Assembly (NCBI GenBank): GCA_903833275.1
Contig: CAILEP010000003.1
Span: 1 to 64,000, forward strand
Reading direction: 5' to 3'
DNA: 64,000 bases
DNA from: an uncultured Bdellovibrionales bacterium
GTDB lineage: Bacteria; Bdellovibrionota; Bdellovibrionia; Bdellovibrionales; UBA1609
The position numbers and the translations under genes were made by a program. How positions within the stretch are numbered: position 1 is the first letter of the stretch; the number at the start of each line of letters is the position of its first letter. A model generated the notes under the pieces. It had not been told where the DNA came from, searched no databases, and saw only the letters and a list, made by a program, of their open reading frames with translations. This document shows, in pieces, positions 1 to 64,000 of this stretch.

Positions 1-59
1 CCGTGGCGAGTGCGGTTGATGATTTTGATGATCTGTTCTTCCGTGAACTTCTTCTTCAT
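1..59 (-). CDS. IS3-family transposase OrfA, N-terminal fragment
   Basis: Only the first 19 codons and part of the next are present, cut by the window start. The translation begins MKKKFTEEQIIKIINRTRHG. This matches the start of IS3-family OrfA proteins (usually MKKKRFTEEQII...), the small helix-turn-helix subunit that is normally joined to OrfB by programmed frameshifting to give the active transposase. The ATG is preceded on the minus strand by GGAGGGCCAA. Whether the element is intact cannot be judged here. Confidence 0.75.
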   Translation of the reverse strand, partial: MKKKFTEEQIIKIINRTRH

Positions 60-133
60 TTGGCCCTCCGTAGGTCCAGTTGGACACAGGACGACTCAAG
101 TTACAAGTGGTCTAAATTTTTGGGGTAACCTCA
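1..133 (-). mobile_element. IS3-family insertion sequence, one end (partial)
   Basis: The window opens inside an insertion sequence. It holds the first codons of an IS3-type OrfA on the minus strand (start at 59), preceded by a GGAGGG ribosome site. On the minus strand the end reads TGAGGTTACCCC followed by AAAATTTAGACCA, the TG-start and CCCCAAAAATTT pattern typical of IS3-family termini. I place the outer end at about 133. The rest of the element, the other terminal repeat and any target duplication lie outside the window. Confidence 0.7.
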
Positions 134-472
134 AAAGCAAGAGGCCTCGGATCTGAGTGTAAAGCATTTATACCAACTCATGTTTACAACCTTACGCAGA
201 AGTACCCACAATCTTTATTTTTGAAGGTTTTTTATTCAGCAATTGATGCCCATCCCCCAAATTTATATACCTGCGACGCATGCGGCATTGGCAACGAAGG
301 TAGAGAAGCAAACGATGACCTAATTTACTATTCTTGGAACAAGGACGCAAAGATCTTTTTTGATAAGGTAAGAAGTCGCCGAGTGGATTTAACCTCCTTA
401 CCTTACAGTCACCAGATTAAATTTAAAATTGAGACCTACTCGGCTCATAATTTCATCCTTGAAATGCAATAA
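134..472 (+). pseudogene. 3' remnant of a gene interrupted by the IS element
   Basis: A plus-strand frame ends at 472. It is open back through the IS junction at about 133 to a stop at 113-115 inside the IS end. The segment from 221 (TTG) encodes 83 residues with a Cys pair in YTCDACGIGN and no recognisable domain. No convincing ribosome site precedes 221, and codons upstream of it also read as plausible protein (THVYNLTQKYPQSLF). The simplest reading is the C-terminal part of a gene whose 5' part lies beyond the IS. The alternative is a small intact gene starting at the TTG. Function unknown. Confidence 0.4.
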
Positions 473-482
473 TGGATTTGAA

Positions 483-512
483 TTGAAACGAAATCTAATT
501 AGCAATTAAAAA
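483..512 (+). promoter_or_regulatory. Putative sigma70-type promoter for the secreted protein at 535
   Basis: TTGAAA at 483-488, an 18-base spacer, then TAAAAA at 507-512, in an A/T-rich stretch. It lies just upstream of an AAGGAG ribosome site and the ATG at 535. Called by eye only. Confidence 0.35.
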
Positions 513-534
513 TTAAAACCTTAAGGAGCAAAAA

Positions 535-1080
535 ATGAAAACTAAAACCCTAAAACAAATCGCAGTTACTCTCGCGGCAGGCCTTACCGCCGCCATCACA
601 CTAAGCGCCCCATCTAGTGCCTTGGCTCGCGAAGAAAATAGTGAACGCAACCACCGCATCAACGAGCGCTATATTTTCGAAGTGCACAGCAACTGCGTAA
701 CTGAATACATTACCAAACTCAGTGAGAGTCAGCGCCAAACCCAAAGTTGCCATCTGAGTGTGCCCATGCGATTGGCCTGGGCTGTTCAAAACTATCCACT
801 CTTGAATGACAACCCACGACGAGTGCAGTTCTGGCAGGGTGAGCATGCAAAAGAAATTGCCATCGATAGCGTTTATTTACGCGAACTCGTCGATACTTGC
901 CGCGGCCATATTATCTCTCGACGCGAAATTACCGAAACTCAGAAACAAGTATTGAGGTTTCCGCTTTTAAACGTGAACTTGAGCACCGATATCAAAGAGT
1001 CATTTATGCTTGTGCCAATGACTGAAATTGAGGCTCGCCAGCAACTTGCTGAAGCCGCCAACACTTGCGAAGCGAATTAA
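535..1080 (+). CDS. Secreted protein of unknown function
   Basis: 181 residues. The N terminus is a clear Sec signal peptide: a Lys-rich start, a hydrophobic Ala/Leu core and a likely cut after SSALA near residue 31. The mature part has four cysteines (in SNCVTEY, TQSCHLS, DTCRGH and NTCEAN), suggesting two disulfides in the periplasm. I do not recognise the family. A strong AAGGAG site lies seven bases before the ATG. It converges on the squalene synthase-like gene, with an 8-base gap between the two stop codons. Confidence 0.75.
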   Translation: MKTKTLKQIAVTLAAGLTAAITLSAPSSALAREENSERNHRINERYIFEVHSNCVTEYITKLSESQRQTQSCHLSVPMRLAWAVQNYPLLNDNPRRVQFWQGEHAKEIAIDSVYLRELVDTCRGHIISRREITETQKQVLRFPLLNVNLSTDIKESFMLVPMTEIEARQQLAEAANTCEAN

Positions 1081-1088
1081 ATTAAGAA

Positions 1089-2291
1089 TTAGACCAAACC
1101 CAACACCTGAAGATCGGCGGCAGATAAGCCGCCTGAGTAAGAATCCGCAAACCATTTTGGCAACGCTAACGTTTGCGGCGGCATCGTCGATTGAGCCAGC
1201 AAGGCTGGCGCCTTCGAATCACGCACCAACGACAAGGCCAGCGGCAAGCCCGCGATTTCAACGAGTTCGTTAAAGTATTGGCGAAGGGCCAATGGGTCTC
1301 TCGAAAGCTCTTCAATACGCGCAAATAGAGCCTCGGTGGCAGCGCGATCAATCTTAAGAGCAGAGTCAGCACCTACCGTAGGCTCGGCAAAGGCGCGAAG
1401 CAAAGGTAGTGTGCCTAGACCTAGAAACAACGACCAGGCACAGAACACCCGATAGTCGTTACGACTGTCAGGAATGTTCTCGATGTAGCGCATGGCCCCT
1501 TCGGCGTGAATTCGAAGACTCGCAAAAAGCTCGTCGCGTGACGGCACCAAAAAGCGCCCCTCGAGTTCGTCTTGACGCTGGTCTTTTAACAGATTCACCT
1601 TCTGCAAAAATAACCCAAAATGGTGAGAGTCGATAACAAGAGCCGGGGTCAACTTAACGTCGGGCTCAATAGCCACAAGCAGCTTTGAAAGTGTCTCGCC
1701 CACAATGCCGGCGACGAAAAAACAATATTGATTCACCTCTTTAAGGCCTCGAAGCTCAAGTCGCCCCTGAGCTTCAGCTCGGCGCTCGGCAAAATGCCGC
1801 ATTCCGGCCGCCATTGAGCGCACTAGCTCAAAAATCGGCTTGCGCACACCCTCTGGAGCACTCTTAAGATCGGTGATAATTCTTGAAGTATCACTTAAAA
1901 GAAGCTTCTCACCCTCTGGTAACCCGGGCGGGAACATTTTAATCCACAGCGCAAGCGGGCCTTCAATCTTGGCGTCAATTGCGAGATCGGCTGCTGTGCT
2001 GTCAGCCGCCATGTCGGTAGCTATGTCGGCAGCCAAACTATGGCGAACTATCAAACGGTCTAGCTCTTCAAATGAGCGCATCTGCAATGAAACCTTGGCC
2101 CAGAGAGCGTCTTCAACGGTGTCGAGAATTCGGCACATGAGGTAAGTTAAGCTGACCCAAGATCTGAGTGGTGAATCGAGCCGAGCAATACAAGCCGCAA
2201 AACTTCGACTGACGCGATTGAGATGAGATTGGTAAAATTCGATTCGATCCAGCTGAAGCCCCTCAGAAGTTGCTGTTTTTGAATCCGGCAA
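1089..2291 (-). CDS. Squalene/phytoene synthase family protein
   Basis: The family condenses two prenyl diphosphates head to head, giving squalene or phytoene. Visible family marks are VSRSFA, then YLMCRILDTVEDA (the first Asp-rich Mg-diphosphate site), YCFFVAGIVGE, and the second site NLLKDQRQDE. These resemble squalene synthases more than phytoene synthases. The frame is open up to a TTG at 2501. However, the extra N-terminal part would overlap the sucA start and contains that gene's likely promoter, so I prefer the TTG at 2291 (400 residues). A CTG at 2252 preceded by GAGGGG is also possible. The product is probably squalene for hopanoid- or sterol-like lipids, but no cyclase is present here. 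Confidence 0.8.
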   Translation of the reverse strand: MPDSKTATSEGLQLDRIEFYQSHLNRVSRSFAACIARLDSPLRSWVSLTYLMCRILDTVEDALWAKVSLQMRSFEELDRLIVRHSLAADIATDMAADSTAADLAIDAKIEGPLALWIKMFPPGLPEGEKLLLSDTSRIITDLKSAPEGVRKPIFELVRSMAAGMRHFAERRAEAQGRLELRGLKEVNQYCFFVAGIVGETLSKLLVAIEPDVKLTPALVIDSHHFGLFLQKVNLLKDQRQDELEGRFLVPSRDELFASLRIHAEGAMRYIENIPDSRNDYRVFCAWSLFLGLGTLPLLRAFAEPTVGADSALKIDRAATEALFARIEELSRDPLALRQYFNELVEIAGLPLALSLVRDSKAPALLAQSTMPPQTLALPKWFADSYSGGLSAADLQVLGLV

Positions 2292-2388
2292 AAGGGCAGT
2301 ATGATAACAGATCGCCGACCATGCAACTTTCTTAGCTGATGCTAAGCGGCAACGACGGCTGGTCGAGGGCCTTACAAGCGAAATCAAA

Positions 2389-2418
2389 TTGAGCAAACCC
2401 CCTGAACCTTGATATAAA
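2389..2418 (+). promoter_or_regulatory. Putative promoter of the sucA-sucB-lpd operon
   Basis: TTGAGC at 2389-2394, an 18-base spacer, then TATAAA at 2413-2418, about 75 bases upstream of the sucA TTG start. It is the best sigma70-like match in the divergent region and lies between the two genes if the shorter start of the squalene synthase is used. Confidence 0.45.
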
Positions 2419-2493
2419 TTAAAGGTAGTAATTACAGCACCGAATAAAGAAACCGCCAGAGTAACAACAATTTGAAGAACTCGGAGTATTCGC

Positions 2494-5238
2494 TTGGACA
2501 AGCTCTCTTACATGCAACGTTCAAATCTTGAGTATATCGAAAGCCAATATCAGGCTTATCAGACCAATCCAGATTCAGTTGATGAATCAATGCGGCTCTT
2601 TTTCGAAGGCGTCGATTTCGCTCAAAACCTTTCGCCAAAAGGCGCCGAAGCGACAGGCGGAGCACTTTCAAGAAAAGAATTAAACGTCTATCACCTGATC
2701 ACCATCTATCGGCAATATGGCCACCTACTCGCCGATCTCGACCCGTTGAAACTTTCAAAAGTGGATGCCTCGATGCTCGCGCTCAGTAATTTTGGTCTGA
2801 CCGACGCCGACCTCGATCAAGAATTCGAAGCCGGAGATATTTTGGGGCTTGGCCGAGCTACATTGCGCGCCATTATTGAACACATTAAAAAAATCTATTC
2901 AGGCACCCTGACTTGTGATGTCGCGGGCTGTGAACCCGACATTCAAGCTTGGTTTCAAGATCAGTTTGAGAGCGGTAAAGTGCGACTCAACTTGGCAGCA
3001 GAAGAAAAGCGCGCCATCGCGCACTCTTTGATTCGCGCTGAGAGTCTTGAAAAATTCTTGCACACCCGCTTTGTTGGCACCAAACGTTTTTCGATTGAAG
3101 GTTGCGACGCGCTTTTGCCGATGCTCGAAAATCTTGTAACTCGCGGTCGCAAATTAGGCGTCGAAGAAATCGCCATTGGTATGGCTCACCGTGGGCGCGT
3201 CAATGTGCTGGCGAACTTTATGGGTAAAGCCGTCGAGTTGATTTTCTCTGACTTCGAAGGTCGCACAATCGACAACTCGGGCTACACTGGCGATGTCAAA
3301 TATCACTTGGGCTATGACTGCGTAAAAGAAACACCAAGTGGCCCTTGCCACGTGTCTCTCGCCTTCAACCCCTCGCATTTAGAATTTGTGAACGCGGTTG
3401 CCACAGGGCTCGCGCGAGCAAAACAACGGCGCTTGAAAGACACTGTCCATCGCAAAAAGGTGATCCCGGTGCTAATTCACGGTGACGCGGCTTTTGCTGG
3501 CCAAGGTATTGTGACCGAAACACTTCAACTGTCACAACTTGATGGTTATAAAGTCGGCGGCACTTTGCACATTATCACCAACAACCAAGTCGGCTTCACT
3601 ACTAACCCCAGCGACTCGCGTTCGACTCGTTACTCTTCTGACGTGGCAAAGGCCATTAAAGCACCGGTGCTTTTGGTTAACGCCGATGACGTCGAAGGCT
3701 GTGTAAGCGCCCTCGATCTTTCGCTGCGCTTTCGACAACAGTTTTCGCAAGACATAATTATTGATTTGATTGGCTACCGCCGCTTCGGTCACAACGAAGG
3801 CGACGAGCCGGCTTTTACTCAGCCCGTGATGTACGATGTGATTAAGGCTCATACTCCGCTTAATCTTCTTTACACTGAAGAGTTGGCGCGCCAAGGGGTT
3901 CAGACCAAAGAAGAGTCAGATCGCTCAATGCAAGAAAAGATCGACAACTTACAAAAGATCTTAGAAGACACGCGCAAAAACCCACCCGAGTTTAAGCCAA
4001 AAGCGTTTGAAGGTTTATGGGCAGGCATGCGCCGAGGTAAACTCGAAGACTTTGACAAGAGCGTTGATACGTCTTTTGCCAAAAAGGATCTATTACGCAT
4101 TGGCGAAATTCTCACCTCGTCGCCGCGCGATTTTAATTTACATCCCAAATTAGCAAAACTTCTTGAGGCCCGCCGTCAAATGCTGACCGACAGCGCGATC
4201 GATTGGGGTATGGCCGAATTGCTGTGCTATGGTTCGCTGAATTTAGAGGGCACCTCGGTGCGCCTATCGGGCCAAGATGCGAAACGCGGCACGTTCACTC
4301 ACCGCCACGCGGTTTATTTTGACACCCACACTGGCGCCGAATTTTGCCCGCTGGCCCAAGTGAACCCCGAAGCCGAATTTGTGGTTTACAATTCGCCACT
4401 TTCTGAGCTCGCGGTGCTCGGCTTTGAATATGGCAATGCGATTGCCGACCCAACCTTTCTGACAATCTGGGAAGCTCAGTTTGGTGACTTCGCTAACGGC
4501 GCCCAGGTTATTATTGATCAGTTTCTCTCAAGCGGCGAAGAAAAGTGGGCGCGCATGGTTGGCCTCACATTGCTTTTGCCTCATGGCTACGAAGGCCAAG
4601 GCCCCGAGCACTCAAGCGCTCGTCTTGAGCGATTCTTACAACTCTCGGCCCACGACAGTATGCAGGTGTGCAATCTGACGACCCCGGCAAACTTGTTTCA
4701 CGTTTTACGTCGACAGATGAAGCGTGATTTTAGAAAGCCCTTAGTCATCATGTCGCCGAAATCTTTACTGCGTCACCCGAAAGTGATATCGACTTTAGAT
4801 CAATTGGCGAATGGCCCTTTTCAAGAGGTTCTACCAGACCCACTTACCAAAGATTTAAAAACTATTGAGACCCTCGTTCTCTGCACCGGTAAGATTTTTT
4901 ACGACATCGAAAAAGAGCGCGAGAAAAAACCGAGTGACAAACTTTCGGTGGTTCGGCTTGAGCAGATCTGCCCATTCCCACGAGTGCAGCTAACCCCATA
5001 CCTGAATGGCGCGCCCAAGCTTCGAAAAATAATTTGGGCCCAAGAAGAGCCGCAAAATATGGGCGCCTACACTTGGCTCTGGCCGCGCCTGCGTCGCCTA
5101 CTCGATGACCTCGGCCTTAAGAAAGTCGAGATCGAATATGTGGGCCGCGTTGAGCGCTCGAGCCCAGCCGCCGGTTCGATACGAGTGCACCAAAGAGAGC
5201 AAGAAGAAATCGTTATGAAAAGTTTGAACAGCATTTGA
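2494..5238 (+). CDS. sucA: 2-oxoglutarate dehydrogenase E1 component
   Basis: 914 residues, close to the usual length of about 930. It is the thiamine-diphosphate subunit that decarboxylates 2-oxoglutarate in the TCA cycle and passes the succinyl group to lipoyl-E2. The N terminus has the typical small domain (YIESQYQAYQTNPDSVDESM). The core shows GMAHRGRVNVLANFMGK, the ThDP-binding GDAAFAGQGIVTETLQLS and NNQVGFTT. The C-terminal transketolase-like half includes LLPHGYEGQGPEHSSARLER. The start is a TTG preceded by CGGAGT. It is first in a three-gene operon, 12 bases before sucB. Confidence 0.97.
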   Translation: MDKLSYMQRSNLEYIESQYQAYQTNPDSVDESMRLFFEGVDFAQNLSPKGAEATGGALSRKELNVYHLITIYRQYGHLLADLDPLKLSKVDASMLALSNFGLTDADLDQEFEAGDILGLGRATLRAIIEHIKKIYSGTLTCDVAGCEPDIQAWFQDQFESGKVRLNLAAEEKRAIAHSLIRAESLEKFLHTRFVGTKRFSIEGCDALLPMLENLVTRGRKLGVEEIAIGMAHRGRVNVLANFMGKAVELIFSDFEGRTIDNSGYTGDVKYHLGYDCVKETPSGPCHVSLAFNPSHLEFVNAVATGLARAKQRRLKDTVHRKKVIPVLIHGDAAFAGQGIVTETLQLSQLDGYKVGGTLHIITNNQVGFTTNPSDSRSTRYSSDVAKAIKAPVLLVNADDVEGCVSALDLSLRFRQQFSQDIIIDLIGYRRFGHNEGDEPAFTQPVMYDVIKAHTPLNLLYTEELARQGVQTKEESDRSMQEKIDNLQKILEDTRKNPPEFKPKAFEGLWAGMRRGKLEDFDKSVDTSFAKKDLLRIGEILTSSPRDFNLHPKLAKLLEARRQMLTDSAIDWGMAELLCYGSLNLEGTSVRLSGQDAKRGTFTHRHAVYFDTHTGAEFCPLAQVNPEAEFVVYNSPLSELAVLGFEYGNAIADPTFLTIWEAQFGDFANGAQVIIDQFLSSGEEKWARMVGLTLLLPHGYEGQGPEHSSARLERFLQLSAHDSMQVCNLTTPANLFHVLRRQMKRDFRKPLVIMSPKSLLRHPKVISTLDQLANGPFQEVLPDPLTKDLKTIETLVLCTGKIFYDIEKEREKKPSDKLSVVRLEQICPFPRVQLTPYLNGAPKLRKIIWAQEEPQNMGAYTWLWPRLRRLLDDLGLKKVEIEYVGRVERSSPAAGSIRVHQREQEEIVMKSLNSI

Positions 5239-5250
5239 AGGAGCATCATT

Positions 5251-6597
5251 TTGAAAACCGAAATTAAGATACCCGCCGTTGGCGAATCTATTACCGAAGC
5301 CACCATCGCCCAATGGGTGAAAAAAGACGGTGACATCGTTAAGCGCGATGAAATTATTTTGATTCTTGAGACCGACAAAGCGTCGGTTGAAGTTGTGGCT
5401 GAACAAGCGGGGCAACTGTCCGTTAAAGTCAAAGAAGGTCAGACGATCGCGATTGGCTCTATTGTTGGCGAGATCGACCCCGATAAAGCCGGGGCCTCGG
5501 CCGGTGCGCCTACTGCAAGTGCGAAGCCGTCGGCCCCACCACCAGTTGCAGCCTCTGTCGCCGCGCCAGCCGCGGCCGCAAAGCCAATGACACCACCTGT
5601 ACCCTCGAAACCGGCGGCTGCACCACTGAGCCCTGCCGTCAGACGCGTCGTCGAAGAGCAACACCTTAATGTCGCGGGTCTTGCCGGTTCGGGTAAGGAC
5701 GGCCGACTTACGAAAGGCGACCTTCTCGGGTTGAGCCCGAATTCACCGTTTGCAACGGCGACCCAAGTCGCCGCTCCAGTAACCGCATCAGCTACGGCCG
5801 TACCGGCAACAGCAGCGCCCGCTGCAAAATCGGCGGGTGCCGTGGCTGCGAAGTCGACGCCAACGAATTTGCCGACTCCGCAACTTGGTAATGTTGCACA
5901 AACCACCACTCGCGAAACCATGACTAAACTTCGTCAGACCATTGCGCGCCGGCTAGTTGAAGCTCAGCACACCGCTGCGATTCTGACGACGTTTAATGAA
6001 ATTGATATGACCAACGTGATGGCTCTTCGAGCCAAGTACAAAGATAAATTTAAAGACCGCTATGGCATCGGTCTTGGCTTTATGGGCTTTTTTGTAAAAG
6101 CGGCGAATGAAGCCCTCAAAGCATTTCCGAGAGTTAATGGTTCGATCGAAGGCAACGAGATCGTTTTTCACCACTACTATAATGTCGGCATCGCGGTCGG
6201 CACTGAGAAAGGGCTTATCGTCCCGGTCATTAAAAACTCAGATCTGCTTTCAATTGCCGAAGTCGAACAGAGCATCAAGCATTACGCTGAGAAAGCGCGC
6301 GACGGCAAAATTTCTCTCGATGACCTCTCAGGCGGAACATTTACCATTAGCAACGGCGGGGTTTACGGCTCGTTAATGTCGACTCCGATCTTGAACCCAC
6401 CACAGAGCGCGATCTTAGGCCTTCATAAAATCGAAGAGCGCCCAGTGGCAATTCAGGGTAAAGTTGAGATACGACCGATGATGTACGTGGCGCTCTCATA
6501 CGACCATCGCATTATTGATGGCGGAGAGAGTGTTAGCTTCTTAGTTAAAATCAAAGAAGGCATCGAAGACCCCACTCGCCTTTTGATTGAGGTGTAG
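5251..6597 (+). CDS. sucB: Dihydrolipoyllysine-residue succinyltransferase (E2)
   Basis: 448 residues. It transfers the succinyl group from lipoate to CoA and forms the core of the 2-oxoglutarate dehydrogenase complex. One lipoyl domain (residues 1-75) carries ETDKAS, with the lipoylated Lys at 43. An Ala/Pro-rich linker, a peripheral-subunit-binding segment ([11 protein letters not shown]...[12 protein letters not shown]), a second linker and the acyltransferase domain follow, with the catalytic [12 protein letters not shown] near the C terminus. The TTG start has a strong AAGGAG site. The GC-rich Ala linkers give long spurious frames on the other strand. sucA lies upstream and lpd begins two bases after the stop. 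Confidence 0.96.
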
Positions 6598-6599
6598 TC

Positions 6600-8003
6600 A
6601 TGCAATCATTTGATCTTGTCGTTATCGGCTCAGGCCCTGGTGGTTACGTTGGCGCCATTCGCGCCGCCCAACTTGGCTTGAAAACGGCCGTCGTCGAGAA
6701 AGACCCCACGTTTGGTGGCACCTGTCTCAATGTTGGCTGCATACCATCCAAGGCCCTACTCGATTCGAGCGAACACTTCTCGGTCGCCAATCACGAATTT
6801 GCCGCACACGGCATTGGCGCTAAAGACATCACAATTGACGTGCCGACCATGCTGAAGCGAAAAGACAAGGTCGTGAGCGACAATACCAATGGCATCGCAT
6901 TTCTTTTTAAGAAAAATAAAATTACGTCGTTTCGTGGGCGCGGCAGACTGAAGTCTGCGACTGAAGTTGAAGTTCTCAAGCTCGATGGCACAACTGAAAT
7001 ATTGAGCGCAAAAAATATTATGCTCGCCACTGGCAGCGTTGCGAACGAATTGCCATTTATGAAGTTTGACGGAAAGAATATTATTTCTTCAACTGAGGCC
7101 CTGACACTAACGAAAGTGCCAAAGAAGATGGTCGTGATCGGCGCTGGGGCTATTGGGCTCGAGCTCGGCTCCGTCTGGCAGCGGTTGGGTGCTGAAGTGA
7201 CCGTTATCGAGTTTGCCACAAAGATTTGCGGCCCCATGGATGCCGGCCTCTCAGATCGCCTTTGCAAAATACTACAGAAACAAGGCATCAAATTTATTTT
7301 AGGCGCAAAAACCACTGGCGCTCAAACTAAAGGCAACTTCACCACCGTGCAATTTGAAACTGTCGCCGACGGAGCAAAACAAACTCTTGAAGCTGACGTT
7401 GTGCTGGTGGCCGTCGGGCGCAAACCCTTCTCTGAAGGTCTCGGCCTCGAAGAGCTGGGCATTGTTAAAGACGCCCGTGGTTTTGTTACGGTCAACGAAC
7501 ACTACCAGACTAAATTTGCAAATGTCTTCGCTATCGGCGACTTAATCCCCGGCCCAATGCTCGCACACAAGGCCGAAGAAGAAGGCGTGGCTGTGGCCGA
7601 AATTATCAGTGGTCGCCCCGGGCACGTAAATTACGAAACAGTGCCTGGGGTCATCTACACCTGGCCCGAATTTTCGGCCGTCGGTTACACCGAAGAGCAA
7701 CTTAAAGCTTCGCAGGTCGAATACAATGTTGGAACCTTTCCGTTCTCTGCAAATGGTCGGGCGCGCGCCGCTATGCAAACTGACGGAATGGTGAAGGTGC
7801 TCGCGCACAAGACCACCGATCGCCTGCTCGGCGTTCACATCGTCGGCCCTCGAGCCTCTGATCTTATTCATGAAGCGGTCGTTTGTATGGAGTTCGGCGG
7901 GTCAGCTGAAGATCTCGCCCGCTCGTTTCATGCGCACCCGACTTTTGCTGAAGCCATTCGCGAAGCCGCCCTAGCCTGCGATGGCCGCGCAAGGCAAATG
8001 TAG
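6600..8003 (+). CDS. lpd: Dihydrolipoyl dehydrogenase (E3)
   Basis: 467 residues, normal length. This flavoprotein reoxidises dihydrolipoyl groups of E2 with NAD. It has an N-terminal FAD site (VIGSGPGGYVGAIRAAQ), the redox disulfide in GGTCLNVGCIPSKALL, an NAD-binding GAGAIGLELGSVWQRLGAEV, an FAD-contact segment FAIGDLIPGPMLAHKAEEEG, and the C-terminal His-Glu pair in HAHPTFAEAIREA. It is the third gene of the operon, so all three complex subunits are co-transcribed. The same E3 may also serve the fused E1 encoded at 17.6-19.8 kb, since no other E3 is present in the window. Confidence 0.96.
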   Translation: MQSFDLVVIGSGPGGYVGAIRAAQLGLKTAVVEKDPTFGGTCLNVGCIPSKALLDSSEHFSVANHEFAAHGIGAKDITIDVPTMLKRKDKVVSDNTNGIAFLFKKNKITSFRGRGRLKSATEVEVLKLDGTTEILSAKNIMLATGSVANELPFMKFDGKNIISSTEALTLTKVPKKMVVIGAGAIGLELGSVWQRLGAEVTVIEFATKICGPMDAGLSDRLCKILQKQGIKFILGAKTTGAQTKGNFTTVQFETVADGAKQTLEADVVLVAVGRKPFSEGLGLEELGIVKDARGFVTVNEHYQTKFANVFAIGDLIPGPMLAHKAEEEGVAVAEIISGRPGHVNYETVPGVIYTWPEFSAVGYTEEQLKASQVEYNVGTFPFSANGRARAAMQTDGMVKVLAHKTTDRLLGVHIVGPRASDLIHEAVVCMEFGGSAEDLARSFHAHPTFAEAIREAALACDGRARQM

Positions 8004-8026
8004 AGCGTTCGATAATTTTAGAGTGG

Positions 8027-8665
8027 CTATTTGGCCTGAGAATCGGCCGGGCGAATATTCGTCAACACCATTGGGATGAGCATGTCCTGGTCTATTACCA
8101 ACTTGCTTCTGGGGCTCGTCACTTTGCCGCTACTGTCGCCAACGAAAAAGGTGCTGCCGCCCGTAAATAAATAGCCTTCAACAATAATTGGTCTATCTAG
8201 ATTCGGAATAATTTTTGTTTCTAAAAAGGCATTCATCTCGTCTTTGGTGTTAAAACGAATATCACCTTCAAGGTTCACGGTTCGAACAACTGGGTTGTTT
8301 TGATCGTCACCCAATACCCGTTGCGCTCCATAATCTAAAGTGATCGTGATTCTATAGGGCGTTGCCCAATCAACCATCGCCACGTTCAATTTTTTTTCGG
8401 CTGGCACTTCAGAGACTATTCTTATGCGCCAAAGAGTCGTCGCAACGCTAATTTTACCAAGCCCTTCTGGTAGGTCTATGTTCACCTGATAACCGAAATC
8501 TTTAATCTTAACCTTTGAAAGCACCTGGCTGAGTGACATAGGGGTGATCGACTCATTGTTGCGCGCGCCCTCATCTGCGAAGCTCTCAAAAGCGAAAGCC
8601 GGGGCTGACAATAAACTCAACAAAAGAGCCAAAATTGTCACTAATGGGGTAGTAAAACGAGCCAT
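8027..8665 (-). CDS. Secreted protein of unknown function
   Basis: 212 residues with a Sec signal peptide (hydrophobic TILALLLSLLSA, cut after APAFA near residue 25). The mature part looks beta-rich and has no cysteine. I do not recognise the family. The ATG follows an ideal GGAGG site. It converges on lpd with a 23-base gap. It is probably periplasmic or outer-membrane associated, but no lipobox is present. Confidence 0.7.
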   Translation of the reverse strand: MARFTTPLVTILALLLSLLSAPAFAFESFADEGARNNESITPMSLSQVLSKVKIKDFGYQVNIDLPEGLGKISVATTLWRIRIVSEVPAEKKLNVAMVDWATPYRITITLDYGAQRVLGDDQNNPVVRTVNLEGDIRFNTKDEMNAFLETKIIPNLDRPIIVEGYLFTGGSTFFVGDSSGKVTSPRSKLVIDQDMLIPMVLTNIRPADSQAK

Positions 8666-8754
8666 TGAAGCCTCCGTAAAGCAGTTTTGATTACTGTGGA
8701 GACTATTGCAGTTAACGTGCCTAATTCAGGGCGGCCCCACCGTTGAAACTACGC

Positions 8755-9765
8755 CTAACCGCGGACGGCAGCGCGAACCTTCTTCATCGTGGGCTCTGCA
8801 AGATCACGAGCTCTCATCCCGCCATCTTTTAAAATGGCATCGATTTTCTCGGGGTGACTTATCAAATCGTTATAAGTCAAAGCTGGCCCTTTAAAATACT
8901 CTTCAATACGTTCAAAAAGCATCTGCTTAACCTCACCCCAACCGACGCCTTCTCGATAGAGATTGGCGAGCTCATTAGCCTGGTTGATCGAAGAAAATTC
9001 TTTATATAGCGTGTACAACACCGAGCCTTTGGGTTCTTTCGGCGCCTCAGGTGGGGTCGAATCCGTGATAATTTTCATAATCATCTTGCGCATTTTTTTC
9101 GACTCTAAAAACAGTGGGATATGATTGCCGTAACTCTTACTCATTTTGCGCCCATCAAGACCCGGCACGACCGATTCAGCTTTTAGAAAATGATTTGGCA
9201 GCTTGAGCACATCACCGAAAACACGGTTGAACTTTTGGGCAATATCTCGAGCCACTTCAACGTGCTGAACCTGATCTTCACCGACCGGCACAATATCGGT
9301 ATTGAAAAGCAAAATATCGGCCGCCATCAATACGGGGTAAGAAAAAAGCCCCATCGAAATGCCAAAATCGAGATCTTCTTTTTCGGCTGTTTGATTTTCT
9401 TGAACTTTTGCTTTGTAGGCATGCGAGCGATTAAGCAACCCTTTTGGGGTCACGCACGAAAGAATCCAGGCAAGCTCGAAAATTTCAGGGACATCACTTT
9501 GCCGATAGATAACGGTGCGTTCGGGGTCGAGGCCGCAGGCAATCCAGGTCGCCGCAACGCTCAAGGTGTACTCACGTAATTCTTTTGGGTCTTGCACGGT
9601 GGTGAGCGCGTGATAGTCAGCAATAAAAAGCAAAGAGTGTTCGGCTTGCGAGACCAACTCAATACCGGGGCGAATGGCTCCAATATAATTGCCAATGTGA
9701 GGATGATTTGTTGGCTTAATACCGGTCAGTACGACTTTGGTTTCACTTGGCTTTGTTGCCTGCAC
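8755..9765 (-). CDS. trpS: Tryptophanyl-tRNA synthetase
   Basis: 336 residues, typical for a bacterial class I TrpRS. It charges tRNA-Trp. The first class I motif appears as HPHIGNYIGA (residues about 21-30) and the second as GRKMSKSYGN. SVAATWIACGLDPERTV and GEDQVQHVEVARDIA also fit the family. I chose the GTG at 9765 because a GGAG site lies six bases upstream. The adjacent in-frame TTG at 9768 would leave only three. The start overlaps the end of the sodC gene by 23 bases, so the two are probably co-transcribed and translationally coupled. Confidence 0.93.
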   Translation of the reverse strand: MQATKPSETKVVLTGIKPTNHPHIGNYIGAIRPGIELVSQAEHSLLFIADYHALTTVQDPKELREYTLSVAATWIACGLDPERTVIYRQSDVPEIFELAWILSCVTPKGLLNRSHAYKAKVQENQTAEKEDLDFGISMGLFSYPVLMAADILLFNTDIVPVGEDQVQHVEVARDIAQKFNRVFGDVLKLPNHFLKAESVVPGLDGRKMSKSYGNHIPLFLESKKMRKMIMKIITDSTPPEAPKEPKGSVLYTLYKEFSSINQANELANLYREGVGWGEVKQMLFERIEEYFKGPALTYNDLISHPEKIDAILKDGGMRARDLAEPTMKKVRAAVRG

Positions 9766-10321
9766 CAATAACTCCGCATGCTACGCGAGCGCCGGCGGCG
9801 CCCACTGGTTGAGACGTTAGGTCGTCGACATTTTTATGTACAATTACACCACGACCGGCGATCGGGCTTTTTACTCCGTCGAGACTGATACCTGTCACTT
9901 CGATTTCAAGATGGGCATTGCCTTTAGCATCTGCCGTTAGATTGCCAAGATCACCGGCATGATGATTTTCGCTCTCGGGCGCGCCATGGTTATGGCCGGC
10001 GGGGTTGTAGTGTCCACCAGCGCTTGCGGCATCAGGAGCACTGCAATCGCCAAACTCGTGAATGTGAAACCCATGTTTCGAATTCGGCTCAAGACCGGTT
10101 ACGTCGGCCACCACTTTAATTTTACCGAACTCTTCGGTGAAATTTACTTTGCCCGATACTTTGCTATCTTTTGTCGGGTTTAAATTCGCAACCGCGTAGT
10201 ACAAGCCAGCTTTCTTTTCGCTATCAGCACCGCAATGGTGATGAGCGCATCCGAAAACGAATGCCGCAAGCGCAGCAATTGAAAACTTAAAAGTAAGAGA
10301 TTTTAACGAGTTAGAACACAT
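9743..10321 (-). CDS. sodC: Cu-Zn superoxide dismutase, lipoprotein
   Basis: 192 residues. It dismutates superoxide in the periplasm. The signal ends in a lipobox (FVFGC), predicting a lipid-anchored form, followed by a His-rich HHHCG. Copper and zinc ligands are visible in HGFHIHEFGDCS, GGHYNPAGHNHG and the later GDLGNL. The C-terminal block has VIVHKNVDDL and GAAGARVACGVIG, with the disulfide and active-site Arg. An ATG at 10357 is in frame, but the ATG at 10321 follows AAAAGGAG and gives a normal lipoprotein signal. The 3' end overlaps trpS. Confidence 0.92.
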   Translation of the reverse strand: MCSNSLKSLTFKFSIAALAAFVFGCAHHHCGADSEKKAGLYYAVANLNPTKDSKVSGKVNFTEEFGKIKVVADVTGLEPNSKHGFHIHEFGDCSAPDAASAGGHYNPAGHNHGAPESENHHAGDLGNLTADAKGNAHLEIEVTGISLDGVKSPIAGRGVIVHKNVDDLTSQPVGAAGARVACGVIGAGNKAK

Positions 10322-10381
10322 AGCGAATGCTCCTTTTGGAGATCGATTAAAGAACACTGTTGGCGATTTAATTTACATTTC

Positions 10382-11641
10382 TCATTGTCGAGGCACAAGG
10401 TAATACAGTCGCCCTCTGTGGCGCATCACGCCACTCATCCGATCAGCCTCAGGGCCACTGCCCGCGAAAAGATCGACTCGGGCCGGGCCGCGAATGGCTC
10501 CACCAGAGTCTTGATCTACAACAAAGCGGGTAACGGTCTTGTAACCCACAGGCTCAACCGCCTGGAGGGCACCTGAGGCAGCTGGCGCAAACTCGGGCAT
10601 TTGAAATTGCAGAAACGCGAGCGCCCCTTTCGGAAAGAACTTACCGTCAGTCGCGATGGTTCGACCCGCTGTCACCTCGGCCCCAAAACTCGAGAGTGCT
10701 CCGCCTTTTAGGCTTTGAAAAAATATAAAGCTCGGGTTCTCATCCATCAAAGCTCTCGCCCGATCTTTAGGTAACGAACGCAAGTAAGCCTCAATCTTCT
10801 GGCGAGACATTTTATCTTTCGGTATCTTATCAAACAGATTTTTGCCGATCGAAACATAGGGGTAGCCATTTTGATCGGCATAACCGACTCGAATTTCACG
10901 ACCCGGCTTTGGCCCGTTAGTCAAAACCACGCGCCCCGACCCTTGGGTGTGCAAAAAAAATGCATCAATGGGGTCGACCCATGCCAAAACTTTCGCCGTC
11001 TTGTTTAACGAATCACGCTCAATCTGTTCGCGAGTTAAATATGGCGCGATAGCACTCGCTTGCGGCGGCTCAGCTGAAACAAGGCGAGCTCTCAAAACGC
11101 CTTCGAGCGGCTTAAATTCGACGGCTGGGTTTCGAAACGCCGCATAGGCGTGTTCAAAATCCCCGAGGCGAATCGTCAAAAGATCTTTCGGGGTTTCATA
11201 AAGCGCTTCACTGAATTCATCTGTGCGTTTCACTGAACCTTGCAGGGTGGGCTCGTAGTACGAGGTGATAAAAACATCACCCCACTCGCGGTCACCGTAA
11301 ACCTCAAGAAACTCAAACTTTTCATCAATGATTTTTAAATACTCTTGCCCTGAAGGGTCGCGCTTAAGCGAATCAAGCAATACCTGAAGAGAATCGATGT
11401 ATTTACTTGTTGCTATTTTCTTAGGGCCAAACCGTAAAGTCTCCGCGGCTGCCCCTGCCACCTTTAATCTAGAAATATTCTTCTCTAAGGCCTCGGCCAT
11501 ATTTGCAAAACGGAGATCATCGACGATCTGCAATGGCGACAGGCTCGAAGTCGGCCGCATGGCTTCTTCGCTCGATCGCACCGGGGCGCGAGCGCACGAC
11601 GTAAGAACGCAAAAAAGCGAGAAACACAGCTTAAACTTCAC
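10382..11641 (-). CDS. mltA: Membrane-bound lytic murein transglycosylase A
   Basis: 419 residues. It cleaves the MurNAc-GlcNAc bond of peptidoglycan, producing 1,6-anhydro ends. It has a lipoprotein signal (LFCVLTSCARAP) and the MltA domain with TSYYEPTLQGS, DPIDAFFLHTQGSGRV, and the C-terminal 3D domain FVVDQDSGGAIRGPARVDLF, which contains catalytic Asp residues in the family. The GTG start at 11641 is followed by Lys/Phe and a hydrophobic stretch. It lies on the same strand upstream of sodC (60-base gap) and is divergent from the gene at 11730. Confidence 0.92.
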   Translation of the reverse strand: MKFKLCFSLFCVLTSCARAPVRSSEEAMRPTSSLSPLQIVDDLRFANMAEALEKNISRLKVAGAAAETLRFGPKKIATSKYIDSLQVLLDSLKRDPSGQEYLKIIDEKFEFLEVYGDREWGDVFITSYYEPTLQGSVKRTDEFSEALYETPKDLLTIRLGDFEHAYAAFRNPAVEFKPLEGVLRARLVSAEPPQASAIAPYLTREQIERDSLNKTAKVLAWVDPIDAFFLHTQGSGRVVLTNGPKPGREIRVGYADQNGYPYVSIGKNLFDKIPKDKMSRQKIEAYLRSLPKDRARALMDENPSFIFFQSLKGGALSSFGAEVTAGRTIATDGKFFPKGALAFLQFQMPEFAPAASGALQAVEPVGYKTVTRFVVDQDSGGAIRGPARVDLFAGSGPEADRMSGVMRHRGRLYYLVPRQ

Positions 11642-11729
11642 GCTTTCAGCATGCGAGACTTTACTGTCGCTGACAACATTTTTGGCTTGTTGATTGCAGT
11701 ATCAACCCACAAGCGAGGCGACAGGTCTT

Positions 11730-12884
11730 ATGTTACATATATTTGAAGCTAGGTTACCCAAATTGCTCTCTCTGCCTAAAGTGTTGACACTTTCGACGCT
11801 CGTGGCGCTCACGCTATCGGCTCACTCTCCAGCGGCGTTTGCGACCGGTAATACTCTACGCCCGACTGGTTCTGCTGACGCCCAATCGAAATACGTAGGT
11901 ATTTTAGAAACAATCGAACAGGCCAAGGCTAGGCGCAACACTCCGACAACCGGAGATCTCGCCGCCAACGTCGTTCAAAACAGCTTTCTTGACCCCAATG
12001 AGCGCCACCCAATTGATGCCTTCAGTATGCTTCAAGAGGCCCCGGCCGGTGCCTACGTTGCGGTCGGCACCGAACGCTGCTTTATGATGGCTGTCTTGCT
12101 AAACCAAATCACGCGCCTTGTGTGCATAGACCGCGACCCGCAGGTTGTGCTCTACAATATGGTCAATACCGCTCTTTTGAAACTATCTAGCTCTCGCCAA
12201 AATTATTTAAACTTGAGGTTGAACGAGCACGCGAGCATTTGGCAATCAAAAGCTAAAATGGCCCCCCATCTGAGCGTCGACGAAAAGGCCCTTTTGTCAG
12301 ATGATCGCGCCTTTGCATTTTGGCACAAAAAAATTCGAAACGAAAAACGCTTCGCTGCGTTTCATACCCCATCGCCTGACACTGCCGAGCGCTACCCATA
12401 TGGGCGCGCTAACTACCTCTTTGAAGATTCAGGCTACGCGCGATTGGCTGCGCTTGCCAAAGAAGATGCAATCCAAAGCGACCTCGTACAACTGAGCGAT
12501 GATCTAGATCTAATCAAAATCTTTGCTGACCTCGACAAGCGCGCTACTCAGATTTCGGTGGTTGATATCAGCAATGCCTGGTGGAAGAACTATGGCGGAA
12601 TAAAAAATTTGAGCACTGTGGCCGAACTGCTCGTGCGCCGCAACGATTTACAGGCCCGCGTCGTTTACACCACCTGGATCAATAAAACCGGAAATTTTGC
12701 CGGCTGGAGCTATGGCGGCGCCGACATTCAATCTATTTCTCACCCCAAAGACTTCACCCAGTTTTTAAACTATATGGCTCGCCTCGAACGCCGAGCCACA
12801 CTTTTCTCGCTAAAGCCCGAAGAGGCGAACCGCCTTAACTCATTCAAGTATATCGAGGGCTGCCGCGAGTTATTGCAGCCTTAG
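11730..12884 (+). CDS. Secreted protein, possible distant SAM-methyltransferase-like fold
   Basis: 384 residues with a signal peptide ending about SPAAFA. The central segment GAYVAVGTERCFMMAVLL...ITRLVCIDRDPQVVLYNMVNTALLKL resembles the start of a Rossmann fold. It also resembles a family in which a 'GAYLGVGP...' strand is followed by a 'DIRR' acidic strand end. This is a weak, remembered likeness. A later VVDISNAWWKNYGGIKNL fits a further strand of the same fold. I chose the ATG at 11730 because it follows GAGGCGACAG and gives a clean signal. An upstream TTG at 11694 is also in frame. Divergent from mltA. Function unknown. Confidence 0.65.
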   Translation: MLHIFEARLPKLLSLPKVLTLSTLVALTLSAHSPAAFATGNTLRPTGSADAQSKYVGILETIEQAKARRNTPTTGDLAANVVQNSFLDPNERHPIDAFSMLQEAPAGAYVAVGTERCFMMAVLLNQITRLVCIDRDPQVVLYNMVNTALLKLSSSRQNYLNLRLNEHASIWQSKAKMAPHLSVDEKALLSDDRAFAFWHKKIRNEKRFAAFHTPSPDTAERYPYGRANYLFEDSGYARLAALAKEDAIQSDLVQLSDDLDLIKIFADLDKRATQISVVDISNAWWKNYGGIKNLSTVAELLVRRNDLQARVVYTTWINKTGNFAGWSYGGADIQSISHPKDFTQFLNYMARLERRATLFSLKPEEANRLNSFKYIEGCRELLQP

Positions 12885-13059
12885 CCACCACTTAGGCAAA
12901 TGTAAATTTTTACCACTCTGTACAAACAATTTACGGCGCTCGGTTTGTGAGAAATTCAGATCGAACACGCTCAAATATAAATCAGCGGCTCGCCGCACTG
13001 GCCGCGAGATTGCTCATATCCTGAGTCGTAGTTAAATTTAAAATCGACCAGGAGTCTTT

Positions 13060-13794
13060 ATGAACAATTTACTTGCGACCAATTGCCCTCGTTGCGCACA
13101 GCCGATCGACAATGCTCGTCTCAGCGCCGAAGTGGTGGTCTGCAATCATTGCGGCTTTTCACCCGAAACACGTGCGATTGCAAATCAAGAGAAGTACGAG
13201 CGCCAATATGTGAAAGGCCTTGTGCTTGCAGCGATCTTAATCGTCGCCTCATTTATTCATGTGGTCGAATGGGATCAGTATTTTTTTACGATCATCCCGC
13301 TGAAAATGCGACAAATCGTGGGTGCGGCTTCAAATGAAGACTTGCGCAAAATCGTACAGATTTGCGAAGTGCGATTGCGCCACGCTTGTGTTGAAAAGGC
13401 CCTAGCTGAGCTTTCAGTTAAAGAGCCGACAAACTCTGATGTTATGTATGATCTTGGTGAAATCTTGCGCAAAACATACCAGACTGCCGGCGCCGTAGCG
13501 GCTTACCGCGCGCACTTTGCTCGCGGCGGTAACAACCCAGAAGCCGCCTTTCAAATGGCCAAGATTATGCAGTTCAATGGCCAATATAACGAGGCCCAGG
13601 CATTTTATTCGCGCGCACTCTTAGCTCGCCCGAACGTTTTGCAAATTACGGTTGTACAGGCTTACGTTGATATGTTGATTAAGCTCGGCAAGACGGTCGA
13701 TGCAAAAAATGTTATTGATGATATTCGAAAAAATGCCGGCCCCACGGCTCACTACTTTATGGCCAAAGAATACGATTCGATCAGCCAGCGCTAA
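13060..13794 (+). CDS. Zinc-ribbon, single-pass membrane TPR protein
   Basis: 244 residues. The N terminus has a four-Cys zinc ribbon (CPRCAQPID...VVVCNHCGFSP). One transmembrane helix follows near residues 48-70 (GLVLAAILIVASFIHVVEW). The C-terminal half is helical with TPR-like repeats (DVMYDLGEILRKTYQTAGAV, PEAAFQMAKIMQFNGQYNEA, ITVVQAYVDMLIKLGKTVDA). The ribbon is probably cytoplasmic and the TPR part periplasmic. It is likely an assembly or scaffold protein, but its partners are not evident. A GGAG site (AGGAGTCTTT) precedes the ATG. Confidence 0.75.
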   Translation: MNNLLATNCPRCAQPIDNARLSAEVVVCNHCGFSPETRAIANQEKYERQYVKGLVLAAILIVASFIHVVEWDQYFFTIIPLKMRQIVGAASNEDLRKIVQICEVRLRHACVEKALAELSVKEPTNSDVMYDLGEILRKTYQTAGAVAAYRAHFARGGNNPEAAFQMAKIMQFNGQYNEAQAFYSRALLARPNVLQITVVQAYVDMLIKLGKTVDAKNVIDDIRKNAGPTAHYFMAKEYDSISQR

Positions 13795-13814
13795 AAGGTC
13801 GATGCCCGACCTTT
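13794..13814. terminator. Hairpin between convergent genes
   Basis: An 8-bp stem (AAAGGTCG paired with CGACCTTT) around a five-base ATGCC loop begins at the last base of the TPR-gene stop codon. Only a short T tract follows, so it is a weak intrinsic terminator on either strand. Confidence 0.4.
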
Positions 13815-13816
13815 GC

Positions 13817-13842
13817 TGAATGGCTTTACTGAATGGCTTTAC
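13817..13842. repeat. Tandem 13-bp duplication at the 3' end of the M1 peptidase gene
   Basis: TGAATGGCTTTAC occurs twice in direct succession (13817-13829 and 13830-13842). The second copy contains the aminopeptidase stop codon (13839-13841). Probably a small slippage duplication with no function. Confidence 0.8.
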
Positions 13843-16541
13843 TGGTTGTATTTTCTAACAGCAATACAGCGACTGTCTTCGTCCCACTTCTCTAGTAGGG
13901 GTTTACGAACGGTCGCTGGCCAACTCAAACCCTCTTTACGCAACATCGAATCAAGCTTAGCATTGGCCAAAGAGTCGCAATAGACCGGGGCCAGGGTCCA
14001 AGCCAAATCAGCCTGAAAGGGCTCGTCTCGCTTGGTCAACCATACGGTTTGAAGCGATTTATAAATCTCATCAGCAAAGGGCGCCAAAGCTTCGCGCTGC
14101 ATGAGCGGAAACAAATTGCGTGTCACCCGACGATTCTCGTCAAAAGAAAATTCGCTCGCATCGGTCGAGATTCGCTCGAGATAATCTTTTTTGGAGGCTA
14201 GGTCAGGCCGCACTACCCGACTCGAAAGTGCAAACTTGAGAGCCGAATCAGAATGATCACGCTTAAGTTCTTTTTCAATTAGCTTCTCGCACGAATCAGA
14301 GCCAATTCGGCAAAAGGCCACGATGGCCTCCCAACGGCGGTCTTCATCTTGCAAAGTACCAAGCATTTTCGTCAGGCGCTCGGCCTGGGCATTTTCACCC
14401 ACAGATCGCAAATACAAATCTACAAAAAGACGATTTAGATCACTGCCCACCGGGGTTGAGCTCGCCCGCGACCAAAGCACCTGTGAGTAGTTTCTCTTCT
14501 GATCTTCGTAGTGCCGTCGATCATCTTCGGTTGTACGCGGCCAAAAATAGGAAACCGAATCAAAATCATGCCGACCATCACCAATTGTGTGAGCGGCAAT
14601 CATTTTTAGTACATCTGAATCGGTTTCGTACTGAAGGGCTTGCAGGGCCATTGATGAAAAATCAGCAAGCTTCATCTTTTGATCGCGCACCATGTTCCAG
14701 AGGTCGCCCCAAATCGACTGACGCAGTAAAACATCCGAGACCTGACTAAGGTGGGCCTTCAGAAACTCAATACTCTTTGGGTCTAAGCGAACTTTGACGT
14801 AAGCCTGATCGTCGACATTGGCGTAGATCATATCTGGGCAGGTATAGGGCTGCTGTGAATGAATTTCGATCGAACCTTCTTTGTCAGCCACACCTTGAAA
14901 ATCAGAGGCGCCGTCAGAAATGACCTTGCCGTCTTTGAAGTTATAGCGTCCGATCTTCAATGAGTGGGTTCTTGGAGTCTTGCCAAGATTGCGAATATCA
15001 ACCCGGTAGACCTCGGGCTTACAAGAATAACTCACTTCAATCTCGTCGACACCAGTGGTGGTCAGCCAATCCGCAAACCATTTTTTAAGATCCTTTTTAG
15101 TCGCCACCTCAAACGCGCCCGCAAAATCTGCAAGCGTCGTGTTTTTATAAGCATAGGTCTTAAAATAGAATTGCAGAGCCAACCGAAATTGCTCATCACC
15201 GACATAATGATAGAGCTCTTGCAATACAGCGGCACCTTTGCCGTAAGTAATATTGTCAAAATTAGTATACGCCTCATTGGTGTTACGAATTCGACCCGAA
15301 ATGGGGTGCGTGACTACAGACAAGTCTTGCCAAAGAGCATCGATCTTACGCGAATGCAGAAGTGACCAACCCTCTGTGTATTCTGTGCCACCAACTTCAG
15401 AAATCGAGGCCATCACGGTCGCGAAACTTTCATTGAGCCAAAGATCATTCCACCACTTCATGGTGACAAGATCGCCAAACCATTGGTGAGCCATTTCGTG
15501 CAAAATAACATTGGCGGTGATCGCTCGCTCGTTACGCGTGGCCCCGCCGCGCTTCACGAGCCTTTCGGTAAAAGTGACGGCGCCCACATTCTCCATCGCC
15601 CCGGCGTTAAATTCGGGCACGATAATTTGATCGTACTTCTCGAAGGGGTAAGGCATCCCAAAATAACCCTCGTAAAACCTTAGCCCTTGCTCGGTGATTT
15701 TCAGCCACTCTTTCGAATCGACATATTTAGCAAACGATCGGCGAGCCCAGAGTCGAGTCTTTACAGTTTTGTAATGACCCTCAAACGAAACATAGGGGCC
15801 CGCGACCAAAGCGTACAAATAGGTGCTGATTGGGGCCGTCTCGCGAAAATCCCAACGGACCATATCTTTAACTGGGCCATCTTCGCTCTTCTTCGATATC
15901 TCAGTGTAGTTGGCGATCACTTGCCATTTGCTCGGAGCGACCACAGACAACTTTAAAGGGGCCTTAATATCAGGCTGATCAAAAAACGGCGCCCAACGAT
16001 TGGCATCAAACGGCTCGAACTTTGTATAGAGATAAATATTGTGATCTTCGTGATCTTCAAAGCGATGCAAGCCAGCCCCGGTGTGCGAATACTCGTGGGT
16101 AAAATGAATTTCAACCGTGTTGAAACCCACCTTCAACTGACCCGCGGGCAATCGAACAAATAGTGGCCCTCGCTCTATCTTAGTTAACTTTTCGCCGTTC
16201 AGAATCAAACTGTGAATCTCGCCACCTTGAAAATCGACCATCAAATCTTCGGCAACCAAACTTTTCGCTTTGCCGGCAAGCTGAAATTGAATATTTTGAA
16301 TACCCGAAAAAGTATCACCCGAGTCATTCACCGTGGTCTCAAGGTTGTACTTTACATCCGACACTTGGCGAGCCCGCCACTCAGCTGAAGCCTGACTCAG
16401 AGCTTTGTCTTTCAAAATATTGAGAGACTCACTCGCCGCCAAATCATCTCGCGTCGAATTGTGGGTACAACCAGCAAGCGCGAGCCCAAGCACCAATGCA
16501 ATTATTATGTTTCGCTTGGCCATGTGTTTGCATTCGCTCAT
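13839..16541 (-). CDS. M1 family aminopeptidase, lipoprotein (PepN/aminopeptidase N type)
   Basis: 900 residues. A zinc metallopeptidase that removes N-terminal residues. Family marks are the substrate motif GAMENVG, the zinc site HEMAHQWFGD followed by LWLNESFA, and the N-terminal beta domain (FEPFDANRWAPFFDQPDIKAPL). A lipobox (LGLALAGC) in the first 30 residues predicts a lipid-anchored envelope location, unlike the cytoplasmic PepN of E. coli. The ATG at 16541 has a GGAG site inside the end of the upstream gene. A second ATG at 16523 (MAKRN) would also keep the signal. It is the last gene of an operon with a fused E1 and an acyltransferase-like protein. Confidence 0.93.
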   Translation of the reverse strand: MSECKHMAKRNIIIALVLGLALAGCTHNSTRDDLAASESLNILKDKALSQASAEWRARQVSDVKYNLETTVNDSGDTFSGIQNIQFQLAGKAKSLVAEDLMVDFQGGEIHSLILNGEKLTKIERGPLFVRLPAGQLKVGFNTVEIHFTHEYSHTGAGLHRFEDHEDHNIYLYTKFEPFDANRWAPFFDQPDIKAPLKLSVVAPSKWQVIANYTEISKKSEDGPVKDMVRWDFRETAPISTYLYALVAGPYVSFEGHYKTVKTRLWARRSFAKYVDSKEWLKITEQGLRFYEGYFGMPYPFEKYDQIIVPEFNAGAMENVGAVTFTERLVKRGGATRNERAITANVILHEMAHQWFGDLVTMKWWNDLWLNESFATVMASISEVGGTEYTEGWSLLHSRKIDALWQDLSVVTHPISGRIRNTNEAYTNFDNITYGKGAAVLQELYHYVGDEQFRLALQFYFKTYAYKNTTLADFAGAFEVATKKDLKKWFADWLTTTGVDEIEVSYSCKPEVYRVDIRNLGKTPRTHSLKIGRYNFKDGKVISDGASDFQGVADKEGSIEIHSQQPYTCPDMIYANVDDQAYVKVRLDPKSIEFLKAHLSQVSDVLLRQSIWGDLWNMVRDQKMKLADFSSMALQALQYETDSDVLKMIAAHTIGDGRHDFDSVSYFWPRTTEDDRRHYEDQKRNYSQVLWSRASSTPVGSDLNRLFVDLYLRSVGENAQAERLTKMLGTLQDEDRRWEAIVAFCRIGSDSCEKLIEKELKRDHSDSALKFALSSRVVRPDLASKKDYLERISTDASEFSFDENRRVTRNLFPLMQREALAPFADEIYKSLQTVWLTKRDEPFQADLAWTLAPVYCDSLANAKLDSMLRKEGLSWPATVRKPLLEKWDEDSRCIAVRKYNQ

Positions 16542-16542
16542 A

Positions 16543-17595
16543 TTAAACTCCACTCAAGGTGAGAAACTCTTTTGATCGTTCTTTAAAATCGTTTTTCGAC
16601 ATAAATTTCTTCCAACGGTTCTTAACTAGTGTTTGGCCAATAGCACCGCCAAGACTTGCGCCAGGGCCCAAAAGCCAAAGCTGATCTGGCATAAACTCTT
16701 TCAGCGCCACAGTGATCGATGTGGTAAAATCATAGGGCGCATAAACTTGATGCCCCAAGGTGTATTCATAAAGCTCTTGTTGCCCAGTCGAATAAGGTTG
16801 CCAAATATGCCCACGCCCATCGATTAGCGGGGTGTGCGGCTTGTGAAAAATATCAGGTGAAATCATTTCAAGCGCACGCTTTGAAGTCTCAAACAACAGC
16901 GGCGTGTGAAAAGCGGCGTGATTAATTAACTGAAAGGGGTAGTCTCCAGTACGCGGCAGACCCTTTAACATAAAATCAAGACCGGCTTTATCACCGCCAA
17001 TCACGATAAAGCCGCCGAGCCAAATTGAAATATAGGCCTGACCCAAGCGCCCCTCATGAGAAGCCAACTCTTCAAGCTTAGCATAGACGGCTCGCTGTCG
17101 AACGCCGTCGGGTTGCCAGTTGTCGTCAACCGCGGGGTAAATAATTTGGCCGCCGACGATCTCTTGCTTCATCATTGAGCCCATGGTTTGAATGAGCTGA
17201 AATGACCCTGCCCAATCGAGAGCGCCGCCAAACGCAAGCGCTAAATACCACCCCATCGAATTGCCGCAAATCGCGACAATTTCATATTTATCTCGGTCGA
17301 TATTCATAAAGTCGCAATAGCTACAAGCATAGATTAAGGCCGACGCGTGCTCACCGCGAGTGTGAATGCCGGGTGAGAACTTTTCGCGATTGTCGAGTTC
17401 AGAAATTGTGGGCTCGCCAATTTGGCGCCGACGTTCGTCGATATCACTGATAAATTCAGCGTACTTCGACTGATACTTCTTAAGGTAACCAAGAGTTTCG
17501 CTAGTGTAAGAACCACGACCCGGGCAGATGACAACGATGCGTTGTTTCTGCGATGGCCCGCCGACTTGGATATCAGAACCGGCAGAGCTACTCAT
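16543..17595 (-). CDS. Malonyl-CoA:ACP transacylase-like protein
   Basis: 350 residues. The fold matches FabD-type acyltransferases: an early VVICPGRGS, the nucleophile elbow AICGNSMGWYLALAFGGAL with Ser in GNSMG, and a later HAAFHTPLL holding the probable catalytic His. The usual GHSxG is GNSMG here. FabD normally loads malonate on acyl carrier protein, but substrate specificity cannot be read and this may be a specialised acyltransferase. Its start overlaps the stop of the upstream fused E1 by four bases and its stop is one base from the peptidase ATG, so the three genes are one coupled unit. Confidence 0.75.
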   Translation of the reverse strand: MSSSAGSDIQVGGPSQKQRIVVICPGRGSYTSETLGYLKKYQSKYAEFISDIDERRRQIGEPTISELDNREKFSPGIHTRGEHASALIYACSYCDFMNIDRDKYEIVAICGNSMGWYLALAFGGALDWAGSFQLIQTMGSMMKQEIVGGQIIYPAVDDNWQPDGVRQRAVYAKLEELASHEGRLGQAYISIWLGGFIVIGGDKAGLDFMLKGLPRTGDYPFQLINHAAFHTPLLFETSKRALEMISPDIFHKPHTPLIDGRGHIWQPYSTGQQELYEYTLGHQVYAPYDFTTSITVALKEFMPDQLWLLGPGASLGGAIGQTLVKNRWKKFMSKNDFKERSKEFLTLSGV

Positions 17596-19832
17596 ATTTC
17601 TTTGCCCATAATTTCTAAAACACCCGCGATAATTTCGTTTTTCTTAGGTAAACCGGCCGCCGCGGCAGGCCCGAGCGGTATGAAACAATCATCGGCCGCC
17701 ACGACTTTCATTTTTGGCAGCGCCAATTTCATCTTCATCGAATTTTCAACAATGCCGGCAACCAAACCCTCACTGAGGCTCCCTGTCTTTCGACACTCTT
17801 CAACTATAACTACTCGCGAGAAGTTTTTTACTTCACTCATCAAACGCTCCCAATGAATCGGGGCGATCCAACGCAAATCAACGATCCGCAAGCCGACACC
17901 GAGCTTTTCACGCAATTCTTTTTCGGCCTGGCGGCTGAAAAAATAGCCATTGCCGTAGGTTATAATTAAAACGTCGTGCCCCTCGCCGTAAACTCCGAAC
18001 TCGCCGACGGCGATCTCTTCTTTCGGCGCGGGGTAAGGCGTACTCCAGCCCTTGTCGCCTTCTTGATGCAGATCTTTCGTCATATAAAGAGCAATTGGCT
18101 CAATAAAAACCACTACACGACCATAGGTGTTGGCAATCTTCACACAAGATCGCATCATCTTGACGGCGTCGGCACCATTCGAAGGCACGGCGATAATAAC
18201 ACCCGGCAGATCGCGAAAAACAGCGAGCGAATTGTCATTATGAAAATGCCCACCAAAGCCTTTTTGATACGCAAGACCAGCGATTCTGATCACCATCGGG
18301 TTGGTAAACTGACCCTGCGAGAAAAATGCTAAGGTTGAGGCCTCACCGCGCAGCTGATCTTCGGCGTTGTGAATATAGGCCAGAAACTGAATCTCAGGGA
18401 TCGGCATAAAACCATTCTGCGCAAAACCCAAAGCCGTGCCCAAAATCGAAGTCTCATCGAGCGGCGAATTGAATACGCGACGAGGCCCAAATTTGCCAAA
18501 AAGACCATCGGTGACATTGTAGACGCCGCCTTTTTTAGCCACGTCTTCGCCGAAAATAGTGCTGTTTTTGTAGCGCAACAAAATATCAGCCAACCCGTAA
18601 TTGATTAATTTGGCCATATGCTGAGGAGTCGTTTCTAATTTCTCAAAATCGCGGCCAAACATTTTCTCGCGCTCGGCCTGGTCAGGTATTGGCGGAATGG
18701 CCCGAGGTTGCCGACACGCGGTGATCGAAGTTCGAACCTCTTCAGGCTTGGTTAATTTCGGCAAATGAATCACATCATTCGAAATAGATTTAATTCGAGC
18801 CTTCAAAGACTGATACATCCCGATAATTTCATCGGCCGAAAGTAGGCCATTTTCTAATATCAGGCGCGCCGAATGCAAAAGCGGGTCGTTAAACTCAGCC
18901 GCCTCAATATTGGCCATCGAATTGTATGTCCATTCAGGGTCAGAGCCGGCGTGTGCCAAAAGTCGCACTGTGCTCATGTGCAGAAAGGCCGGTTTTCGTC
19001 GAACCCGCACAAACCGTTCAACCTCTTGCGCTGTTCTATGCGCATCAAAAAGATTCAATCCGTCAGCGTAGAAATATTGAATATACGGTCGAGCCGCAAA
19101 TTGCGAACGCACCCACCCTTCTGGAGTCGGCACTGAAATCCCGATACCATTGTCTTCACAAACAAAAACCAGAGGCAGCGGCACATTTTGGTAACTTACT
19201 AAACTGGCGGTGTTGAACGCCGCCTGCGCCGTCGCGTGATTTGATGAAGCATCACCAAAACTACAAAGAACAACACTGTCACTCGGCATCGCCGCTTCAA
19301 CCCCAAGATCTTTTGCTCGTTGAATTGAAAGCGCCGCACCAACTGCTTTTGGCAAATGTGAAGCAATCGTGCTTGTCTGTGGAGGCACCAAGAGCGGCAA
19401 GCTGCCCCACACCTTGTGGCGCCCACCTGAAATCGGGTCATGACTCGAAGCTACAAAACTTAAAAGTGTATCGTATATTGGAGTCGACCCCGGCTTCTCT
19501 TTTGCTCTCTGCGCCATGAAGGCGCCACTGCGGTAATGCAAGAACGCCATGTCGGTGGTGCGAAAGGCTTTGCCCAATACGGCGTTGCCCTCGTGCCCTG
19601 AGCTGCCAATGGTGTAAAAACATTGATTATCGTTTTTCAGTTCGCGCGCCCGAAGATCAAGCAGTCGACTTATGCACTGTGACTCGAAAATATCGACTGC
19701 TTCATGCGCGAGCAGACCGCTTTGCGCCAAGGTTGTTGCCGGGTGCGCAACCGACTCGCGGGCCGGCGGAAGACGCCCCTCTTTAACGAAGGTAATAAAA
19801 TTCTGATCTATAACAGCCGCGCGATTATACAT
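17592..19832 (-). CDS. Fused alpha-beta 2-oxoacid dehydrogenase E1
   Basis: 746 residues. The first half is an E1-alpha: FYTIGSSGHEGNAVLG, HYRSGAFMAQ, and the ThDP motif GDASSNHATAQAAFNTA with EDNGIGIS. The second half is an E1-beta: FGEDVAKKGGVYNVTDGL, NSPLDETSILGTALGFA, and RIAGLAYQKGFGGHFHNDN. Such enzymes decarboxylate branched-chain 2-oxoacids or pyruvate and pass the acyl group to a lipoyl E2. No E2 or E3 is adjacent; the nearest are sucB and lpd at 5-8 kb. The downstream acyltransferase-like gene overlaps it by four bases. Branched-chain acyl-CoA supply for lipid synthesis is a reasonable but unproved role. Confidence 0.88.
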   Translation of the reverse strand: MYNRAAVIDQNFITFVKEGRLPPARESVAHPATTLAQSGLLAHEAVDIFESQCISRLLDLRARELKNDNQCFYTIGSSGHEGNAVLGKAFRTTDMAFLHYRSGAFMAQRAKEKPGSTPIYDTLLSFVASSHDPISGGRHKVWGSLPLLVPPQTSTIASHLPKAVGAALSIQRAKDLGVEAAMPSDSVVLCSFGDASSNHATAQAAFNTASLVSYQNVPLPLVFVCEDNGIGISVPTPEGWVRSQFAARPYIQYFYADGLNLFDAHRTAQEVERFVRVRRKPAFLHMSTVRLLAHAGSDPEWTYNSMANIEAAEFNDPLLHSARLILENGLLSADEIIGMYQSLKARIKSISNDVIHLPKLTKPEEVRTSITACRQPRAIPPIPDQAEREKMFGRDFEKLETTPQHMAKLINYGLADILLRYKNSTIFGEDVAKKGGVYNVTDGLFGKFGPRRVFNSPLDETSILGTALGFAQNGFMPIPEIQFLAYIHNAEDQLRGEASTLAFFSQGQFTNPMVIRIAGLAYQKGFGGHFHNDNSLAVFRDLPGVIIAVPSNGADAVKMMRSCVKIANTYGRVVVFIEPIALYMTKDLHQEGDKGWSTPYPAPKEEIAVGEFGVYGEGHDVLIITYGNGYFFSRQAEKELREKLGVGLRIVDLRWIAPIHWERLMSEVKNFSRVVIVEECRKTGSLSEGLVAGIVENSMKMKLALPKMKVVAADDCFIPLGPAAAAGLPKKNEIIAGVLEIMGKEI

Positions 19833-19866
19833 AGAGGGTAAAACGTTACTGCGATTACTTCGGTTC

Positions 19867-19896
19867 TTGCAATTAAAAACAAATCCACGTTAGATT
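19867..19896 (+). promoter_or_regulatory. Putative promoter of gcdH
   Basis: TTGCAA at 19867-19872, an 18-base spacer, then TAGATT at 19891-19896, 22 bases before the gcdH ATG and followed by AAAGGGG as ribosome site. Called by eye. Confidence 0.35.
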
Positions 19897-19917
19897 AAAT
19901 TATTAAAGGGGCTTTAT

Positions 19918-21087
19918 ATGTCACAATACGAATCACTCAATTATATGAACTTCGACAGCCTTCTCAGTGAAGACGAAATAATGGTTCGCCAAACCGTTCG
20001 AGACTTCGTGAACAAAGAAGTGAACCCCGTGCTACAAGAATCAAATCGCACTGAGACCTTCCCAAAACATTTAATCCCGCGATTTGCTGATATTGGCTTG
20101 CTTGGTTCAAACCTGCAAGGCTACGGCTGTCTTGGATTAGGCCAAGTTGCCTACGGTCTTATGACGCAGGAGCTTGAACGCGGCGACTCAGGCATACGCT
20201 CTTTTTGCTCAGTACAGGGCGCCTTGGTGATGTACCCAATTCACACCTACGGTAGCGAAGCCCAAAAAGAAAAATACTTACCAAAACTCGCCAAAGCCGA
20301 ACTCGTTGGCTGCTTCGGGCTCACTGAGCCCGATGCTGGCTCAAACCCAGGCTCAATGCGCACTAAGGCTGAAAAAGTTAAGGGCGGTTACAAACTCAAC
20401 GGTAACAAAATGTGGATCACGAACGGCTGTATCGCGGATATCGCCGTTGTCTGGGCAAAGCTTGACGGAGAAGTGCGTGGCTTTATCGTCGAAAAGGGCA
20501 CGCCTGGGTTCACCACTTCAACAATGAAAGGCAAGTTCTCGCTGCGCGTAAGCGTCACCAGCGAATTGCACATGAAAGATTGCGTTGTTCCTGAAGAAAA
20601 CATGTTACCGAAGGCGTCAGGGCTCAAAGGCCCGCTGTCTTGCCTAACACAAGCACGTTACGGGATTGCATGGGGCGTTTTGGGAGCCGCCAACGCTTGC
20701 TATCATCAAGCCTTAGACTACTCGAAAGAACGCATCCTTTTCGACGGCAAACCTTTGGCCGCTTATCAGCTCGCGCAAGCCAAGCTCGTGAAAATGGCCA
20801 CCGAGATCACGAAGGGTCAACTGCTTGTTCTGCAACTCGGCCGCCTCAAAGAGCGCGGCGAAATGATGCCACACCATGTGTCGATGGCAAAAGGCAACAA
20901 CTGCCGCGTCGCCCTCGAGGTGGCCCGCGAGGCCCGCGATATGCTCGGCGCCAACGGGATTATTGATGAATATCCCATAATCCGCCACATGCTTAACCTC
21001 GAAACGGTTAACACTTACGAAGGCACCGAAGACGTGCACCGTCTTGTGGTCGGCCAAGAAATTACGGGTATCGCCGCATTTCGGTAG
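19918..21087 (+). CDS. gcdH: Glutaryl-CoA dehydrogenase
   Basis: 389 residues. An FAD acyl-CoA dehydrogenase that oxidises and decarboxylates glutaryl-CoA to crotonyl-CoA in lysine and tryptophan breakdown. It shows CFGLTEPDAGSNPGSMRTKA (FAD/substrate contact), KMWITNG, the GCDH-like ARYGIAWGVLGAA with the substrate-binding Arg, and the catalytic Glu in NTYEGTEDVH. Length and motifs fit GCDH better than short-chain acyl-CoA dehydrogenases. It has its own promoter-like sequence and a strong downstream hairpin, so it is probably monocistronic. Crotonyl-CoA would enter beta-oxidation. Confidence 0.93.
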   Translation: MSQYESLNYMNFDSLLSEDEIMVRQTVRDFVNKEVNPVLQESNRTETFPKHLIPRFADIGLLGSNLQGYGCLGLGQVAYGLMTQELERGDSGIRSFCSVQGALVMYPIHTYGSEAQKEKYLPKLAKAELVGCFGLTEPDAGSNPGSMRTKAEKVKGGYKLNGNKMWITNGCIADIAVVWAKLDGEVRGFIVEKGTPGFTTSTMKGKFSLRVSVTSELHMKDCVVPEENMLPKASGLKGPLSCLTQARYGIAWGVLGAANACYHQALDYSKERILFDGKPLAAYQLAQAKLVKMATEITKGQLLVLQLGRLKERGEMMPHHVSMAKGNNCRVALEVAREARDMLGANGIIDEYPIIRHMLNLETVNTYEGTEDVHRLVVGQEITGIAAFR

Positions 21088-21089
21088 AA

Positions 21090-21147
21090 AAAAGGTACGC
21101 CGTAACTTTTTTCCTTCTCAGCGGAAAAAAGTTACGGCGTACCTTTT
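21090..21147. terminator. Bidirectional terminator, 25-bp perfect stem
   Basis: Bases 21090-21114 pair perfectly with 21123-21147 around an 8-base loop. T-rich ends on both strands suit termination of gcdH (plus) and of the phosphatase gene (minus). The minus-strand gene's stop codon (21132-21134) and its last codons lie inside the stem. Confidence 0.85.
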
Positions 21148-21734
21148 CGGCAGCCGCTGTTATCGTAATATTGGTATTGCCCCGAGCAGGGGTTATATTC
21201 GTGCCGGAGCCAATCTTCGCTTTGGACAAGATCTAGAAAATATCTTTTGGCGGGCCGCGTGGCGTCTAGATGGTGGTACCGAATGCTTAACATATCCATC
21301 GCCTGCTCTTTGGTTTTACCCATAACAAAACGTTCGTACAAAGCCGAAGCCTCGCTCGAGCGATCGGCTCCGCCTAGGCAGTGAACCAAAATCGGCTCTT
21401 CAGAACTCTTTAAAGCATCGAGCAATGCAATCACCGTCTCTCGATGAGGTATTTCTCTTGAGCTCATATCAATAGTGATTAATTTAACACCGTTTTCGCT
21501 AGTGACCGCCACTTCGTCTTGATACCAGCGCGCGCTTGGGTTCTCGCCACGTAAATTAATAACGGTTTTTATTTTAAACATGGGCAGCAAGACGCCGAGC
21601 TCAGATCGATTCAATTGGGCCGAGCGATAGAAGCGCCCCGGTTCGATTTCATGAAAATTGAGACTCACCAAATAGCCTGCGCAGCAAAGCACGATAAAAA
21701 TAGCGATCAAGCCATTGCGGCGACTCTTTTTCAT
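21132..21734 (-). CDS. Membrane-anchored tyrosine/dual-specificity phosphatase
   Basis: 200 residues. One N-terminal hydrophobic helix (residues 9-27) puts the domain in the periplasm or anchors it. The catalytic loop is HCLGGADRSSE (Cys-x5-Arg), preceded by TVINLRGE and followed by helices typical of bacterial DSP-like phosphatases. The WPD-type general acid is not obvious; the Asp of TIDMSSRE is a candidate. The C terminus is Cys- and Tyr-rich. Its last codons form part of the terminator hairpin shared with gcdH. Substrate unknown: phosphotyrosine, phosphoinositide or polyphosphate are all possible. Confidence 0.82.
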   Translation of the reverse strand: MKKSRRNGLIAIFIVLCCAGYLVSLNFHEIEPGRFYRSAQLNRSELGVLLPMFKIKTVINLRGENPSARWYQDEVAVTSENGVKLITIDMSSREIPHRETVIALLDALKSSEEPILVHCLGGADRSSEASALYERFVMGKTKEQAMDMLSIRYHHLDATRPAKRYFLDLVQSEDWLRHEYNPCSGQYQYYDNSGCRKGTP

Positions 21735-21752
21735 AAATTCAGTTTTACTTAA

Positions 21753-22559
21753 TTATTTTTCTTGTTCAAGCTGCTTCAACTGGTCGGCCTGCGCTTTCTG
21801 GCTGGCCTCGGCTTTTTTAAGAATTTGCAGCATTTCGTCACCGCTGGTCGGCATTTTATCGGGCACGCCTGGGCTTGGCTGATCACCGTTTTGCGTACCT
21901 GACGCACTAACATCCGTCACGATATTCGCACCCACGTCGGCATTCTCTCGTCTTGCAAGGCGCCGATTATCCTGAAAGAAAATTTTTTGCTTCTTCACGT
22001 AGTAAACATTATCAGGGCTCTTTTTATAATACTGCCCATCGATTTCAACGTATTGACCAGTTACGATATCTTCACGAGATGCACTTCGACTCTCAACCAC
22101 CGGAACCTTCTTGAGCTGACCCGCTAACCCCGATTTTGCGCCCAATGGATTAGTCGACTTGTCACGCGATTGAGAGTTCAATTGAGCATTGGTTTGAGCG
22201 CTTGCGAGGTCGCGCCCTTGCTCGCCATTGGGGCTACCGCCTGGCCCTTCAATTCGGCCCGGCTGTTGATTCGCATATTCTCTATAATCTTCTGGGTCGT
22301 AATGGCCGTTGCGGCCCATTCGGTCTATATTCTCCCAAATTTGGACCGGGATTTTTTTCTTCAGAACCTGAGGTAAATATTCATGAAAATACACTGGGAT
22401 ATTTTCGCGCACCGCAACCGGCAAGCCAGCAGCACCATGAGCCTTTACATCTTGAATCGTGTGCAAAAGCTTACCGACCCCACCCGTCATAGTTGAGTAG
22501 ATCAACATGGCTGCGCTAAAGGCTGTGCTCCAAAAAAAATAGCTCGCTTTGCCGCGCAT
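21753..22559 (-). CDS. Membrane protein with GQYY-DNVYY motif (paralogue A)
   Basis: 268 residues. The N-terminal transmembrane segment (YFFWSTAFSAAMLIYSTMTGG) is followed by a hydrophilic, Gln/Asn-rich linker. Near residues 170-205 a motif QYVEIDGQYYKKSPDNVYY is followed by a basic FQDNRRLARR. The C terminus is Gln/Lys-rich and probably helical. The same motif, with the same order of parts, occurs in the next gene upstream (22567-23082), so the two are tandem duplicates. No function known to me. It lies between the phosphatase gene and its paralogue, all on the minus strand and closely spaced, probably one operon. Confidence 0.65.
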   Translation of the reverse strand: MRGKASYFFWSTAFSAAMLIYSTMTGGVGKLLHTIQDVKAHGAAGLPVAVRENIPVYFHEYLPQVLKKKIPVQIWENIDRMGRNGHYDPEDYREYANQQPGRIEGPGGSPNGEQGRDLASAQTNAQLNSQSRDKSTNPLGAKSGLAGQLKKVPVVESRSASREDIVTGQYVEIDGQYYKKSPDNVYYVKKQKIFFQDNRRLARRENADVGANIVTDVSASGTQNGDQPSPGVPDKMPTSGDEMLQILKKAEASQKAQADQLKQLEQEK

Positions 22560-22566
22560 TTCGCCC

Positions 22567-23082
22567 CTATTGCCGCTCGGCTGCCGCAGCCGATCGATCG
22601 GTGATATTTTCGTTTGTAGGCGTTGCCGCCACCGGCTCGGCCTTTCGATTATTTTGATAGAAAACTCTCTGCCCGTTTATGTAGTAAACATTGTCGTCGC
22701 GATAGCGATAGTACTGACCCTGAATCTGCACAAACCGCCCCGACTTAAAATCCGATTCAGTTGCGACTTGCGCTGACCCCGAAGCCCCTTCGGCGGCGGC
22801 CAAATTGCCCGCAGGCGCAGGGCCGCCCGCACCAGGTTTTGCGCCCATTGACTGTGAAATTTTTTGATTCATCTTTTCTATATTCTTTTCGCCGATGAGC
22901 TTCTGTGCCATTTTATTGTGAGTGATTTTGCTACCGACCGAACCGATAAGCTTTTGGCCGCCTTCAAAACTAAGGGCGACCCGGCTGTTATTGTCTTGCC
23001 AAAAGTAGCCGATGGCCACGACGGCTATCCCGAATAGAATTCGATTCACTGGAAAGTAGAAGCGTGACCCCTGATCTGCCAT
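22567..23082 (-). CDS. Membrane protein with GQYY-DNVYY motif (paralogue B)
   Basis: 171 residues from the ATG at 23082. A TTG at 23148 in the same frame would add 22 residues. One transmembrane helix (NRILFGIAVVAIGYFW) near the N terminus is followed by an Ala/Gly-rich linker, then RFVQIQGQYYRYRDDNVYY and FYQNNRK. The shared block with the neighbour is about 35 residues with spacing conserved. The two genes are 7 bases apart. No strong ribosome site precedes either start. Function unknown; single-pass envelope proteins are likely. Confidence 0.6.
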   Translation of the reverse strand: MADQGSRFYFPVNRILFGIAVVAIGYFWQDNNSRVALSFEGGQKLIGSVGSKITHNKMAQKLIGEKNIEKMNQKISQSMGAKPGAGGPAPAGNLAAAEGASGSAQVATESDFKSGRFVQIQGQYYRYRDDNVYYINGQRVFYQNNRKAEPVAATPTNENITDRSAAAAERQ

Positions 23083-23255
23083 AGGTAATTGATCGGCAAA
23101 ACAGCATGACTGATTTAGCCAAAGATCTAGGTTCTTTTGGCGACTCAATATGAGACGGCTCTAACGCTAAAATCGCCCCGAAATAGAGCGAAGCGCGCCC
23201 GTTGCCGTATCAATATACGGCGTCAAACTAGAGCTTCTGTTTTAGAAATTAGCTC

Positions 23256-23840
23256 TTAGGATTTAAGGTACTCGAGCACTTGGGCAGCGTGACCCTCAGC
23301 TTTGACCCCACGCCAGGCCATTTTAACCTGGCCATTTTCATCAATCAAAAAGGTGCTGCGTTCGATACCCTTTACGATTCGGCCATACATGTTTTTATCT
23401 TTTATAACCCGAAACGCTTTGCAGAGCTTCTCATCGACATCAGAGATCAGATCAACACTATAGCACTCTTTAGCTTTAAACTTTTCATGTAACGCAACGG
23501 TGTCACGAGAAACGCCATAAACCACGGCGTTTCGCGCCGCAAATTCTTTGCCGAGATTTGAGAATTCATGACCCTCTAATGTACAACCCGGAGTCATATC
23601 TTTCGGATAGAAGTACAATACGACTTTTTTACCTCTTAACCTCGCGAGATTCACCGTCTGCCCGCCTGTTACCTCAAGCGCCAGATCAGGCAATTTAACG
23701 GCCGCCTCGACCTTAGCTTCGCGCGCTGCCTTTTTTGCTGCCGTCGCCTTGGGCTTAACGTTAGATTTTGCTTTAGGTTTTGTTGTGGTTTTTGGTTTGT
23801 TTTTTTGCCCTGCTTTTTGTTTCATCGTCGCTTTAGCCAT
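23256..23840 (-). CDS. bcp: Peroxiredoxin, PrxQ/BCP type, with Lys-rich N-terminal tail
   Basis: 194 residues; the usual BCP is about 155. A thiol peroxidase reducing H2O2 and organic peroxides. The peroxidatic Cys lies in FYPKDMTPGCTLEGHEF. The position five residues later, normally the resolving Cys, is His. Other cysteines are in KAKECYSVD and EKLCKAF. The first 45 or so residues are an extreme Lys/Ala/Pro/Thr tail resembling histone H1-like bacterial proteins. No signal peptide is present, so the tail may bind nucleic acid. A GAAGGAGCATTCT ribosome site precedes the ATG at 23840. Confidence 0.88.
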   Translation of the reverse strand: MAKATMKQKAGQKNKPKTTTKPKAKSNVKPKATAAKKAAREAKVEAAVKLPDLALEVTGGQTVNLARLRGKKVVLYFYPKDMTPGCTLEGHEFSNLGKEFAARNAVVYGVSRDTVALHEKFKAKECYSVDLISDVDEKLCKAFRVIKDKNMYGRIVKGIERSTFLIDENGQVKMAWRGVKAEGHAAQVLEYLKS

Positions 23841-23916
23841 AGAATGCTCCTTCGAGTCAAAATTTAATCCGAAAAGTTATGTTGAAAAGTAATGCCATTA
23901 CTTTTAACATTTCTGA

Positions 23917-24900
23917 ATGATCAATACCGAATTCACCCGGCTTTTCAAGACGAAATATCCAATAATCGGCGCCCCCATGTTTCTGGTTTCAAATGTCGAC
24001 ATGGTTGTCGCTGTTTCAGAGGCTGGCGGGCTCGGCACCTTTCCGGCGCTCAATTACCGGCCGATTGAAGAATACGTTAAGGCCCTGAAAGAGATGAAGG
24101 CGCGTACCAAAAACCCCATTGGCGTAAATATCATCGTTAATAAAAGTAATACTCGACAAAACGATGACGTAAAGCACGCCCTTGATGCAGGGGTTGAACT
24201 CTTCATCACTTCACTTGGCAGCCCCAAAACCGTAATCGCCGAGGCCCACAAAAATGGCGCCAAAGTTTTTTGTGATGTAACGAATTTAGAGCACGCACTT
24301 AAGGTGCAGGACCTTGGAGCAGACGGGGTTATCGCTGTGGCGAGCGGCGCTGGCGGCCACGCTGGCCCGATTACCCCGATTGTTCTCGTTCCGTGGCTTA
24401 AAGAAAAACTGAAAATACCGATTGTCATGGCCGGCGGGGTCGCCGAAGGCCGCGGCATGGCGGCCGCCCTAAGCTTGGGCGCCTGCGCAGTCAGCGTCGG
24501 AACTCGCTTTATCGCTTCGACCGAATCTAAGGTCGATGAGGCCTACAAAAACGCCGTGGTCACTTCGACGCCTGAGGATATCGTATTGACCACCAGGGTT
24601 TCGGGCACCCCAGCAACGGTCATTAACACCGAGTATGTGAAGAAACTCGGCACGGACCTACCGCTTATTGTAAAAATGCTCAAAGAAAATTCACTCACTA
24701 AGAAGTACATTGTGCCGCTTATACATCTCGCCGGTATGCGCAGCCTCGAAAAGGCCGCCTTAAAACCAACCTGGAAGACCGTATGGTGCGCCGGCCAAAG
24801 CGTAGGCCTCGTACACGAAGTGCTCACCTGTCGTGAAATCGTTGAGAAATTGGTGAGAGAATACAACGAAGTCGTTGTGAATTTACCGCATAACAGCTAA
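23917..24900 (+). CDS. Nitronate monooxygenase / 2-nitropropane dioxygenase family
   Basis: 327 residues. An FMN TIM-barrel enzyme. Visible marks are the N-terminal KYPIIGAPMFLVSNVDMV, GGLGTFPAL, the FMN-binding ASGAGGHAG, the second glycine segment VMAGGVAEGRGMAAALSLGA and VGTRFIASTES. The family oxidises alkyl nitronates, or acts as a detoxifying or enoyl-reductase-like (FabK-related) enzyme. Specificity cannot be assigned. It is the first gene of a plus-strand pair with typA (68-base gap) and is divergent from bcp. Confidence 0.85.
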   Translation: MINTEFTRLFKTKYPIIGAPMFLVSNVDMVVAVSEAGGLGTFPALNYRPIEEYVKALKEMKARTKNPIGVNIIVNKSNTRQNDDVKHALDAGVELFITSLGSPKTVIAEAHKNGAKVFCDVTNLEHALKVQDLGADGVIAVASGAGGHAGPITPIVLVPWLKEKLKIPIVMAGGVAEGRGMAAALSLGACAVSVGTRFIASTESKVDEAYKNAVVTSTPEDIVLTTRVSGTPATVINTEYVKKLGTDLPLIVKMLKENSLTKKYIVPLIHLAGMRSLEKAALKPTWKTVWCAGQSVGLVHEVLTCREIVEKLVREYNEVVVNLPHNS

Positions 24901-24968
24901 ACTACCGAACTCTTAATAATTAAAGCCTGTCTAAATAAGCGCTCAATTTTAAAGCGTGAAGGAAAACC

Positions 24969-26771
24969 GTGAGCTTCGTACCCAACATTCGCAATATCGC
25001 CATTATCGCCCACGTGGATCATGGCAAAACAACGCTCGTTGATCATATGCTTCGCCAAAGCGGCATGTTTCGCTCAAACCAGCAAGTCGCCGAACGCTTT
25101 ATGGATTCAATGGATCTTGAAAAAGAGCGTGGGATCACAATCCAAGCCAAAAACGCGAGCTTCACGTACAAAGACCACAAAATCAATATCGTCGATACTC
25201 CCGGCCACTCGGATTTTGGCGGCGAAGTTGAACGTATTTTGAACATGGTTGACGGCTGCTTATTGCTTGTCGATGCCAGCGAAGGCCCGTTGCCTCAAAC
25301 TCGCTTTGTGTTGAAAAAAGCACTCGAGCAAAAACTCAAAGTTATCGTGGTTATTAATAAGATCGATCGGCCCGATGCTCGTATTCAAGAAGTCGTTGAT
25401 GAAGTTTTCAACCTCTTTATCGATCTAGACGCCACAGACGAACAGGCCGACTTTCCGATTATTTACGCCATTGCCCGCGAAGGCAAAGCGACACTTGACC
25501 CTGCCGTGCCCGGCACCGATTTGACTATATTGCTTGATTGGATTCTCGAAAAAATCCCGCCACCTGAAGCCGAAATCGATGGCTCACTTCAAATTCTCGT
25601 AAGCAATTTGTCTTACAGTTCTTTCGTCGGCCGTCTTGCGATCGGCCGTATTTATGCCGGTAAAATTAAACTGGGTGATGACGTTATGTTGTGTGCTGAA
25701 AAGTCTCAGCACAAATTTAAGGTTTCCGCTCTCTTCTCGTTTAGCTTAAGTGAGCAGCAGCAGACTAAAGAACTTTCAGCTGGTGACATCGCCGTCATTG
25801 CCGGGGCCGAAGATCTTTACATTGGCGATACCATCACCTCGGTGACCGACCCGCGGCCACTCCCCCGTATTGTCGTTGAAGAACCGACGGTTGCCGTTTT
25901 GTTTATGGTGAATGATGGCCCCTTCGCCGGTCGCGAAGGCAAACTTGTAACCACTCGAAACATCAAAGACCGTCTTGAAAAAGAAATTTTGCACAACGTT
26001 GCGATTCGCGTTGAAACCACCGAAGCCACCGATCGATTTAAAGTTGTTGGCCGAGGCGAGTTGCAACTTTGCGTATTGATGGAAACCATGCGCCGCGAAG
26101 GCTTTGAATTTATGGTTTCGAAACCCAAAGTTATTTTTAAAAATGAAGGCAGCAAAACACTTGAGCCTATGGAGCAAGTGACTGTTGACGTCGACGAGGC
26201 TTACACCGGCGTTGTGACTCAGAAAATGGGCGAACGCAAAGGCGTCATTGTTTCGATGGACAGCAAAGGCTCTGGTCGAGTGCGCTTGCAGTTTCGCATC
26301 CCCTCGCGTGGCCTCATCGGCTACCGCTCTGAGTTTTTAACTGACACCCGCGGAACAGGCTTACTCAACACCCAATATGATGGTTACGACGAATATCGTG
26401 GTGAGATCATGGGTCGCACGACGGCTTCTATTATCGCCGATCGCGCTGGCAAATCGACCCCGTATGCAATGGACGGTATGCACCAACGTGGTCGCATGTT
26501 TATCAACCCAGGCGTCGAAGTTTACGAAGGCATGGTTGTTGGCGAAGCCTCTAAAGGTATCGATCTTAACGTGAACGTGGTTCGCGAGAAGAAACTAACG
26601 AATCACCGCGCCTCAGGCAGCGAAGAAAAAATGGATATCGTTATGGTGAAACCGCTGACTCTTGAGCAGTCTCTTGAGTGGGTCACCGATAATGAATTTA
26701 TCGAAGTGACGCCGAAAAGCGTTCGCATTCGCTGCGTTCATCTTGACCCGCACAAGCGAAAACATCAGTAA
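24969..26771 (+). CDS. typA: Ribosome-associated GTPase TypA/BipA
   Basis: 600 residues, normal length. A translational GTPase of the EF-G class that binds ribosomes and aids 50S assembly and stress adaptation. GTPase motifs are IAHVDHGKTTLVDHML (P-loop), RGITIQAKNA (switch I), DTPGHSDFGGEVER (switch II) and VVINKIDRPDA. The domain V and C-terminal marks RIPSRGLIGYRSEFLTDTRG and MFINPGVEVYEGMVVG are diagnostic. The start is a GTG with GAAGGA upstream. The C terminus VHLDPHKRKHQ looks complete. Confidence 0.97.
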   Translation: MSFVPNIRNIAIIAHVDHGKTTLVDHMLRQSGMFRSNQQVAERFMDSMDLEKERGITIQAKNASFTYKDHKINIVDTPGHSDFGGEVERILNMVDGCLLLVDASEGPLPQTRFVLKKALEQKLKVIVVINKIDRPDARIQEVVDEVFNLFIDLDATDEQADFPIIYAIAREGKATLDPAVPGTDLTILLDWILEKIPPPEAEIDGSLQILVSNLSYSSFVGRLAIGRIYAGKIKLGDDVMLCAEKSQHKFKVSALFSFSLSEQQQTKELSAGDIAVIAGAEDLYIGDTITSVTDPRPLPRIVVEEPTVAVLFMVNDGPFAGREGKLVTTRNIKDRLEKEILHNVAIRVETTEATDRFKVVGRGELQLCVLMETMRREGFEFMVSKPKVIFKNEGSKTLEPMEQVTVDVDEAYTGVVTQKMGERKGVIVSMDSKGSGRVRLQFRIPSRGLIGYRSEFLTDTRGTGLLNTQYDGYDEYRGEIMGRTTASIIADRAGKSTPYAMDGMHQRGRMFINPGVEVYEGMVVGEASKGIDLNVNVVREKKLTNHRASGSEEKMDIVMVKPLTLEQSLEWVTDNEFIEVTPKSVRIRCVHLDPHKRKHQ

Positions 26772-26799
26772 AAGAATCTATCATCAACGCCTTGAGCCG

Positions 26800-26905
26800 C
26801 TAGACACCAATGCGCTCAAGCGCGGCCACCTCTGCAGGCTTAAGGTCGAAATCAAAGACCTCTGGTAAATTATATTCTCTTGAGCGCAGATTTGGCGAAC
26901 CTGGT
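26800..26905 (-). pseudogene. C-terminal relic of an aldo/keto reductase
   Basis: On the minus strand the frame ending at 26800 reads NLPEVFDFDLKPAEVAAL, then ERIGV and a stop. This matches the usual C terminus of aldo/keto reductases (N-x-x-VFDFELS-x-E-x-x-AL). No reductase catalytic core is present. Upstream the frame runs into the coding region of the GltB-like gene. It is best seen as a decayed remnant. I cannot exclude chance, but the run of similarity is long for that. Confidence 0.45.
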
Positions 26906-28483
26906 CTACCTAAACGACTCGGCTCGTGCCATCTCAACAGCACGGGCATAGTTTTTCGGCAACGGACCCGTCTTGAGTGAGCCGCGCTCGAGATATTCGA
27001 AAATTTCACCATAATGGCGAATGTCGAATTGGCTCACACGCCTCATGACATGCCAAGGCTTCAGATCGCTAATACTCTCAAGACCCATGGCCCCAAGAAG
27101 CTCAGCAACGGTTCTCATGGTTTCATGATGAAAGGCCGCGACTCGCTTTCGCTTATCAGTCACAACGAGACCTGAGACGAGAGCTTTGTCCTGAGTTGCG
27201 ACCCCTGTCGGGCAATGATTCGAATTGCAGCGCAAAGCTTGAATACAACCCAGCGAAAGCATGAACGCTCGAGCGGCATAAATACCGTCGACCCCAAGAG
27301 CAATTCGCTTCACAATGTCAAAAGCCGTGGTGACCTTACCAGACGTTAGAATCTTCACGCGATCGCGCAAGCCAAAACCAACGAGAGCGTTATGCACAAA
27401 GATCATGCCTTCAATTTCAGGGGTGCCGACATTGTTTGAAAACTCAAGAGGCGCCGCGCCCGTTCCGCCTTCTCCGCCGTCGACATCGATGTAGTCAGGC
27501 GCGATACCCGTTTTCTCGATCGCTTTGCAGATAGCCAAAAATTCGCGGCGTTTACCGACGCAAAATTTAAAACCCACTGGCTTGCCCCCCGAGCCCTCAC
27601 GAAGAGTTTTAATAAATTGCATCATTTCAATTGGGGTCGAAAACGCCGAGTGCGAAGGGGGTGATAGAACATCTTGCCCCATGGGCACTCCACGAATTTC
27701 TGAAATCTCTTTAGTGATTTTCGCGGCCGGCAAAATACCCCCATGGCCAGGCTTCGCCCCTTGAGATATCTTAAGCTCGATCATTTTCACTTGTGGTAGA
27801 GTTGCGCGCTTATGAAACTCGGTTTCTGAAAATCGGCCGTCCGGGGTTCGTGCTGAAAAATAGCCTGTGCCGACCTGCCAAATAATATCGCCGCCATTTT
27901 GCAAGTGATAAGGGGTCAACCCGCCCTCGCCCGTGTTGTGCGCGAACCCGCCATCTTTGGCTCCGCCGTTTAAGGCCAGCACCGCATTTTTTGAAAGGGC
28001 ACCAAAGCTCATGGCTGAGATATTGAGAATACTTGAACTATACGGCGCGCGGCAATCAGGGCCGCCGATCTTAAAGCGCAAATTATCAGGGCTTACGTGC
28101 GAAGCGAGAATTGAATGATTGAGCCATTCGTAGCCCGTTCTATAAACATCGAGCTGTGTGCCAAACGGCAAAGTGTCGAGCTGATGTTTGGCGCGCTGAT
28201 AAACCAACGACCGCTGCTCGCGACTAAACGGCTTACCATCCGAATTTGATTCGACGAAATATTGATTTATCTCCGGGCGAATCATTTCAAATACGTAACG
28301 AAAATTACCCAACACCGGAAAGTTACGGCGAATCGCCTGGCGCGTCTGAAGAGCGTCGTTGAACCCAATCGCCAATATTGGCGCCACCAATATAAGCGAC
28401 CAAAGACCGATGGGCCAGAGCACACCTAACGCGACTTCAACCAAAACCAAGACAGCGGCAAAAATAAAAAATAAGGTTCGCAC
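26906..28483 (-). CDS. Membrane-anchored FMN-binding glutamate synthase family protein
   Basis: 525 residues. Two hydrophobic stretches at the N terminus (residues 1-17 and 25-42) are followed by the FMN/Fe-S central domain of glutamate synthase large subunit: SISAMSFGALSKNAV-like core (ISAMSFGALSKNAVLAL), GEGGLTPYH, SQGAKPGHGGILP, DVDGGEGGTGAAPLEF, SGKVTTAFDIVK, and a Cys cluster LGCIQALRCNSNHCPTG for an iron-sulfur centre. The amidotransferase domain is absent, so it is not a complete GOGAT. A quinone- or ferredoxin-linked redox role at the membrane is possible. The GTG start uses a GGAG that is also the last codon of the upstream CBS gene. Confidence 0.88.
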   Translation of the reverse strand: MRTLFFIFAAVLVLVEVALGVLWPIGLWSLILVAPILAIGFNDALQTRQAIRRNFPVLGNFRYVFEMIRPEINQYFVESNSDGKPFSREQRSLVYQRAKHQLDTLPFGTQLDVYRTGYEWLNHSILASHVSPDNLRFKIGGPDCRAPYSSSILNISAMSFGALSKNAVLALNGGAKDGGFAHNTGEGGLTPYHLQNGGDIIWQVGTGYFSARTPDGRFSETEFHKRATLPQVKMIELKISQGAKPGHGGILPAAKITKEISEIRGVPMGQDVLSPPSHSAFSTPIEMMQFIKTLREGSGGKPVGFKFCVGKRREFLAICKAIEKTGIAPDYIDVDGGEGGTGAAPLEFSNNVGTPEIEGMIFVHNALVGFGLRDRVKILTSGKVTTAFDIVKRIALGVDGIYAARAFMLSLGCIQALRCNSNHCPTGVATQDKALVSGLVVTDKRKRVAAFHHETMRTVAELLGAMGLESISDLKPWHVMRRVSQFDIRHYGEIFEYLERGSLKTGPLPKNYARAVEMARAESFR

Positions 28484-28489
28484 TTGAGA

Positions 28490-28966
28490 CTACTCCTTCT
28501 TACCAATAAGACGCGAAAGAACATCCATTCGCGTAACGACACCAATAACCACGCCAAATGGGTCAACAACTGGCACTCGTCGAACCTTGTTTTTATAAAG
28601 CATCGCGAGAGCGTCTAATAAAGTCGACTCGCCCTTTAAGGTCAGTGGGTTTTTGGTGTACTCCATGGCAGCTGCCACATCACGAGTGGCCGTTTGAATC
28701 AAAAGGTCGTGCTCACTAATAACCCCGACAATATGCTGCGATCGGTTGACGACCGGCGCCGAACCCACCTTGTGGGCTGCCAGCATCATTATGGCAGAAT
28801 AGATCTTGGTGCCTTCAGGCACAGTGAAGGGGTTTTTATCCATAAATGTTTTGACCGCGACATTAGAAAGATCTGAGGCCTTCGCCTTATCGGTGAGTTT
28901 TTGAAGGTTACCAGCTTTGTCTGAAATCGCTTTTTCTGAAATCTTAGTCGAATTATTGTCAGCCAT
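28490..28966 (-). CDS. CBS-domain pair protein
   Basis: 158 residues. Two CBS motifs form one Bateman module: TFMDKNPFTVPEGTKIYSAI...VGVISEHDLLIQ and NPLTLKGESTLLDALAML...VIGVVTRMDVLSRL. Such modules bind AMP, ATP or NADH and act as energy sensors. An N-terminal helical region of about 35 residues precedes them. The stop is six bases before the GltB-like gene's start, so the two are one operon and the module may regulate that enzyme. Confidence 0.85.
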   Translation of the reverse strand: MADNNSTKISEKAISDKAGNLQKLTDKAKASDLSNVAVKTFMDKNPFTVPEGTKIYSAIMMLAAHKVGSAPVVNRSQHIVGVISEHDLLIQTATRDVAAAMEYTKNPLTLKGESTLLDALAMLYKNKVRRVPVVDPFGVVIGVVTRMDVLSRLIGKKE

Positions 28967-29401
28967 ATAGAGATAGGATGACAGCTACGCGCGAGGCTTG
29001 TCTAGAAGGTTAGACTGAGAGAATAAAGCCCACGACAAAAGGCAAGCAAATCGAGGCATACACTTCAATGCCCATGCTAGGCTCAAAATGTTGAGGCTTT
29101 ACTTGAGCCATTTCGTTGAGCGCTTTTAGTTTAAATCGGTTTAGGCTTGTCTCTCGACTTATTGTTTTATTGTAAGCAAATCGCCCTGTCTCATTTTGAG
29201 ACAATTGTTTTGTTATTCGAAACTTCACTTCTACAGTATTTTTGCTTTTCATACCTTCAACTACTTCAAGAAACGCGCCAAAGTCGGCTCGATTTAAACA
29301 CGCTCTGGCGATCACTTGATGTAAAGGCGCCTACTCGTAACCTTGCATTTCGAATGAATTATGTTGTTTAACCCCCTAAAACTTCATTAAAATCTCGACT
29401 T
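28967..29401. other. Low-gene-density intergenic region
   Basis: 435 bases between the divergent CBS gene and tesA. It is A/T-richer than its surroundings. It must hold promoters for both flanking operons, but I see no single convincing -35/-10 pair. Only one weak minus-strand open frame (29010-29315) is present. No tRNA cloverleaf or strong hairpin was seen. Confidence 0.5.
29010..29315 (-). CDS. Possible small protein with C-terminal hydrophobic helix
   Basis: An open frame of up to 101 residues ending IEVYASICLPFVVGFILSV, which could be a single membrane helix. Internal ATGs near 29252 and 29110 would give about 80 or 33 residues. None has a proper ribosome site. No homology is recognised. 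The hydrophobic end and the absence of another gene here are the only support. Confidence 0.3.
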   Translation of the reverse strand: MIARACLNRADFGAFLEVVEGMKSKNTVEVKFRITKQLSQNETGRFAYNKTISRETSLNRFKLKALNEMAQVKPQHFEPSMGIEVYASICLPFVVGFILSV

Positions 29402-30091
29402 ATGATGAACCCTTGTACAACCCCTAAAGTTTCGACACCTCGCCGTCTCACTTTCGCTCTCCTTCTCGTGCAATTTTTCGCAATTCTAGCGACCGCCGCC
29501 ACCGGCACAAATACCGCGATCACAATCGTGTGCCTGGGCGATTCGCTGACTGAGGGTTATGGCGTCGCCAAAGAGAAGGCCTACCCAGCTCTTGTTGAGA
29601 CCAAACTTCAAGCCCTTCACTTGAAAGATTCTAAATGGCCTGAGGTGCGCGTGATCAACGCCGGCATCAGCGGCTCAACGACCGCGAGCGCCTTAGGTCG
29701 GCTCAAGTGGTACCTTAAGCAAAAACCAAACGTGGTCTTTCTCGCACTCGGAGCCAATGACGGCTTGCGCGGCCAAGATATTGACTCAGCTAAAGCCAAT
29801 CTTCGCGCCACCATTCTTCTTGCGAAACAAAACCAAATTGAGGTCTGGCTCGGCGGGATGTATATGCCGCCAAACTATGGCGCCGCATATACTAAGAAAT
29901 TTCATAAAATATTTGTCGATTTGGCCAAAGAGGAGCATCTTGCATTTCTACCCTTTCTTCTTGAGGGGGTCGCCCTCCATCCCGATCTAGTTCAGCCCGA
30001 TGGCATACACCCGAACGAAAAGGGCCACCAAGAAGTGGCGACTCGTGTCTTTGATTTCTTCAAAGCCCACTTGAAAGAAAGGCGCCAATGA
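29402..30091 (+). CDS. tesA: GDSL lysophospholipase/arylesterase, TesA type
   Basis: 229 residues with a signal peptide (LLLVQFFAILATAATG). An SGNH hydrolase with thioesterase, esterase and lysophospholipase activity in the periplasm. Block I is CLGDSLTEGYGV with the nucleophile Ser, block II AGISGSTTASAL, block III ALGANDGLRG, and block V DGIHPNEKGH with the catalytic Asp and His. ATG codons occur at 29402 and 29405. Its stop overlaps the ATG of the next gene (ATGA). The order tesA-ybbA-ybbP is conserved in many proteobacteria. Confidence 0.9.
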   Translation: MMNPCTTPKVSTPRRLTFALLLVQFFAILATAATGTNTAITIVCLGDSLTEGYGVAKEKAYPALVETKLQALHLKDSKWPEVRVINAGISGSTTASALGRLKWYLKQKPNVVFLALGANDGLRGQDIDSAKANLRATILLAKQNQIEVWLGGMYMPPNYGAAYTKKFHKIFVDLAKEEHLAFLPFLLEGVALHPDLVQPDGIHPNEKGHQEVATRVFDFFKAHLKERRQ

Positions 30092-30741
30092 GTCTGATAA
30101 TTAGAAATTTAAATAAGTCGTTTCGCCAAGGCTCGACAACTATTCAGGTCATCAAAAGCCTCTCGCTCGAAGTTGAAACGGGGCGAACCCTGGCTCTGGT
30201 GGGGCCCTCTGGCAGCGGCAAATCGACCCTCCTTAGCCTTATCGCAGGCCTCGACTCACCCGACTCGGGCGAAATACTAATTGAGGGTCAAGATATCGCT
30301 CAGATGAGTGAGGCACAGCGAACTCAATTTCGCCTCAATAACATCAGTATTATCTTTCAACAATTTCACCTGTTGCCCTATTTGACAGCGAAAGAAAATA
30401 TTATGTTACCGCTCGAAATCGCCAAGGCCCCCGATGCCGAAAAGCAAGCCGATGAAATCTTGCAAGTGGTCGGCATGACCGAACGCTCTGGTCATTTCTC
30501 ACATCAGCTGAGCGGTGGCGAAAATCAGCGAATTGCTTTTGCTCGCGCATTTGTCGCCAAGCCTAAGCTTCTTCTGGCTGACGAACCAAGCGGCAGCCTC
30601 GATGCCGAAAACGGTCGACAAGTTATCGATTTACTTTTTGACCTGACTCGCAAGCAAAAAACGACTCTTGTTCTTGTGACTCATAACGAAGAGGTCGCAA
30701 GCCGGGCTGATGTTATTTTTCGATTTCAGGTGCAGCGCTAA
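30088..30741 (+). CDS. ybbA: ABC transporter ATP-binding protein, YbbA/LolD type
   Basis: 217 residues. Walker A GPSGSGKSTLLSLIAGLD, Q-loop in IIFQQFHLLPYLTAKENI, signature LSGGENQRIAFARA, Walker B LLLADEPSGSLDAENG, and the switch His in VTHNEE. It belongs to the MacB/LolD/FtsE class of ATPases that drive mechanical or lipoprotein/lipid transfer rather than ordinary import. It overlaps tesA by four bases and directly abuts its permease. Likely a cytoplasmic partner of the FtsX-like permease encoded next. Confidence 0.93.
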   Translation: MSLIIRNLNKSFRQGSTTIQVIKSLSLEVETGRTLALVGPSGSGKSTLLSLIAGLDSPDSGEILIEGQDIAQMSEAQRTQFRLNNISIIFQQFHLLPYLTAKENIMLPLEIAKAPDAEKQADEILQVVGMTERSGHFSHQLSGGENQRIAFARAFVAKPKLLLADEPSGSLDAENGRQVIDLLFDLTRKQKTTLVLVTHNEEVASRADVIFRFQVQR

Positions 30742-33315
30742 ATGACGAGTTTAAGACTCGCTTTTAAGGAGCTCATTCACAATTACTCGTTTTCAGCGCT
30801 ATTTGTTTTGAGCCTTGGTATCGGCCTCATCGGGCTCACTTCACTCGATTCGCTACGAAGTTCTATTCGCGAAAGCCTGAATCGAAAATCAAAAGGGTTT
30901 CTCGCCGCAGACCTTGGGGTCGGGGCGCGCCGTCGCCTTAAGCCCGAAGAGTTAAAGTTGATTTCGAATATAATGCCGGTTGGCACTGAGACCAGCCAAT
31001 TGCATGAAAGCCTCACTATGGTTGCTGGTGTTTCGCCAGCACAAGCCCACTCCTCAGGCCAGGCATCACGCCTTACTGAATTGCGAGTGGTTGAATCAAA
31101 CTATCCTTTTTTTGGAGAAATCGAACTGGAGCGCCAAGGGCTGATCACCTCGAATTCAAAAAAAGATCTATTCGTTGGCCCCAAAGTTTGGGTCTACCCA
31201 GAGCTATTACTTCAACTCGGGGTCAAAGTTGGCGATCAGGTAAAGATCGGCGACCGAGAGTTTGAGGTCAGCGACACAATCTTGCGTGACTCAGCGGGGG
31301 CTGGTTCTGATGTATCATTTGCACCACCCGTCTACATCTCAAGGCAGAGTTTTGAAGCAACCCGACTCGATGCTCAGGGCAGCCTAGGTTACTACACCTT
31401 ACTCGCCAGACTGCCGGGCGACGCTGAAGATGAAAAGGTTGAGCTTTTAGCTAAGCGCTTAAACAAAGAGCTCAATGACCCTGGCATACAAATCACAACC
31501 CCGAAAGATTCGAGCGAGCAAATCGGCCGTGTGCTCAACTATCTGGGCGACTATTTAAACTTGGCCGGCCTCGTCGCCTTGCTGCTTTCTTCAATTGGGC
31601 AATTCTATCTTTTGCGCAACTACTTCTCGCGACGACTCACCGATATGGCCATTTACAAAAGCCTTGGTCTCGCCGCCGAACGCATATTCGCAATCTATGC
31701 TTGGCAGATGGTGCTACTCACAATTGTCGCTGTAGTGCCCACGATCGCCATTACTGCGTGGACGCTACCACGCTTTACCGAACCACTACACAGACTCTTG
31801 AACATTGACCTCGCCTTGAAAATGCCGCTGTCAACAGCACTGATTGTAGCCACTGTTGGTGTTTTGCAATCCCTGACGTTGACGCTGCCCTATCTTAATC
31901 TAGTGAGAAAGACAAAAGTTCGCGACCTTCTGCAAGCGACATCCCCTTCGAATATGGGCGCGGAGGGCTCGACGGGGCTCAGTTGGCCATGGTTTATTCC
32001 GGCAGCGGTGGCCTTTGTTGCGCTCGCCTTTATTCTTTCGCACTCATTCTACGTCGGCTCTATTTTTATTGCCGCGCTCACAGGCGGCGCACTCATACTG
32101 ACTTTCATCGCCACTTTAACCTTGCGCATTTTAAATCGATTTCGATGGTCCCCAATGGGCCAACTTTCGCTTAAACATATGGTCCGCTCGCGAGCTGCCA
32201 CAATTTCGGCTTTTCTTGCCCTTGCCCTCGGGATTCTATTGAGCAATTTGATCCCGCAAGTTGAGGCTGGCATCAGAGAAGAGATCTCGACCCCGCCCGG
32301 CGTCGAGCAGCCTTCGCTTTTTCTGTTTGATATTCAAGATGAACAAGTTGCCGCCATCAAACAAACGCTTGCTGATTTAAAAGTTCAACCCATGCAATCC
32401 GCGCCCATGGTTCGAGCACGCTTGACCCAGATAAACGGGGCCCCATTTTCGAAACCCGAGCGCGAAACCAACTGGTCACGCGAAAAAGAAAATGAAAACC
32501 GTTCGCGCAACCGCGGCTACAATTTATCCTACCGAGACGAGCTTTCAAAATCTGAATCGATTGTCGAAGGCGCTCCGTTTCAAGTTTCACCAACCGCCCC
32601 CACGCAAATCTCAATCGAAACTCGCTTCGCCGCGCGCCTCGGTTTAAAACCTGGTGATCACCTGACCTTTGATGTTCAAGGTGTCGACATTACCGGCACC
32701 ATCGTAAATTTACGAAAAGTTCGCTGGACTAGCTTTCAACCCAATTTCTTTATTCAATTTAACTCGGGCCCGCTTGATCTCGCGCCAAAAACTCACCTCA
32801 TCACTTTGCAACAAATGTCTCTAGAGAAAAAGGCTGAAATTCAAAGGCAAATTGTGAAAGACTACCCTAACGTCGCCATTCTTGACGTAACCCGAATTGT
32901 CGAGCGCCTTCTGTCAATTATCAACCAACTAGGTCTGGCGCTGAAAGTAATGGCCACTTTCACCATGCTCGTCGGTCTTTCAATTTTATTTTTTGTTACT
33001 TACAACCAACTTTCAGAAAGAAAAAAAGAGGCGAATCTGTTTAAGGTTTTGGGCGCATCTGAAGGCTTCATTCAACGGGTGTTTTTAACCGAAGTTCTTT
33101 TACTTGTCGGCCTCGCAATCATTGCCGGCACTCTACTCAGCTACCTAATCGGCTTTCTCTTGAGTTATTTTCTTTTTGAAAACTTATATCAACCCGATTT
33201 TATCAGCCCGATTTACCTAGCGCTAACGGTGGTCATAGTCAGCCTCGCCACCACTTACTTTTTATTGCGATCGGTATTAAGTGATCGGCCTCGAAATATA
33301 TTGCAATCGGTTTAA
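30742..33315 (+). CDS. ybbP: ABC transporter permease, FtsX-like, YbbP type
   Basis: 857 residues with two FtsX/MacB-type permease halves. A first membrane helix (YSFSALFVLSLGIGLIGL) is followed by a large periplasmic part, helices near residues 270-390, helices near 415-460, a second periplasmic part and three C-terminal helices (MVGLSILFFVTYN, VLLLVGLAIIAGTLLSYL and VVIVSLATTYFLL). The duplicated layout fits YbbP rather than LolC/E. With YbbA and TesA it probably handles lipids or lipid-like compounds in the envelope. It begins immediately after the ybbA stop. The next gene on the other strand ends five bases away. Confidence 0.9.
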   Translation: MTSLRLAFKELIHNYSFSALFVLSLGIGLIGLTSLDSLRSSIRESLNRKSKGFLAADLGVGARRRLKPEELKLISNIMPVGTETSQLHESLTMVAGVSPAQAHSSGQASRLTELRVVESNYPFFGEIELERQGLITSNSKKDLFVGPKVWVYPELLLQLGVKVGDQVKIGDREFEVSDTILRDSAGAGSDVSFAPPVYISRQSFEATRLDAQGSLGYYTLLARLPGDAEDEKVELLAKRLNKELNDPGIQITTPKDSSEQIGRVLNYLGDYLNLAGLVALLLSSIGQFYLLRNYFSRRLTDMAIYKSLGLAAERIFAIYAWQMVLLTIVAVVPTIAITAWTLPRFTEPLHRLLNIDLALKMPLSTALIVATVGVLQSLTLTLPYLNLVRKTKVRDLLQATSPSNMGAEGSTGLSWPWFIPAAVAFVALAFILSHSFYVGSIFIAALTGGALILTFIATLTLRILNRFRWSPMGQLSLKHMVRSRAATISAFLALALGILLSNLIPQVEAGIREEISTPPGVEQPSLFLFDIQDEQVAAIKQTLADLKVQPMQSAPMVRARLTQINGAPFSKPERETNWSREKENENRSRNRGYNLSYRDELSKSESIVEGAPFQVSPTAPTQISIETRFAARLGLKPGDHLTFDVQGVDITGTIVNLRKVRWTSFQPNFFIQFNSGPLDLAPKTHLITLQQMSLEKKAEIQRQIVKDYPNVAILDVTRIVERLLSIINQLGLALKVMATFTMLVGLSILFFVTYNQLSERKKEANLFKVLGASEGFIQRVFLTEVLLLVGLAIIAGTLLSYLIGFLLSYFLFENLYQPDFISPIYLALTVVIVSLATTYFLLRSVLSDRPRNILQSV

Positions 33316-33320
33316 GCGAA

Positions 33321-34202
33321 TTACTCGCACATTGTGAGTACAACACTTTTTGTCGAGCTGTCAGTGTCAGTAAAAGTCGCCGTGCCACAAGTGGTGGCAC
33401 CAGGGGCAAAATTCAAACTGCGCGTGCCGGTGACCGAACCCGTGAGCGTTGCGGCGATTGTTCCGGAGGTCGGGTAACAACAAGTCGGCGAACCCCACGT
33501 CACAGCCGAAAATGTTTGGTCAGCAATATATTTCGCAAGATTGTGATAGACCGTCACTGAACCCGATACAGCTCTTGTGCCCAAGGCTCTTGTGCCCACG
33601 ACCGTCAATGGGGTTGGTGTAACCATGCTATGGTCAAATAGCACGCCCCCATATTTGCCGGTAAATTTCTTGCGAAGACCGGTAATATTGACAGTTCGGG
33701 CCGAGGTCCCTGTGTTGGTCATCGTGACCACAACCCCCGTATTCGGTATTGATGTACCGTCATAGGCCGTGTGTGCCGTCGTATTCATTGTAAAATAGGC
33801 GCCGCTATAAAGCGAAAGAGTTTGCCCCGTTGAAGTTCTCGTCACTGTGTTTCCGTTAGAAGTCAGATCACAAGTAGGGTTCGAGCTCCAGGTCTCAACC
33901 CAGCTACCCGAAAGCGTCGCGAGAATACCGACCGAGCAGCCATTCCAGGTCAGGGTGTCGACGCCCGAACTGCAGGCGCTACGCACTGATGAGAAGAGAC
34001 AACTCGACAGCGCATGAAGAGCTGTTGGCCCTAGTGCCCCCTCTGACGAAGAGGCCGCCCCACCAATCGCGGCCAGTGCGGACTCGATAATATTCGCGCT
34101 TGATTCGGCACCATCGGTTGGGCCGCCCGAGCTGTTTGAGCAACCCACCAGACCTAGTGTCAATAACAGAAATAGCGCCAACGCACCTCTTGCCGCCCTC
34201 AA
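33321..34202 (-). CDS. Lipoprotein of unknown function, Ser/Thr-rich
   Basis: 293 residues. A lipobox (LLTLGLVGCSNSS) follows a short hydrophobic segment. The mature part is rich in Ser, Thr and Gly, with several cysteines (SSCLF, SACSSG, NGCSVG, NPTCDL, TCCYP, TTCGT, TMCE), and looks like an extracellular beta-sandwich stabilised by disulfides. The start is a TTG overlapping the stop of the upstream DUF4442 gene (TTGA). Probably a surface or periplasmic lipoprotein. Family not recognised. Confidence 0.7.
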   Translation of the reverse strand: MRAARGALALFLLLTLGLVGCSNSSGGPTDGAESSANIIESALAAIGGAASSSEGALGPTALHALSSCLFSSVRSACSSGVDTLTWNGCSVGILATLSGSWVETWSSNPTCDLTSNGNTVTRTSTGQTLSLYSGAYFTMNTTAHTAYDGTSIPNTGVVVTMTNTGTSARTVNITGLRKKFTGKYGGVLFDHSMVTPTPLTVVGTRALGTRAVSGSVTVYHNLAKYIADQTFSAVTWGSPTCCYPTSGTIAATLTGSVTGTRSLNFAPGATTCGTATFTDTDSSTKSVVLTMCE

Positions 34203-34786
34203 TCTTTTTTCGCCTTAACTGAAAGCCCCAGAGTAAAACGAGAAACCACTTCACCGGTCTCTACCAACCGAGCCTCCGCGCTGACCTGCTCTGTCACGCG
34301 TTCTCCGGTGTTGACAGCCACATCCACCATACGGGCCACTTGGGCCCCGGCACTACAAACAAATAACAAATCGCCTTCGGCGCGCTTCAAAAAGGTCGCG
34401 TTGAAATCTTTAAAGATCGGAACAACTTTCACGCCAGTGTGCTCTCGGGCCATCTCGAAAGCTAAAAGACCCACAACAATATCCGCCCCCATCGACTGGG
34501 CCCCGAAATACATACTACTAAGATGATTTTTTGTTACAAAGTTCAAATTGATTCGAACTTCACAACCGTTCGCGTCGATTTTGACAACCTTAGGTTGCAC
34601 CATAAAAAGCAACGGAACTTGCGTCAGGCCAAAGAGCTTTAATCGCATATCAGGCGAATAGTTCTCAACACTCTTCAACGTTTGAACGAGAGTCGCCGCA
34701 TCAATCAATTTCTCGGTAAATTTGGCCGAAACGCGCTCTGAGACCTGTTGTGCTATTTTTTTGGTTTTCTCGACAAAATCAGCCAT
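34199..34786 (-). CDS. DUF4442 hotdog-fold protein (thioesterase-like)
   Basis: 195 residues. The segment VRINLNFVTKNHLSSMYFGAQSMGADIVVGLLAF fits the DUF4442/PaaI-like hotdog family, where Asn/His in 'KNHL..M' are the conserved positions. Members are presumed acyl-CoA thioesterases or acyl-binding proteins. No signal peptide, so cytoplasmic. Its stop overlaps the start of the downstream lipoprotein gene, which suggests co-expression but no clear shared role. Confidence 0.75.
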   Translation of the reverse strand: MADFVEKTKKIAQQVSERVSAKFTEKLIDAATLVQTLKSVENYSPDMRLKLFGLTQVPLLFMVQPKVVKIDANGCEVRINLNFVTKNHLSSMYFGAQSMGADIVVGLLAFEMAREHTGVKVVPIFKDFNATFLKRAEGDLLFVCSAGAQVARMVDVAVNTGERVTEQVSAEARLVETGEVVSRFTLGLSVKAKKD

Positions 34787-34959
34787 GATTGCACCCCTCT
34801 CTAGAAGTTTACGTCCAACAATGAGGCAGTTGCAAGATCGCGAGCCGACACAATTTGATACGATGGCAAAAACAGGCCGGCATTGATCGAAACTAGACTA
34901 ACGGCCACAGTCAGCGCTGCCGATAAACTGGTAGTCAATTTAGTTTTCTGGGAGCTAAC

Positions 34960-35400
34960 GTGTCAGCAGAAAATCAGCCAATTCAAAATAGCGGAAACAT
35001 CGTCGAAACCATTGTGATCGCAGAAGATTCGATACCAAACCAAAGAATTTTGCAGCACCTGTTACTGAAGCTCGGCTACGAAGTGATCGCAACAAATAAC
35101 GGAGCTCTCGCGTGGGCCGCCTTAAATAGCCCCGATACTAAAAATGTCGTATGCGTAATCTCAGACCTAATGATGCCCGAAGAGAATGGCCTTCATTTAC
35201 TGAAAAGAGTTCGCCAAAGCGAGAATTACAAAACAACACCTTTTGTGTTTGTAACCGCCGTCGCCGATAAAGATCTGATTAAAGAAGCAAAGGACCTCGG
35301 CATCAACGGCTACATACTCAAACCGATTTCGTTTCAAAAAGTCGAAGCCAAACTAAAAGAGCTGTTTCCGGGGCGAAAGTTTCCGAAAGTTGCAGCCTAA
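34960..35400 (+). CDS. CheY-like response regulator (receiver only)
   Basis: 146 residues. Receiver domain with the acidic pair in VIAEDSIPN, phospho-acceptor Asp69 in VISDLMMPEENG, the Thr in FVFVTAV and the Lys in YILKPIS. No output domain, so it acts through protein contacts. The GTG start is preceded by GGGAGC. It leads a three-gene plus-strand unit with an HDOD protein (6-base gap) and a histidine kinase, its likely partner. Confidence 0.9.
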   Translation: MSAENQPIQNSGNIVETIVIAEDSIPNQRILQHLLLKLGYEVIATNNGALAWAALNSPDTKNVVCVISDLMMPEENGLHLLKRVRQSENYKTTPFVFVTAVADKDLIKEAKDLGINGYILKPISFQKVEAKLKELFPGRKFPKVAA

Positions 35401-35406
35401 AGTGTT

Positions 35407-36294
35407 ATGGCAGCCCTCAAGCTCGACACCGAAACCATCGTAAAAAAATTGAACGATATCCCCTCGCTGCCGTCCGTGGTTTATGAGCTAAGCCGAGTGA
35501 TAAACGACCCCATGTCTTCGACAAAAGATGTTGAGGCAATCATGGCTCAAGACCTTGGCATGACAACCAAAGTTCTCAAGCTTGCCAATTCGGCCTACTA
35601 TGCCATCCCGGGCGGGGTCACGTCTTTGTCGAGAGCCATCGGTTTTATTGGCTTCGACACTGTTCACCAGCTGGTCCTATCAGCCTCAATCATTCAGGCC
35701 CTTGAAATTAAGGGCCCTTCAATTTTCGACGTTAATGAATTCTGGAAGCACTCAATTGTCGTGGCCATCGCCTCTGAAGTGATCGCCAAATATGTAAAAC
35801 ACCCAACCCCAGCCGATCTTTTTACAGTTGGACTAGTACATGACATGGGCAAAGTGGCCCTTTTTCTCGCCGCCCCCGAAGTTCTTGTTGAGATCACAGC
35901 GCGCGCAGATAAAAACAAATTGAGCTTTCTCGAAATTGAAGAAGAAAACAAAATCACACCTCACACCGAACTTGGCAAGCTTCTCGCCGAAAAATGGAAG
36001 TTGCCCCGTAACATTCTAGTGGCGGCCAAATATCATCATGAAAACGACATGCAAAAACGCCAGAACATTTCGTCCGACCTCAATCAAATAATCGACATCG
36101 TAATGCTCGCCAATCTACTCACCCACGCTTTAAGGTTAGGAAATAGCGGCCACCACAAGGTAATCGGGGCCCCAACTGAGCTCTTAACCCGCCTTGAGAT
36201 TCACCCTCAAAACGATATGCCAACTCTCTTGAAGCAGCTCAAAGCGCAAATAGAGCAGGCTTCTGAATTTATACGCATGATTGGCTCCAAATGA
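35407..36294 (+). CDS. HDOD-domain signalling protein
   Basis: 295 residues. The HDOD domain spans about residues 15-215, with IPSLPSVVYELSRVINDP, MAQDLGMTTKVLKLANSAYYA, SRAIGFIGFDTVHQLVLS, VGLVHDMGKVALF and KYHHEN. HDOD proteins are degenerate HD hydrolases acting as scaffolds in motility, cell-cycle and second-messenger control. The HD-like VHDMGK is retained here. It sits between a receiver protein and a histidine kinase; its stop overlaps the kinase ATG (ATGA). Confidence 0.9.
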   Translation: MAALKLDTETIVKKLNDIPSLPSVVYELSRVINDPMSSTKDVEAIMAQDLGMTTKVLKLANSAYYAIPGGVTSLSRAIGFIGFDTVHQLVLSASIIQALEIKGPSIFDVNEFWKHSIVVAIASEVIAKYVKHPTPADLFTVGLVHDMGKVALFLAAPEVLVEITARADKNKLSFLEIEEENKITPHTELGKLLAEKWKLPRNILVAAKYHHENDMQKRQNISSDLNQIIDIVMLANLLTHALRLGNSGHHKVIGAPTELLTRLEIHPQNDMPTLLKQLKAQIEQASEFIRMIGSK

Positions 36295-37508
36295 AGCTTA
36301 ACGCTGAAACCGCCCAGCTTCTATACAAAGTGATCGCCGATGAAGTGACAATGGCCATTGTCGTCGTTGGCCCTGACAATATCATTCACTACGCCAACCG
36401 AATGGCTCATTATCTTTTTGAATTTTCGCTCGACGAATCGACTGGGTTTACCGCCCCACCCCCTGTTAGCGTCGAAAAGTTTTTTGCTACGGCGGCTTCA
36501 GAGAAGCGCATTAAGTGCCTCAATGCCGAAGTGCTCGAGATGCAGGGGCTCATTCAGGATGTACTCATTCAAAAACCAGATTCGAATTCGTTTATCGCGA
36601 CACTCGGCATACGGCACGTTACCATCGACGGCGCCCGTCACCTTCTTCTCATGATTCAAGACGTGACGTTTCAGAAAAAACTTCAACGCGAAATAACTGA
36701 AAAACAAGGCGCCATCCAGCGCGCCCACCAAGATCTGCTACATCAGAATCAGCAATTGAAAGAACTCGACATTGCAAAAGATCGCTTTGTCGCCATGACC
36801 ACCCATGAACTTCGCACCCCCGTCTCGGCCATACTCGCCTCGGCTGACATTCTAAAATCCAACCTCTATGATGACAAAACACAACACGACGAATTTGTTA
36901 ATATCGTCTTCGAACAGGCCCAGCATCTGCTCGATCTGGTAAATGACATTCTCGACTTTTCAAAGATTCGCGCTAATAAAATGGACTATTACATTGAAGA
37001 AAAAGATCTTTCAGAGACCGTGGCCCACGAATTTGAATCAATGAAGCAAATCGCCAAAAATGCTAAAATTGAATTGATTCTGACCCCCCCGGCCAAACCT
37101 ATGCTTTGCTATTTTGACGAAGTTCGCATCAAGCAGGTCGTGACGAACCTGATCAGCAACGCAATCAAATACAATGTCCCGAATGGCCAAGTGCGGGTTG
37201 AAATAAAATCAACCGCAGAATACTGCGAGGTCTATATTCAGGACACCGGCAAGGGCATCGCTGAAGCTGATTTTGGTAAAATTTTTAGCGAATTTGAAAC
37301 CCTGGGCAAAATGGGCAATCACTCAAAAGGCACCGGCCTAGGGCTGCCAATCAGCCAGCGCATGGTGCGCCGAATGGGCGGCGAGATCCTTCTGACGAGC
37401 GAAATCGGCAAGGGCTCGGTGTTTTGGTTCACAGTCCCGCGCCAAAGAATACTCGACGAGGTAGATTATCGCTCTCGCTCGTCTTCTACTGATGACATCG
37501 CCAGCTGA
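36291..37508 (+). CDS. Soluble PAS-type sensor histidine kinase
   Basis: 405 residues with no transmembrane segment. A PAS-like domain (residues 15-125, starting VTMAIVVVGPDNIIHYANRMA) and a short coiled coil (128-162) lead to the dimerisation domain with His172 in FVAMTTHELRTPVSAI. ATP-binding boxes are VVTNLISNAIKYN, DTGKGIAEADFGKIF and GTGLGLPISQRMV. It probably phosphorylates the receiver encoded two genes upstream and senses a cytoplasmic signal. It overlaps the HDOD gene by four bases. Confidence 0.92.
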   Translation: MKLNAETAQLLYKVIADEVTMAIVVVGPDNIIHYANRMAHYLFEFSLDESTGFTAPPPVSVEKFFATAASEKRIKCLNAEVLEMQGLIQDVLIQKPDSNSFIATLGIRHVTIDGARHLLLMIQDVTFQKKLQREITEKQGAIQRAHQDLLHQNQQLKELDIAKDRFVAMTTHELRTPVSAILASADILKSNLYDDKTQHDEFVNIVFEQAQHLLDLVNDILDFSKIRANKMDYYIEEKDLSETVAHEFESMKQIAKNAKIELILTPPAKPMLCYFDEVRIKQVVTNLISNAIKYNVPNGQVRVEIKSTAEYCEVYIQDTGKGIAEADFGKIFSEFETLGKMGNHSKGTGLGLPISQRMVRRMGGEILLTSEIGKGSVFWFTVPRQRILDEVDYRSRSSSTDDIAS

Positions 37509-37527
37509 TTTGTAGATACTCCCCCTC

Positions 37528-38400
37528 ATGCAAAATAAATGGTGGGCGGCCAGCGAACTCTTGCTGGCTACGACAATTTGGGGCTTTGGCTTTACCGCAA
37601 GTATTTGGGCGCTGGTCGCATTTGATTCAATCTCTATTTCAATTCTTCGTTTTGGCATCGCCTTTATCGTCGGTGCGATAATCGTGCGGCTTAACCGCGA
37701 AATGCGCCCGCAATTAAATCGAGCCAACCTACTCAAAAGTTTTTTACCTGGCATCCTTTTGGGGGGCATGCTCTGCCTTCAGACCTGGGGTCTCGAGTAT
37801 ACGACCGCCACCAACAGCGGCTTCATCACAACTCTTTACGTGGTCTTCGTGCCGATCATCGAGACACTGGTTTATAGAAAACGCCTGGCGCGAAATCACG
37901 CCCTCTGGGTTTTTCTAGCTCTTGTCGGCACAGGCCTCATGATCAAACTTCACTTTGATAGCTTCAATAAAGGTGACATTTTAACTCTGGTTTGTGCCAT
38001 TACGGCCAGTCTTCAAATGGTGGCGGTCGGGCGGGTCAGCCAAACAATCAAATCTCCGTTTGCCTTCAACACCTTTCAGAGTTTTTGGGCAGTAATTATC
38101 TCTTTGATATTCTGGCCCTTTTACGGTCGGGTGCTTTTTCAAATGCCTGACATGCGCGCCATCATAGGGCTCTTCTCTCTTATTTTTCTTTCTACCCTTC
38201 TGGGCTTCTTCTTGCAGGTCAAGGCCCAGAAAGTTTTGTCACCCTCAATTTCAAGTCTTATATTTTTGCTCGAATCGCCGTTTGCCGCAATATTTGCCAT
38301 CTTTTTTCTGCACGAGCGACTCACCTTGTGGCAGACTGCGGGCGGAGTGCTGATCTTTTTCGCAGCCGTGCAAGCCACACGGGGGGAGTCAAAAAAATGA
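37528..38400 (+). CDS. DMT-superfamily (EamA) transporter
   Basis: 290 residues, about ten hydrophobic helices in two EamA repeats (residues 5-140 and 150-285). Typical parts are ASELLLATTIWGFGFTAS, TTATNSGFITTLYVVFVPIIE and the C-terminal LLESPFAAIFAIFFLHERLTLWQTAGG. These inner-membrane carriers export amino acids, nucleosides or metabolites; the substrate cannot be inferred. Its stop overlaps the ATG of the secreted esterase gene (ATGA). Confidence 0.88.
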   Translation: MQNKWWAASELLLATTIWGFGFTASIWALVAFDSISISILRFGIAFIVGAIIVRLNREMRPQLNRANLLKSFLPGILLGGMLCLQTWGLEYTTATNSGFITTLYVVFVPIIETLVYRKRLARNHALWVFLALVGTGLMIKLHFDSFNKGDILTLVCAITASLQMVAVGRVSQTIKSPFAFNTFQSFWAVIISLIFWPFYGRVLFQMPDMRAIIGLFSLIFLSTLLGFFLQVKAQKVLSPSISSLIFLLESPFAAIFAIFFLHERLTLWQTAGGVLIFFAAVQATRGESKK

Positions 38401-39302
38401 TTCAATCAAAAAGTAAAGTCGCCGCCCTGATTATGCTTTTAGCTCTGACCTCGGGGTCACAAGCACACCCCTCAGAAGTGAATCTCGCCGCAGAAAATGC
38501 CGCAGCTAGCACCTCATCTGACGAGTGCGGCGAAATGCTTTTCGAAAAACGCCAGGTTTACTATTGCATTGCGCGAACTGATCGAGCTCGCAATCCTGAC
38601 ATTCTCTTTCAGTTTCATGGCCTACTCGGCAGCCACTTCATTTGGCAGAACTTAAGCGCCTTCAAAAAAGTCCGTAAAAACTGGCAACAAATGGGCTTCG
38701 TGCCTCCGACCGTTGTTTCTCTTTCGATGGGCCCTTACTGGGTTTTGACCGACGTCCAAAAGCGCGGCGCTTTGCTTTCGCTCTTTCACAATCAAGTGCT
38801 GCCTTTTTTTGAGTCCTACGTCGGAGGTCTCTCTGGCGGAAAGCGCCTGCTGTTGGGCGAGTCAATGGGCGGCTACAACGCCCTCCAGCTTTATTTGAAA
38901 TTTCCGCAAGACTACAAACGTGTGGCAGTACTTTGCCCTGCTCTTCCGACAATCCCCTACGAACCGTCGAGACATGAGATCTTGGCCTACGCGAAAAGAA
39001 CCGGCGCCGGGCCTATACGAGCCTTTTTCACTGCTGAAATGGCGCACCACGAGTTCTCGACTCGCGAAGAATGGGATGCCCATAACCCTTTTCAGCTGGT
39101 TTTGAAAACTGACGTCACGGCCCCTAAACTTTATATTTCGGCCGCCGACCGTGATGGCTATGGTTTTTTTGAAGGGGAATCAAAGTTCTTCGAACTAGCA
39201 AAAGCGAGCGGCCGAGCAGTTGAATTTGTGAGAATAGCGAACGGCCGCCACTGCAAGATGGACCCCCAATCGCTCAGTGCGTTTCTCGCTAGCAGCAAGT
39301 AA
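38397..39302 (+). CDS. Secreted alpha/beta-hydrolase, esterase-D-like
   Basis: 301 residues. A signal peptide ends near SGSQAHPSE. The alpha/beta-hydrolase fold shows FQFHGLLGSHFIWQN (oxyanion strand), the nucleophile elbow LLLGESMGGYNALQL, an Asp region SAADRDGYGFFEGE and a C-terminal His in RIANGRHCKMD. It resembles putative esterases of the S-formylglutathione-hydrolase class. I use the ATG at 38397, which overlaps the transporter stop and gives a clean signal. Substrate unknown. Confidence 0.82.
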   Translation: MIQSKSKVAALIMLLALTSGSQAHPSEVNLAAENAAASTSSDECGEMLFEKRQVYYCIARTDRARNPDILFQFHGLLGSHFIWQNLSAFKKVRKNWQQMGFVPPTVVSLSMGPYWVLTDVQKRGALLSLFHNQVLPFFESYVGGLSGGKRLLLGESMGGYNALQLYLKFPQDYKRVAVLCPALPTIPYEPSRHEILAYAKRTGAGPIRAFFTAEMAHHEFSTREEWDAHNPFQLVLKTDVTAPKLYISAADRDGYGFFEGESKFFELAKASGRAVEFVRIANGRHCKMDPQSLSAFLASSK

Positions 39303-39399
39303 GTGAATTCACGACCCAGCGCGTTAGTCGAGCTCAGTGGCTCTCTATCTGCATTGAGATATTGACGCGGGGCCATTTCTTTATAAATACTCTCATCCG

Positions 39400-39954
39400 A
39401 TGAATAATTACCAAGCTATTGAACTAAAGCCCCACCTGGCAAATCACCGCTTTCTATTCGTCTGTGCGGCCGCCCTGTCTTTGCTGTTTTTCGCGGTATC
39501 AAGCTTTGCTAGTACATACAGCCGTCACGGCAAAACCAATCAGCCCCAAAGCCAAAACACACTTCGCTCAAGCTTGGTAAATATCAATGATTACAATTTA
39601 GTTTGCCCCTACAGATCAGTTGGCTCTCCACCAAAGATTCTCGTTAACTCTTACAGCCTCACCGTCGCGTTTATGTCTGACTCAAATAACAAATGCGTGA
39701 TCACTGACCTCGAAACTCTTTTAATTCAACCCATTGAATCATGCACAAGTTGCTACAATTTGACGGTGGCGACCCCAGGCACTCATGAGCATGTCTATCT
39801 AGTGAGTCTTCGAGCTAACAGCAGCTCTCGCAATGCCATTGAGTATAGCGTTAGCCTCGATGAAGTTTTTTATGAAGATGATATTCGGCCGATGGTTTCA
39901 CAGGTCAGCTGCAAGAAAAACCCTATTTTAAAACCAATCTCTCAAAACTATTAA
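39400..39954 (+). CDS. Secreted protein of unknown function
   Basis: 184 residues. A long N-region is followed by a hydrophobic core (FLFVCAAALSLLFFAVSSFA) and a likely signal cut after SSFAS near residue 44. The mature part is polar, with five cysteines (LVCPY, NKCVI, ESCTSCYN, VSCKK). No family recognised. It abuts the RimK gene on the other strand with no gap between the two stop codons. Confidence 0.6.
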   Translation: MNNYQAIELKPHLANHRFLFVCAAALSLLFFAVSSFASTYSRHGKTNQPQSQNTLRSSLVNINDYNLVCPYRSVGSPPKILVNSYSLTVAFMSDSNNKCVITDLETLLIQPIESCTSCYNLTVATPGTHEHVYLVSLRANSSSRNAIEYSVSLDEVFYEDDIRPMVSQVSCKKNPILKPISQNY

Positions 39955-40866
39955 TCAGGTCTGAATCTCTTTCTCATCACGGCGTTTACGACGAGCGGCC
40001 TTGCGCTCAATGTAACGAATAATTGCCTCAGCGACATTTTCACCACTGGTCGATTCGATACCCTCAAGCCCTGGTGAAGAATTCACTTCTAAAATCATCG
40101 GGCCTTTTTTCGAACGTATAATATCAACACCTGAAATTTGAAGGCCCAAGGCCTTTGACGAATCAATGGCCATCTGGCGTTCTTTCTCGGTGATTTTGAT
40201 TTTCTGGGTTGAGCCCCCGCGGTGCACATTCGAGCGAAAATCACCCTTTGCGGCTTTTCTCTGCATGCTCGCCACAACCTTGTCGCCGACCACAAAAAGT
40301 CTCAAGTCAGCCCCGCCCGCCTCACCAATAAAATCTTGAACCAAAATGTCAGACTTGAGGCCGCAGAACGCCTGAATGACAGATTCAGAGGCTTTGCGAG
40401 TTTTAGTCAAAACCACGCCGAGGCCTTGAGTGCCCTCGACCAACTTAATCACAAGCGGTGCGCCGCCGACAGTGTCGATCAAACCGCCCACGTCATTGGT
40501 CGAATGCGATGAGCCTGTATCAGGGATCATAAACCCTTTGCGGGCCAGAGTCTGAAGAGCCCGCAATTTGTCTCGTGAACGAGTGATACCTAGCGACGAG
40601 TTCAAACAAAACGTGCGCATGATCTCAAACTGGCGAACCACAGCTGTACCAAAAAATGTGTAACTAGCCCCAATGCGCGGTATGACGGCATCAAAATAAT
40701 CAAGAGCTCGCCCCTCGTAATAGATTGAGCTCTCATTCGGAGTGACCTTTAGGTAACACCTCAAGTAATTCACAACTTCAATTGCGTGGCCGCGTTTTTC
40801 AGCCTCAAAAACCATTCGTCTGTTCGAATAACTATTCGGGCCAATACTCAGTAAGGCGATTTTCAT
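39955..40866 (-). CDS. rimK: RimK-type ATP-grasp ligase
   Basis: 303 residues, close to RimK (300). ATP-grasp ligases of this family add Glu to the C terminus of ribosomal protein S6 or join amino acids and peptides. Visible: [21 protein letters not shown], the substrate region [22 protein letters not shown], the ATP site [34 protein letters not shown], and the Mg ligands in [14 protein letters not shown]. The ATG at 40866 overlaps the upstream synthase gene by four bases (ATGA). True substrate uncertain. Confidence 0.88.
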
Positions 40867-41813
40867 AATAGATTTTGTTCTTTCATCCACTTGTCGTCGA
40901 TAAATTTCGACATATAGTTGCGAACCCCGTCAGGCAAAATGATAACGCAGTTTTGACCGGCCTCAAGTTTGCGCGCGGCTTGATGAGCCGCAAACAGTGC
41001 CGCACCGCTTGAGCCACCACACAATAGCCCTTCTTCGCGAATCAAGCGACGAGCCCAAGAAAAAGAGTCACGATCGTTTGACTTCACCCATTGGTGAATT
41101 TTGATATCCTTCATTACATCCGGAATAAAATCATAGCCTATGCCTTCAACCAAATAGGTTTTGATATCACCAGAGCCCGCAAGAATAGAGCCTTCAGGGT
41201 CAACCCCGACCACTTTTGCTTTCGGCACTTTCTCGCTCATACATTGGGCGATACCGGCAAGTGTGCCGCCGGTGCCAGCCGTGATCACCACCATGTCAAC
41301 CTGGCCATTGAGATCATCGATAATCTCGTGCGCCGTGGTTTCGTGATGCGCTTTCGGATTGTTCACATTCGCGTATTGATCAAGAATGTGAGCGCGCGGC
41401 AATTCTTTGCAAAGTTTTTTAGCGACTCCGATATGACTCTCTGGCGCATCAAATGCGGCTTCAGTGGGAGTCCGAATAATCTGGGCACCAAGAGCCTCGA
41501 GCACCACTTGCTTTTCGCGACTCATTTTTTGGGGCATAGTGATAATCACTTTATAGCCAAGTACCGCCCCCGCAAGTGCGAGGCCAATTCCAGTATTGCC
41601 AGAGGTTGGCTCGATCAAAGTATCGCCTGGTTTTATACGACCGGACTTCTGAGCCTCAACCACCATACGATAAGCAATTCGATCTTTAATCGAACCACCC
41701 GGATTAAAATATTCACACTTCGCAAATAAGTTACACTTAAGCCCGGCGTTAACGCGGTTAAGTTTCACAAGCGGAGTGCGGCCAATGGTTTCTAATATAT
41801 TGTTATAAATCAT
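40863..41813 (-). CDS. Cysteine synthase / cystathionine beta-synthase (PLP)
   Basis: 316 residues. Fold-type II PLP enzyme with the PLP Lys in [29 protein letters not shown] and [13 protein letters not shown]. Segments [30 protein letters not shown] and [10 protein letters not shown]...[13 protein letters not shown] resemble cystathionine beta-synthase more than CysK. The C-terminal CBS regulatory domain of eukaryotic enzymes is absent. It makes cysteine from O-acetylserine, or cystathionine from serine and homocysteine. It is translationally coupled to rimK and lies 30 bases after the nucleoside phosphorylase gene. Confidence 0.88.
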
Positions 41814-41843
41814 AGAGTTTAGATTAGGGCCGGCAGCCCTATT

Positions 41844-42599
41844 TCACAATTCGCAACGCGAGGCGATGATGGCTTCCGCCACCAGTTGCATCTGCTTTCT
41901 TGCGGCTGAAAAGTCACTTCGCCACTGGTCTGGCCAAAGCTCATCCGAGATCACCAATAAACTCGCGGTTTCAACCTTCAAACAGTGGCCTATGGCGTAC
42001 AAGGCTGAGGTCTCCATATCAACTGCGGCAAGCCCGGCCTGAGCATATTGACGAATCTCTTTCTCCGTTTCGCGAAAAAGAGCATCAGTGCTCCAAACAG
42101 GCGCTTCTTTGTAAATAATCTTAGATTTCGAAAGCATCCGTCGAAGATAACCAGCACACCGCTCTGTACCGAAAGAAAATTCGGCCGGAGGCACGTAATG
42201 CGACGAAGTGCCCTCATCTCTCAACGCCTTGGTGACCAAAATCAAATCGCCAATTTTTTGTTCAGCCGAAAGAGCCCCCGCCTGACCGAGAGCCATGATG
42301 ACCTTCGCCCCAAAAGCCACGAGAAGCTCAATATAGAACGCCATGGCCGGGGCACCGATACCAAAATTCGAAAGCACACCAATATCAGTTGCAGGCGCAA
42401 GCTCGAGCCGAGCACCAAAAAATGACTTCACCTCAAGTTTTCTATGCCATTTGGGCGAACTCTGAAGACCAAAGTAAAGCAGGATTGTTTTTGGCAGATC
42501 GTACTTAGGCAATCGATTGGTCTTCTTTAGTTCAGCCATTAACATTGAGGCCTGAACTTTGCCCTTTTCAGAATACTTGCTCGCCCGTGCGCTGTTCAT
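41844..42599 (-). CDS. Purine/uridine phosphorylase family protein
   Basis: 251 residues. Nucleoside phosphorylase-1 superfamily: VLSNFGIGAPAMAFYIELL (phosphate loop), ALGQAGALS, ALRDEGTSSHYVPPAEF, and the ribose site AVDMETSALYAIG. The RDEGTSSHY segment is closest to uridine/purine phosphorylases rather than MTA/SAH nucleosidase, but a hydrolytic nucleosidase is not excluded. It overlaps hemH by four bases within the heme operon. A link with heme synthesis is not evident. Confidence 0.83.
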   Translation of the reverse strand: MNSARASKYSEKGKVQASMLMAELKKTNRLPKYDLPKTILLYFGLQSSPKWHRKLEVKSFFGARLELAPATDIGVLSNFGIGAPAMAFYIELLVAFGAKVIMALGQAGALSAEQKIGDLILVTKALRDEGTSSHYVPPAEFSFGTERCAGYLRRMLSKSKIIYKEAPVWSTDALFRETEKEIRQYAQAGLAAVDMETSALYAIGHCLKVETASLLVISDELWPDQWRSDFSAARKQMQLVAEAIIASRCEL

Positions 42600-43660
42600 T
42601 TCTTAAATGCCTGCCATTTCTTCTTATCATGAACAATCTCGCTCGCCGCGCGCACCCAGCTGTCAGAATCATTCAAGCACGGGACGAGTTTTAAATCATC
42701 GCCACCATGAGATCGAAATTCTTCGCGCCCTCTGATCGCGACTTCTTCAAGAGTTTCTAAACAGTCGGTGACAAAAGACGGGCAAGCCACCAATAACCGC
42801 TTAACCCCTTTTTTCGGAAGCTCGCGATAAAAAGCGTCAGAAAACGGTTGAATCCACCCAGAGGTTAGCCTCGACTGAAAGCCAATCGAAATATCCCGCG
42901 GACTAAATCTCACGCCTTCGCGAGCTCGACAAAACAAATCGCGACGAATGACTTCAGAGGTCTCGTAACACTGCCGCCGATAACACTGCCCATTCTTCTC
43001 GGTCTTCTGCTGCGAACATGAACCGTTGCCCTCACATTGTGCCGAAATTTTCTTAACATGGCTTACCGGCAACCCGTGATAACTCAAAAGCAAATGATCA
43101 GCATCAAACCCGCGATTGGCCGAAGCAATATTGTCACTCCAAACCGCAGCGACGTCGACGTTGTCACAAAACTCTTCGATAAAATAACTTTGACCACGAA
43201 AATTGGTTTCAGCAAAAACCTCACGACAAAGATTAAGCACTGTTTCAGTCGAAGACAGAGCGTACTGCGGGTACATCGGCCAAACGTAAATCTCTTTTGC
43301 TCCGCCGCGAATTGTCTCGCTCAGTTCGTGCCGCAATGATGGCTGACCGTAGCGCATTGCCAACTTAACCGTAAACCCGTCATCACCCGCAGCCTTCTCA
43401 GTGGACTTCAGTTTTTCAAAGAATGCCTTTGAATGAAACATCAGCGGCGAACCGTCGTCGCGCCAAACTTGTTGGTAGGCATGGGCCGATTTACGCGAAC
43501 GCGTTGGCACAATGATCCCGCTTACCAATATCCGCCGAAACGGATTCGGGATATCGATTACATATTTATCATTGAGAAATTCGCGAAGATAGTGCGCAAC
43601 CGCTTTCGGCGTCGGCGCTTGCGGAGTACCCAAATTGACAATCAAAAGTGTCTTACTCAT
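42596..43660 (-). CDS. hemH: Ferrochelatase with internal Cys-rich insert
   Basis: 354 residues. It inserts Fe2+ into protoporphyrin IX, the last heme step. The start LLIVNLGTPQAPTPKAVAHYL and FLVDKYVIDIP-like FLNDKYVIDIPNPFRR fit the family. The catalytic His is in LLSYHGLPVSH. Between this and the second half is a Cys-rich stretch with spacing C-x5-C-x10-C-x4-C (in SAQCEGNGSC and GQCYRRQC), consistent with the internal [2Fe-2S] class of bacterial ferrochelatases known from Myxococcus. Later FQSRLTSGWIQPFSDA and CPSFVTDCLETLEE are family blocks. It overlaps both neighbours. Confidence 0.95.
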   Translation of the reverse strand: MSKTLLIVNLGTPQAPTPKAVAHYLREFLNDKYVIDIPNPFRRILVSGIIVPTRSRKSAHAYQQVWRDDGSPLMFHSKAFFEKLKSTEKAAGDDGFTVKLAMRYGQPSLRHELSETIRGGAKEIYVWPMYPQYALSSTETVLNLCREVFAETNFRGQSYFIEEFCDNVDVAAVWSDNIASANRGFDADHLLLSYHGLPVSHVKKISAQCEGNGSCSQQKTEKNGQCYRRQCYETSEVIRRDLFCRAREGVRFSPRDISIGFQSRLTSGWIQPFSDAFYRELPKKGVKRLLVACPSFVTDCLETLEEVAIRGREEFRSHGGDDLKLVPCLNDSDSWVRAASEIVHDKKKWQAFKK

Positions 43661-44862
43661 ATCTCTGCCTTTATTCGTTGAGCGAGATCAAAATTGTATT
43701 GCAGAATTTTTGCCAGCCCAATTCGACCCAGATAATTGCCGGTTAGATAAAGGCCCGGAGGGCAGGCCAGCTTTCTTCTGACTTGGTTTAACTCGAGATT
43801 ATAGTGAGGGATCCCATGCGGCCACCGCGTGACTTTTAGGCCCTTCACCTGCCCCACGTCATTAACCCCAAAAAGCTTGCGGCGATCGCCTAAAATTTTG
43901 TTCTCGAGGTCACCAACCTCTGCATCATTAAAAATCCAAGTTTCGGTTTGAAAATTCTCACTGGCTCGATCCGAAAAGATACACGAGCTCATTAAAACAC
44001 CGAGTGCCGAAAATTTCTCTTCAGGTGCAAATAGACAGCCGAAGCCTTCAAGAGTCGGCGCCGCTGCATCGAAGGCCACTGTTACAGTGGCCACCGGCAG
44101 ATAATGAATCTTCGCCAGCTCGGCGGCTAGAGCCGGGTGCTCGGCGGCGAGAAGCACGGCCGCTTCTGCGGCCGGCACAGCAAGAACAGTTGGATACCGA
44201 AAATGAGTAAAATGACCCGAGCCAACCACAATCTCTTGACCATTCGCTCTTATCTTACGCTCGAGGGCGTCTATAACGGCCCCCATTCCGAGCTTTGGCG
44301 CCACCGTACCACGATATTTCACCTTTCGCGTCACCCGTGCCGACGAAGCAAACATCGAGTCGTAGATCGCCTCGGCGCTCAAGTCACTGCTCGCGTAAAT
44401 ACCCTGCAATGCGGGGGCTACCAGAAATCGAAAAACTTCATGGCCAAAATTTCTTCCGACCCAACCCCTTACTGTTTCTCCAGCGCGAGGTCTTCGAGAC
44501 CAGCGCGCCGACCAAGACAAAAGAAACATTCTGAGCACGCCCAAAACAAAACCAATTGTTTCGATAAAATTAAGCGGCCAGCGGCGAGGGCCGCCGCGGT
44601 AGATAAATCGTTTTCGACTCGCAAGACTGATCTCGGCCATCTCAACGCCGAGATCGGCCATCACATCTTCAACCAATTCAGAATTAAGCATTCCGGTGGC
44701 GGCCGATTCGGCAAGCCCCCACGCCTCTCGAGAGCTCGAGATTACTCCACCAAGCCGATTGTTTTTTTCATGAACGACGGCTTGCACACCGAGGCGCGAT
44801 AAAAAATAGGCAAGAGTGAGCCCTGAAAAACCGCCGCCAATAATTTCAACACGTTGGCCCAT
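43657..44862 (-). CDS. hemG: Protoporphyrinogen oxidase, flavin type
   Basis: 401 residues. An FAD enzyme (HemY class, often named HemG) oxidising protoporphyrinogen IX to protoporphyrin IX with O2. N-terminal dinucleotide site RVEIIGGGFSGLTLAYFLSR followed by EKNNRLGGVISS; a middle substrate region; C-terminal FAD contact LYLTGNYLGRIGLAKIL. About 60 residues shorter than Bacillus HemY. Position between hemE and hemH fits, although coproporphyrinogen oxidation (HemF/HemN) is missing from the window. ATG follows no strong ribosome site; it lies 12 bases after hemE. Confidence 0.88.
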   Translation of the reverse strand: MGQRVEIIGGGFSGLTLAYFLSRLGVQAVVHEKNNRLGGVISSSREAWGLAESAATGMLNSELVEDVMADLGVEMAEISLASRKRFIYRGGPRRWPLNFIETIGFVLGVLRMFLLSWSARWSRRPRAGETVRGWVGRNFGHEVFRFLVAPALQGIYASSDLSAEAIYDSMFASSARVTRKVKYRGTVAPKLGMGAVIDALERKIRANGQEIVVGSGHFTHFRYPTVLAVPAAEAAVLLAAEHPALAAELAKIHYLPVATVTVAFDAAAPTLEGFGCLFAPEEKFSALGVLMSSCIFSDRASENFQTETWIFNDAEVGDLENKILGDRRKLFGVNDVGQVKGLKVTRWPHGIPHYNLELNQVRRKLACPPGLYLTGNYLGRIGLAKILQYNFDLAQRIKAEI

Positions 44863-44874
44863 TTAACCTAAGCC

Positions 44875-45912
44875 CTACTTAAAGGTTTCTCGAACAATAT
44901 CGATAAAAAGTTTAACATTGTCTTCTGGGGTCTGAGGCAAAACCCCATGGCCTAAACCGCAAACCCAGCCAGCGCGTTTTTTTGGCTCCATATTTCTAAA
45001 CGGAGTCAAAAACTCAAGAACCCGTTTCTTCAGCACACTCGGTTCTGCGAAAAGCAGCGCTTGATCAAAGTTTCCTTGTACAAACCCCGTTGTGCGCTTA
45101 ACCAAAAGGTCGGGTACGTTCTGGCGATGGTCGACGCCAATGCCCGCGAGATCTTTCAAGTCTAGTAAATGCGGGCCGAAATGCTCAACATTTGTTTCTT
45201 TCGAATAATAACCCAACTGACCCGAAAAATTCTTGGCGAGACGCGCGATACCCGGCGCCACATAGTGCTGAAAGAGCGTGGGGCTCAATACGCCTGCGGC
45301 CGGGTCAAAAATCATCACCACATCGGCCCCGCCCTCGAGCTGCAGATGAATGTTCTCGATTAACAATTCAATCATCAGTTCAGAAAAATTGGCAAAAAAA
45401 TCAAGATCAGCTTTAGCCGCGATCGAATTGGTGGCAAAGAATTCAGGGCGCTTGGCATCAAGCGGAGAAACCGCGTAACTAAAGAGCGTCCACGGCCCGC
45501 CGACAAACCCAATCAGACCTTTTTCTTTAGGCAACCGTTGTCGAATCAATCGCATAGCATCGCCCTGAAAGGTTAATTGCGAAACGGCTTCTTCTACACT
45601 TTTCAAAGCTTTCAAATTATGTGGAGTCAAGGCCCGGTCAAGTTTGGGCCCAGGCTCATAGGTCAAACCCATGCCGAGCGCCTCTAACGGAAAAAGCAAA
45701 TCGCTAAATAGAATAGCCACATCATAATCAAAGTCTTCGATCGGCCCCATGGTCACTTCAGCTGCGAGCTCGGGGTTTTTGCACATATCAATAAACTCAT
45801 GTTTGGCTCGAATTTTTTGATAATGTTTGTGATATCGACCCGCCTGGCGCATAAACCAAATCGGTGGAACATTCTGCTCCGTTCTTCTTAAAGCTTTACT
45901 AAATTTAGTCAT
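44875..45912 (-). CDS. hemE: Uroporphyrinogen III decarboxylase
   Basis: 345 residues, normal. It removes four carboxyls from uroporphyrinogen III to give coproporphyrinogen III. Family blocks: PPIWFMRQAGRYHKHYQKIR (signature with the Arg residues), AILFSDLLFPLEALGMG (catalytic Asp), GFVGGPWTLFSYAV, and GLGHGVLPQTPEDNV. The ATG at 45912 follows GAGGGG and overlaps the response-regulator gene end by eight bases; an upstream in-frame start would lie deep in that gene. Confidence 0.96.
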   Translation of the reverse strand: MTKFSKALRRTEQNVPPIWFMRQAGRYHKHYQKIRAKHEFIDMCKNPELAAEVTMGPIEDFDYDVAILFSDLLFPLEALGMGLTYEPGPKLDRALTPHNLKALKSVEEAVSQLTFQGDAMRLIRQRLPKEKGLIGFVGGPWTLFSYAVSPLDAKRPEFFATNSIAAKADLDFFANFSELMIELLIENIHLQLEGGADVVMIFDPAAGVLSPTLFQHYVAPGIARLAKNFSGQLGYYSKETNVEHFGPHLLDLKDLAGIGVDHRQNVPDLLVKRTTGFVQGNFDQALLFAEPSVLKKRVLEFLTPFRNMEPKKRAGWVCGLGHGVLPQTPEDNVKLFIDIVRETFK

Positions 45913-46579
45913 TTTGCCCCTCAACTTGCCATTGATAACCAATACCGCGAACAGAACGAATAAACTGACTTCCACCCTCGCCCAAAGCTTGCCGAATTCG
46001 AACAATCACGTTATCGACGGTCCGATTTGACGGGAACTCTTCTTGACCCCAAACCTTGTCGAGAAGCTCATCCCGACTCACCACTTTGGGCGCCTGATCG
46101 ATCAGGTATTTTAAGACCTGCGCTTCGCGCTGATTCAAATCGTCGACACGCCCTGGCGCCTCAATTCGCATGGCGAGAAAATCAATTTTGATATCCCCAA
46201 CCAAAACAACACTCGCCCGAGCGTGATTCTCCAGCACGTGTCGAACTCTCAGTAGCAATTCGCGAAGATGAAAAGGCTTCGGAATAAACTCATCGGCCCC
46301 CATCTCGTAGCCGCGCAAACGATCTTCAGCCTCACTCTGTGCAGTGACGAAAATAATCGGCACCGAAATCTTACCTTGTATCTCTCGAGCTAAATCAAAG
46401 CCACTGCCATCAGAAAGACCAACATCCAATATCAACAAATCGAATTTTTTAGACTTAAGCTGGTCACGTGCATGGGCCAAAGTTTCGACCCATTCAACCG
46501 CAAAGCCTTCTTTCTTCAAACGCTCAGAAAGTGTTGAGCCCAAACTTTTATCATCCTCAACCAAAAGCATATGACTCAT
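45905..46579 (-). CDS. OmpR-family response regulator in the heme operon
   Basis: 224 residues. Receiver domain with LLVEDDKSLGSTL, phospho-Asp in LLILDVGLSDGSGF, Thr in IIFVTAQSE and Lys in FIPKPFHLREL. C-terminal winged-helix DNA-binding domain (residues 130-220): LNQREAQVLKYLIDQ, VSRDELLDKVWG, SNRTVDNVIVRIRQALGE and SVRGIGYQW. It overlaps the kinase gene by four bases and hemE by eight, so it is translated together with heme enzymes and probably controls this operon or heme-using genes. Confidence 0.94.
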   Translation of the reverse strand: MSHMLLVEDDKSLGSTLSERLKKEGFAVEWVETLAHARDQLKSKKFDLLILDVGLSDGSGFDLAREIQGKISVPIIFVTAQSEAEDRLRGYEMGADEFIPKPFHLRELLLRVRHVLENHARASVVLVGDIKIDFLAMRIEAPGRVDDLNQREAQVLKYLIDQAPKVVSRDELLDKVWGQEEFPSNRTVDNVIVRIRQALGEGGSQFIRSVRGIGYQWQVEGQND

Positions 46580-47463
46580 GAAACGACCGCCCCTGTATCA
46601 TGGTTAACAACTCGACCAGGCAAGGACAGTAAGATAGAAAAACCCTTAGCAGCATTGAGAAATGAAATTTGACCACCCTGGCGAGCCAAGTAAGATTTGA
46701 CTGTATAAAGGCCAAGGCCACTTCCGCTTTTCGAAGTGGGGCGATAGAAAACCTCACCCAGCCTTTTAACATCACCTTTGTAACCGCGGCCATTATCTGA
46801 GAATCGAATGGTCACGGTGGCGACATCGACAGCTGCGATCTCGATGTGCACTTCGGTGCTCTCACCATGCACGATCGCATTGTGAAAGAGATTATTAAAT
46901 ATTGACTCGACCGCTCGCCGATCGGCTTTCAACTTTGCCTCGCCCACGCAAATAATTTTTAACCGAGGCCATGAATCTCGTAAAATCTCGATCAGAGGCA
47001 ATAAATCAAATTCTTCAGAAAACAAACCGCGGCTCTCGGCGCCGCCAACAAAGAGTGAATTTTCGACTTGATTCTGCAATCTCGAAGTATCTGTGGCCAA
47101 CCGATCAATCAGATAAGTGAGGTCAGGGTCGCGATTGTCAGCCTTTAGACTCTCCGTTTGAAGACGAACCCCCGCCAAAGCAGTTTTCACGTCGTGAGAA
47201 AATCGCGCTAGAAATTCGCGCAGCCGACCAGCCTGGTCACTTTCTCGATTTATGAAGTAAATCAAAGTGCCACCACCGACGATAAGCAGGCCAAGCAGAG
47301 TCGCGCCCTCCCATAAAAGCATCGAGCGAAAGCGACCAGAGTCGCCATCAAATTTTGAAATTAAATTGAGCGCGAACCGCATCCACCAAACAATCAGAGC
47401 GCTTGTCAGCAGCAGCCACGCCATTGCCAAAGCAATTCGAATAAATCGACTTCTATTTACCAT
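46576..47463 (-). CDS. Membrane sensor histidine kinase in the heme operon
   Basis: 295 residues. Two transmembrane helices (residues 8-30 and 49-68) flank a periplasmic loop of only about 20 residues, typical of intramembrane-sensing kinases. No HAMP or PAS domain is evident. The His box is [19 protein letters not shown] site: [23 protein letters not shown] and [14 protein letters not shown]. It overlaps hemL by 11 bases and its response regulator by four. The signal could be a membrane or heme-related cue, judged only from gene context. Confidence 0.93.
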
Positions 47464-48760
47464 AGGCTTTGAGCGCCCCAGCGAGAATAATTTGCCTCGC
47501 CTCTTTTAAAACAGCATCGGTGTGAGCGAGAGATACAAAACCAACCTCAAAGCCACTTGGCGCTAAATAAAGGCCAGCCTCTAAACAAGAGTGAAATAGA
47601 ACTTTGTAGCGGTCTCGCATGTTTTGATCAAACTCTGCCGGCGAGCGAAGAGCCTTGTCTCCCTGACCCGCTGGGCGAGCGTGAAGCCAGAAGATAGAAG
47701 CGTAGTGGGCCATAACCCAGGGCAGGTCATTTTTCTTAAAATCATCGTTCAATGTTGCGGCGAAGGCCGTTGTCCGCTGTTCGAGCACATGGTAAACATT
47801 CTCGCGTTCAATTTTTTGCAGCGTCGCAAGACCCGCGCGAACACCAACAGGGCTAGCGGCCAAAGTGCCCGCTTGGTAAACCGGGCCATTGGGCGCCACT
47901 AAATCCATCAGGTCGGCGCGGCCACCGTAAATGCCAACCGGAAAGCCCCCGCCCACTATCTTACCATAGGTCACAAGATCTGGCTTGATATGCAACTTTT
48001 CAGCCATCCCACCCAAGCCAACTCGAAAACCAGAAATAACTTCATCAAACAAAATCAGGGCGCCGTGCTCCCGAGCAATCTCACAGACTTTTTCAATAAA
48101 CTCTGTTCGCTGCACAAGCAGACCAAAATTGGCAGGCAAGGGCTCAAGAATAACTACGGCGATTTCAGAGCCATGCTCTGCAAATATTTTCTCGACAGTC
48201 TCTTCGTCATCAAGTGCTGCCACCAAAGTGTCACGCGCCAAGGCTTCCGGAACTCCGGCGCTGTCAGACGCGGCACTGCCCGCGAGGCCGCTGCCAGCTT
48301 TTACAAGTAACGAGTCAGCATGACCATGGTAGCAACCTTCAAACTTCAAAATTCGATGGCGCCCAGTTGCAGCCCGTGCCACTCGCAAGGCGCTCATCAC
48401 CGCTTCGGTGCCCGAACAAACAAAACGAAGCTTTTCAACAAACGATAAGCGCGCTGTGATCCATTCGGCTAATTCTAAGGAGTACGGGTCGCACGCACCG
48501 AACGACCAGGCATCTTCAACCGCCTCGCGCACAACTTTAGCCACATCAGGGTCACGGTGCCCGAGAATATTCGGCCCAAAGCTCTGACAAAAATCAATGT
48601 AGCGCCGACCTTCAACCGAAGTGAGATAAGCCCCTTCTGCCGACTTAAAAAATACAGGCACGCCGCCAACACTTTTAAAGGCCCGAACCGGGCTGTGCAC
48701 TCCGCCTGGTGCTACTTTTTTAGATCGTTCGAATAGCTCTTGAGAATTCATTTGATTCAT
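47453..48760 (-). CDS. hemL: Glutamate-1-semialdehyde 2,1-aminomutase
   Basis: 435 residues, normal. A PLP enzyme converting glutamate-1-semialdehyde to 5-aminolevulinate (C5 pathway). Blocks: [70 protein letters not shown], and the PLP Lys in [22 protein letters not shown] at 48760, with a second at 48751. It follows hemC by 33 bases, the largest gap among the heme genes. Confidence 0.97.
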
Positions 48761-48793
48761 TTCGCTTTCTGGTCAGAATTTGGATTCAAATCG

Positions 48794-50365
48794 TTAGCAA
48801 ATTTGCTCTAGCCACGATTCTCGCGAAATATAAATATCAAGTCTAGCTGTTTCGCTCGGCAGAAGCCGTCGCAACTGGGCATAGATTAAGTCGAAACTAT
48901 GGCCAGGCCCACAAGCATGCCGACCATTAATGATGCTCGGTGCCAGCTCGAGCGCCCTGGCAAATACCGAGTAACTCGGCCAGAAAAAGTGGGTTTTACC
49001 GGCAAGCTCGGGCGGATTATCCACCGCTACCAACTTGTAAGTGGCCAACGCCGGCATTTGACTCTCTATCTCAGTGGCCGCGGAGTGTGTCAATTTTAGA
49101 AAATTTAACTTTCGATTCATTAGGGTTTCAATATTGGCTGGCTCGCGCTCACCCAAGCTCTCGTTCGAACCGGTTATCCAAAGGCCAAGCGCCGCTAGTT
49201 TACGCCACGATTCGAGCCCACTGACCCAGATCACACGATTTTCTAGCGCCATCGTCGAGGGCGCACCGTCAGGCCAGGCTTCGGCCCGAGCCACCCAAAG
49301 ATCACGGCCCGCGAGCAGCCCGAGATCAACCGAAAGTCTCTCACGCCGAAAAAAACTCGAATCCTTCATGGTGACCGGAAACACTTTGCCTTTAGCTACT
49401 TTACCTTCAGAAACAACCCGTTGTATTTTTGGCTCAAGCTTTACATACGAAAAACTTTGCCCGTTTGGTGGTTCACCACGGCCAAAATCGACTCGCCCGT
49501 ATGGCTTTTCAAGAGACGTTAACCCGATCTTTTGATGGCAACCGCCGCCGTAAGATTTAAAAATATGGCGTTCAAAGTTAACTTCGCGAAAAGTCTTTTC
49601 ACAATTTACGGACTTTAATAGGGCGCGAAGGTCGGCGCGAGAACTTAAGATCTCAATAGCCAGCGCCCCTTGAGCCGGCGCGGCCGGGCTCGCGGTCAGT
49701 GGCACCACCATAAACATGCACTGCTCGAGCGCCGTTCGCAATTGCTCTCGAGGCAGATCAAACTCGGCCCCGGGCGCACTCAACAGCCGATCGATGGCCG
49801 CTTTAGCGACCATCAAACCGTCGGCGTCACCTTCGATCAATTTCTGCACTCGCGTTAACATGTTTCCGCGAACACTCGCGAATTCAACTTCACACTTAAA
49901 TGGCAGGGCCCACTTGAAAAAATCGCTTAAATTATAACCGCGCCGAGGCGACGAGGTAAAAACCTTTATAACCACCTGTGACGGCTCTTTATTTAAAAAC
50001 GCATTTGACGAAGACGCTTTTGCTAGACTCGATTTCTTAAACAAGAAAAGATCACGCACGTCCGCGCGCGGCAATGTCGCCACGATCTCGCTCAACACGG
50101 GCGGCGCGAGCTCAGTGGGCAAATCCTTCCAGCTGTGAACAACAAGATCGCACTCGCCGCGCTTGAGCTTTTCAGTGAGGTCGGCTGTGAAAACGCCTTT
50201 TTCAGGCATCTTCCAAAGCGGATCCTCCAGATTTTGATCGCCGAGCGACGTTGAAAAAAGATACTCAATCTCGACGTGCGGGTTCTTATGTTGGATGCTT
50301 CGACCGACCTCGTAGGCTTGCAGGCGAGCCAGGTCACTTTTGCGAGAGGCGATTTTGAGGCGCAT
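48794..50365 (-). CDS. hemC: Porphobilinogen deaminase fused to a HemD-like domain
   Basis: 523 residues against about 310 for HemC alone. Residues 1-290 or so are HemC: RLKIASRKSDLARLQAYEVG, GVFTADLTEKL, VHSWKDLPTE, TSSPRRG, RGNMLTRVQKL and APAQGALAIE. The dipyrromethane Cys is in YGGGCHQKIG. The C-terminal half contains WVSGLESWRK, THSAATEI, FFWPSYSVFARALE and HACGPGHS, which fit a divergent uroporphyrinogen III synthase (HemD). I prefer the ATG at 50365 (AAAAGG upstream) to an in-frame start at 50443. It overlaps hemA by 32 bases. No separate hemD is present here. Confidence 0.88.
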   Translation of the reverse strand: MRLKIASRKSDLARLQAYEVGRSIQHKNPHVEIEYLFSTSLGDQNLEDPLWKMPEKGVFTADLTEKLKRGECDLVVHSWKDLPTELAPPVLSEIVATLPRADVRDLFLFKKSSLAKASSSNAFLNKEPSQVVIKVFTSSPRRGYNLSDFFKWALPFKCEVEFASVRGNMLTRVQKLIEGDADGLMVAKAAIDRLLSAPGAEFDLPREQLRTALEQCMFMVVPLTASPAAPAQGALAIEILSSRADLRALLKSVNCEKTFREVNFERHIFKSYGGGCHQKIGLTSLEKPYGRVDFGRGEPPNGQSFSYVKLEPKIQRVVSEGKVAKGKVFPVTMKDSSFFRRERLSVDLGLLAGRDLWVARAEAWPDGAPSTMALENRVIWVSGLESWRKLAALGLWITGSNESLGEREPANIETLMNRKLNFLKLTHSAATEIESQMPALATYKLVAVDNPPELAGKTHFFWPSYSVFARALELAPSIINGRHACGPGHSFDLIYAQLRRLLPSETARLDIYISRESWLEQIC

Positions 50366-51290
50366 AAACCTTTTCGCGAATATGATTTTGAGCCTTTGCG
50401 ACTTGCTCGTCGACACGCCCCTTAACGGCTTCAATTTCGTCAAAGATAATCTTAAGCGGCAAATACCGACTCTTGGCCTCGCTGCCTATTGCCTCGACCA
50501 ACTCAAGGTTGTCGTGCGCCGATTCACCGCGAAAGTCTAATATCAATTCTGAACCGTCCAGGGCTTCAGCCGCCCAAATCTTAATTTCTCTGCTCGACAA
50601 CGGTGCGAGCAGCAAGAGCGCACCCAACTTTTCAGGGCGCTGGCTAAGTGAAAACACTTCTACTTGTTGGTTTCGCTTTGGCAAATCAGCAAGCTTTTCA
50701 GGGCTTCTAACAAAAATTCTAATTTTTAAATCGAGTTTCAATATCCAAGGCAATATCTCTCGCAGCAAGTGGCCGCCACCAACGATATCAACCTGCGAAC
50801 ACTCTCGAACTTTACGTCGTGTGATGCTACCGTAAGATTGACTGCCCAACCCACGCAGATGCAAGTCGCGCACGACTTTCGATTCGGCGTAAGCGTGCTT
50901 TAAAAGTTTTTTAAGCCAACCGTTTTCTAATGTTTCACAGAAAATTTTAAATTGGCCCTGAACTTCGGTTTCGCCCTTCACTGGCGAATGCAACCCGCAA
51001 ATAATCTCAAGTAAAAACTCATAAGCTTTCAGCCCCTGAAATATCTCATCCCCTGGGCGCATTTCGGTTTCAACCGCAAAGTCGGCGTTACCGAAAGCGA
51101 GGCGACGAACACAGGTTTCCCAAAAACGCCAAGTCGTTTGCTTAAATTCGAAATTAAAATCAGCCGGTTGCCCGGCCAAATTATTGGCCGCCAAATTACC
51201 GCTAAGTGCATTGCGCCGACGATGCACAATCACAAAAGAAGAAATTAACGAATCGATGTCGCTCGAGTTGAAAGCTAGTTGAGAAGCCAT
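50334..51290 (-). CDS. hemA: Glutamyl-tRNA reductase, divergent and short
   Basis: 318 residues; usual length is about 420. It reduces glutamyl-tRNA to glutamate-1-semialdehyde, the first committed step. The catalytic Cys is probably Cys60 in FWETCVRRLAF, matching the usual S-T-C-N-R. Further family signals: LLEIICGLHSPVKGETEVQGQFK (normally GLDSMVLGE..Q) and the NADP strand VDIVGGGHLLREIL. The C-terminal dimerisation domain is much shortened. No ribosome site precedes the ATG at 51290. It is first in the heme operon. Confidence 0.85.
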   Translation of the reverse strand: MASQLAFNSSDIDSLISSFVIVHRRRNALSGNLAANNLAGQPADFNFEFKQTTWRFWETCVRRLAFGNADFAVETEMRPGDEIFQGLKAYEFLLEIICGLHSPVKGETEVQGQFKIFCETLENGWLKKLLKHAYAESKVVRDLHLRGLGSQSYGSITRRKVRECSQVDIVGGGHLLREILPWILKLDLKIRIFVRSPEKLADLPKRNQQVEVFSLSQRPEKLGALLLLAPLSSREIKIWAAEALDGSELILDFRGESAHDNLELVEAIGSEAKSRYLPLKIIFDEIEAVKGRVDEQVAKAQNHIREKVYAPQNRLSQK

Positions 51291-51484
51291 TCATTAAATA
51301 TAACGAAAAACACCACCAGTTTTGTCACAAAATTGTCAGACTTTTCATAAACTCAACTCGCTATAAGTCGTTGAAACTGACTAATTTTTCAGCATTCGCC
51401 ACCTATAAATTGCCGCTTTTTTTGGCATAAATCTTGTAGTTAGGTCTGATGCTTCTGAACTCAATTAAACCCTCGAGGTCTGGT

Positions 51485-52729
51485 ATGTTTCAAAATGGGA
51501 CATTTTTAGCGAATTTAATCTCGTTATTTCGCATGGTTATATCAACTTCCTTGCTTCTTACCTTCATCGCCTGCTCAAAGACTAATACTGCCGATGTTGC
51601 CGTTCGTCGGCGCGGCGATAACCAAAATCGGCAAATCAGCGCCGGCACCCTTTTGCAGCAGGCAACTGAAACCACTGGTTCAAATGTCGCAGGCTACGCC
51701 GGCCTCGGGTTGGTGAGCTTAAAGAGCATCGATCGCGCCATCGATTTTGCGCTCAATCAATCGAAAGCCAGCCGACAAGAATTTTGCCAGACCGTAAATG
51801 TCTCGAAAGAAAATGAAAGCAGCACAAAAGTAGAGATCGTAACTGATCTTCGATTGTGCAAAGTCTGGAGTGGCATTGAAACCCTCATCGTGCGCTCAAC
51901 TAGCGACAAGACGGCCGCCTCTAGCGCCATCACGAAAGTCGGCCTTCAATCGATATCGAAATCTGACGACTCGCCCCTTAACATAAATGGCCCTGAGGGT
52001 TCAAAAACTCAACCCACCCTGATCTTACAAGAGAGCTACACCATCACCCAAAAATCAGGGGCGATATACTCCTTTAGCTACACGGGCAAAATGAACTACG
52101 CCTATTCAATGACAGTGTCGACACCCGCCCCCCGTCGCCAATCGGACGCGAAACCCACAGGGCCGAATTCGCCGAAACCGATAGCTCCCGTACCTGCACC
52201 CCCGCCGGCCGAAGTAAAGACAACTTCCTATCAGCATAAATCAACTATCACTGCCGCCGGCGCGATTGACTTAACCGACCTCAGCAATCGCAAAATTATT
52301 CTTGATAGCCTTGAAGTGGCTCTGATTTTTGGCCAAGACAGCAAAGCCATTTTCTCTACAATTGTAACGACGGCCGCCTCTGGGTCACCGATGCCGATCA
52401 CTTGTGGAGTGCCCACTGGTACGATCGCATTTGAGCAAACGTTTACCGACGAAACCATAGCGGCGAGCTCGGCCTCTGACTCGGCTCGATCGAAAACCTT
52501 TCACCCAACAGTGAAGATCGAAAATAGTCAGATTAACGACATGCGCGCTCTACCGACCTGCACGACCGTGAAAGGTTTTTCTGATCTCCAAGAAACCGTA
52601 GCCACTTCGACGAACTACATGGTAAACGGCACGGCACGAAAAATTCAGACTTCTGCAGCATTTGCTGAAGACTTAAAAACCAATGAAGTAATGCCGACTC
52701 GCGATGCGCTCGAATCAACACCAAATTAG
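51485..52729 (+). CDS. Lipoprotein of unknown function
   Basis: 414 residues. A lipobox TFIAC ends the hydrophobic segment (VISTSLLLTFIAC, residues 17-29). The mature part has two beta-rich regions joined by a Pro/Ala-rich linker (TGPNSPKPIAPVPAPPPAEV). Few cysteines: one pair in VTITCGVP-like MPITCGVP and in LPTCTTV. The ATG at 51485 has a GAGG site nine bases upstream; a start at 51533 lacks one. It precedes a giant membrane protein gene by 60 bases on the same strand, so an operon is likely. Family not recognised. Confidence 0.7.
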   Translation: MFQNGTFLANLISLFRMVISTSLLLTFIACSKTNTADVAVRRRGDNQNRQISAGTLLQQATETTGSNVAGYAGLGLVSLKSIDRAIDFALNQSKASRQEFCQTVNVSKENESSTKVEIVTDLRLCKVWSGIETLIVRSTSDKTAASSAITKVGLQSISKSDDSPLNINGPEGSKTQPTLILQESYTITQKSGAIYSFSYTGKMNYAYSMTVSTPAPRRQSDAKPTGPNSPKPIAPVPAPPPAEVKTTSYQHKSTITAAGAIDLTDLSNRKIILDSLEVALIFGQDSKAIFSTIVTTAASGSPMPITCGVPTGTIAFEQTFTDETIAASSASDSARSKTFHPTVKIENSQINDMRALPTCTTVKGFSDLQETVATSTNYMVNGTARKIQTSAAFAEDLKTNEVMPTRDALESTPN

Positions 52730-52789
52730 AGAGCCACTTCATGCATTTGTATTTGTTTAATATTGGACGTACTTGAAAGGACATTGCTC

Positions 52790-55700
52790 GTGAATCTTCG
52801 AAAATCGACCAAAGCCATCTGTCTAATTCTGGCGACCCAGATGGGTCTGCTTTCACCGGTTGAGACTTTGTGGGCGCAAAACTCAAATGCCGCTTCTGAA
52901 AATCAAAGCTTTGCCCCCGACTTCAATTTAACTGAACTGCAAAAACTCGATGCCAACCTGCGGGATTTCGCGCAAAACCGAGCCCCCTTGCCAGACAACG
53001 GGCCCATCGATGCCCGCGACCCCAATTTAGATCAAGATCCGTTTTTTATGCGTTCACAATCTTGGGGTCACACTATCGCGACCGCCTTGAAGAACGCGAA
53101 TGAGGCCACGGCCTATGAAACCCACGCCGGCAGCCTCTCGATTCAATTGCCAAACTCAGAGCGCTCTTTAAATATCCGCCAACCGCTTGCCCCCGTTTTC
53201 GAAACCGACAATTTTTTAATTCTTCAGGCCACCGACAATGCGATCTTTCAGGCCAAAGCTCATGATGCTGAGGCCTATGGTGAAGGTCTGTTCTTTGTCG
53301 ATAAACGACCGATGCAGGTTGAACTCGCTCGAACACTCAACCCTCGCCCAACGCCGATCTATTTTTTACCGCTTGGCGGCCGCGGCTGGAGCACGAAGGT
53401 CGATGCCATTTCGGTTGGCCCCAACCAAGTTTTAGCGTTTCGCAACGCCGAAGGCGACAGCGCCACAGTAGATGCCGATCAGCTCAACACTCTCTCGCAG
53501 ATCTACCAAACAAACTTGGTGGCCGCGATTATCATGACCCTAAAGCACGACCCCGCGTTGTTGCAAACCACAATGTCAGCACTCAAGGCCCAAATTCTAT
53601 CAGGCCAAAGAAGTGACGGCGTCGAATTGCCATTTGCCTACCCCGCTCGCGGCAGCACGGCGGCCTTCGGCGTGTTTTTTACCGGCGTCAATTTAGAGCA
53701 CCCAGATCAGTCAATCGATGCGCTCACCAACACCGGATGGTCAGTCAATCGCTTCAAATTTGCTCTTATACCCGAAGCCAACGCCAACGACCTTTTTACT
53801 CCTGATCTAGTTGATCGCTTGCTGCTCATCTGGAAGATCACTTCAATCACTTACGGAGTGAGCTTCGTCGCTCAAATGACCGTGCTACGCGAGCGCATGC
53901 TTGAGCGCCGAGCCCTTATCGAAAAACGCCAAGATGAAGCCGACGCAAAAGTTGGCAAAGAACCGCGCGACCGAAGCGGCTGGTTCTTTAAAGCAAAACG
54001 CGGCTATTTAGAATCGATCGACGTTTGGGTTCACGGCCTCAACACGGTCTCAACCGGCCTCACTACGACCGCCGGCTTTTTGGCCGAATATGCCTCTGAT
54101 CGCTTCGCTGGCGCCATCGGCCGCTCCGACAATGGTCTTATTCGCCGTTTCTTAAAATGGACCTTTCTCTACAACCGCAAACAAAATGATTTCGTCGCGG
54201 CCAATTGGTATTCATTCTATCTCGGCGGCATTATCTTGGGCGGGGTCGACACCGCCGGCGTAGCCCTTCAATTGGGCTTCGTCAGCGCCGTATTCTTTCC
54301 GTGGGTGGCGCATACCTTTTTCGGCGCAGCCGTTCAGCAACGAATCGACAGTCAGTTCGTTAATGCTCAAGCCGAAAACGGCAACAATATAAGGAGTGAG
54401 GTTCTACGTAACTTCTCAGGCTATACTGTTAACGGCGCCTCGTCCTATTCGTCAGAACGTCGAAATCAGTTTCAAGAGATCATTCGCCCCGAAGTTGCGA
54501 AAGAATTTGCCCGCGAAGGCAAAGACCCCAAAGACCCTCGCTACGCAGAGTCGTTCGAAGACCGAGTTGAAGAGCAACTCGATATGACGATGATTTCGCG
54601 CGGCCTACCCTCGCGCAAAGAATTTCTATTCAGCGCGCCAACCGTGGTGCGAAGTCTTGCTGGCCTAATGGGCTTCAAAGTTGATCGCACCCAGCCGACT
54701 GAAGATGGCAAAAAAATTAGAGACTCATTTGTGCTTGAAAATGCCCGCTGGGGTTTACTCGGCCATGTGTTGAAAGTGGCTTACCAAAATGCTCTTAAAT
54801 TGGCCGAAACTCACCCGAATGATGCGGATGCCGCCGCCACGGTCGAGCTACTTAAAGCGACCAAAGACGACTACCATACCGTTTACAAAATTCTTCGAAA
54901 CCCGTTAAAAGCGGTTGAGGCCGCGAAGGCCGGCTACAAAGTGCGCCAGATGCTGACACTCTTAAGCTACCAAGGCCCCGTCATTGGCGACACCATCAAG
55001 TACACAAACCTTTGGCAAGCGGCCAAGAGCAACCCAAACGCTGCACAAATTGCAGGTCGCCTGTTTCGACAATCTCTCTTTGCCGTGACCAACAATAAAC
55101 CTCTCTACCTCTCGCCGACTGAATCCGATATTAAGCTCTATATCAGCGAAGCTCGCGCAGCAGCCGACGAAGAGCTTAAAGCCGCTGACCCAAAAGTGGG
55201 CTTTACTGAAGTCGATCGCGACATTCTCGCTCTCGAAAAAGTGAAAGCTAAGGTCGAAGAGACCAATGCCAAAATCGAAGCATCCGAATGGCAACCCGAG
55301 AAACCCGATCTAGTCGAAGTCTACCAGCGTTCAGAAGCAAAATCGCGCGCTCTTGCTCGAGCCGTAAGTCGCGAGCAATACAAAGAAGCCTATCGCGAAG
55401 AGCTTTCAAAAATTGTCGGCCTCTATGCTTTGCCAAAAGAGCAAAGCGAATTGGTGCGCCAAGCCTCAACTGCTGCAGAAGAAGAGGTTGCAACGAACCT
55501 CGAGCAGAGCGATGGCTGGAAGCAGTACATTAACACGCTTGACGACTCTGGGCGTTTTGATTTTCTAACTCATCAGTACGCCGACGCTTTTTTATCGAAC
55601 TATCTGAAATTAACTGTCGGCAACTCGAGCGTCGTGAGCCTCACAAGCCCCGAGCAGCCCGGTCGCTTTCAGCGATTGCGCCAAAAGCTTTCGTGGCAAA

Positions 55701-56281
55701 ATAAAACTTGGTTTAAAAGCGAGCGACTAAATAAGTGGCTCAACAACGCGGGGCAAATAGCAAGCAAGACGGCCAATCTCACTGTCCGATTGGTTGAATC
55801 GCCCATGAGCAACTCGGCCTTTAAACCCGGCACCAAAAACATGTTGTTTCGAAATGTACCCTTTATCGGCGACACCTGGACTGATTTGCGCCAGCGCGTT
55901 CGTTCAATTTGGGTGGCTGGGTCCGTGGGTTACTTATCGCAGTATTATATCTGGCAGGTAAAGTTCGCTTGGCCGACCTATATATTCTTCTTTTCGACAC
56001 TGACCTTTGTGGCCACGGTCAGCTACTGGCTCGATCGCATGATGATGAATATCGGCGTCAAGCCGATGAGTGGCACCGTCGCCAAGGCGATTTACTCGTC
56101 GATCTACACCTGGGCCACTTACCCGACGTATATACCATTCTTCTTTTTCTTAAAGGACTATCAAGACTTTTTCGCCAGCTATGTCGCGGGCCCATTTTCG
56201 CAATATATTGCAAACCCGATAACCCAAAACGTAGTGGCGCCTTTGATTAGAACTTGCAGTCAACTTTTGGGTGGCGGCTAG
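52790..56281 (+). CDS. Large (1163-residue) multi-pass envelope protein of unknown function
   Basis: Signal-like N terminus (ICLILATQMGLLSPVETLWA) followed by a soluble region of about 300 residues. Hydrophobic helices occur near residues 350-375, 480-530 (YLGGIILGGVDTAGVALQLG) and in the last 150 residues (YIFFFSTLTFVATVSYW, YIPFFFFLKDY). Between them is a long charged, helical, coiled-coil-like region (about 780-900, rich in KxxxE). No ATPase or known enzymatic motif was found. The GTG at 52790 follows AAAGGA; a TTG at 52763 is in frame but weaker. Its role with the upstream lipoprotein is unknown. Confidence 0.8.
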   Translation: MNLRKSTKAICLILATQMGLLSPVETLWAQNSNAASENQSFAPDFNLTELQKLDANLRDFAQNRAPLPDNGPIDARDPNLDQDPFFMRSQSWGHTIATALKNANEATAYETHAGSLSIQLPNSERSLNIRQPLAPVFETDNFLILQATDNAIFQAKAHDAEAYGEGLFFVDKRPMQVELARTLNPRPTPIYFLPLGGRGWSTKVDAISVGPNQVLAFRNAEGDSATVDADQLNTLSQIYQTNLVAAIIMTLKHDPALLQTTMSALKAQILSGQRSDGVELPFAYPARGSTAAFGVFFTGVNLEHPDQSIDALTNTGWSVNRFKFALIPEANANDLFTPDLVDRLLLIWKITSITYGVSFVAQMTVLRERMLERRALIEKRQDEADAKVGKEPRDRSGWFFKAKRGYLESIDVWVHGLNTVSTGLTTTAGFLAEYASDRFAGAIGRSDNGLIRRFLKWTFLYNRKQNDFVAANWYSFYLGGIILGGVDTAGVALQLGFVSAVFFPWVAHTFFGAAVQQRIDSQFVNAQAENGNNIRSEVLRNFSGYTVNGASSYSSERRNQFQEIIRPEVAKEFAREGKDPKDPRYAESFEDRVEEQLDMTMISRGLPSRKEFLFSAPTVVRSLAGLMGFKVDRTQPTEDGKKIRDSFVLENARWGLLGHVLKVAYQNALKLAETHPNDADAAATVELLKATKDDYHTVYKILRNPLKAVEAAKAGYKVRQMLTLLSYQGPVIGDTIKYTNLWQAAKSNPNAAQIAGRLFRQSLFAVTNNKPLYLSPTESDIKLYISEARAAADEELKAADPKVGFTEVDRDILALEKVKAKVEETNAKIEASEWQPEKPDLVEVYQRSEAKSRALARAVSREQYKEAYREELSKIVGLYALPKEQSELVRQASTAAEEEVATNLEQSDGWKQYINTLDDSGRFDFLTHQYADAFLSNYLKLTVGNSSVVSLTSPEQPGRFQRLRQKLSWQNKTWFKSERLNKWLNNAGQIASKTANLTVRLVESPMSNSAFKPGTKNMLFRNVPFIGDTWTDLRQRVRSIWVAGSVGYLSQYYIWQVKFAWPTYIFFFSTLTFVATVSYWLDRMMMNIGVKPMSGTVAKAIYSSIYTWATYPTYIPFFFFLKDYQDFFASYVAGPFSQYIANPITQNVVAPLIRTCSQLLGGG

Positions 56282-56292
56282 TTTCGTAGAGT

Positions 56293-58170
56293 CTAAATTA
56301 ATTCTAGGCCCCGACGGATTAAAGTACCGACCGTCGGGTTGTCGTGACCAATTCGAACGAGTTCAGCCTTGAGCTGCGAATCGAGCTTGGCGATCTCCGG
56401 AGCCGCCTTGCGTGCACTTGCCAGCACCTCAAGCATCTCGAGTCGAATGAGCCACTCTTTCGGATAGTGGGCGCGAAGCTCTTCGCCAATTCGACAAAGC
56501 TCTTTCGTAACGGCAACTGAATAACCCACCGCCTTACGGCGACCAGCTCGCGACCTTTGCTCGCGGATTTCTCGAATTTTTTTATAGAAGGGCAATAAAC
56601 CACGATTCTCTTTGGTAACAGTCGACGCTTGGGCCCGCGCCTGTGGCTTTAACTTACCTTTACCTGCCCCATAGGCGATTCGATCGGCAGCCCCGCCGAA
56701 CACCGAAATGACGTCCGCACCACAGGCCATATCAAAAGGCCCCCACTCGGGCTGAAACAAAACGATATCGCCGCGAAAAACGGTGCAATCTGAAAATGTT
56801 AAGACCAAATTCTGCACCAGATTTCTAAAATGTTTTCGCGGCTTTTTACCGTTTACTTTCTTCTTCAACACTTTTTTAAGAATACCTTCAACGACTACTC
56901 CGGATTCAAATTCGAGACGACCGCGATGATTCTTGTAAAAACCATGGCTCGCTAAATCACGGGCTGTGAGATGACTGGCCGTCTTGCCAAAACCCATCAC
57001 GCGCCCGATCGGGGTGCCATACCCATGAGCATGGTAACGGCCCGAATGACCCTTAAGCTCTTTGTCACCGAAACTGAGTTGCGTTGGCCCAGTAAACTGC
57101 AGGTAAACGGGCGAGCCGAATCTATCGAGCGCTTTTTCTTGATCGTCGAAAACATGATCGACTGTCGTTTGCCACGGCGAACCAATTTCGCCGAGCTTAA
57201 GCGTATGCACCGCCGCCAAGGCGCCACTCATCTGCAAACCATTTTCTAAAACCACAGTGTTAACGGTTTGCGCGCGCTTGGCTCGAGCGAGGCCTTCGAG
57301 CCCGCCCAACTTGTAACTCAATTGATTGGCCAACTGATCGATGACTTTCTTTAGCTTGGCAAAACTCTCGATATAGAAAAGTTGAGGCTGAGGCTTGGTG
57401 ATATCATAATTAACATTCACGCATTCGATGGTGAGCTCTCGGTGCGGGACATTCTCTGCGAAGAAGCTATAACTCTCGCCCACCGACGATAAAAGCCCGG
57501 CGCCATAAATTTTGAAATCTTTTTTGGTTTTAATTAATCCATACTCTGTCGACCACCACCCTAGGCGAGAAAGCTTCGAAGCTTCGCTGGTGTAGGTGAC
57601 ATTTTTTAACGCCCGATTGAGCCGCTCGTAGGCTTCAGCAATATTGACCTCTGTCGCCGCGGTGCTTTCTTTGAGATCAGATAAATATTTTACAGCCTCA
57701 TAGACCTCTAAATCTTCTTGAGCAAATATCGCCTTACGGGCGATTTCGCCAAAATTATGTAGGTAATTGGCAAACTGCCGATCTGAAATAATTGGCGCGT
57801 GACCGGCCGCTTCGTGCACAATATCGGGGCTGGGCGTGTACTCCAGGTGTTCAAGTCGGCGAATATCGCATGCGATGGGTAAAATACTTAAACTTAAAAA
57901 TTCGAGAAAAACCGATGGTGGTATAAAGCCCGTCACCGGCACGGCCTTCCAACCAAACCTTTTCAGCTTTTTGCTCATTGTTGAAATTCGTGGGATTTTT
58001 TCTGTTTCAATCCCGGTTTGATCAAGCCCCGACAGATATTTACTGTGCGCATGCTCTTTGAAAAATCGACGAGAAACGCGCATGATGTAGCGCCAACTTG
58101 CATGATCCATTGACGAGTAGTTCTCGTATTTTTGGCGCGCGATATATTGAGCTAAATGCGGAGGGATCAT
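56293..58170 (-). CDS. Aromatic amino acid (phenylalanine) hydroxylase, extended
   Basis: 625 residues; classic bacterial PAH has 260-300. The N-terminal half holds the catalytic domain: EYTPSPDIVHEAAGHAPI with the two iron-binding His, and GWWSTEYGLI with the iron Glu, plus FANYLHNFGEIARKA. It would hydroxylate Phe to Tyr (or Trp) with a tetrahydropterin and O2. The C-terminal half (about residues 330-625) has no domain I know. A TTG at 58245 is in frame but lies within the upstream nucleotidyltransferase gene, so I take the ATG at 58170. Confidence 0.88.
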   Translation of the reverse strand: MIPPHLAQYIARQKYENYSSMDHASWRYIMRVSRRFFKEHAHSKYLSGLDQTGIETEKIPRISTMSKKLKRFGWKAVPVTGFIPPSVFLEFLSLSILPIACDIRRLEHLEYTPSPDIVHEAAGHAPIISDRQFANYLHNFGEIARKAIFAQEDLEVYEAVKYLSDLKESTAATEVNIAEAYERLNRALKNVTYTSEASKLSRLGWWSTEYGLIKTKKDFKIYGAGLLSSVGESYSFFAENVPHRELTIECVNVNYDITKPQPQLFYIESFAKLKKVIDQLANQLSYKLGGLEGLARAKRAQTVNTVVLENGLQMSGALAAVHTLKLGEIGSPWQTTVDHVFDDQEKALDRFGSPVYLQFTGPTQLSFGDKELKGHSGRYHAHGYGTPIGRVMGFGKTASHLTARDLASHGFYKNHRGRLEFESGVVVEGILKKVLKKKVNGKKPRKHFRNLVQNLVLTFSDCTVFRGDIVLFQPEWGPFDMACGADVISVFGGAADRIAYGAGKGKLKPQARAQASTVTKENRGLLPFYKKIREIREQRSRAGRRKAVGYSVAVTKELCRIGEELRAHYPKEWLIRLEMLEVLASARKAAPEIAKLDSQLKAELVRIGHDNPTVGTLIRRGLELI

Positions 58171-58189
58171 GGCAATATCATAGGAGCGC

Positions 58190-58942
58190 TTAAGGCCTTT
58201 GGGAAGTCGTATGGGGCAGCGTAGCACGAGAGCTCTTTCGGGCAAGATCTTGAAACTGATCTAGCTCAACACCGGCCTGACTTATTGAAAGATGACGCCA
58301 CTCAGAGCCATCACCCTGACTCTGGCGCGAATTCATTGTGCTCTTCAATAGACTTTCGAGAACCCGCACCCCGTATCGCTTTTGAAACCCAAAGAGCCCC
58401 CACCCCCTGGCCCCAGCCACCCAAGAGGTCGGTTTTTCGGCGTGGGTCTTGTGCTTAAGATCTACTGCGCCCCAACATTTAAGGTCTTTTGCTTTAAAAG
58501 TCGCCCAAACAAGAGGAGTTCTTCGCAATCTCTGATCTATTACTTTAAATATCTGCAAGGGCCGAAAACGCGTATCTGGCAGACAGACAATATTTTTAGC
58601 TCGCCAGAACGGTCGACTCAAGAGCAAGGTGTCAGGCCACTCACGGGTGACCCCGACGATTTGAACACTTAGTTCTTGGGTTTGGGCTCGCTTCTTCAGG
58701 TAACGGACGAGGGCTTTCTTTTCGGGCCGCACAATGACGTGCGCCGCAAGATTCATCGTCTTCGCCAAATCAAGACAATGGGCGATCATAGGTTCCGTCA
58801 AAGACTTAGAAACCCCTCGAGCACCCAAGGCCGCCACCTTCACTCTCAGCATTTCTTTAGCTATCGGCGAACCCACGCGCCGACCAAAACCCGCCGCCGG
58901 CACAATGACTAAAGTTTCGCTATTCGATTTTCGTTTCACCAC
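58190..58942 (-). CDS. Nucleotidyltransferase-like protein
   Basis: 250 residues. The N-terminal NTP-binding loop LVIVPAAGFGRRVGSPIAKEML matches sugar-phosphate nucleotidyltransferases (G-x-G-x-R-x(n)-K). CLPDTRF supplies the Mg-binding Asp in place of the usual D-x-D strand end. It presumably makes an NDP-sugar or similar activated intermediate. The C-terminal 35 residues are polar and probably disordered. GTG start at 58942. It is upstream of the hydroxylase gene on the same strand (19-base gap) and divergent from a glycosyltransferase gene. Confidence 0.78.
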   Translation of the reverse strand: MVKRKSNSETLVIVPAAGFGRRVGSPIAKEMLRVKVAALGARGVSKSLTEPMIAHCLDLAKTMNLAAHVIVRPEKKALVRYLKKRAQTQELSVQIVGVTREWPDTLLLSRPFWRAKNIVCLPDTRFRPLQIFKVIDQRLRRTPLVWATFKAKDLKCWGAVDLKHKTHAEKPTSWVAGARGWGLFGFQKRYGVRVLESLLKSTMNSRQSQGDGSEWRHLSISQAGVELDQFQDLARKSSRATLPHTTSQRP

Positions 58943-58968
58943 TCAAAACCTTATGTTACATCGACTGC

Positions 58969-59760
58969 ATGCCTCAACCAATACCCATAGCAATTGGGGT
59001 GCTTTCATTCAACCACCCTGATTTAACAGCCCGATGCCTGCGGTCGGTTTTGAAACTTTGCGACCCGTCAGATGTAACCCTCATGCATAACGGCAGCCGA
59101 CCAGAAGTCGAAGATCGGCTGCGCGACGAATTTTCGAATATCTCCCACCTAACTCTCGCCAAAAACATCGGCTTCTCTGGTGGCGCCAACGCATTGCTCA
59201 ACTCAATCTTCAATGCCGAGTCTAGTAAGAACGGCACAGCCGAATGGGCCTTCTTGATCACCAACGACTGCGAGCTTTTAGTGCTGACTCCACCCCCTGC
59301 TATTGGCGGTTTCTATGCGCCTCTTATCTATCGCCGCTCGACAGAAAAAGTCGATTCGATTGGCGGGCGCTTTCGCCCACTGACCGGTCGCCTACGGCAT
59401 CGTCGCTCGCTAACCGAAACCCGAGCAGAAAGTTGGCAGCGCCGAATATTTAAAGAGTTCTTTTATGTCCCCGGCACCGCCTTTTGTGTGCACCGCGAAG
59501 CCTGGCGAAAACTTGGTGGGTTTGACGAAAGCCTCCACACCTATTGGGAGGACGTCGATCTCTCAGTGCGCGCACAGAACCTTGAAGTTAAATTGGGCAC
59601 CTGGCCCGAAACCGTATTAAAACATGGGATTGGCAAAACTTGTCACAAAGACAAATTCTACACTCAACATCTATTTAGACGTAACCGCGCCATTGTCAGC
59701 CGCAGACACACCTCAGCTTGGCTCAGGCCAATTCAGAGCCTTTTGCGTTTGACGCGATGA
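58969..59760 (+). CDS. Glycosyltransferase family 2
   Basis: 263 residues. GT-A fold: IAIGVLSFNHPDLTARCLRSVL, MHNGSRPEVED, LAKNIGFSGGANALLN, the metal region LITNDCELL, and the acceptor/catalytic FDESLHTYWEDVDLSVRA (ED-x-D). Closest to rhamnosyl-type GT2 enzymes acting in O-antigen or surface polysaccharide assembly; donor and acceptor are unknown. The C terminus has no membrane helix. It begins 26 bases from the divergent nucleotidyltransferase gene; both may serve the same surface sugar, inferred from proximity only. Confidence 0.87.
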   Translation: MPQPIPIAIGVLSFNHPDLTARCLRSVLKLCDPSDVTLMHNGSRPEVEDRLRDEFSNISHLTLAKNIGFSGGANALLNSIFNAESSKNGTAEWAFLITNDCELLVLTPPPAIGGFYAPLIYRRSTEKVDSIGGRFRPLTGRLRHRRSLTETRAESWQRRIFKEFFYVPGTAFCVHREAWRKLGGFDESLHTYWEDVDLSVRAQNLEVKLGTWPETVLKHGIGKTCHKDKFYTQHLFRRNRAIVSRRHTSAWLRPIQSLLRLTR

Positions 59761-59788
59761 ATACTTGCTCGGTATAGGTCTCAAACCC

Positions 59789-60469
59789 ATGCTTTATGTT
59801 GTTGCAACCCCAATTGGTAATTTAGGCGATATCACGCTACGCGCTCGCGAGTGCTTGGCCAATTGCGACTTTCTGATCGGCGAAGAGCGTCGAGTGGCCT
59901 CAACTCTACTTAAGAAAATCGGCCTCGAGCAAAAAGAGATTTACGAGCTCAACGAACACACTCGCCCCGATGATATGCGAGAGCTGGTTGAACTTTGCGC
60001 TAGCAATAAGTCCGTGGCCCTCATTTCAGATTGTGGCACCCCTGGCTTTCAAGACCCCGGCCCCGAGCTCATTCGCCAATGTCGAGCCCGTGGCATCGAG
60101 ATCACCACTCTACCGGGCGCCTCAAGCCTTATGGCCATTCTCAGTCTCGCCAGCCAGCCCGTTAAAGAATTTGTGTTCGTCGGCTTTCTTTCAGCCGAAA
60201 AAAATGCAAGGTCTCTTCAAATTCAAGAGCTCAAGTCTGAGAAACGCTCGTGGGTTGTGATGGACACTCCATATCGCCTCGAAAGCTTAATGCAGGATCT
60301 AGCCCTAGCCCTACCGAAAGACCGCGCCCTTCTTACTCTTGATTTAACACAAGAAACCGAAAAAATAATGGAAGCCTCTCTAGCCGAGCTCGCGACGCGC
60401 ACCAAGGGCGTAAAAGCCGAATTTATGTTGTTAAAGTATTCTAACCCGGCGCCAAGCGCCAAAAAGTGA
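59789..60469 (+). CDS. rsmI: 16S rRNA 2'-O-ribose C1402 methyltransferase RsmI
   Basis: 226 residues, shorter than E. coli RsmI (286). Uses SAM to methylate C1402 ribose in 16S rRNA. Family marks: LYVVATPIGNLGDITLRA, LIGEERRVASTLL, ELNEHTRPDDM, ALISDCGTPGFQDPGPEL (SAM site) and LPGASSLMAILSLAS. The C-terminal helix region is shortened. The ATG at 59789 fits the family start; a TTG at 59765 is in frame. It overlaps the next gene's possible GTG start (60466). Confidence 0.93.
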   Translation: MLYVVATPIGNLGDITLRARECLANCDFLIGEERRVASTLLKKIGLEQKEIYELNEHTRPDDMRELVELCASNKSVALISDCGTPGFQDPGPELIRQCRARGIEITTLPGASSLMAILSLASQPVKEFVFVGFLSAEKNARSLQIQELKSEKRSWVVMDTPYRLESLMQDLALALPKDRALLTLDLTQETEKIMEASLAELATRTKGVKAEFMLLKYSNPAPSAKK

Positions 60470-60477
60470 GACCGAAA

Positions 60478-61188
60478 ATGAAAACGCAAATGTACACATT
60501 ATTGTTCTTTTTCTTATTCGTTCAGAGTGCAAGCGCCCACGCTAGCCTTACTCAGCCCATTGATTTCTCAAAGCACCAAATTGTTAAAGTCTCCTTAGAA
60601 GCAGTCGAAAAGTCATTCGTGCCATCACCGGCCAAAGGCTCGAAAATTGAACAAGACGATTTTGCCGAGCTCTTAACGTGGCAATCAAAACGAACCGACG
60701 CCCAATGTAAAATCGCTGTTGATGAAGCCGCCATCGCGACCGTCTATTCAGCATTTGGACCAGACTATAAAATACTCGATGCGAAGCAAACGCAAGAGCT
60801 TGCAAAAATCATGAGCACGGCCGTTAACGAAGAAATCGATTACATTCGAAGTCTAAAAGACTACTACAAGCGCCCACGACCCTATGACGCGAACTCGCAG
60901 ATTCACCCCTGTGCAAAAAAAGAGACGACTCTTGCTTACCCGAGTGGCCACGCCGCCATTTCAAGATTTATAGCTCACGCTTTATCAGCAGCCGACCCCG
61001 CGAATTCGAAAAAATATTTTGCCCGAGCTGACGAAGTCGCTCTTAATCGGGTTCTTGGCGGAGTCCACCACCCCAGCGACATTGCCGCTGGCAAAGTTTT
61101 TGCCGACTATTTCTGGCAGCAATGTGAGCAGAGCTCAGAGTTTCATAAATCGCTTTTAGCGCTCACTCTCGCTTTAAAGAAAATTTAA
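60478..61188 (+). CDS. Secreted PAP2-family acid phosphatase
   Basis: 236 residues. Signal peptide (YTLLFFFLFVQSASAHA). Class A nonspecific acid phosphatase type: KDYYKRPRPYD (K-x6-RP), YPSGHAAISRFI (PSGH) and RVLGGVHHPSDIAAG (the third motif with nucleophile His in VHHPSD). It would remove phosphate from a broad range of monoesters in the periplasm. I use the ATG at 60478; the GTG at 60466 would add four residues. It follows rsmI by eight bases. Confidence 0.9.
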   Translation: MKTQMYTLLFFFLFVQSASAHASLTQPIDFSKHQIVKVSLEAVEKSFVPSPAKGSKIEQDDFAELLTWQSKRTDAQCKIAVDEAAIATVYSAFGPDYKILDAKQTQELAKIMSTAVNEEIDYIRSLKDYYKRPRPYDANSQIHPCAKKETTLAYPSGHAAISRFIAHALSAADPANSKKYFARADEVALNRVLGGVHHPSDIAAGKVFADYFWQQCEQSSEFHKSLLALTLALKKI

Positions 61189-61223
61189 AAAATATAACCG
61201 TGCTCCTAAATTCGAAAAACTCT

Positions 61224-61247
61224 CGCGAGATTCGCGGCTATTTTTTT
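61224..61247 (+). terminator. Possible terminator after the phosphatase gene
   Basis: A short CGCGA-GAT-TCGCG hairpin (61224-61236), then GCTA and seven T. The stem is only five bp, but the position between two convergent genes and the T run support an intrinsic terminator. Confidence 0.45.
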
Positions 61248-61264
61248 ATGGGCTTGATGTAAAC

Positions 61265-61702
61265 TTACTTAGACGAACTGTTTTTATCGCGCTCGAATTG
61301 AGTCGCATCTTTGATTTCAGCCTCGCGCTTGACCGAAACTTTTTTATCATCTGCTCGATTGCGATGGCGGCGTTTCTTGGGTTGCCACAATTTTGGTGGG
61401 TCGATAAGCCGAAAAGCGACATCACCAGTATTGATCGGATTTGAAGGTGCTGGTGGCCTAACATCAGGGTTATTTTTATCGGCCCCTGCGGTGCCGTTCT
61501 TATTGAAGGTAGGAACTGAAGGGCCTCGTTGCCGAGGCCCTTGTCCACGCTGCAGATTTTTATCATCAACTGGCTCATCGAACGGTTCATCATCGTCCAT
61601 GAAGTCATCAGATTCACTTTGAGCTCGCGCTCTCGGCGCCCCAATAGCTATCATAGCTACAACTAGAACTGTGAGAAGTCGAATTAGGCCCACAGCGTGC
61701 AC
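61265..61702 (-). CDS. Small secreted acidic/basic low-complexity protein
   Basis: 145 residues with a Sec signal (LLTVLVVAMIAIGAPRARA, cut about residue 27). The mature part begins with an Asp/Glu run, then a Gln/Arg/Gly region, a Pro/Asn linker, and a basic C terminus (PKKRRHRNRADDKK). It looks intrinsically disordered. No family is recognised. It lies on the minus strand 13 bases before the Ala-rich gene's end. Confidence 0.6.
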   Translation of the reverse strand: MHAVGLIRLLTVLVVAMIAIGAPRARAQSESDDFMDDDEPFDEPVDDKNLQRGQGPRQRGPSVPTFNKNGTAGADKNNPDVRPPAPSNPINTGDVAFRLIDPPKLWQPKKRRHRNRADDKKVSVKREAEIKDATQFERDKNSSSK

Positions 61703-61715
61703 AAATACTTACTGA

Positions 61716-61940
61716 TTACTCAGCTTTTTTTGCAGGAGCGGCTTCTTTAGCAGCTTTTGCTTTTTTAGCTTTTTTAGCAGGTGTTGCAGCAGCTGCTTTT
61801 ACAGGTGCAGCAGCAGGTGCAGCTTCGTGAGCAGCAGCAGGTGCAGCAGCAGGCATAGCAGCCGGTGCAGCAGCAGGTGCATCAGCAGCGTGTACAGATG
61901 CAGCGAAAGCAAGAGTAGCAAGTGTTGCTAGGATTTTCAT
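61716..61940 (-). CDS. Small secreted Ala/Pro/Lys-rich protein
   Basis: 74 residues from the ATG at 61940, which follows AAGGAGAACAAA. Signal peptide MKILATLATLAFAASVHA, then almost only Ala, Pro and Lys with repeated AAPAAAP and AKKAKKAK blocks. DNA shows repeated GCAGCAGGTGCAGC-type units. The tail is like histone-like Lys/Ala-rich proteins but exported. It may bind peptidoglycan, lipids or nucleic acid outside the cytoplasm. The 5' leader contains a CTAGGG-CCCAC-CCCTAG hairpin (61972-61988). Confidence 0.65.
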   Translation of the reverse strand: MKILATLATLAFAASVHAADAPAAAPAAMPAAAPAAAHEAAPAAAPVKAAAATPAKKAKKAKAAKEAAPAKKAE

Positions 61941-61971
61941 TTTGTTCTCCTTGGAGAGCGTTGTTAATTTT

Positions 61972-61988
61972 CTAGGGCCCACCCCTAG
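61972..61988 (-). other. Small hairpin in the leader of the Ala-rich gene
   Basis: CTAGGG and CCCTAG arms around a five-base loop, 32 bases before the ATG. It could stabilise the mRNA or be chance; six-base palindromic arms are not rare. Confidence 0.3.
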
Positions 61989-62135
61989 ACAGGGTCATAT
62001 GACGCGAGTTTTATAATAGTTGCAACACTTGGTTTTGCGCCGTGTTAATCAGCGCAAGACCCACAGTGGCTTTGCTTTCGCATGCGTGCGAAAATTGAGA
62101 ACGCAAGTTATGAAGAAATCTTCAAATGAGGCCAC

Positions 62136-63509
62136 ATGTATATCATCAAAGCAAAAACCAACAGCGAAATTCAAGAAATCAGCACGGCCGATCGCACTCT
62201 TCTCTCTCGTTGGCGGGTCTCAACGTTCTGGGTCTGCCTCGTCGGCTACATCGGCTACTATCTATGCCGCGCGAACTTTCCGGCCGCTTTTCCGATTTTG
62301 AGTGAGACCTTTCATTATACAAATTCGGAACTCGGCGTGATCGCAGCGCTTTCAGAAGCGACCTACGCTCTCGGCAAATTCACAATGGGCCCGCTCACCG
62401 ATCGCCTCGGCGGCCGAAAGATTTTTTTAGTAGGGATGGCGGGCGGCGTACTGCTCAACGTCGCTTTCTCACTCTGTTCGACGATTCTCGCCTTCACCGT
62501 GGTCTGGTGCTTATGTCGGTTCTTTCTCTCAATGGGTTGGGGCGGCCTCACTAAAATGATCGGCCATTGGTACCCGCCCGAAAGAAATGGCACCATCATG
62601 GGCGTGATATCCATCAACTTTCAATTTGGCGGAGTGCTTGGCACCATGTTCGCTGGCTATCTTGTGAGCCTTAATATGGGTTGGCGCAGCTTGTTCTATG
62701 GGCCAGCGCTTGCGACCTTTCTGATTTTTGTTTGGTCCTATTTTTTCTCGCGCGACCGGCCGCGCGACGTGATCACTGGCGCCGAACTTGATTTACGCAA
62801 GAGTCATAAAAAGCAGTTGCTAAAATCCAACGACGATCAGACGAGCGAACACGTCGATGTTTTAGAGATTGTGAAATCACTGCTCACGATGCCGCTATTT
62901 CAGAAGCTGCTATTGTTTAGTTTTATCGCTCACATTTTGCGCTCTTTCTTCTTTTTTTGGACAGCCAAATTTCTGGTTGATATCGGCATGGGCGCGTCGA
63001 ACGCGATTTTTAACTCTGCGCTATTTCCGCTCTTTGGCTGTCTCGGCACTATTTTACTTGGCTGGTACACCGATCGCGGCGCCAAAAGCACCGATCGCGC
63101 CCGCCCGATGTGGATTATGCTTGTGGGCCTCTCAGCCTGTCTCGCACTAATCACCTTCTACACCCAAACACCAAACCCGGCCGATCACTTTAAGGCCATC
63201 GTCGTTCTGCTTTCAGCCTCTGGATTTCTGCTCTTGGCACCCTACTCTATGACGGCTGGAGCCCTTACTCTTGATATCGCCGGCGCTCGTGGGGCGGGCA
63301 CCAGTTCTGGCCTTATCGATGGCACGGGCTATCTTGGCGGAGCCCTCGCCACCTGGGCGACGGGGCTACTCGCCGATCGCCTTGGCTGGTCGCAGGTGTT
63401 TTTGTTTTTGTCGTTTTTCGGGCTTATCGCTGCCTTCGCCGCATTTTTAATGAGCCGCGGTTTTCAACAAGCGACTCGCGACGCACGGGCCGAGAAAACG
63501 GCTGAATAA
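62136..63509 (+). CDS. MFS transporter, organophosphate:phosphate antiporter (GlpT/UhpT) type
   Basis: 457 residues, 12 hydrophobic helices. Family features: VCLVGYIGYYLCRANFPAAFP (the OPA 'GYxxxYxxR' region with the phosphate-binding Arg), LGKFTMGPLTDRLGGRK (MFS A motif), CRFFLSMGWGGLTKMIGHWYPPERNGTIMG and a large central loop with charged residues. Substrate probably glycerol-3-phosphate or a hexose phosphate. The next gene (glycerophosphodiesterase, opposite strand) makes G3P, which supports the former. Stops are nine bases apart. Confidence 0.88.
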   Translation: MYIIKAKTNSEIQEISTADRTLLSRWRVSTFWVCLVGYIGYYLCRANFPAAFPILSETFHYTNSELGVIAALSEATYALGKFTMGPLTDRLGGRKIFLVGMAGGVLLNVAFSLCSTILAFTVVWCLCRFFLSMGWGGLTKMIGHWYPPERNGTIMGVISINFQFGGVLGTMFAGYLVSLNMGWRSLFYGPALATFLIFVWSYFFSRDRPRDVITGAELDLRKSHKKQLLKSNDDQTSEHVDVLEIVKSLLTMPLFQKLLLFSFIAHILRSFFFFWTAKFLVDIGMGASNAIFNSALFPLFGCLGTILLGWYTDRGAKSTDRARPMWIMLVGLSACLALITFYTQTPNPADHFKAIVVLLSASGFLLLAPYSMTAGALTLDIAGARGAGTSSGLIDGTGYLGGALATWATGLLADRLGWSQVFLFLSFFGLIAAFAAFLMSRGFQQATRDARAEKTAE

Positions 63510-63518
63510 ATATTAATT

Positions 63519-64000
63519 TTAGCGCAACATTTTAGCTGGCGAAGCCCAAAATTGACGGCGCACGAAAACACCGACATCGGCAAAGTCGGTAAATATTCCG
63601 TCGACCCCGGCTTCGAAATACATTTTCATCTCGCCTTTGGCGTCTACATTTTTGGGCAAATACTGAGGCTCAACGCGAAAAGTCCATGGCAACACTTTAA
63701 GACCAGCCTTGTGCGCCTCGGCGACAAACTCGGTCGGCGTGGCTATATGACCATCTTTGTCGCGGGCGAAAATATAGGTTTTGTCGGGCGAAACCCATTG
63801 GGCGTATTCGTGCATGGCGTGAAAGCCATTGGGGTTCACCATGTCTCGATAGTGCAACGGTGTATTTGCCGCGACCGTATCGGCCGGGGCCAAATCCGGC
63901 TCGTCGATCAACTGCAAGAGCTCAACTTTAGTCATTGATTTTAACCGCTTCAAATTCGCAATTTCGGCCGACTGAATAATAACGGGCGCTTTCTCAGAAT
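63519..64000 (-). CDS. Glycerophosphodiester phosphodiesterase, C-terminal part (cut by window edge)
   Basis: The frame stays open to the right edge of the window. The preceding residues read APVIIQSAEIANLKRLKSM, the 'SF..' strand of GDPD TIM barrels, followed by MHEYAQWVSPDK, ATPTEFVAEAHKAGLKVLPWTFR and the C-terminal GVDGIFTDFADVGV. The enzyme hydrolyses glycerophosphodiesters to glycerol-3-phosphate. The N-terminal catalytic HRG...E-x-D part lies outside the window. The length of the fragment is about 160 codons. Confidence 0.85.
   Translation of the reverse strand, partial: SEKAPVIIQSAEIANLKRLKSMTKVELLQLIDEPDLAPADTVAANTPLHYRDMVNPNGFHAMHEYAQWVSPDKTYIFARDKDGHIATPTEFVAEAHKAGLKVLPWTFRVEPQYLPKNVDAKGEMKMYFEAGVDGIFTDFADVGVFVRRQFWASPAKMLR

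Follow-up and report, generated by a model that had tools for sequence, protein, structure and literature searches.

What are the two adjacent plus-strand genes at positions 51485-56281 of the window, i.e. the whole 64,000-nucleotide stretch analysed here from an uncultured Bdellovibrionales bacterium, and does the larger product belong to any known system? The initial annotation had read them as a lipoprotein gene followed by that of a 1163-residue multi-pass protein of no recognised family, the latter a candidate for a new envelope machine. Both open reading frames were confirmed. As argued below, what stands is a new envelope protein family that, on the evidence of sequence and gene order, is coupled to a lipoprotein; its status as a 'machine' is unsupported.

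The upstream gene A (51485-52729, +) encodes a 414-residue lipoprotein without a family. Read from the ATG at 51485, its product has a signal peptide predicted to be processed at a lipobox Cys (FIA↓C), and is probably sorted to the outer membrane, since the residue at +2 is Ser; starts at ATG 51449 or ATG 51533 are also possible, the latter giving MVISTSLLLTFIAC↓SK. Gene A is counted as a real gene because two congeners have homologues of it (loci L048 and L049), the lipoboxes of which read LSA↓C and LMA↓C.

The larger gene B (52790-56281, +; its features are all on this strand) is single-copy in its genome and starts with a GTG at 52790, preceded by GAAAGGA and separated from gene A by 60 nt. 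It is likewise taken as real, because 15 stop-free homologous proteins of its branch, here termed B1, align over their length. The signal-like N terminus, the soluble region and the charged region between hydrophobic segments that had been described were all recovered. A predicted signal peptide (residues about 1-37; 52790-52900), with a hydrophobic segment (residues 9-27) that is kept in the alignment and a likely cleavage site near LWA↓QN, precedes the motif DQDPFFMRSQSW (residues 81-92; 53030-53065) and a beta-rich, probably periplasmic, domain (residues about 85-230; 53042-53479), the latter as seen in the structure model. The alignment then supports predicted transmembrane helices at residues 343-361 (53816-53872), where the positive charges following the helix would mark the cytoplasmic side, and at residues 475-493 (54212-54268). 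A long charged helical region (residues about 520-1020) follows, within which B1 members have a PGRFQRLRQ motif (residues 957-965; 55658-55684) with P, G and R invariant and Q nearly so. Alignment and model both place further hydrophobic helices at residues about 1026-1115 (55865-56134). The strongly hydrophobic C terminus of the initial annotation was not borne out, in that hydrophobicity stops about 40 residues earlier; the protein finishes in a short tail, CSQLLGGG, of which the conserved part is CSQLL (residues 1156-1160, 7 residues from the end; 56255-56269).

The wider relationships of B became apparent through gene A, a search for homologues of which found, in genomes G001 and G002 of the same genus, an A homologue with the gene for another large exported multi-pass protein directly downstream; in G002 this gene is cut by the end of the contig. 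These proteins define a second branch, B2. By hhalign, B1 and B2 align only over their N-terminal ~180 columns (E 6.9e-5, 14% identity); both have D-P-F-x-[ML]-x-x-Q-S near the mature N terminus, the Gln of which (Gln90 in the window protein) is invariant in 15 of 15 B1 and 32 of 32 B2 rows. Across the 32 rows of the B2 alignment, no column is invariant apart from M1, Q79 and C1206. The window protein has the features of the superfamily, i.e. a signal peptide, the N-terminal motif including the Gln, and the terminal CSQLL. Because B members share only 13-34% identity with the reference row, constraint on the two constant ends must be strong. Proteins of 1,100-1,400 residues that share so little beyond a short stretch towards either terminus are unusual; as every member taken singly resembles an orphan, the family escapes annotation pipelines. 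A mixed alignment of B1 with B2 fragments was left unused, the fragments being scattered.

The C-terminal motif may be written C-x-x-x-[F/L]. A Cys lies within the last 4-16 residues in 46 of the 47 full-length B members, against 2.3 expected by chance, these rows belonging to one family and so being non-independent; at +4 from the Cys, 20 members have Phe and 17 have Leu. Cysteine is otherwise rare in B members (0.2% of residues), and in about ten the tag Cys is the sole one. A stricter tail, C-x-x-[LIVMF]-[LF]-[QK]-P-stop, showed only a modest excess over a reversed control, so that this exact form is not a rule of the family.

The nearest precedent is MYXO-CTERM, in which exported proteins of Myxococcota, whose cognate myxosortase (MrtX) is a CPBP protease, have a Cys that acts as a sorting or anchoring tag, followed by a transmembrane helix and an Arg-rich tail (PMC11980579). 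The likeness lies in an invariant C-terminal Cys on exported proteins, recognised by conservation at the end of the protein, as is seen in 46 of 47 B members. By contrast, all 46 B tails have only 4-16 residues after the Cys, with neither a transmembrane helix nor an Arg-rich tail, and have Phe or Leu at +4. Since these two defining elements are absent, the B tag, as judged from its sequence, is not a MYXO-CTERM member, though it is alike in principle, as a Cys tag at the C terminus. We know of no C-terminal sorting tag that does without both a transmembrane helix and a basic tail, and no description of the C-x-x-x-[F/L] tag was found in the literature searched.

The motif also occurs outside B. 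In 533 exported-like open reading frames other than B from these genomes, selected with a crude export predictor and with expectations taken from internal windows, C...F was counted 10 times within the C-terminal 16 residues, where 2.36 were expected (P 1.8e-4), whereas other spacings do not depart upwards from the about 2.4 expected for each (C..F 2, C....F 2, C.....F 0); in cytosolic proteins C-terminal C...F occurs 4 times against 2.56. The counts on non-B proteins are small. Near the mature N terminus of exported-like proteins C...F is also enriched (15 against 3.9), as is C....F (13 against 4.1), in part because lipoproteins place a Cys there; specificity for the C...F spacing is thus observed at the C terminus only. 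In exported proteins with a single Cys, its location at a terminus is above expectation, with some of the C-terminal count coming from homologues that were deliberately fetched.

One case lies within the window itself. The gene at 11694-12884 (+) encodes an exported protein, unrelated to B and weakly matching a family (LIC_10091/DUF7790-like), that ends in the tag CRELLQP. Its divergent full-length homologues, including those in four other genomes, keep a C-terminal tag, several having no other Cys; tails in the family include GCRELLQP (the window protein), ECLSSFQALSH, SCHKYFM, RCQDFYNYP and HCPYVLKGYD. The relationship to the LIC_10091 lipoproteins (NCBIfam NF047518) is weak (E 8e-4 to 3e-8, with scores far below the family cut-off), and while NCBI names that family lipoproteins, the Bdellovibrionota relatives have a single Cys at the C terminus instead. 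Elsewhere in the same genome, two unrelated exported proteins (L201 412-1395 and L238 246-2327) have tails, NCLDLLQP and NCADLLKPSS, that closely resemble the tags in the window.

The link between B and its upstream lipoprotein comes from gene order. The A-B unit is flanked on one side by a hemA-like gene in divergent orientation (50334-51290, -) and on the other by a convergent gene resembling that of an aromatic amino acid hydroxylase (56293-58245, -), names assigned by reading the sequence. Between it and the window genes at 39955-42599 (RimK-like and cysK) lies a heme biosynthesis cluster (42596-51290: hemH, hemG, hemE, a two-component pair, hemL, hemC-like and hemA-like). In G001 and G002 an A homologue lies directly upstream of B2 (spacing 3 and 22 nt, respectively), and the pair directly adjoins homologues of that RimK-like/cysK block (77% identity for RimK-like, 73-75% for cysK); in G139 a B1 gene adjoins hemH of the same hem cluster. 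From this recurrence of A homologues immediately upstream of B2, next to the same cysK genes in two members of the genus, A is judged to be functionally coupled to B. The shared cysK/hem surroundings imply that the A-B pair stays in one neighbourhood even as A changes in sequence and B is either swapped or changes past alignment. Exchange of two barely alignable B versions behind one lipoprotein partner is unusual. B is usually alone or accompanied by one lipoprotein gene; apart from those in G000-G002, G006, G017, G032 and a small number of further cases such as L174, B genes mostly lack a lipoprotein gene immediately upstream. In G017 (three copies), G032 (two) and G006, the proteins encoded directly upstream of B2 are leucine-rich-repeat (LRR) lipoproteins or secreted LRR proteins (loci L095-L099 and L189), the LRR lipoproteins being unrelated to gene A.

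The reading that we prefer, tentatively, is that B is a hyperdivergent envelope protein, anchored in the inner membrane and partnering an outer-membrane lipoprotein, with its C-terminal Cys serving as a handle common to a wider set of exported proteins. B would be exported by Sec, with its beta-rich N-terminal domain facing the periplasm, and would be held in the inner membrane by its central and C-terminal helices, the long helical domain lying between them. Its partner may be the product of the lipoprotein gene immediately upstream, here A, and together they may bridge or pattern the envelope, while selection would hold both ends of B constant, D-P-F-x-M-x-x-Q-S near the N terminus and C-x-x-x-[F/L] at the C terminus. 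Because unrelated exported proteins also carry the tag, it is read as a handle; most simply, it could act through covalent attachment (lipidation or a disulfide) or through recognition by a common sorting factor. A Cys-Gln thioester joining the two invariant residues of B was also considered. The count of transmembrane helices at the C-terminal end of B is ambiguous; the tag might therefore face the cytoplasm, in which case the parallel with exported soluble proteins would fail. A broader version, which we regard as doubtful, is that terminal C-x-x-x-F/L is a general covalent-anchoring or sorting signal in Bdellovibrionota, located at the C terminus or near the mature N terminus, with B its largest and most constant client or a processing partner. 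Were the terminal Cys such a signal, the surface proteome of the Bdellovibrio phylum would become predictable, and the residue itself is directly testable.

The main rival, to which we give only a modest probability, is that A-B is a variable surface or conflict module, concerned with recognition, self/non-self discrimination, or protection from phage or other predators, in which the lipoprotein would provide outward recognition and B the membrane part in an arms race. Such a role would suit the extreme divergence at a fixed locus, where the window and G001/G002 are 73-77% identical in the flanks, about 23-30% in A, and unalignable in B except for the end motifs; it would also suit the swap of B1 and B2 behind the same A, the switch of partner to LRR proteins elsewhere, the patchy presence of B, and the tandem and broken copies (L178, L090, L086, L188). 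However, fast drift under weak constraint would give the same picture, and the neighbourhoods seen are of a housekeeping type (hem, cysK, prlC, murI) rather than defence islands. Nor did PADLOC, in which no model matches B's branch, support the gene pair as a defence system, and no phage or plasmid record matched B. A phage tape measure, suggested only by a PHROG profile at E 0.064, was rejected on the same chromosomal housekeeping neighbours and absence of phage records, and a mobile element on that marginal PHROG match together with negative phage and plasmid records.

The preferred reading also has to be set against a role as a component of a transport or secretion apparatus, with which the size of B, its signal peptide, its multi-pass topology and the adjoining lipoprotein are all compatible. 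We consider this improbable. As the initial annotation had it, B falls into no recognised family, Pfam, NCBIfam, PHROG, PADLOC and PDB-sequence searches all being without a match and fold searches without a clear one: the window protein reached no curated cut-off in Pfam, NCBIfam or PHROG, and nothing was recognised there at loose cut-offs; the B-family profiles had no convincing match among PDB sequences; and transporter and secretion families in these four collections gave no match consistent across B members. Similarity to an ABC permease (NCBIfam MutE, E 0.03) or to GP63 was at chance level. A match of the B2 profile to gamma-glutamyltranspeptidase (E 3.4e-4) spans 160 helical columns of the large-subunit chain and concerns B2 only; it was put down to resemblance between low-complexity helices. 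Genes for an ATPase, a channel or an Omp85 protein are not regular neighbours of B.

Comparison of folds gave no clear match either. B was modelled by AlphaFold, with a mean pLDDT of 75.7 and pTM of 0.60 from 15 B1 sequences (pLDDT 48.6 from 5), the tag region having a pLDDT of < 50. Foldseek with this model found no match in the PDB or in viral libraries, the best PDB entry being at E 0.21 and TM 0.10, and no known transporter or secretion component was identified by either sequence or fold. With VIA-align, residues ~96-241 weakly resemble beta-propeller blades, e.g. those of nitrous oxide reductase and semaphorin chains, with Z up to 6.4; this is under the level of a shared fold, and spans about 140 of the 1163 residues.

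A predation-specific role for B, i.e. in prey attachment or invasion or as a prey-directed effector, appears about equally improbable. The superfamily does seem confined to Bdellovibrionota in everything searched, as such a role might lead one to expect, and the nine named matches in 84,980 species genomes, found by a pattern-limited search, are all from that phylum. Within it, however, members are present in only 47 of 369 genomes and are absent from most close relatives, the named matches are all metagenome-assembled genomes, and no characterised predator was found with B, so that the link to a predatory lifestyle suggested initially is not supported. By branch, 16 of the phylum's 369 genomes carry B1 (12 of 144 when the class alone is counted) and 34 of the 369 carry B2, three genomes having both. 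Presence is patchy even inside the genus: G005, a 99% complete genome, has no member, and at its cysK locus, over the about 1.5 kb read, the next gene encodes an unrelated small lipoprotein.

That B1 and B2 are non-homologous, having acquired the tag and the DPFxxxxQ motif independently, would fit with profile comparison finding nothing beyond the N-terminal region, yet is hard to credit given the hhalign E value in that region, their common partner A and common locus, and their same size and order of features (signal peptide, DPFxMxxQS, beta-rich region, transmembrane helices, terminal C-x-x-x-[F/L]).

Some further observations concern individual loci. An inverted repeat, CCCGACGG/CCGTCGGG (56310-56338), is not taken for a terminator, as it falls within the terminal part of the convergent gene and has no T run. 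Several B2 copies are split into several frames (L086 4899-8651, L188 5729-9212 and G098:C74:34448-37411), and are apparently broken genes or assembly errors. L090 has two divergent B2 copies, and L178 (2410-8616) a tandem B2 pair with a 4-bp overlap. Head-to-head with a B1 gene in G143 (L050 3269-6919) is a gene for a third kind of exported multi-pass protein, ~1216 residues long and with a C-terminal Cys, that is matched by neither the B1 nor the B2 profile. Exported variants of the leucyl/phenylalanyl-tRNA-protein transferase fold (PF03588), with one Cys, in an N-terminal C-x-x-x-[F/L], adjoin or lie near B genes (L012 3941-5257, L084 4407-5732, and L085 2073-4148 and 8581-9659, the L085 proteins being without a Pfam match and similar to that of L084); they are unrelated to B in sequence, the terminal motif being the only common feature. 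An exported alpha/beta hydrolase with the N-terminal form of the motif likewise adjoins or lies near B genes (L013, L041).
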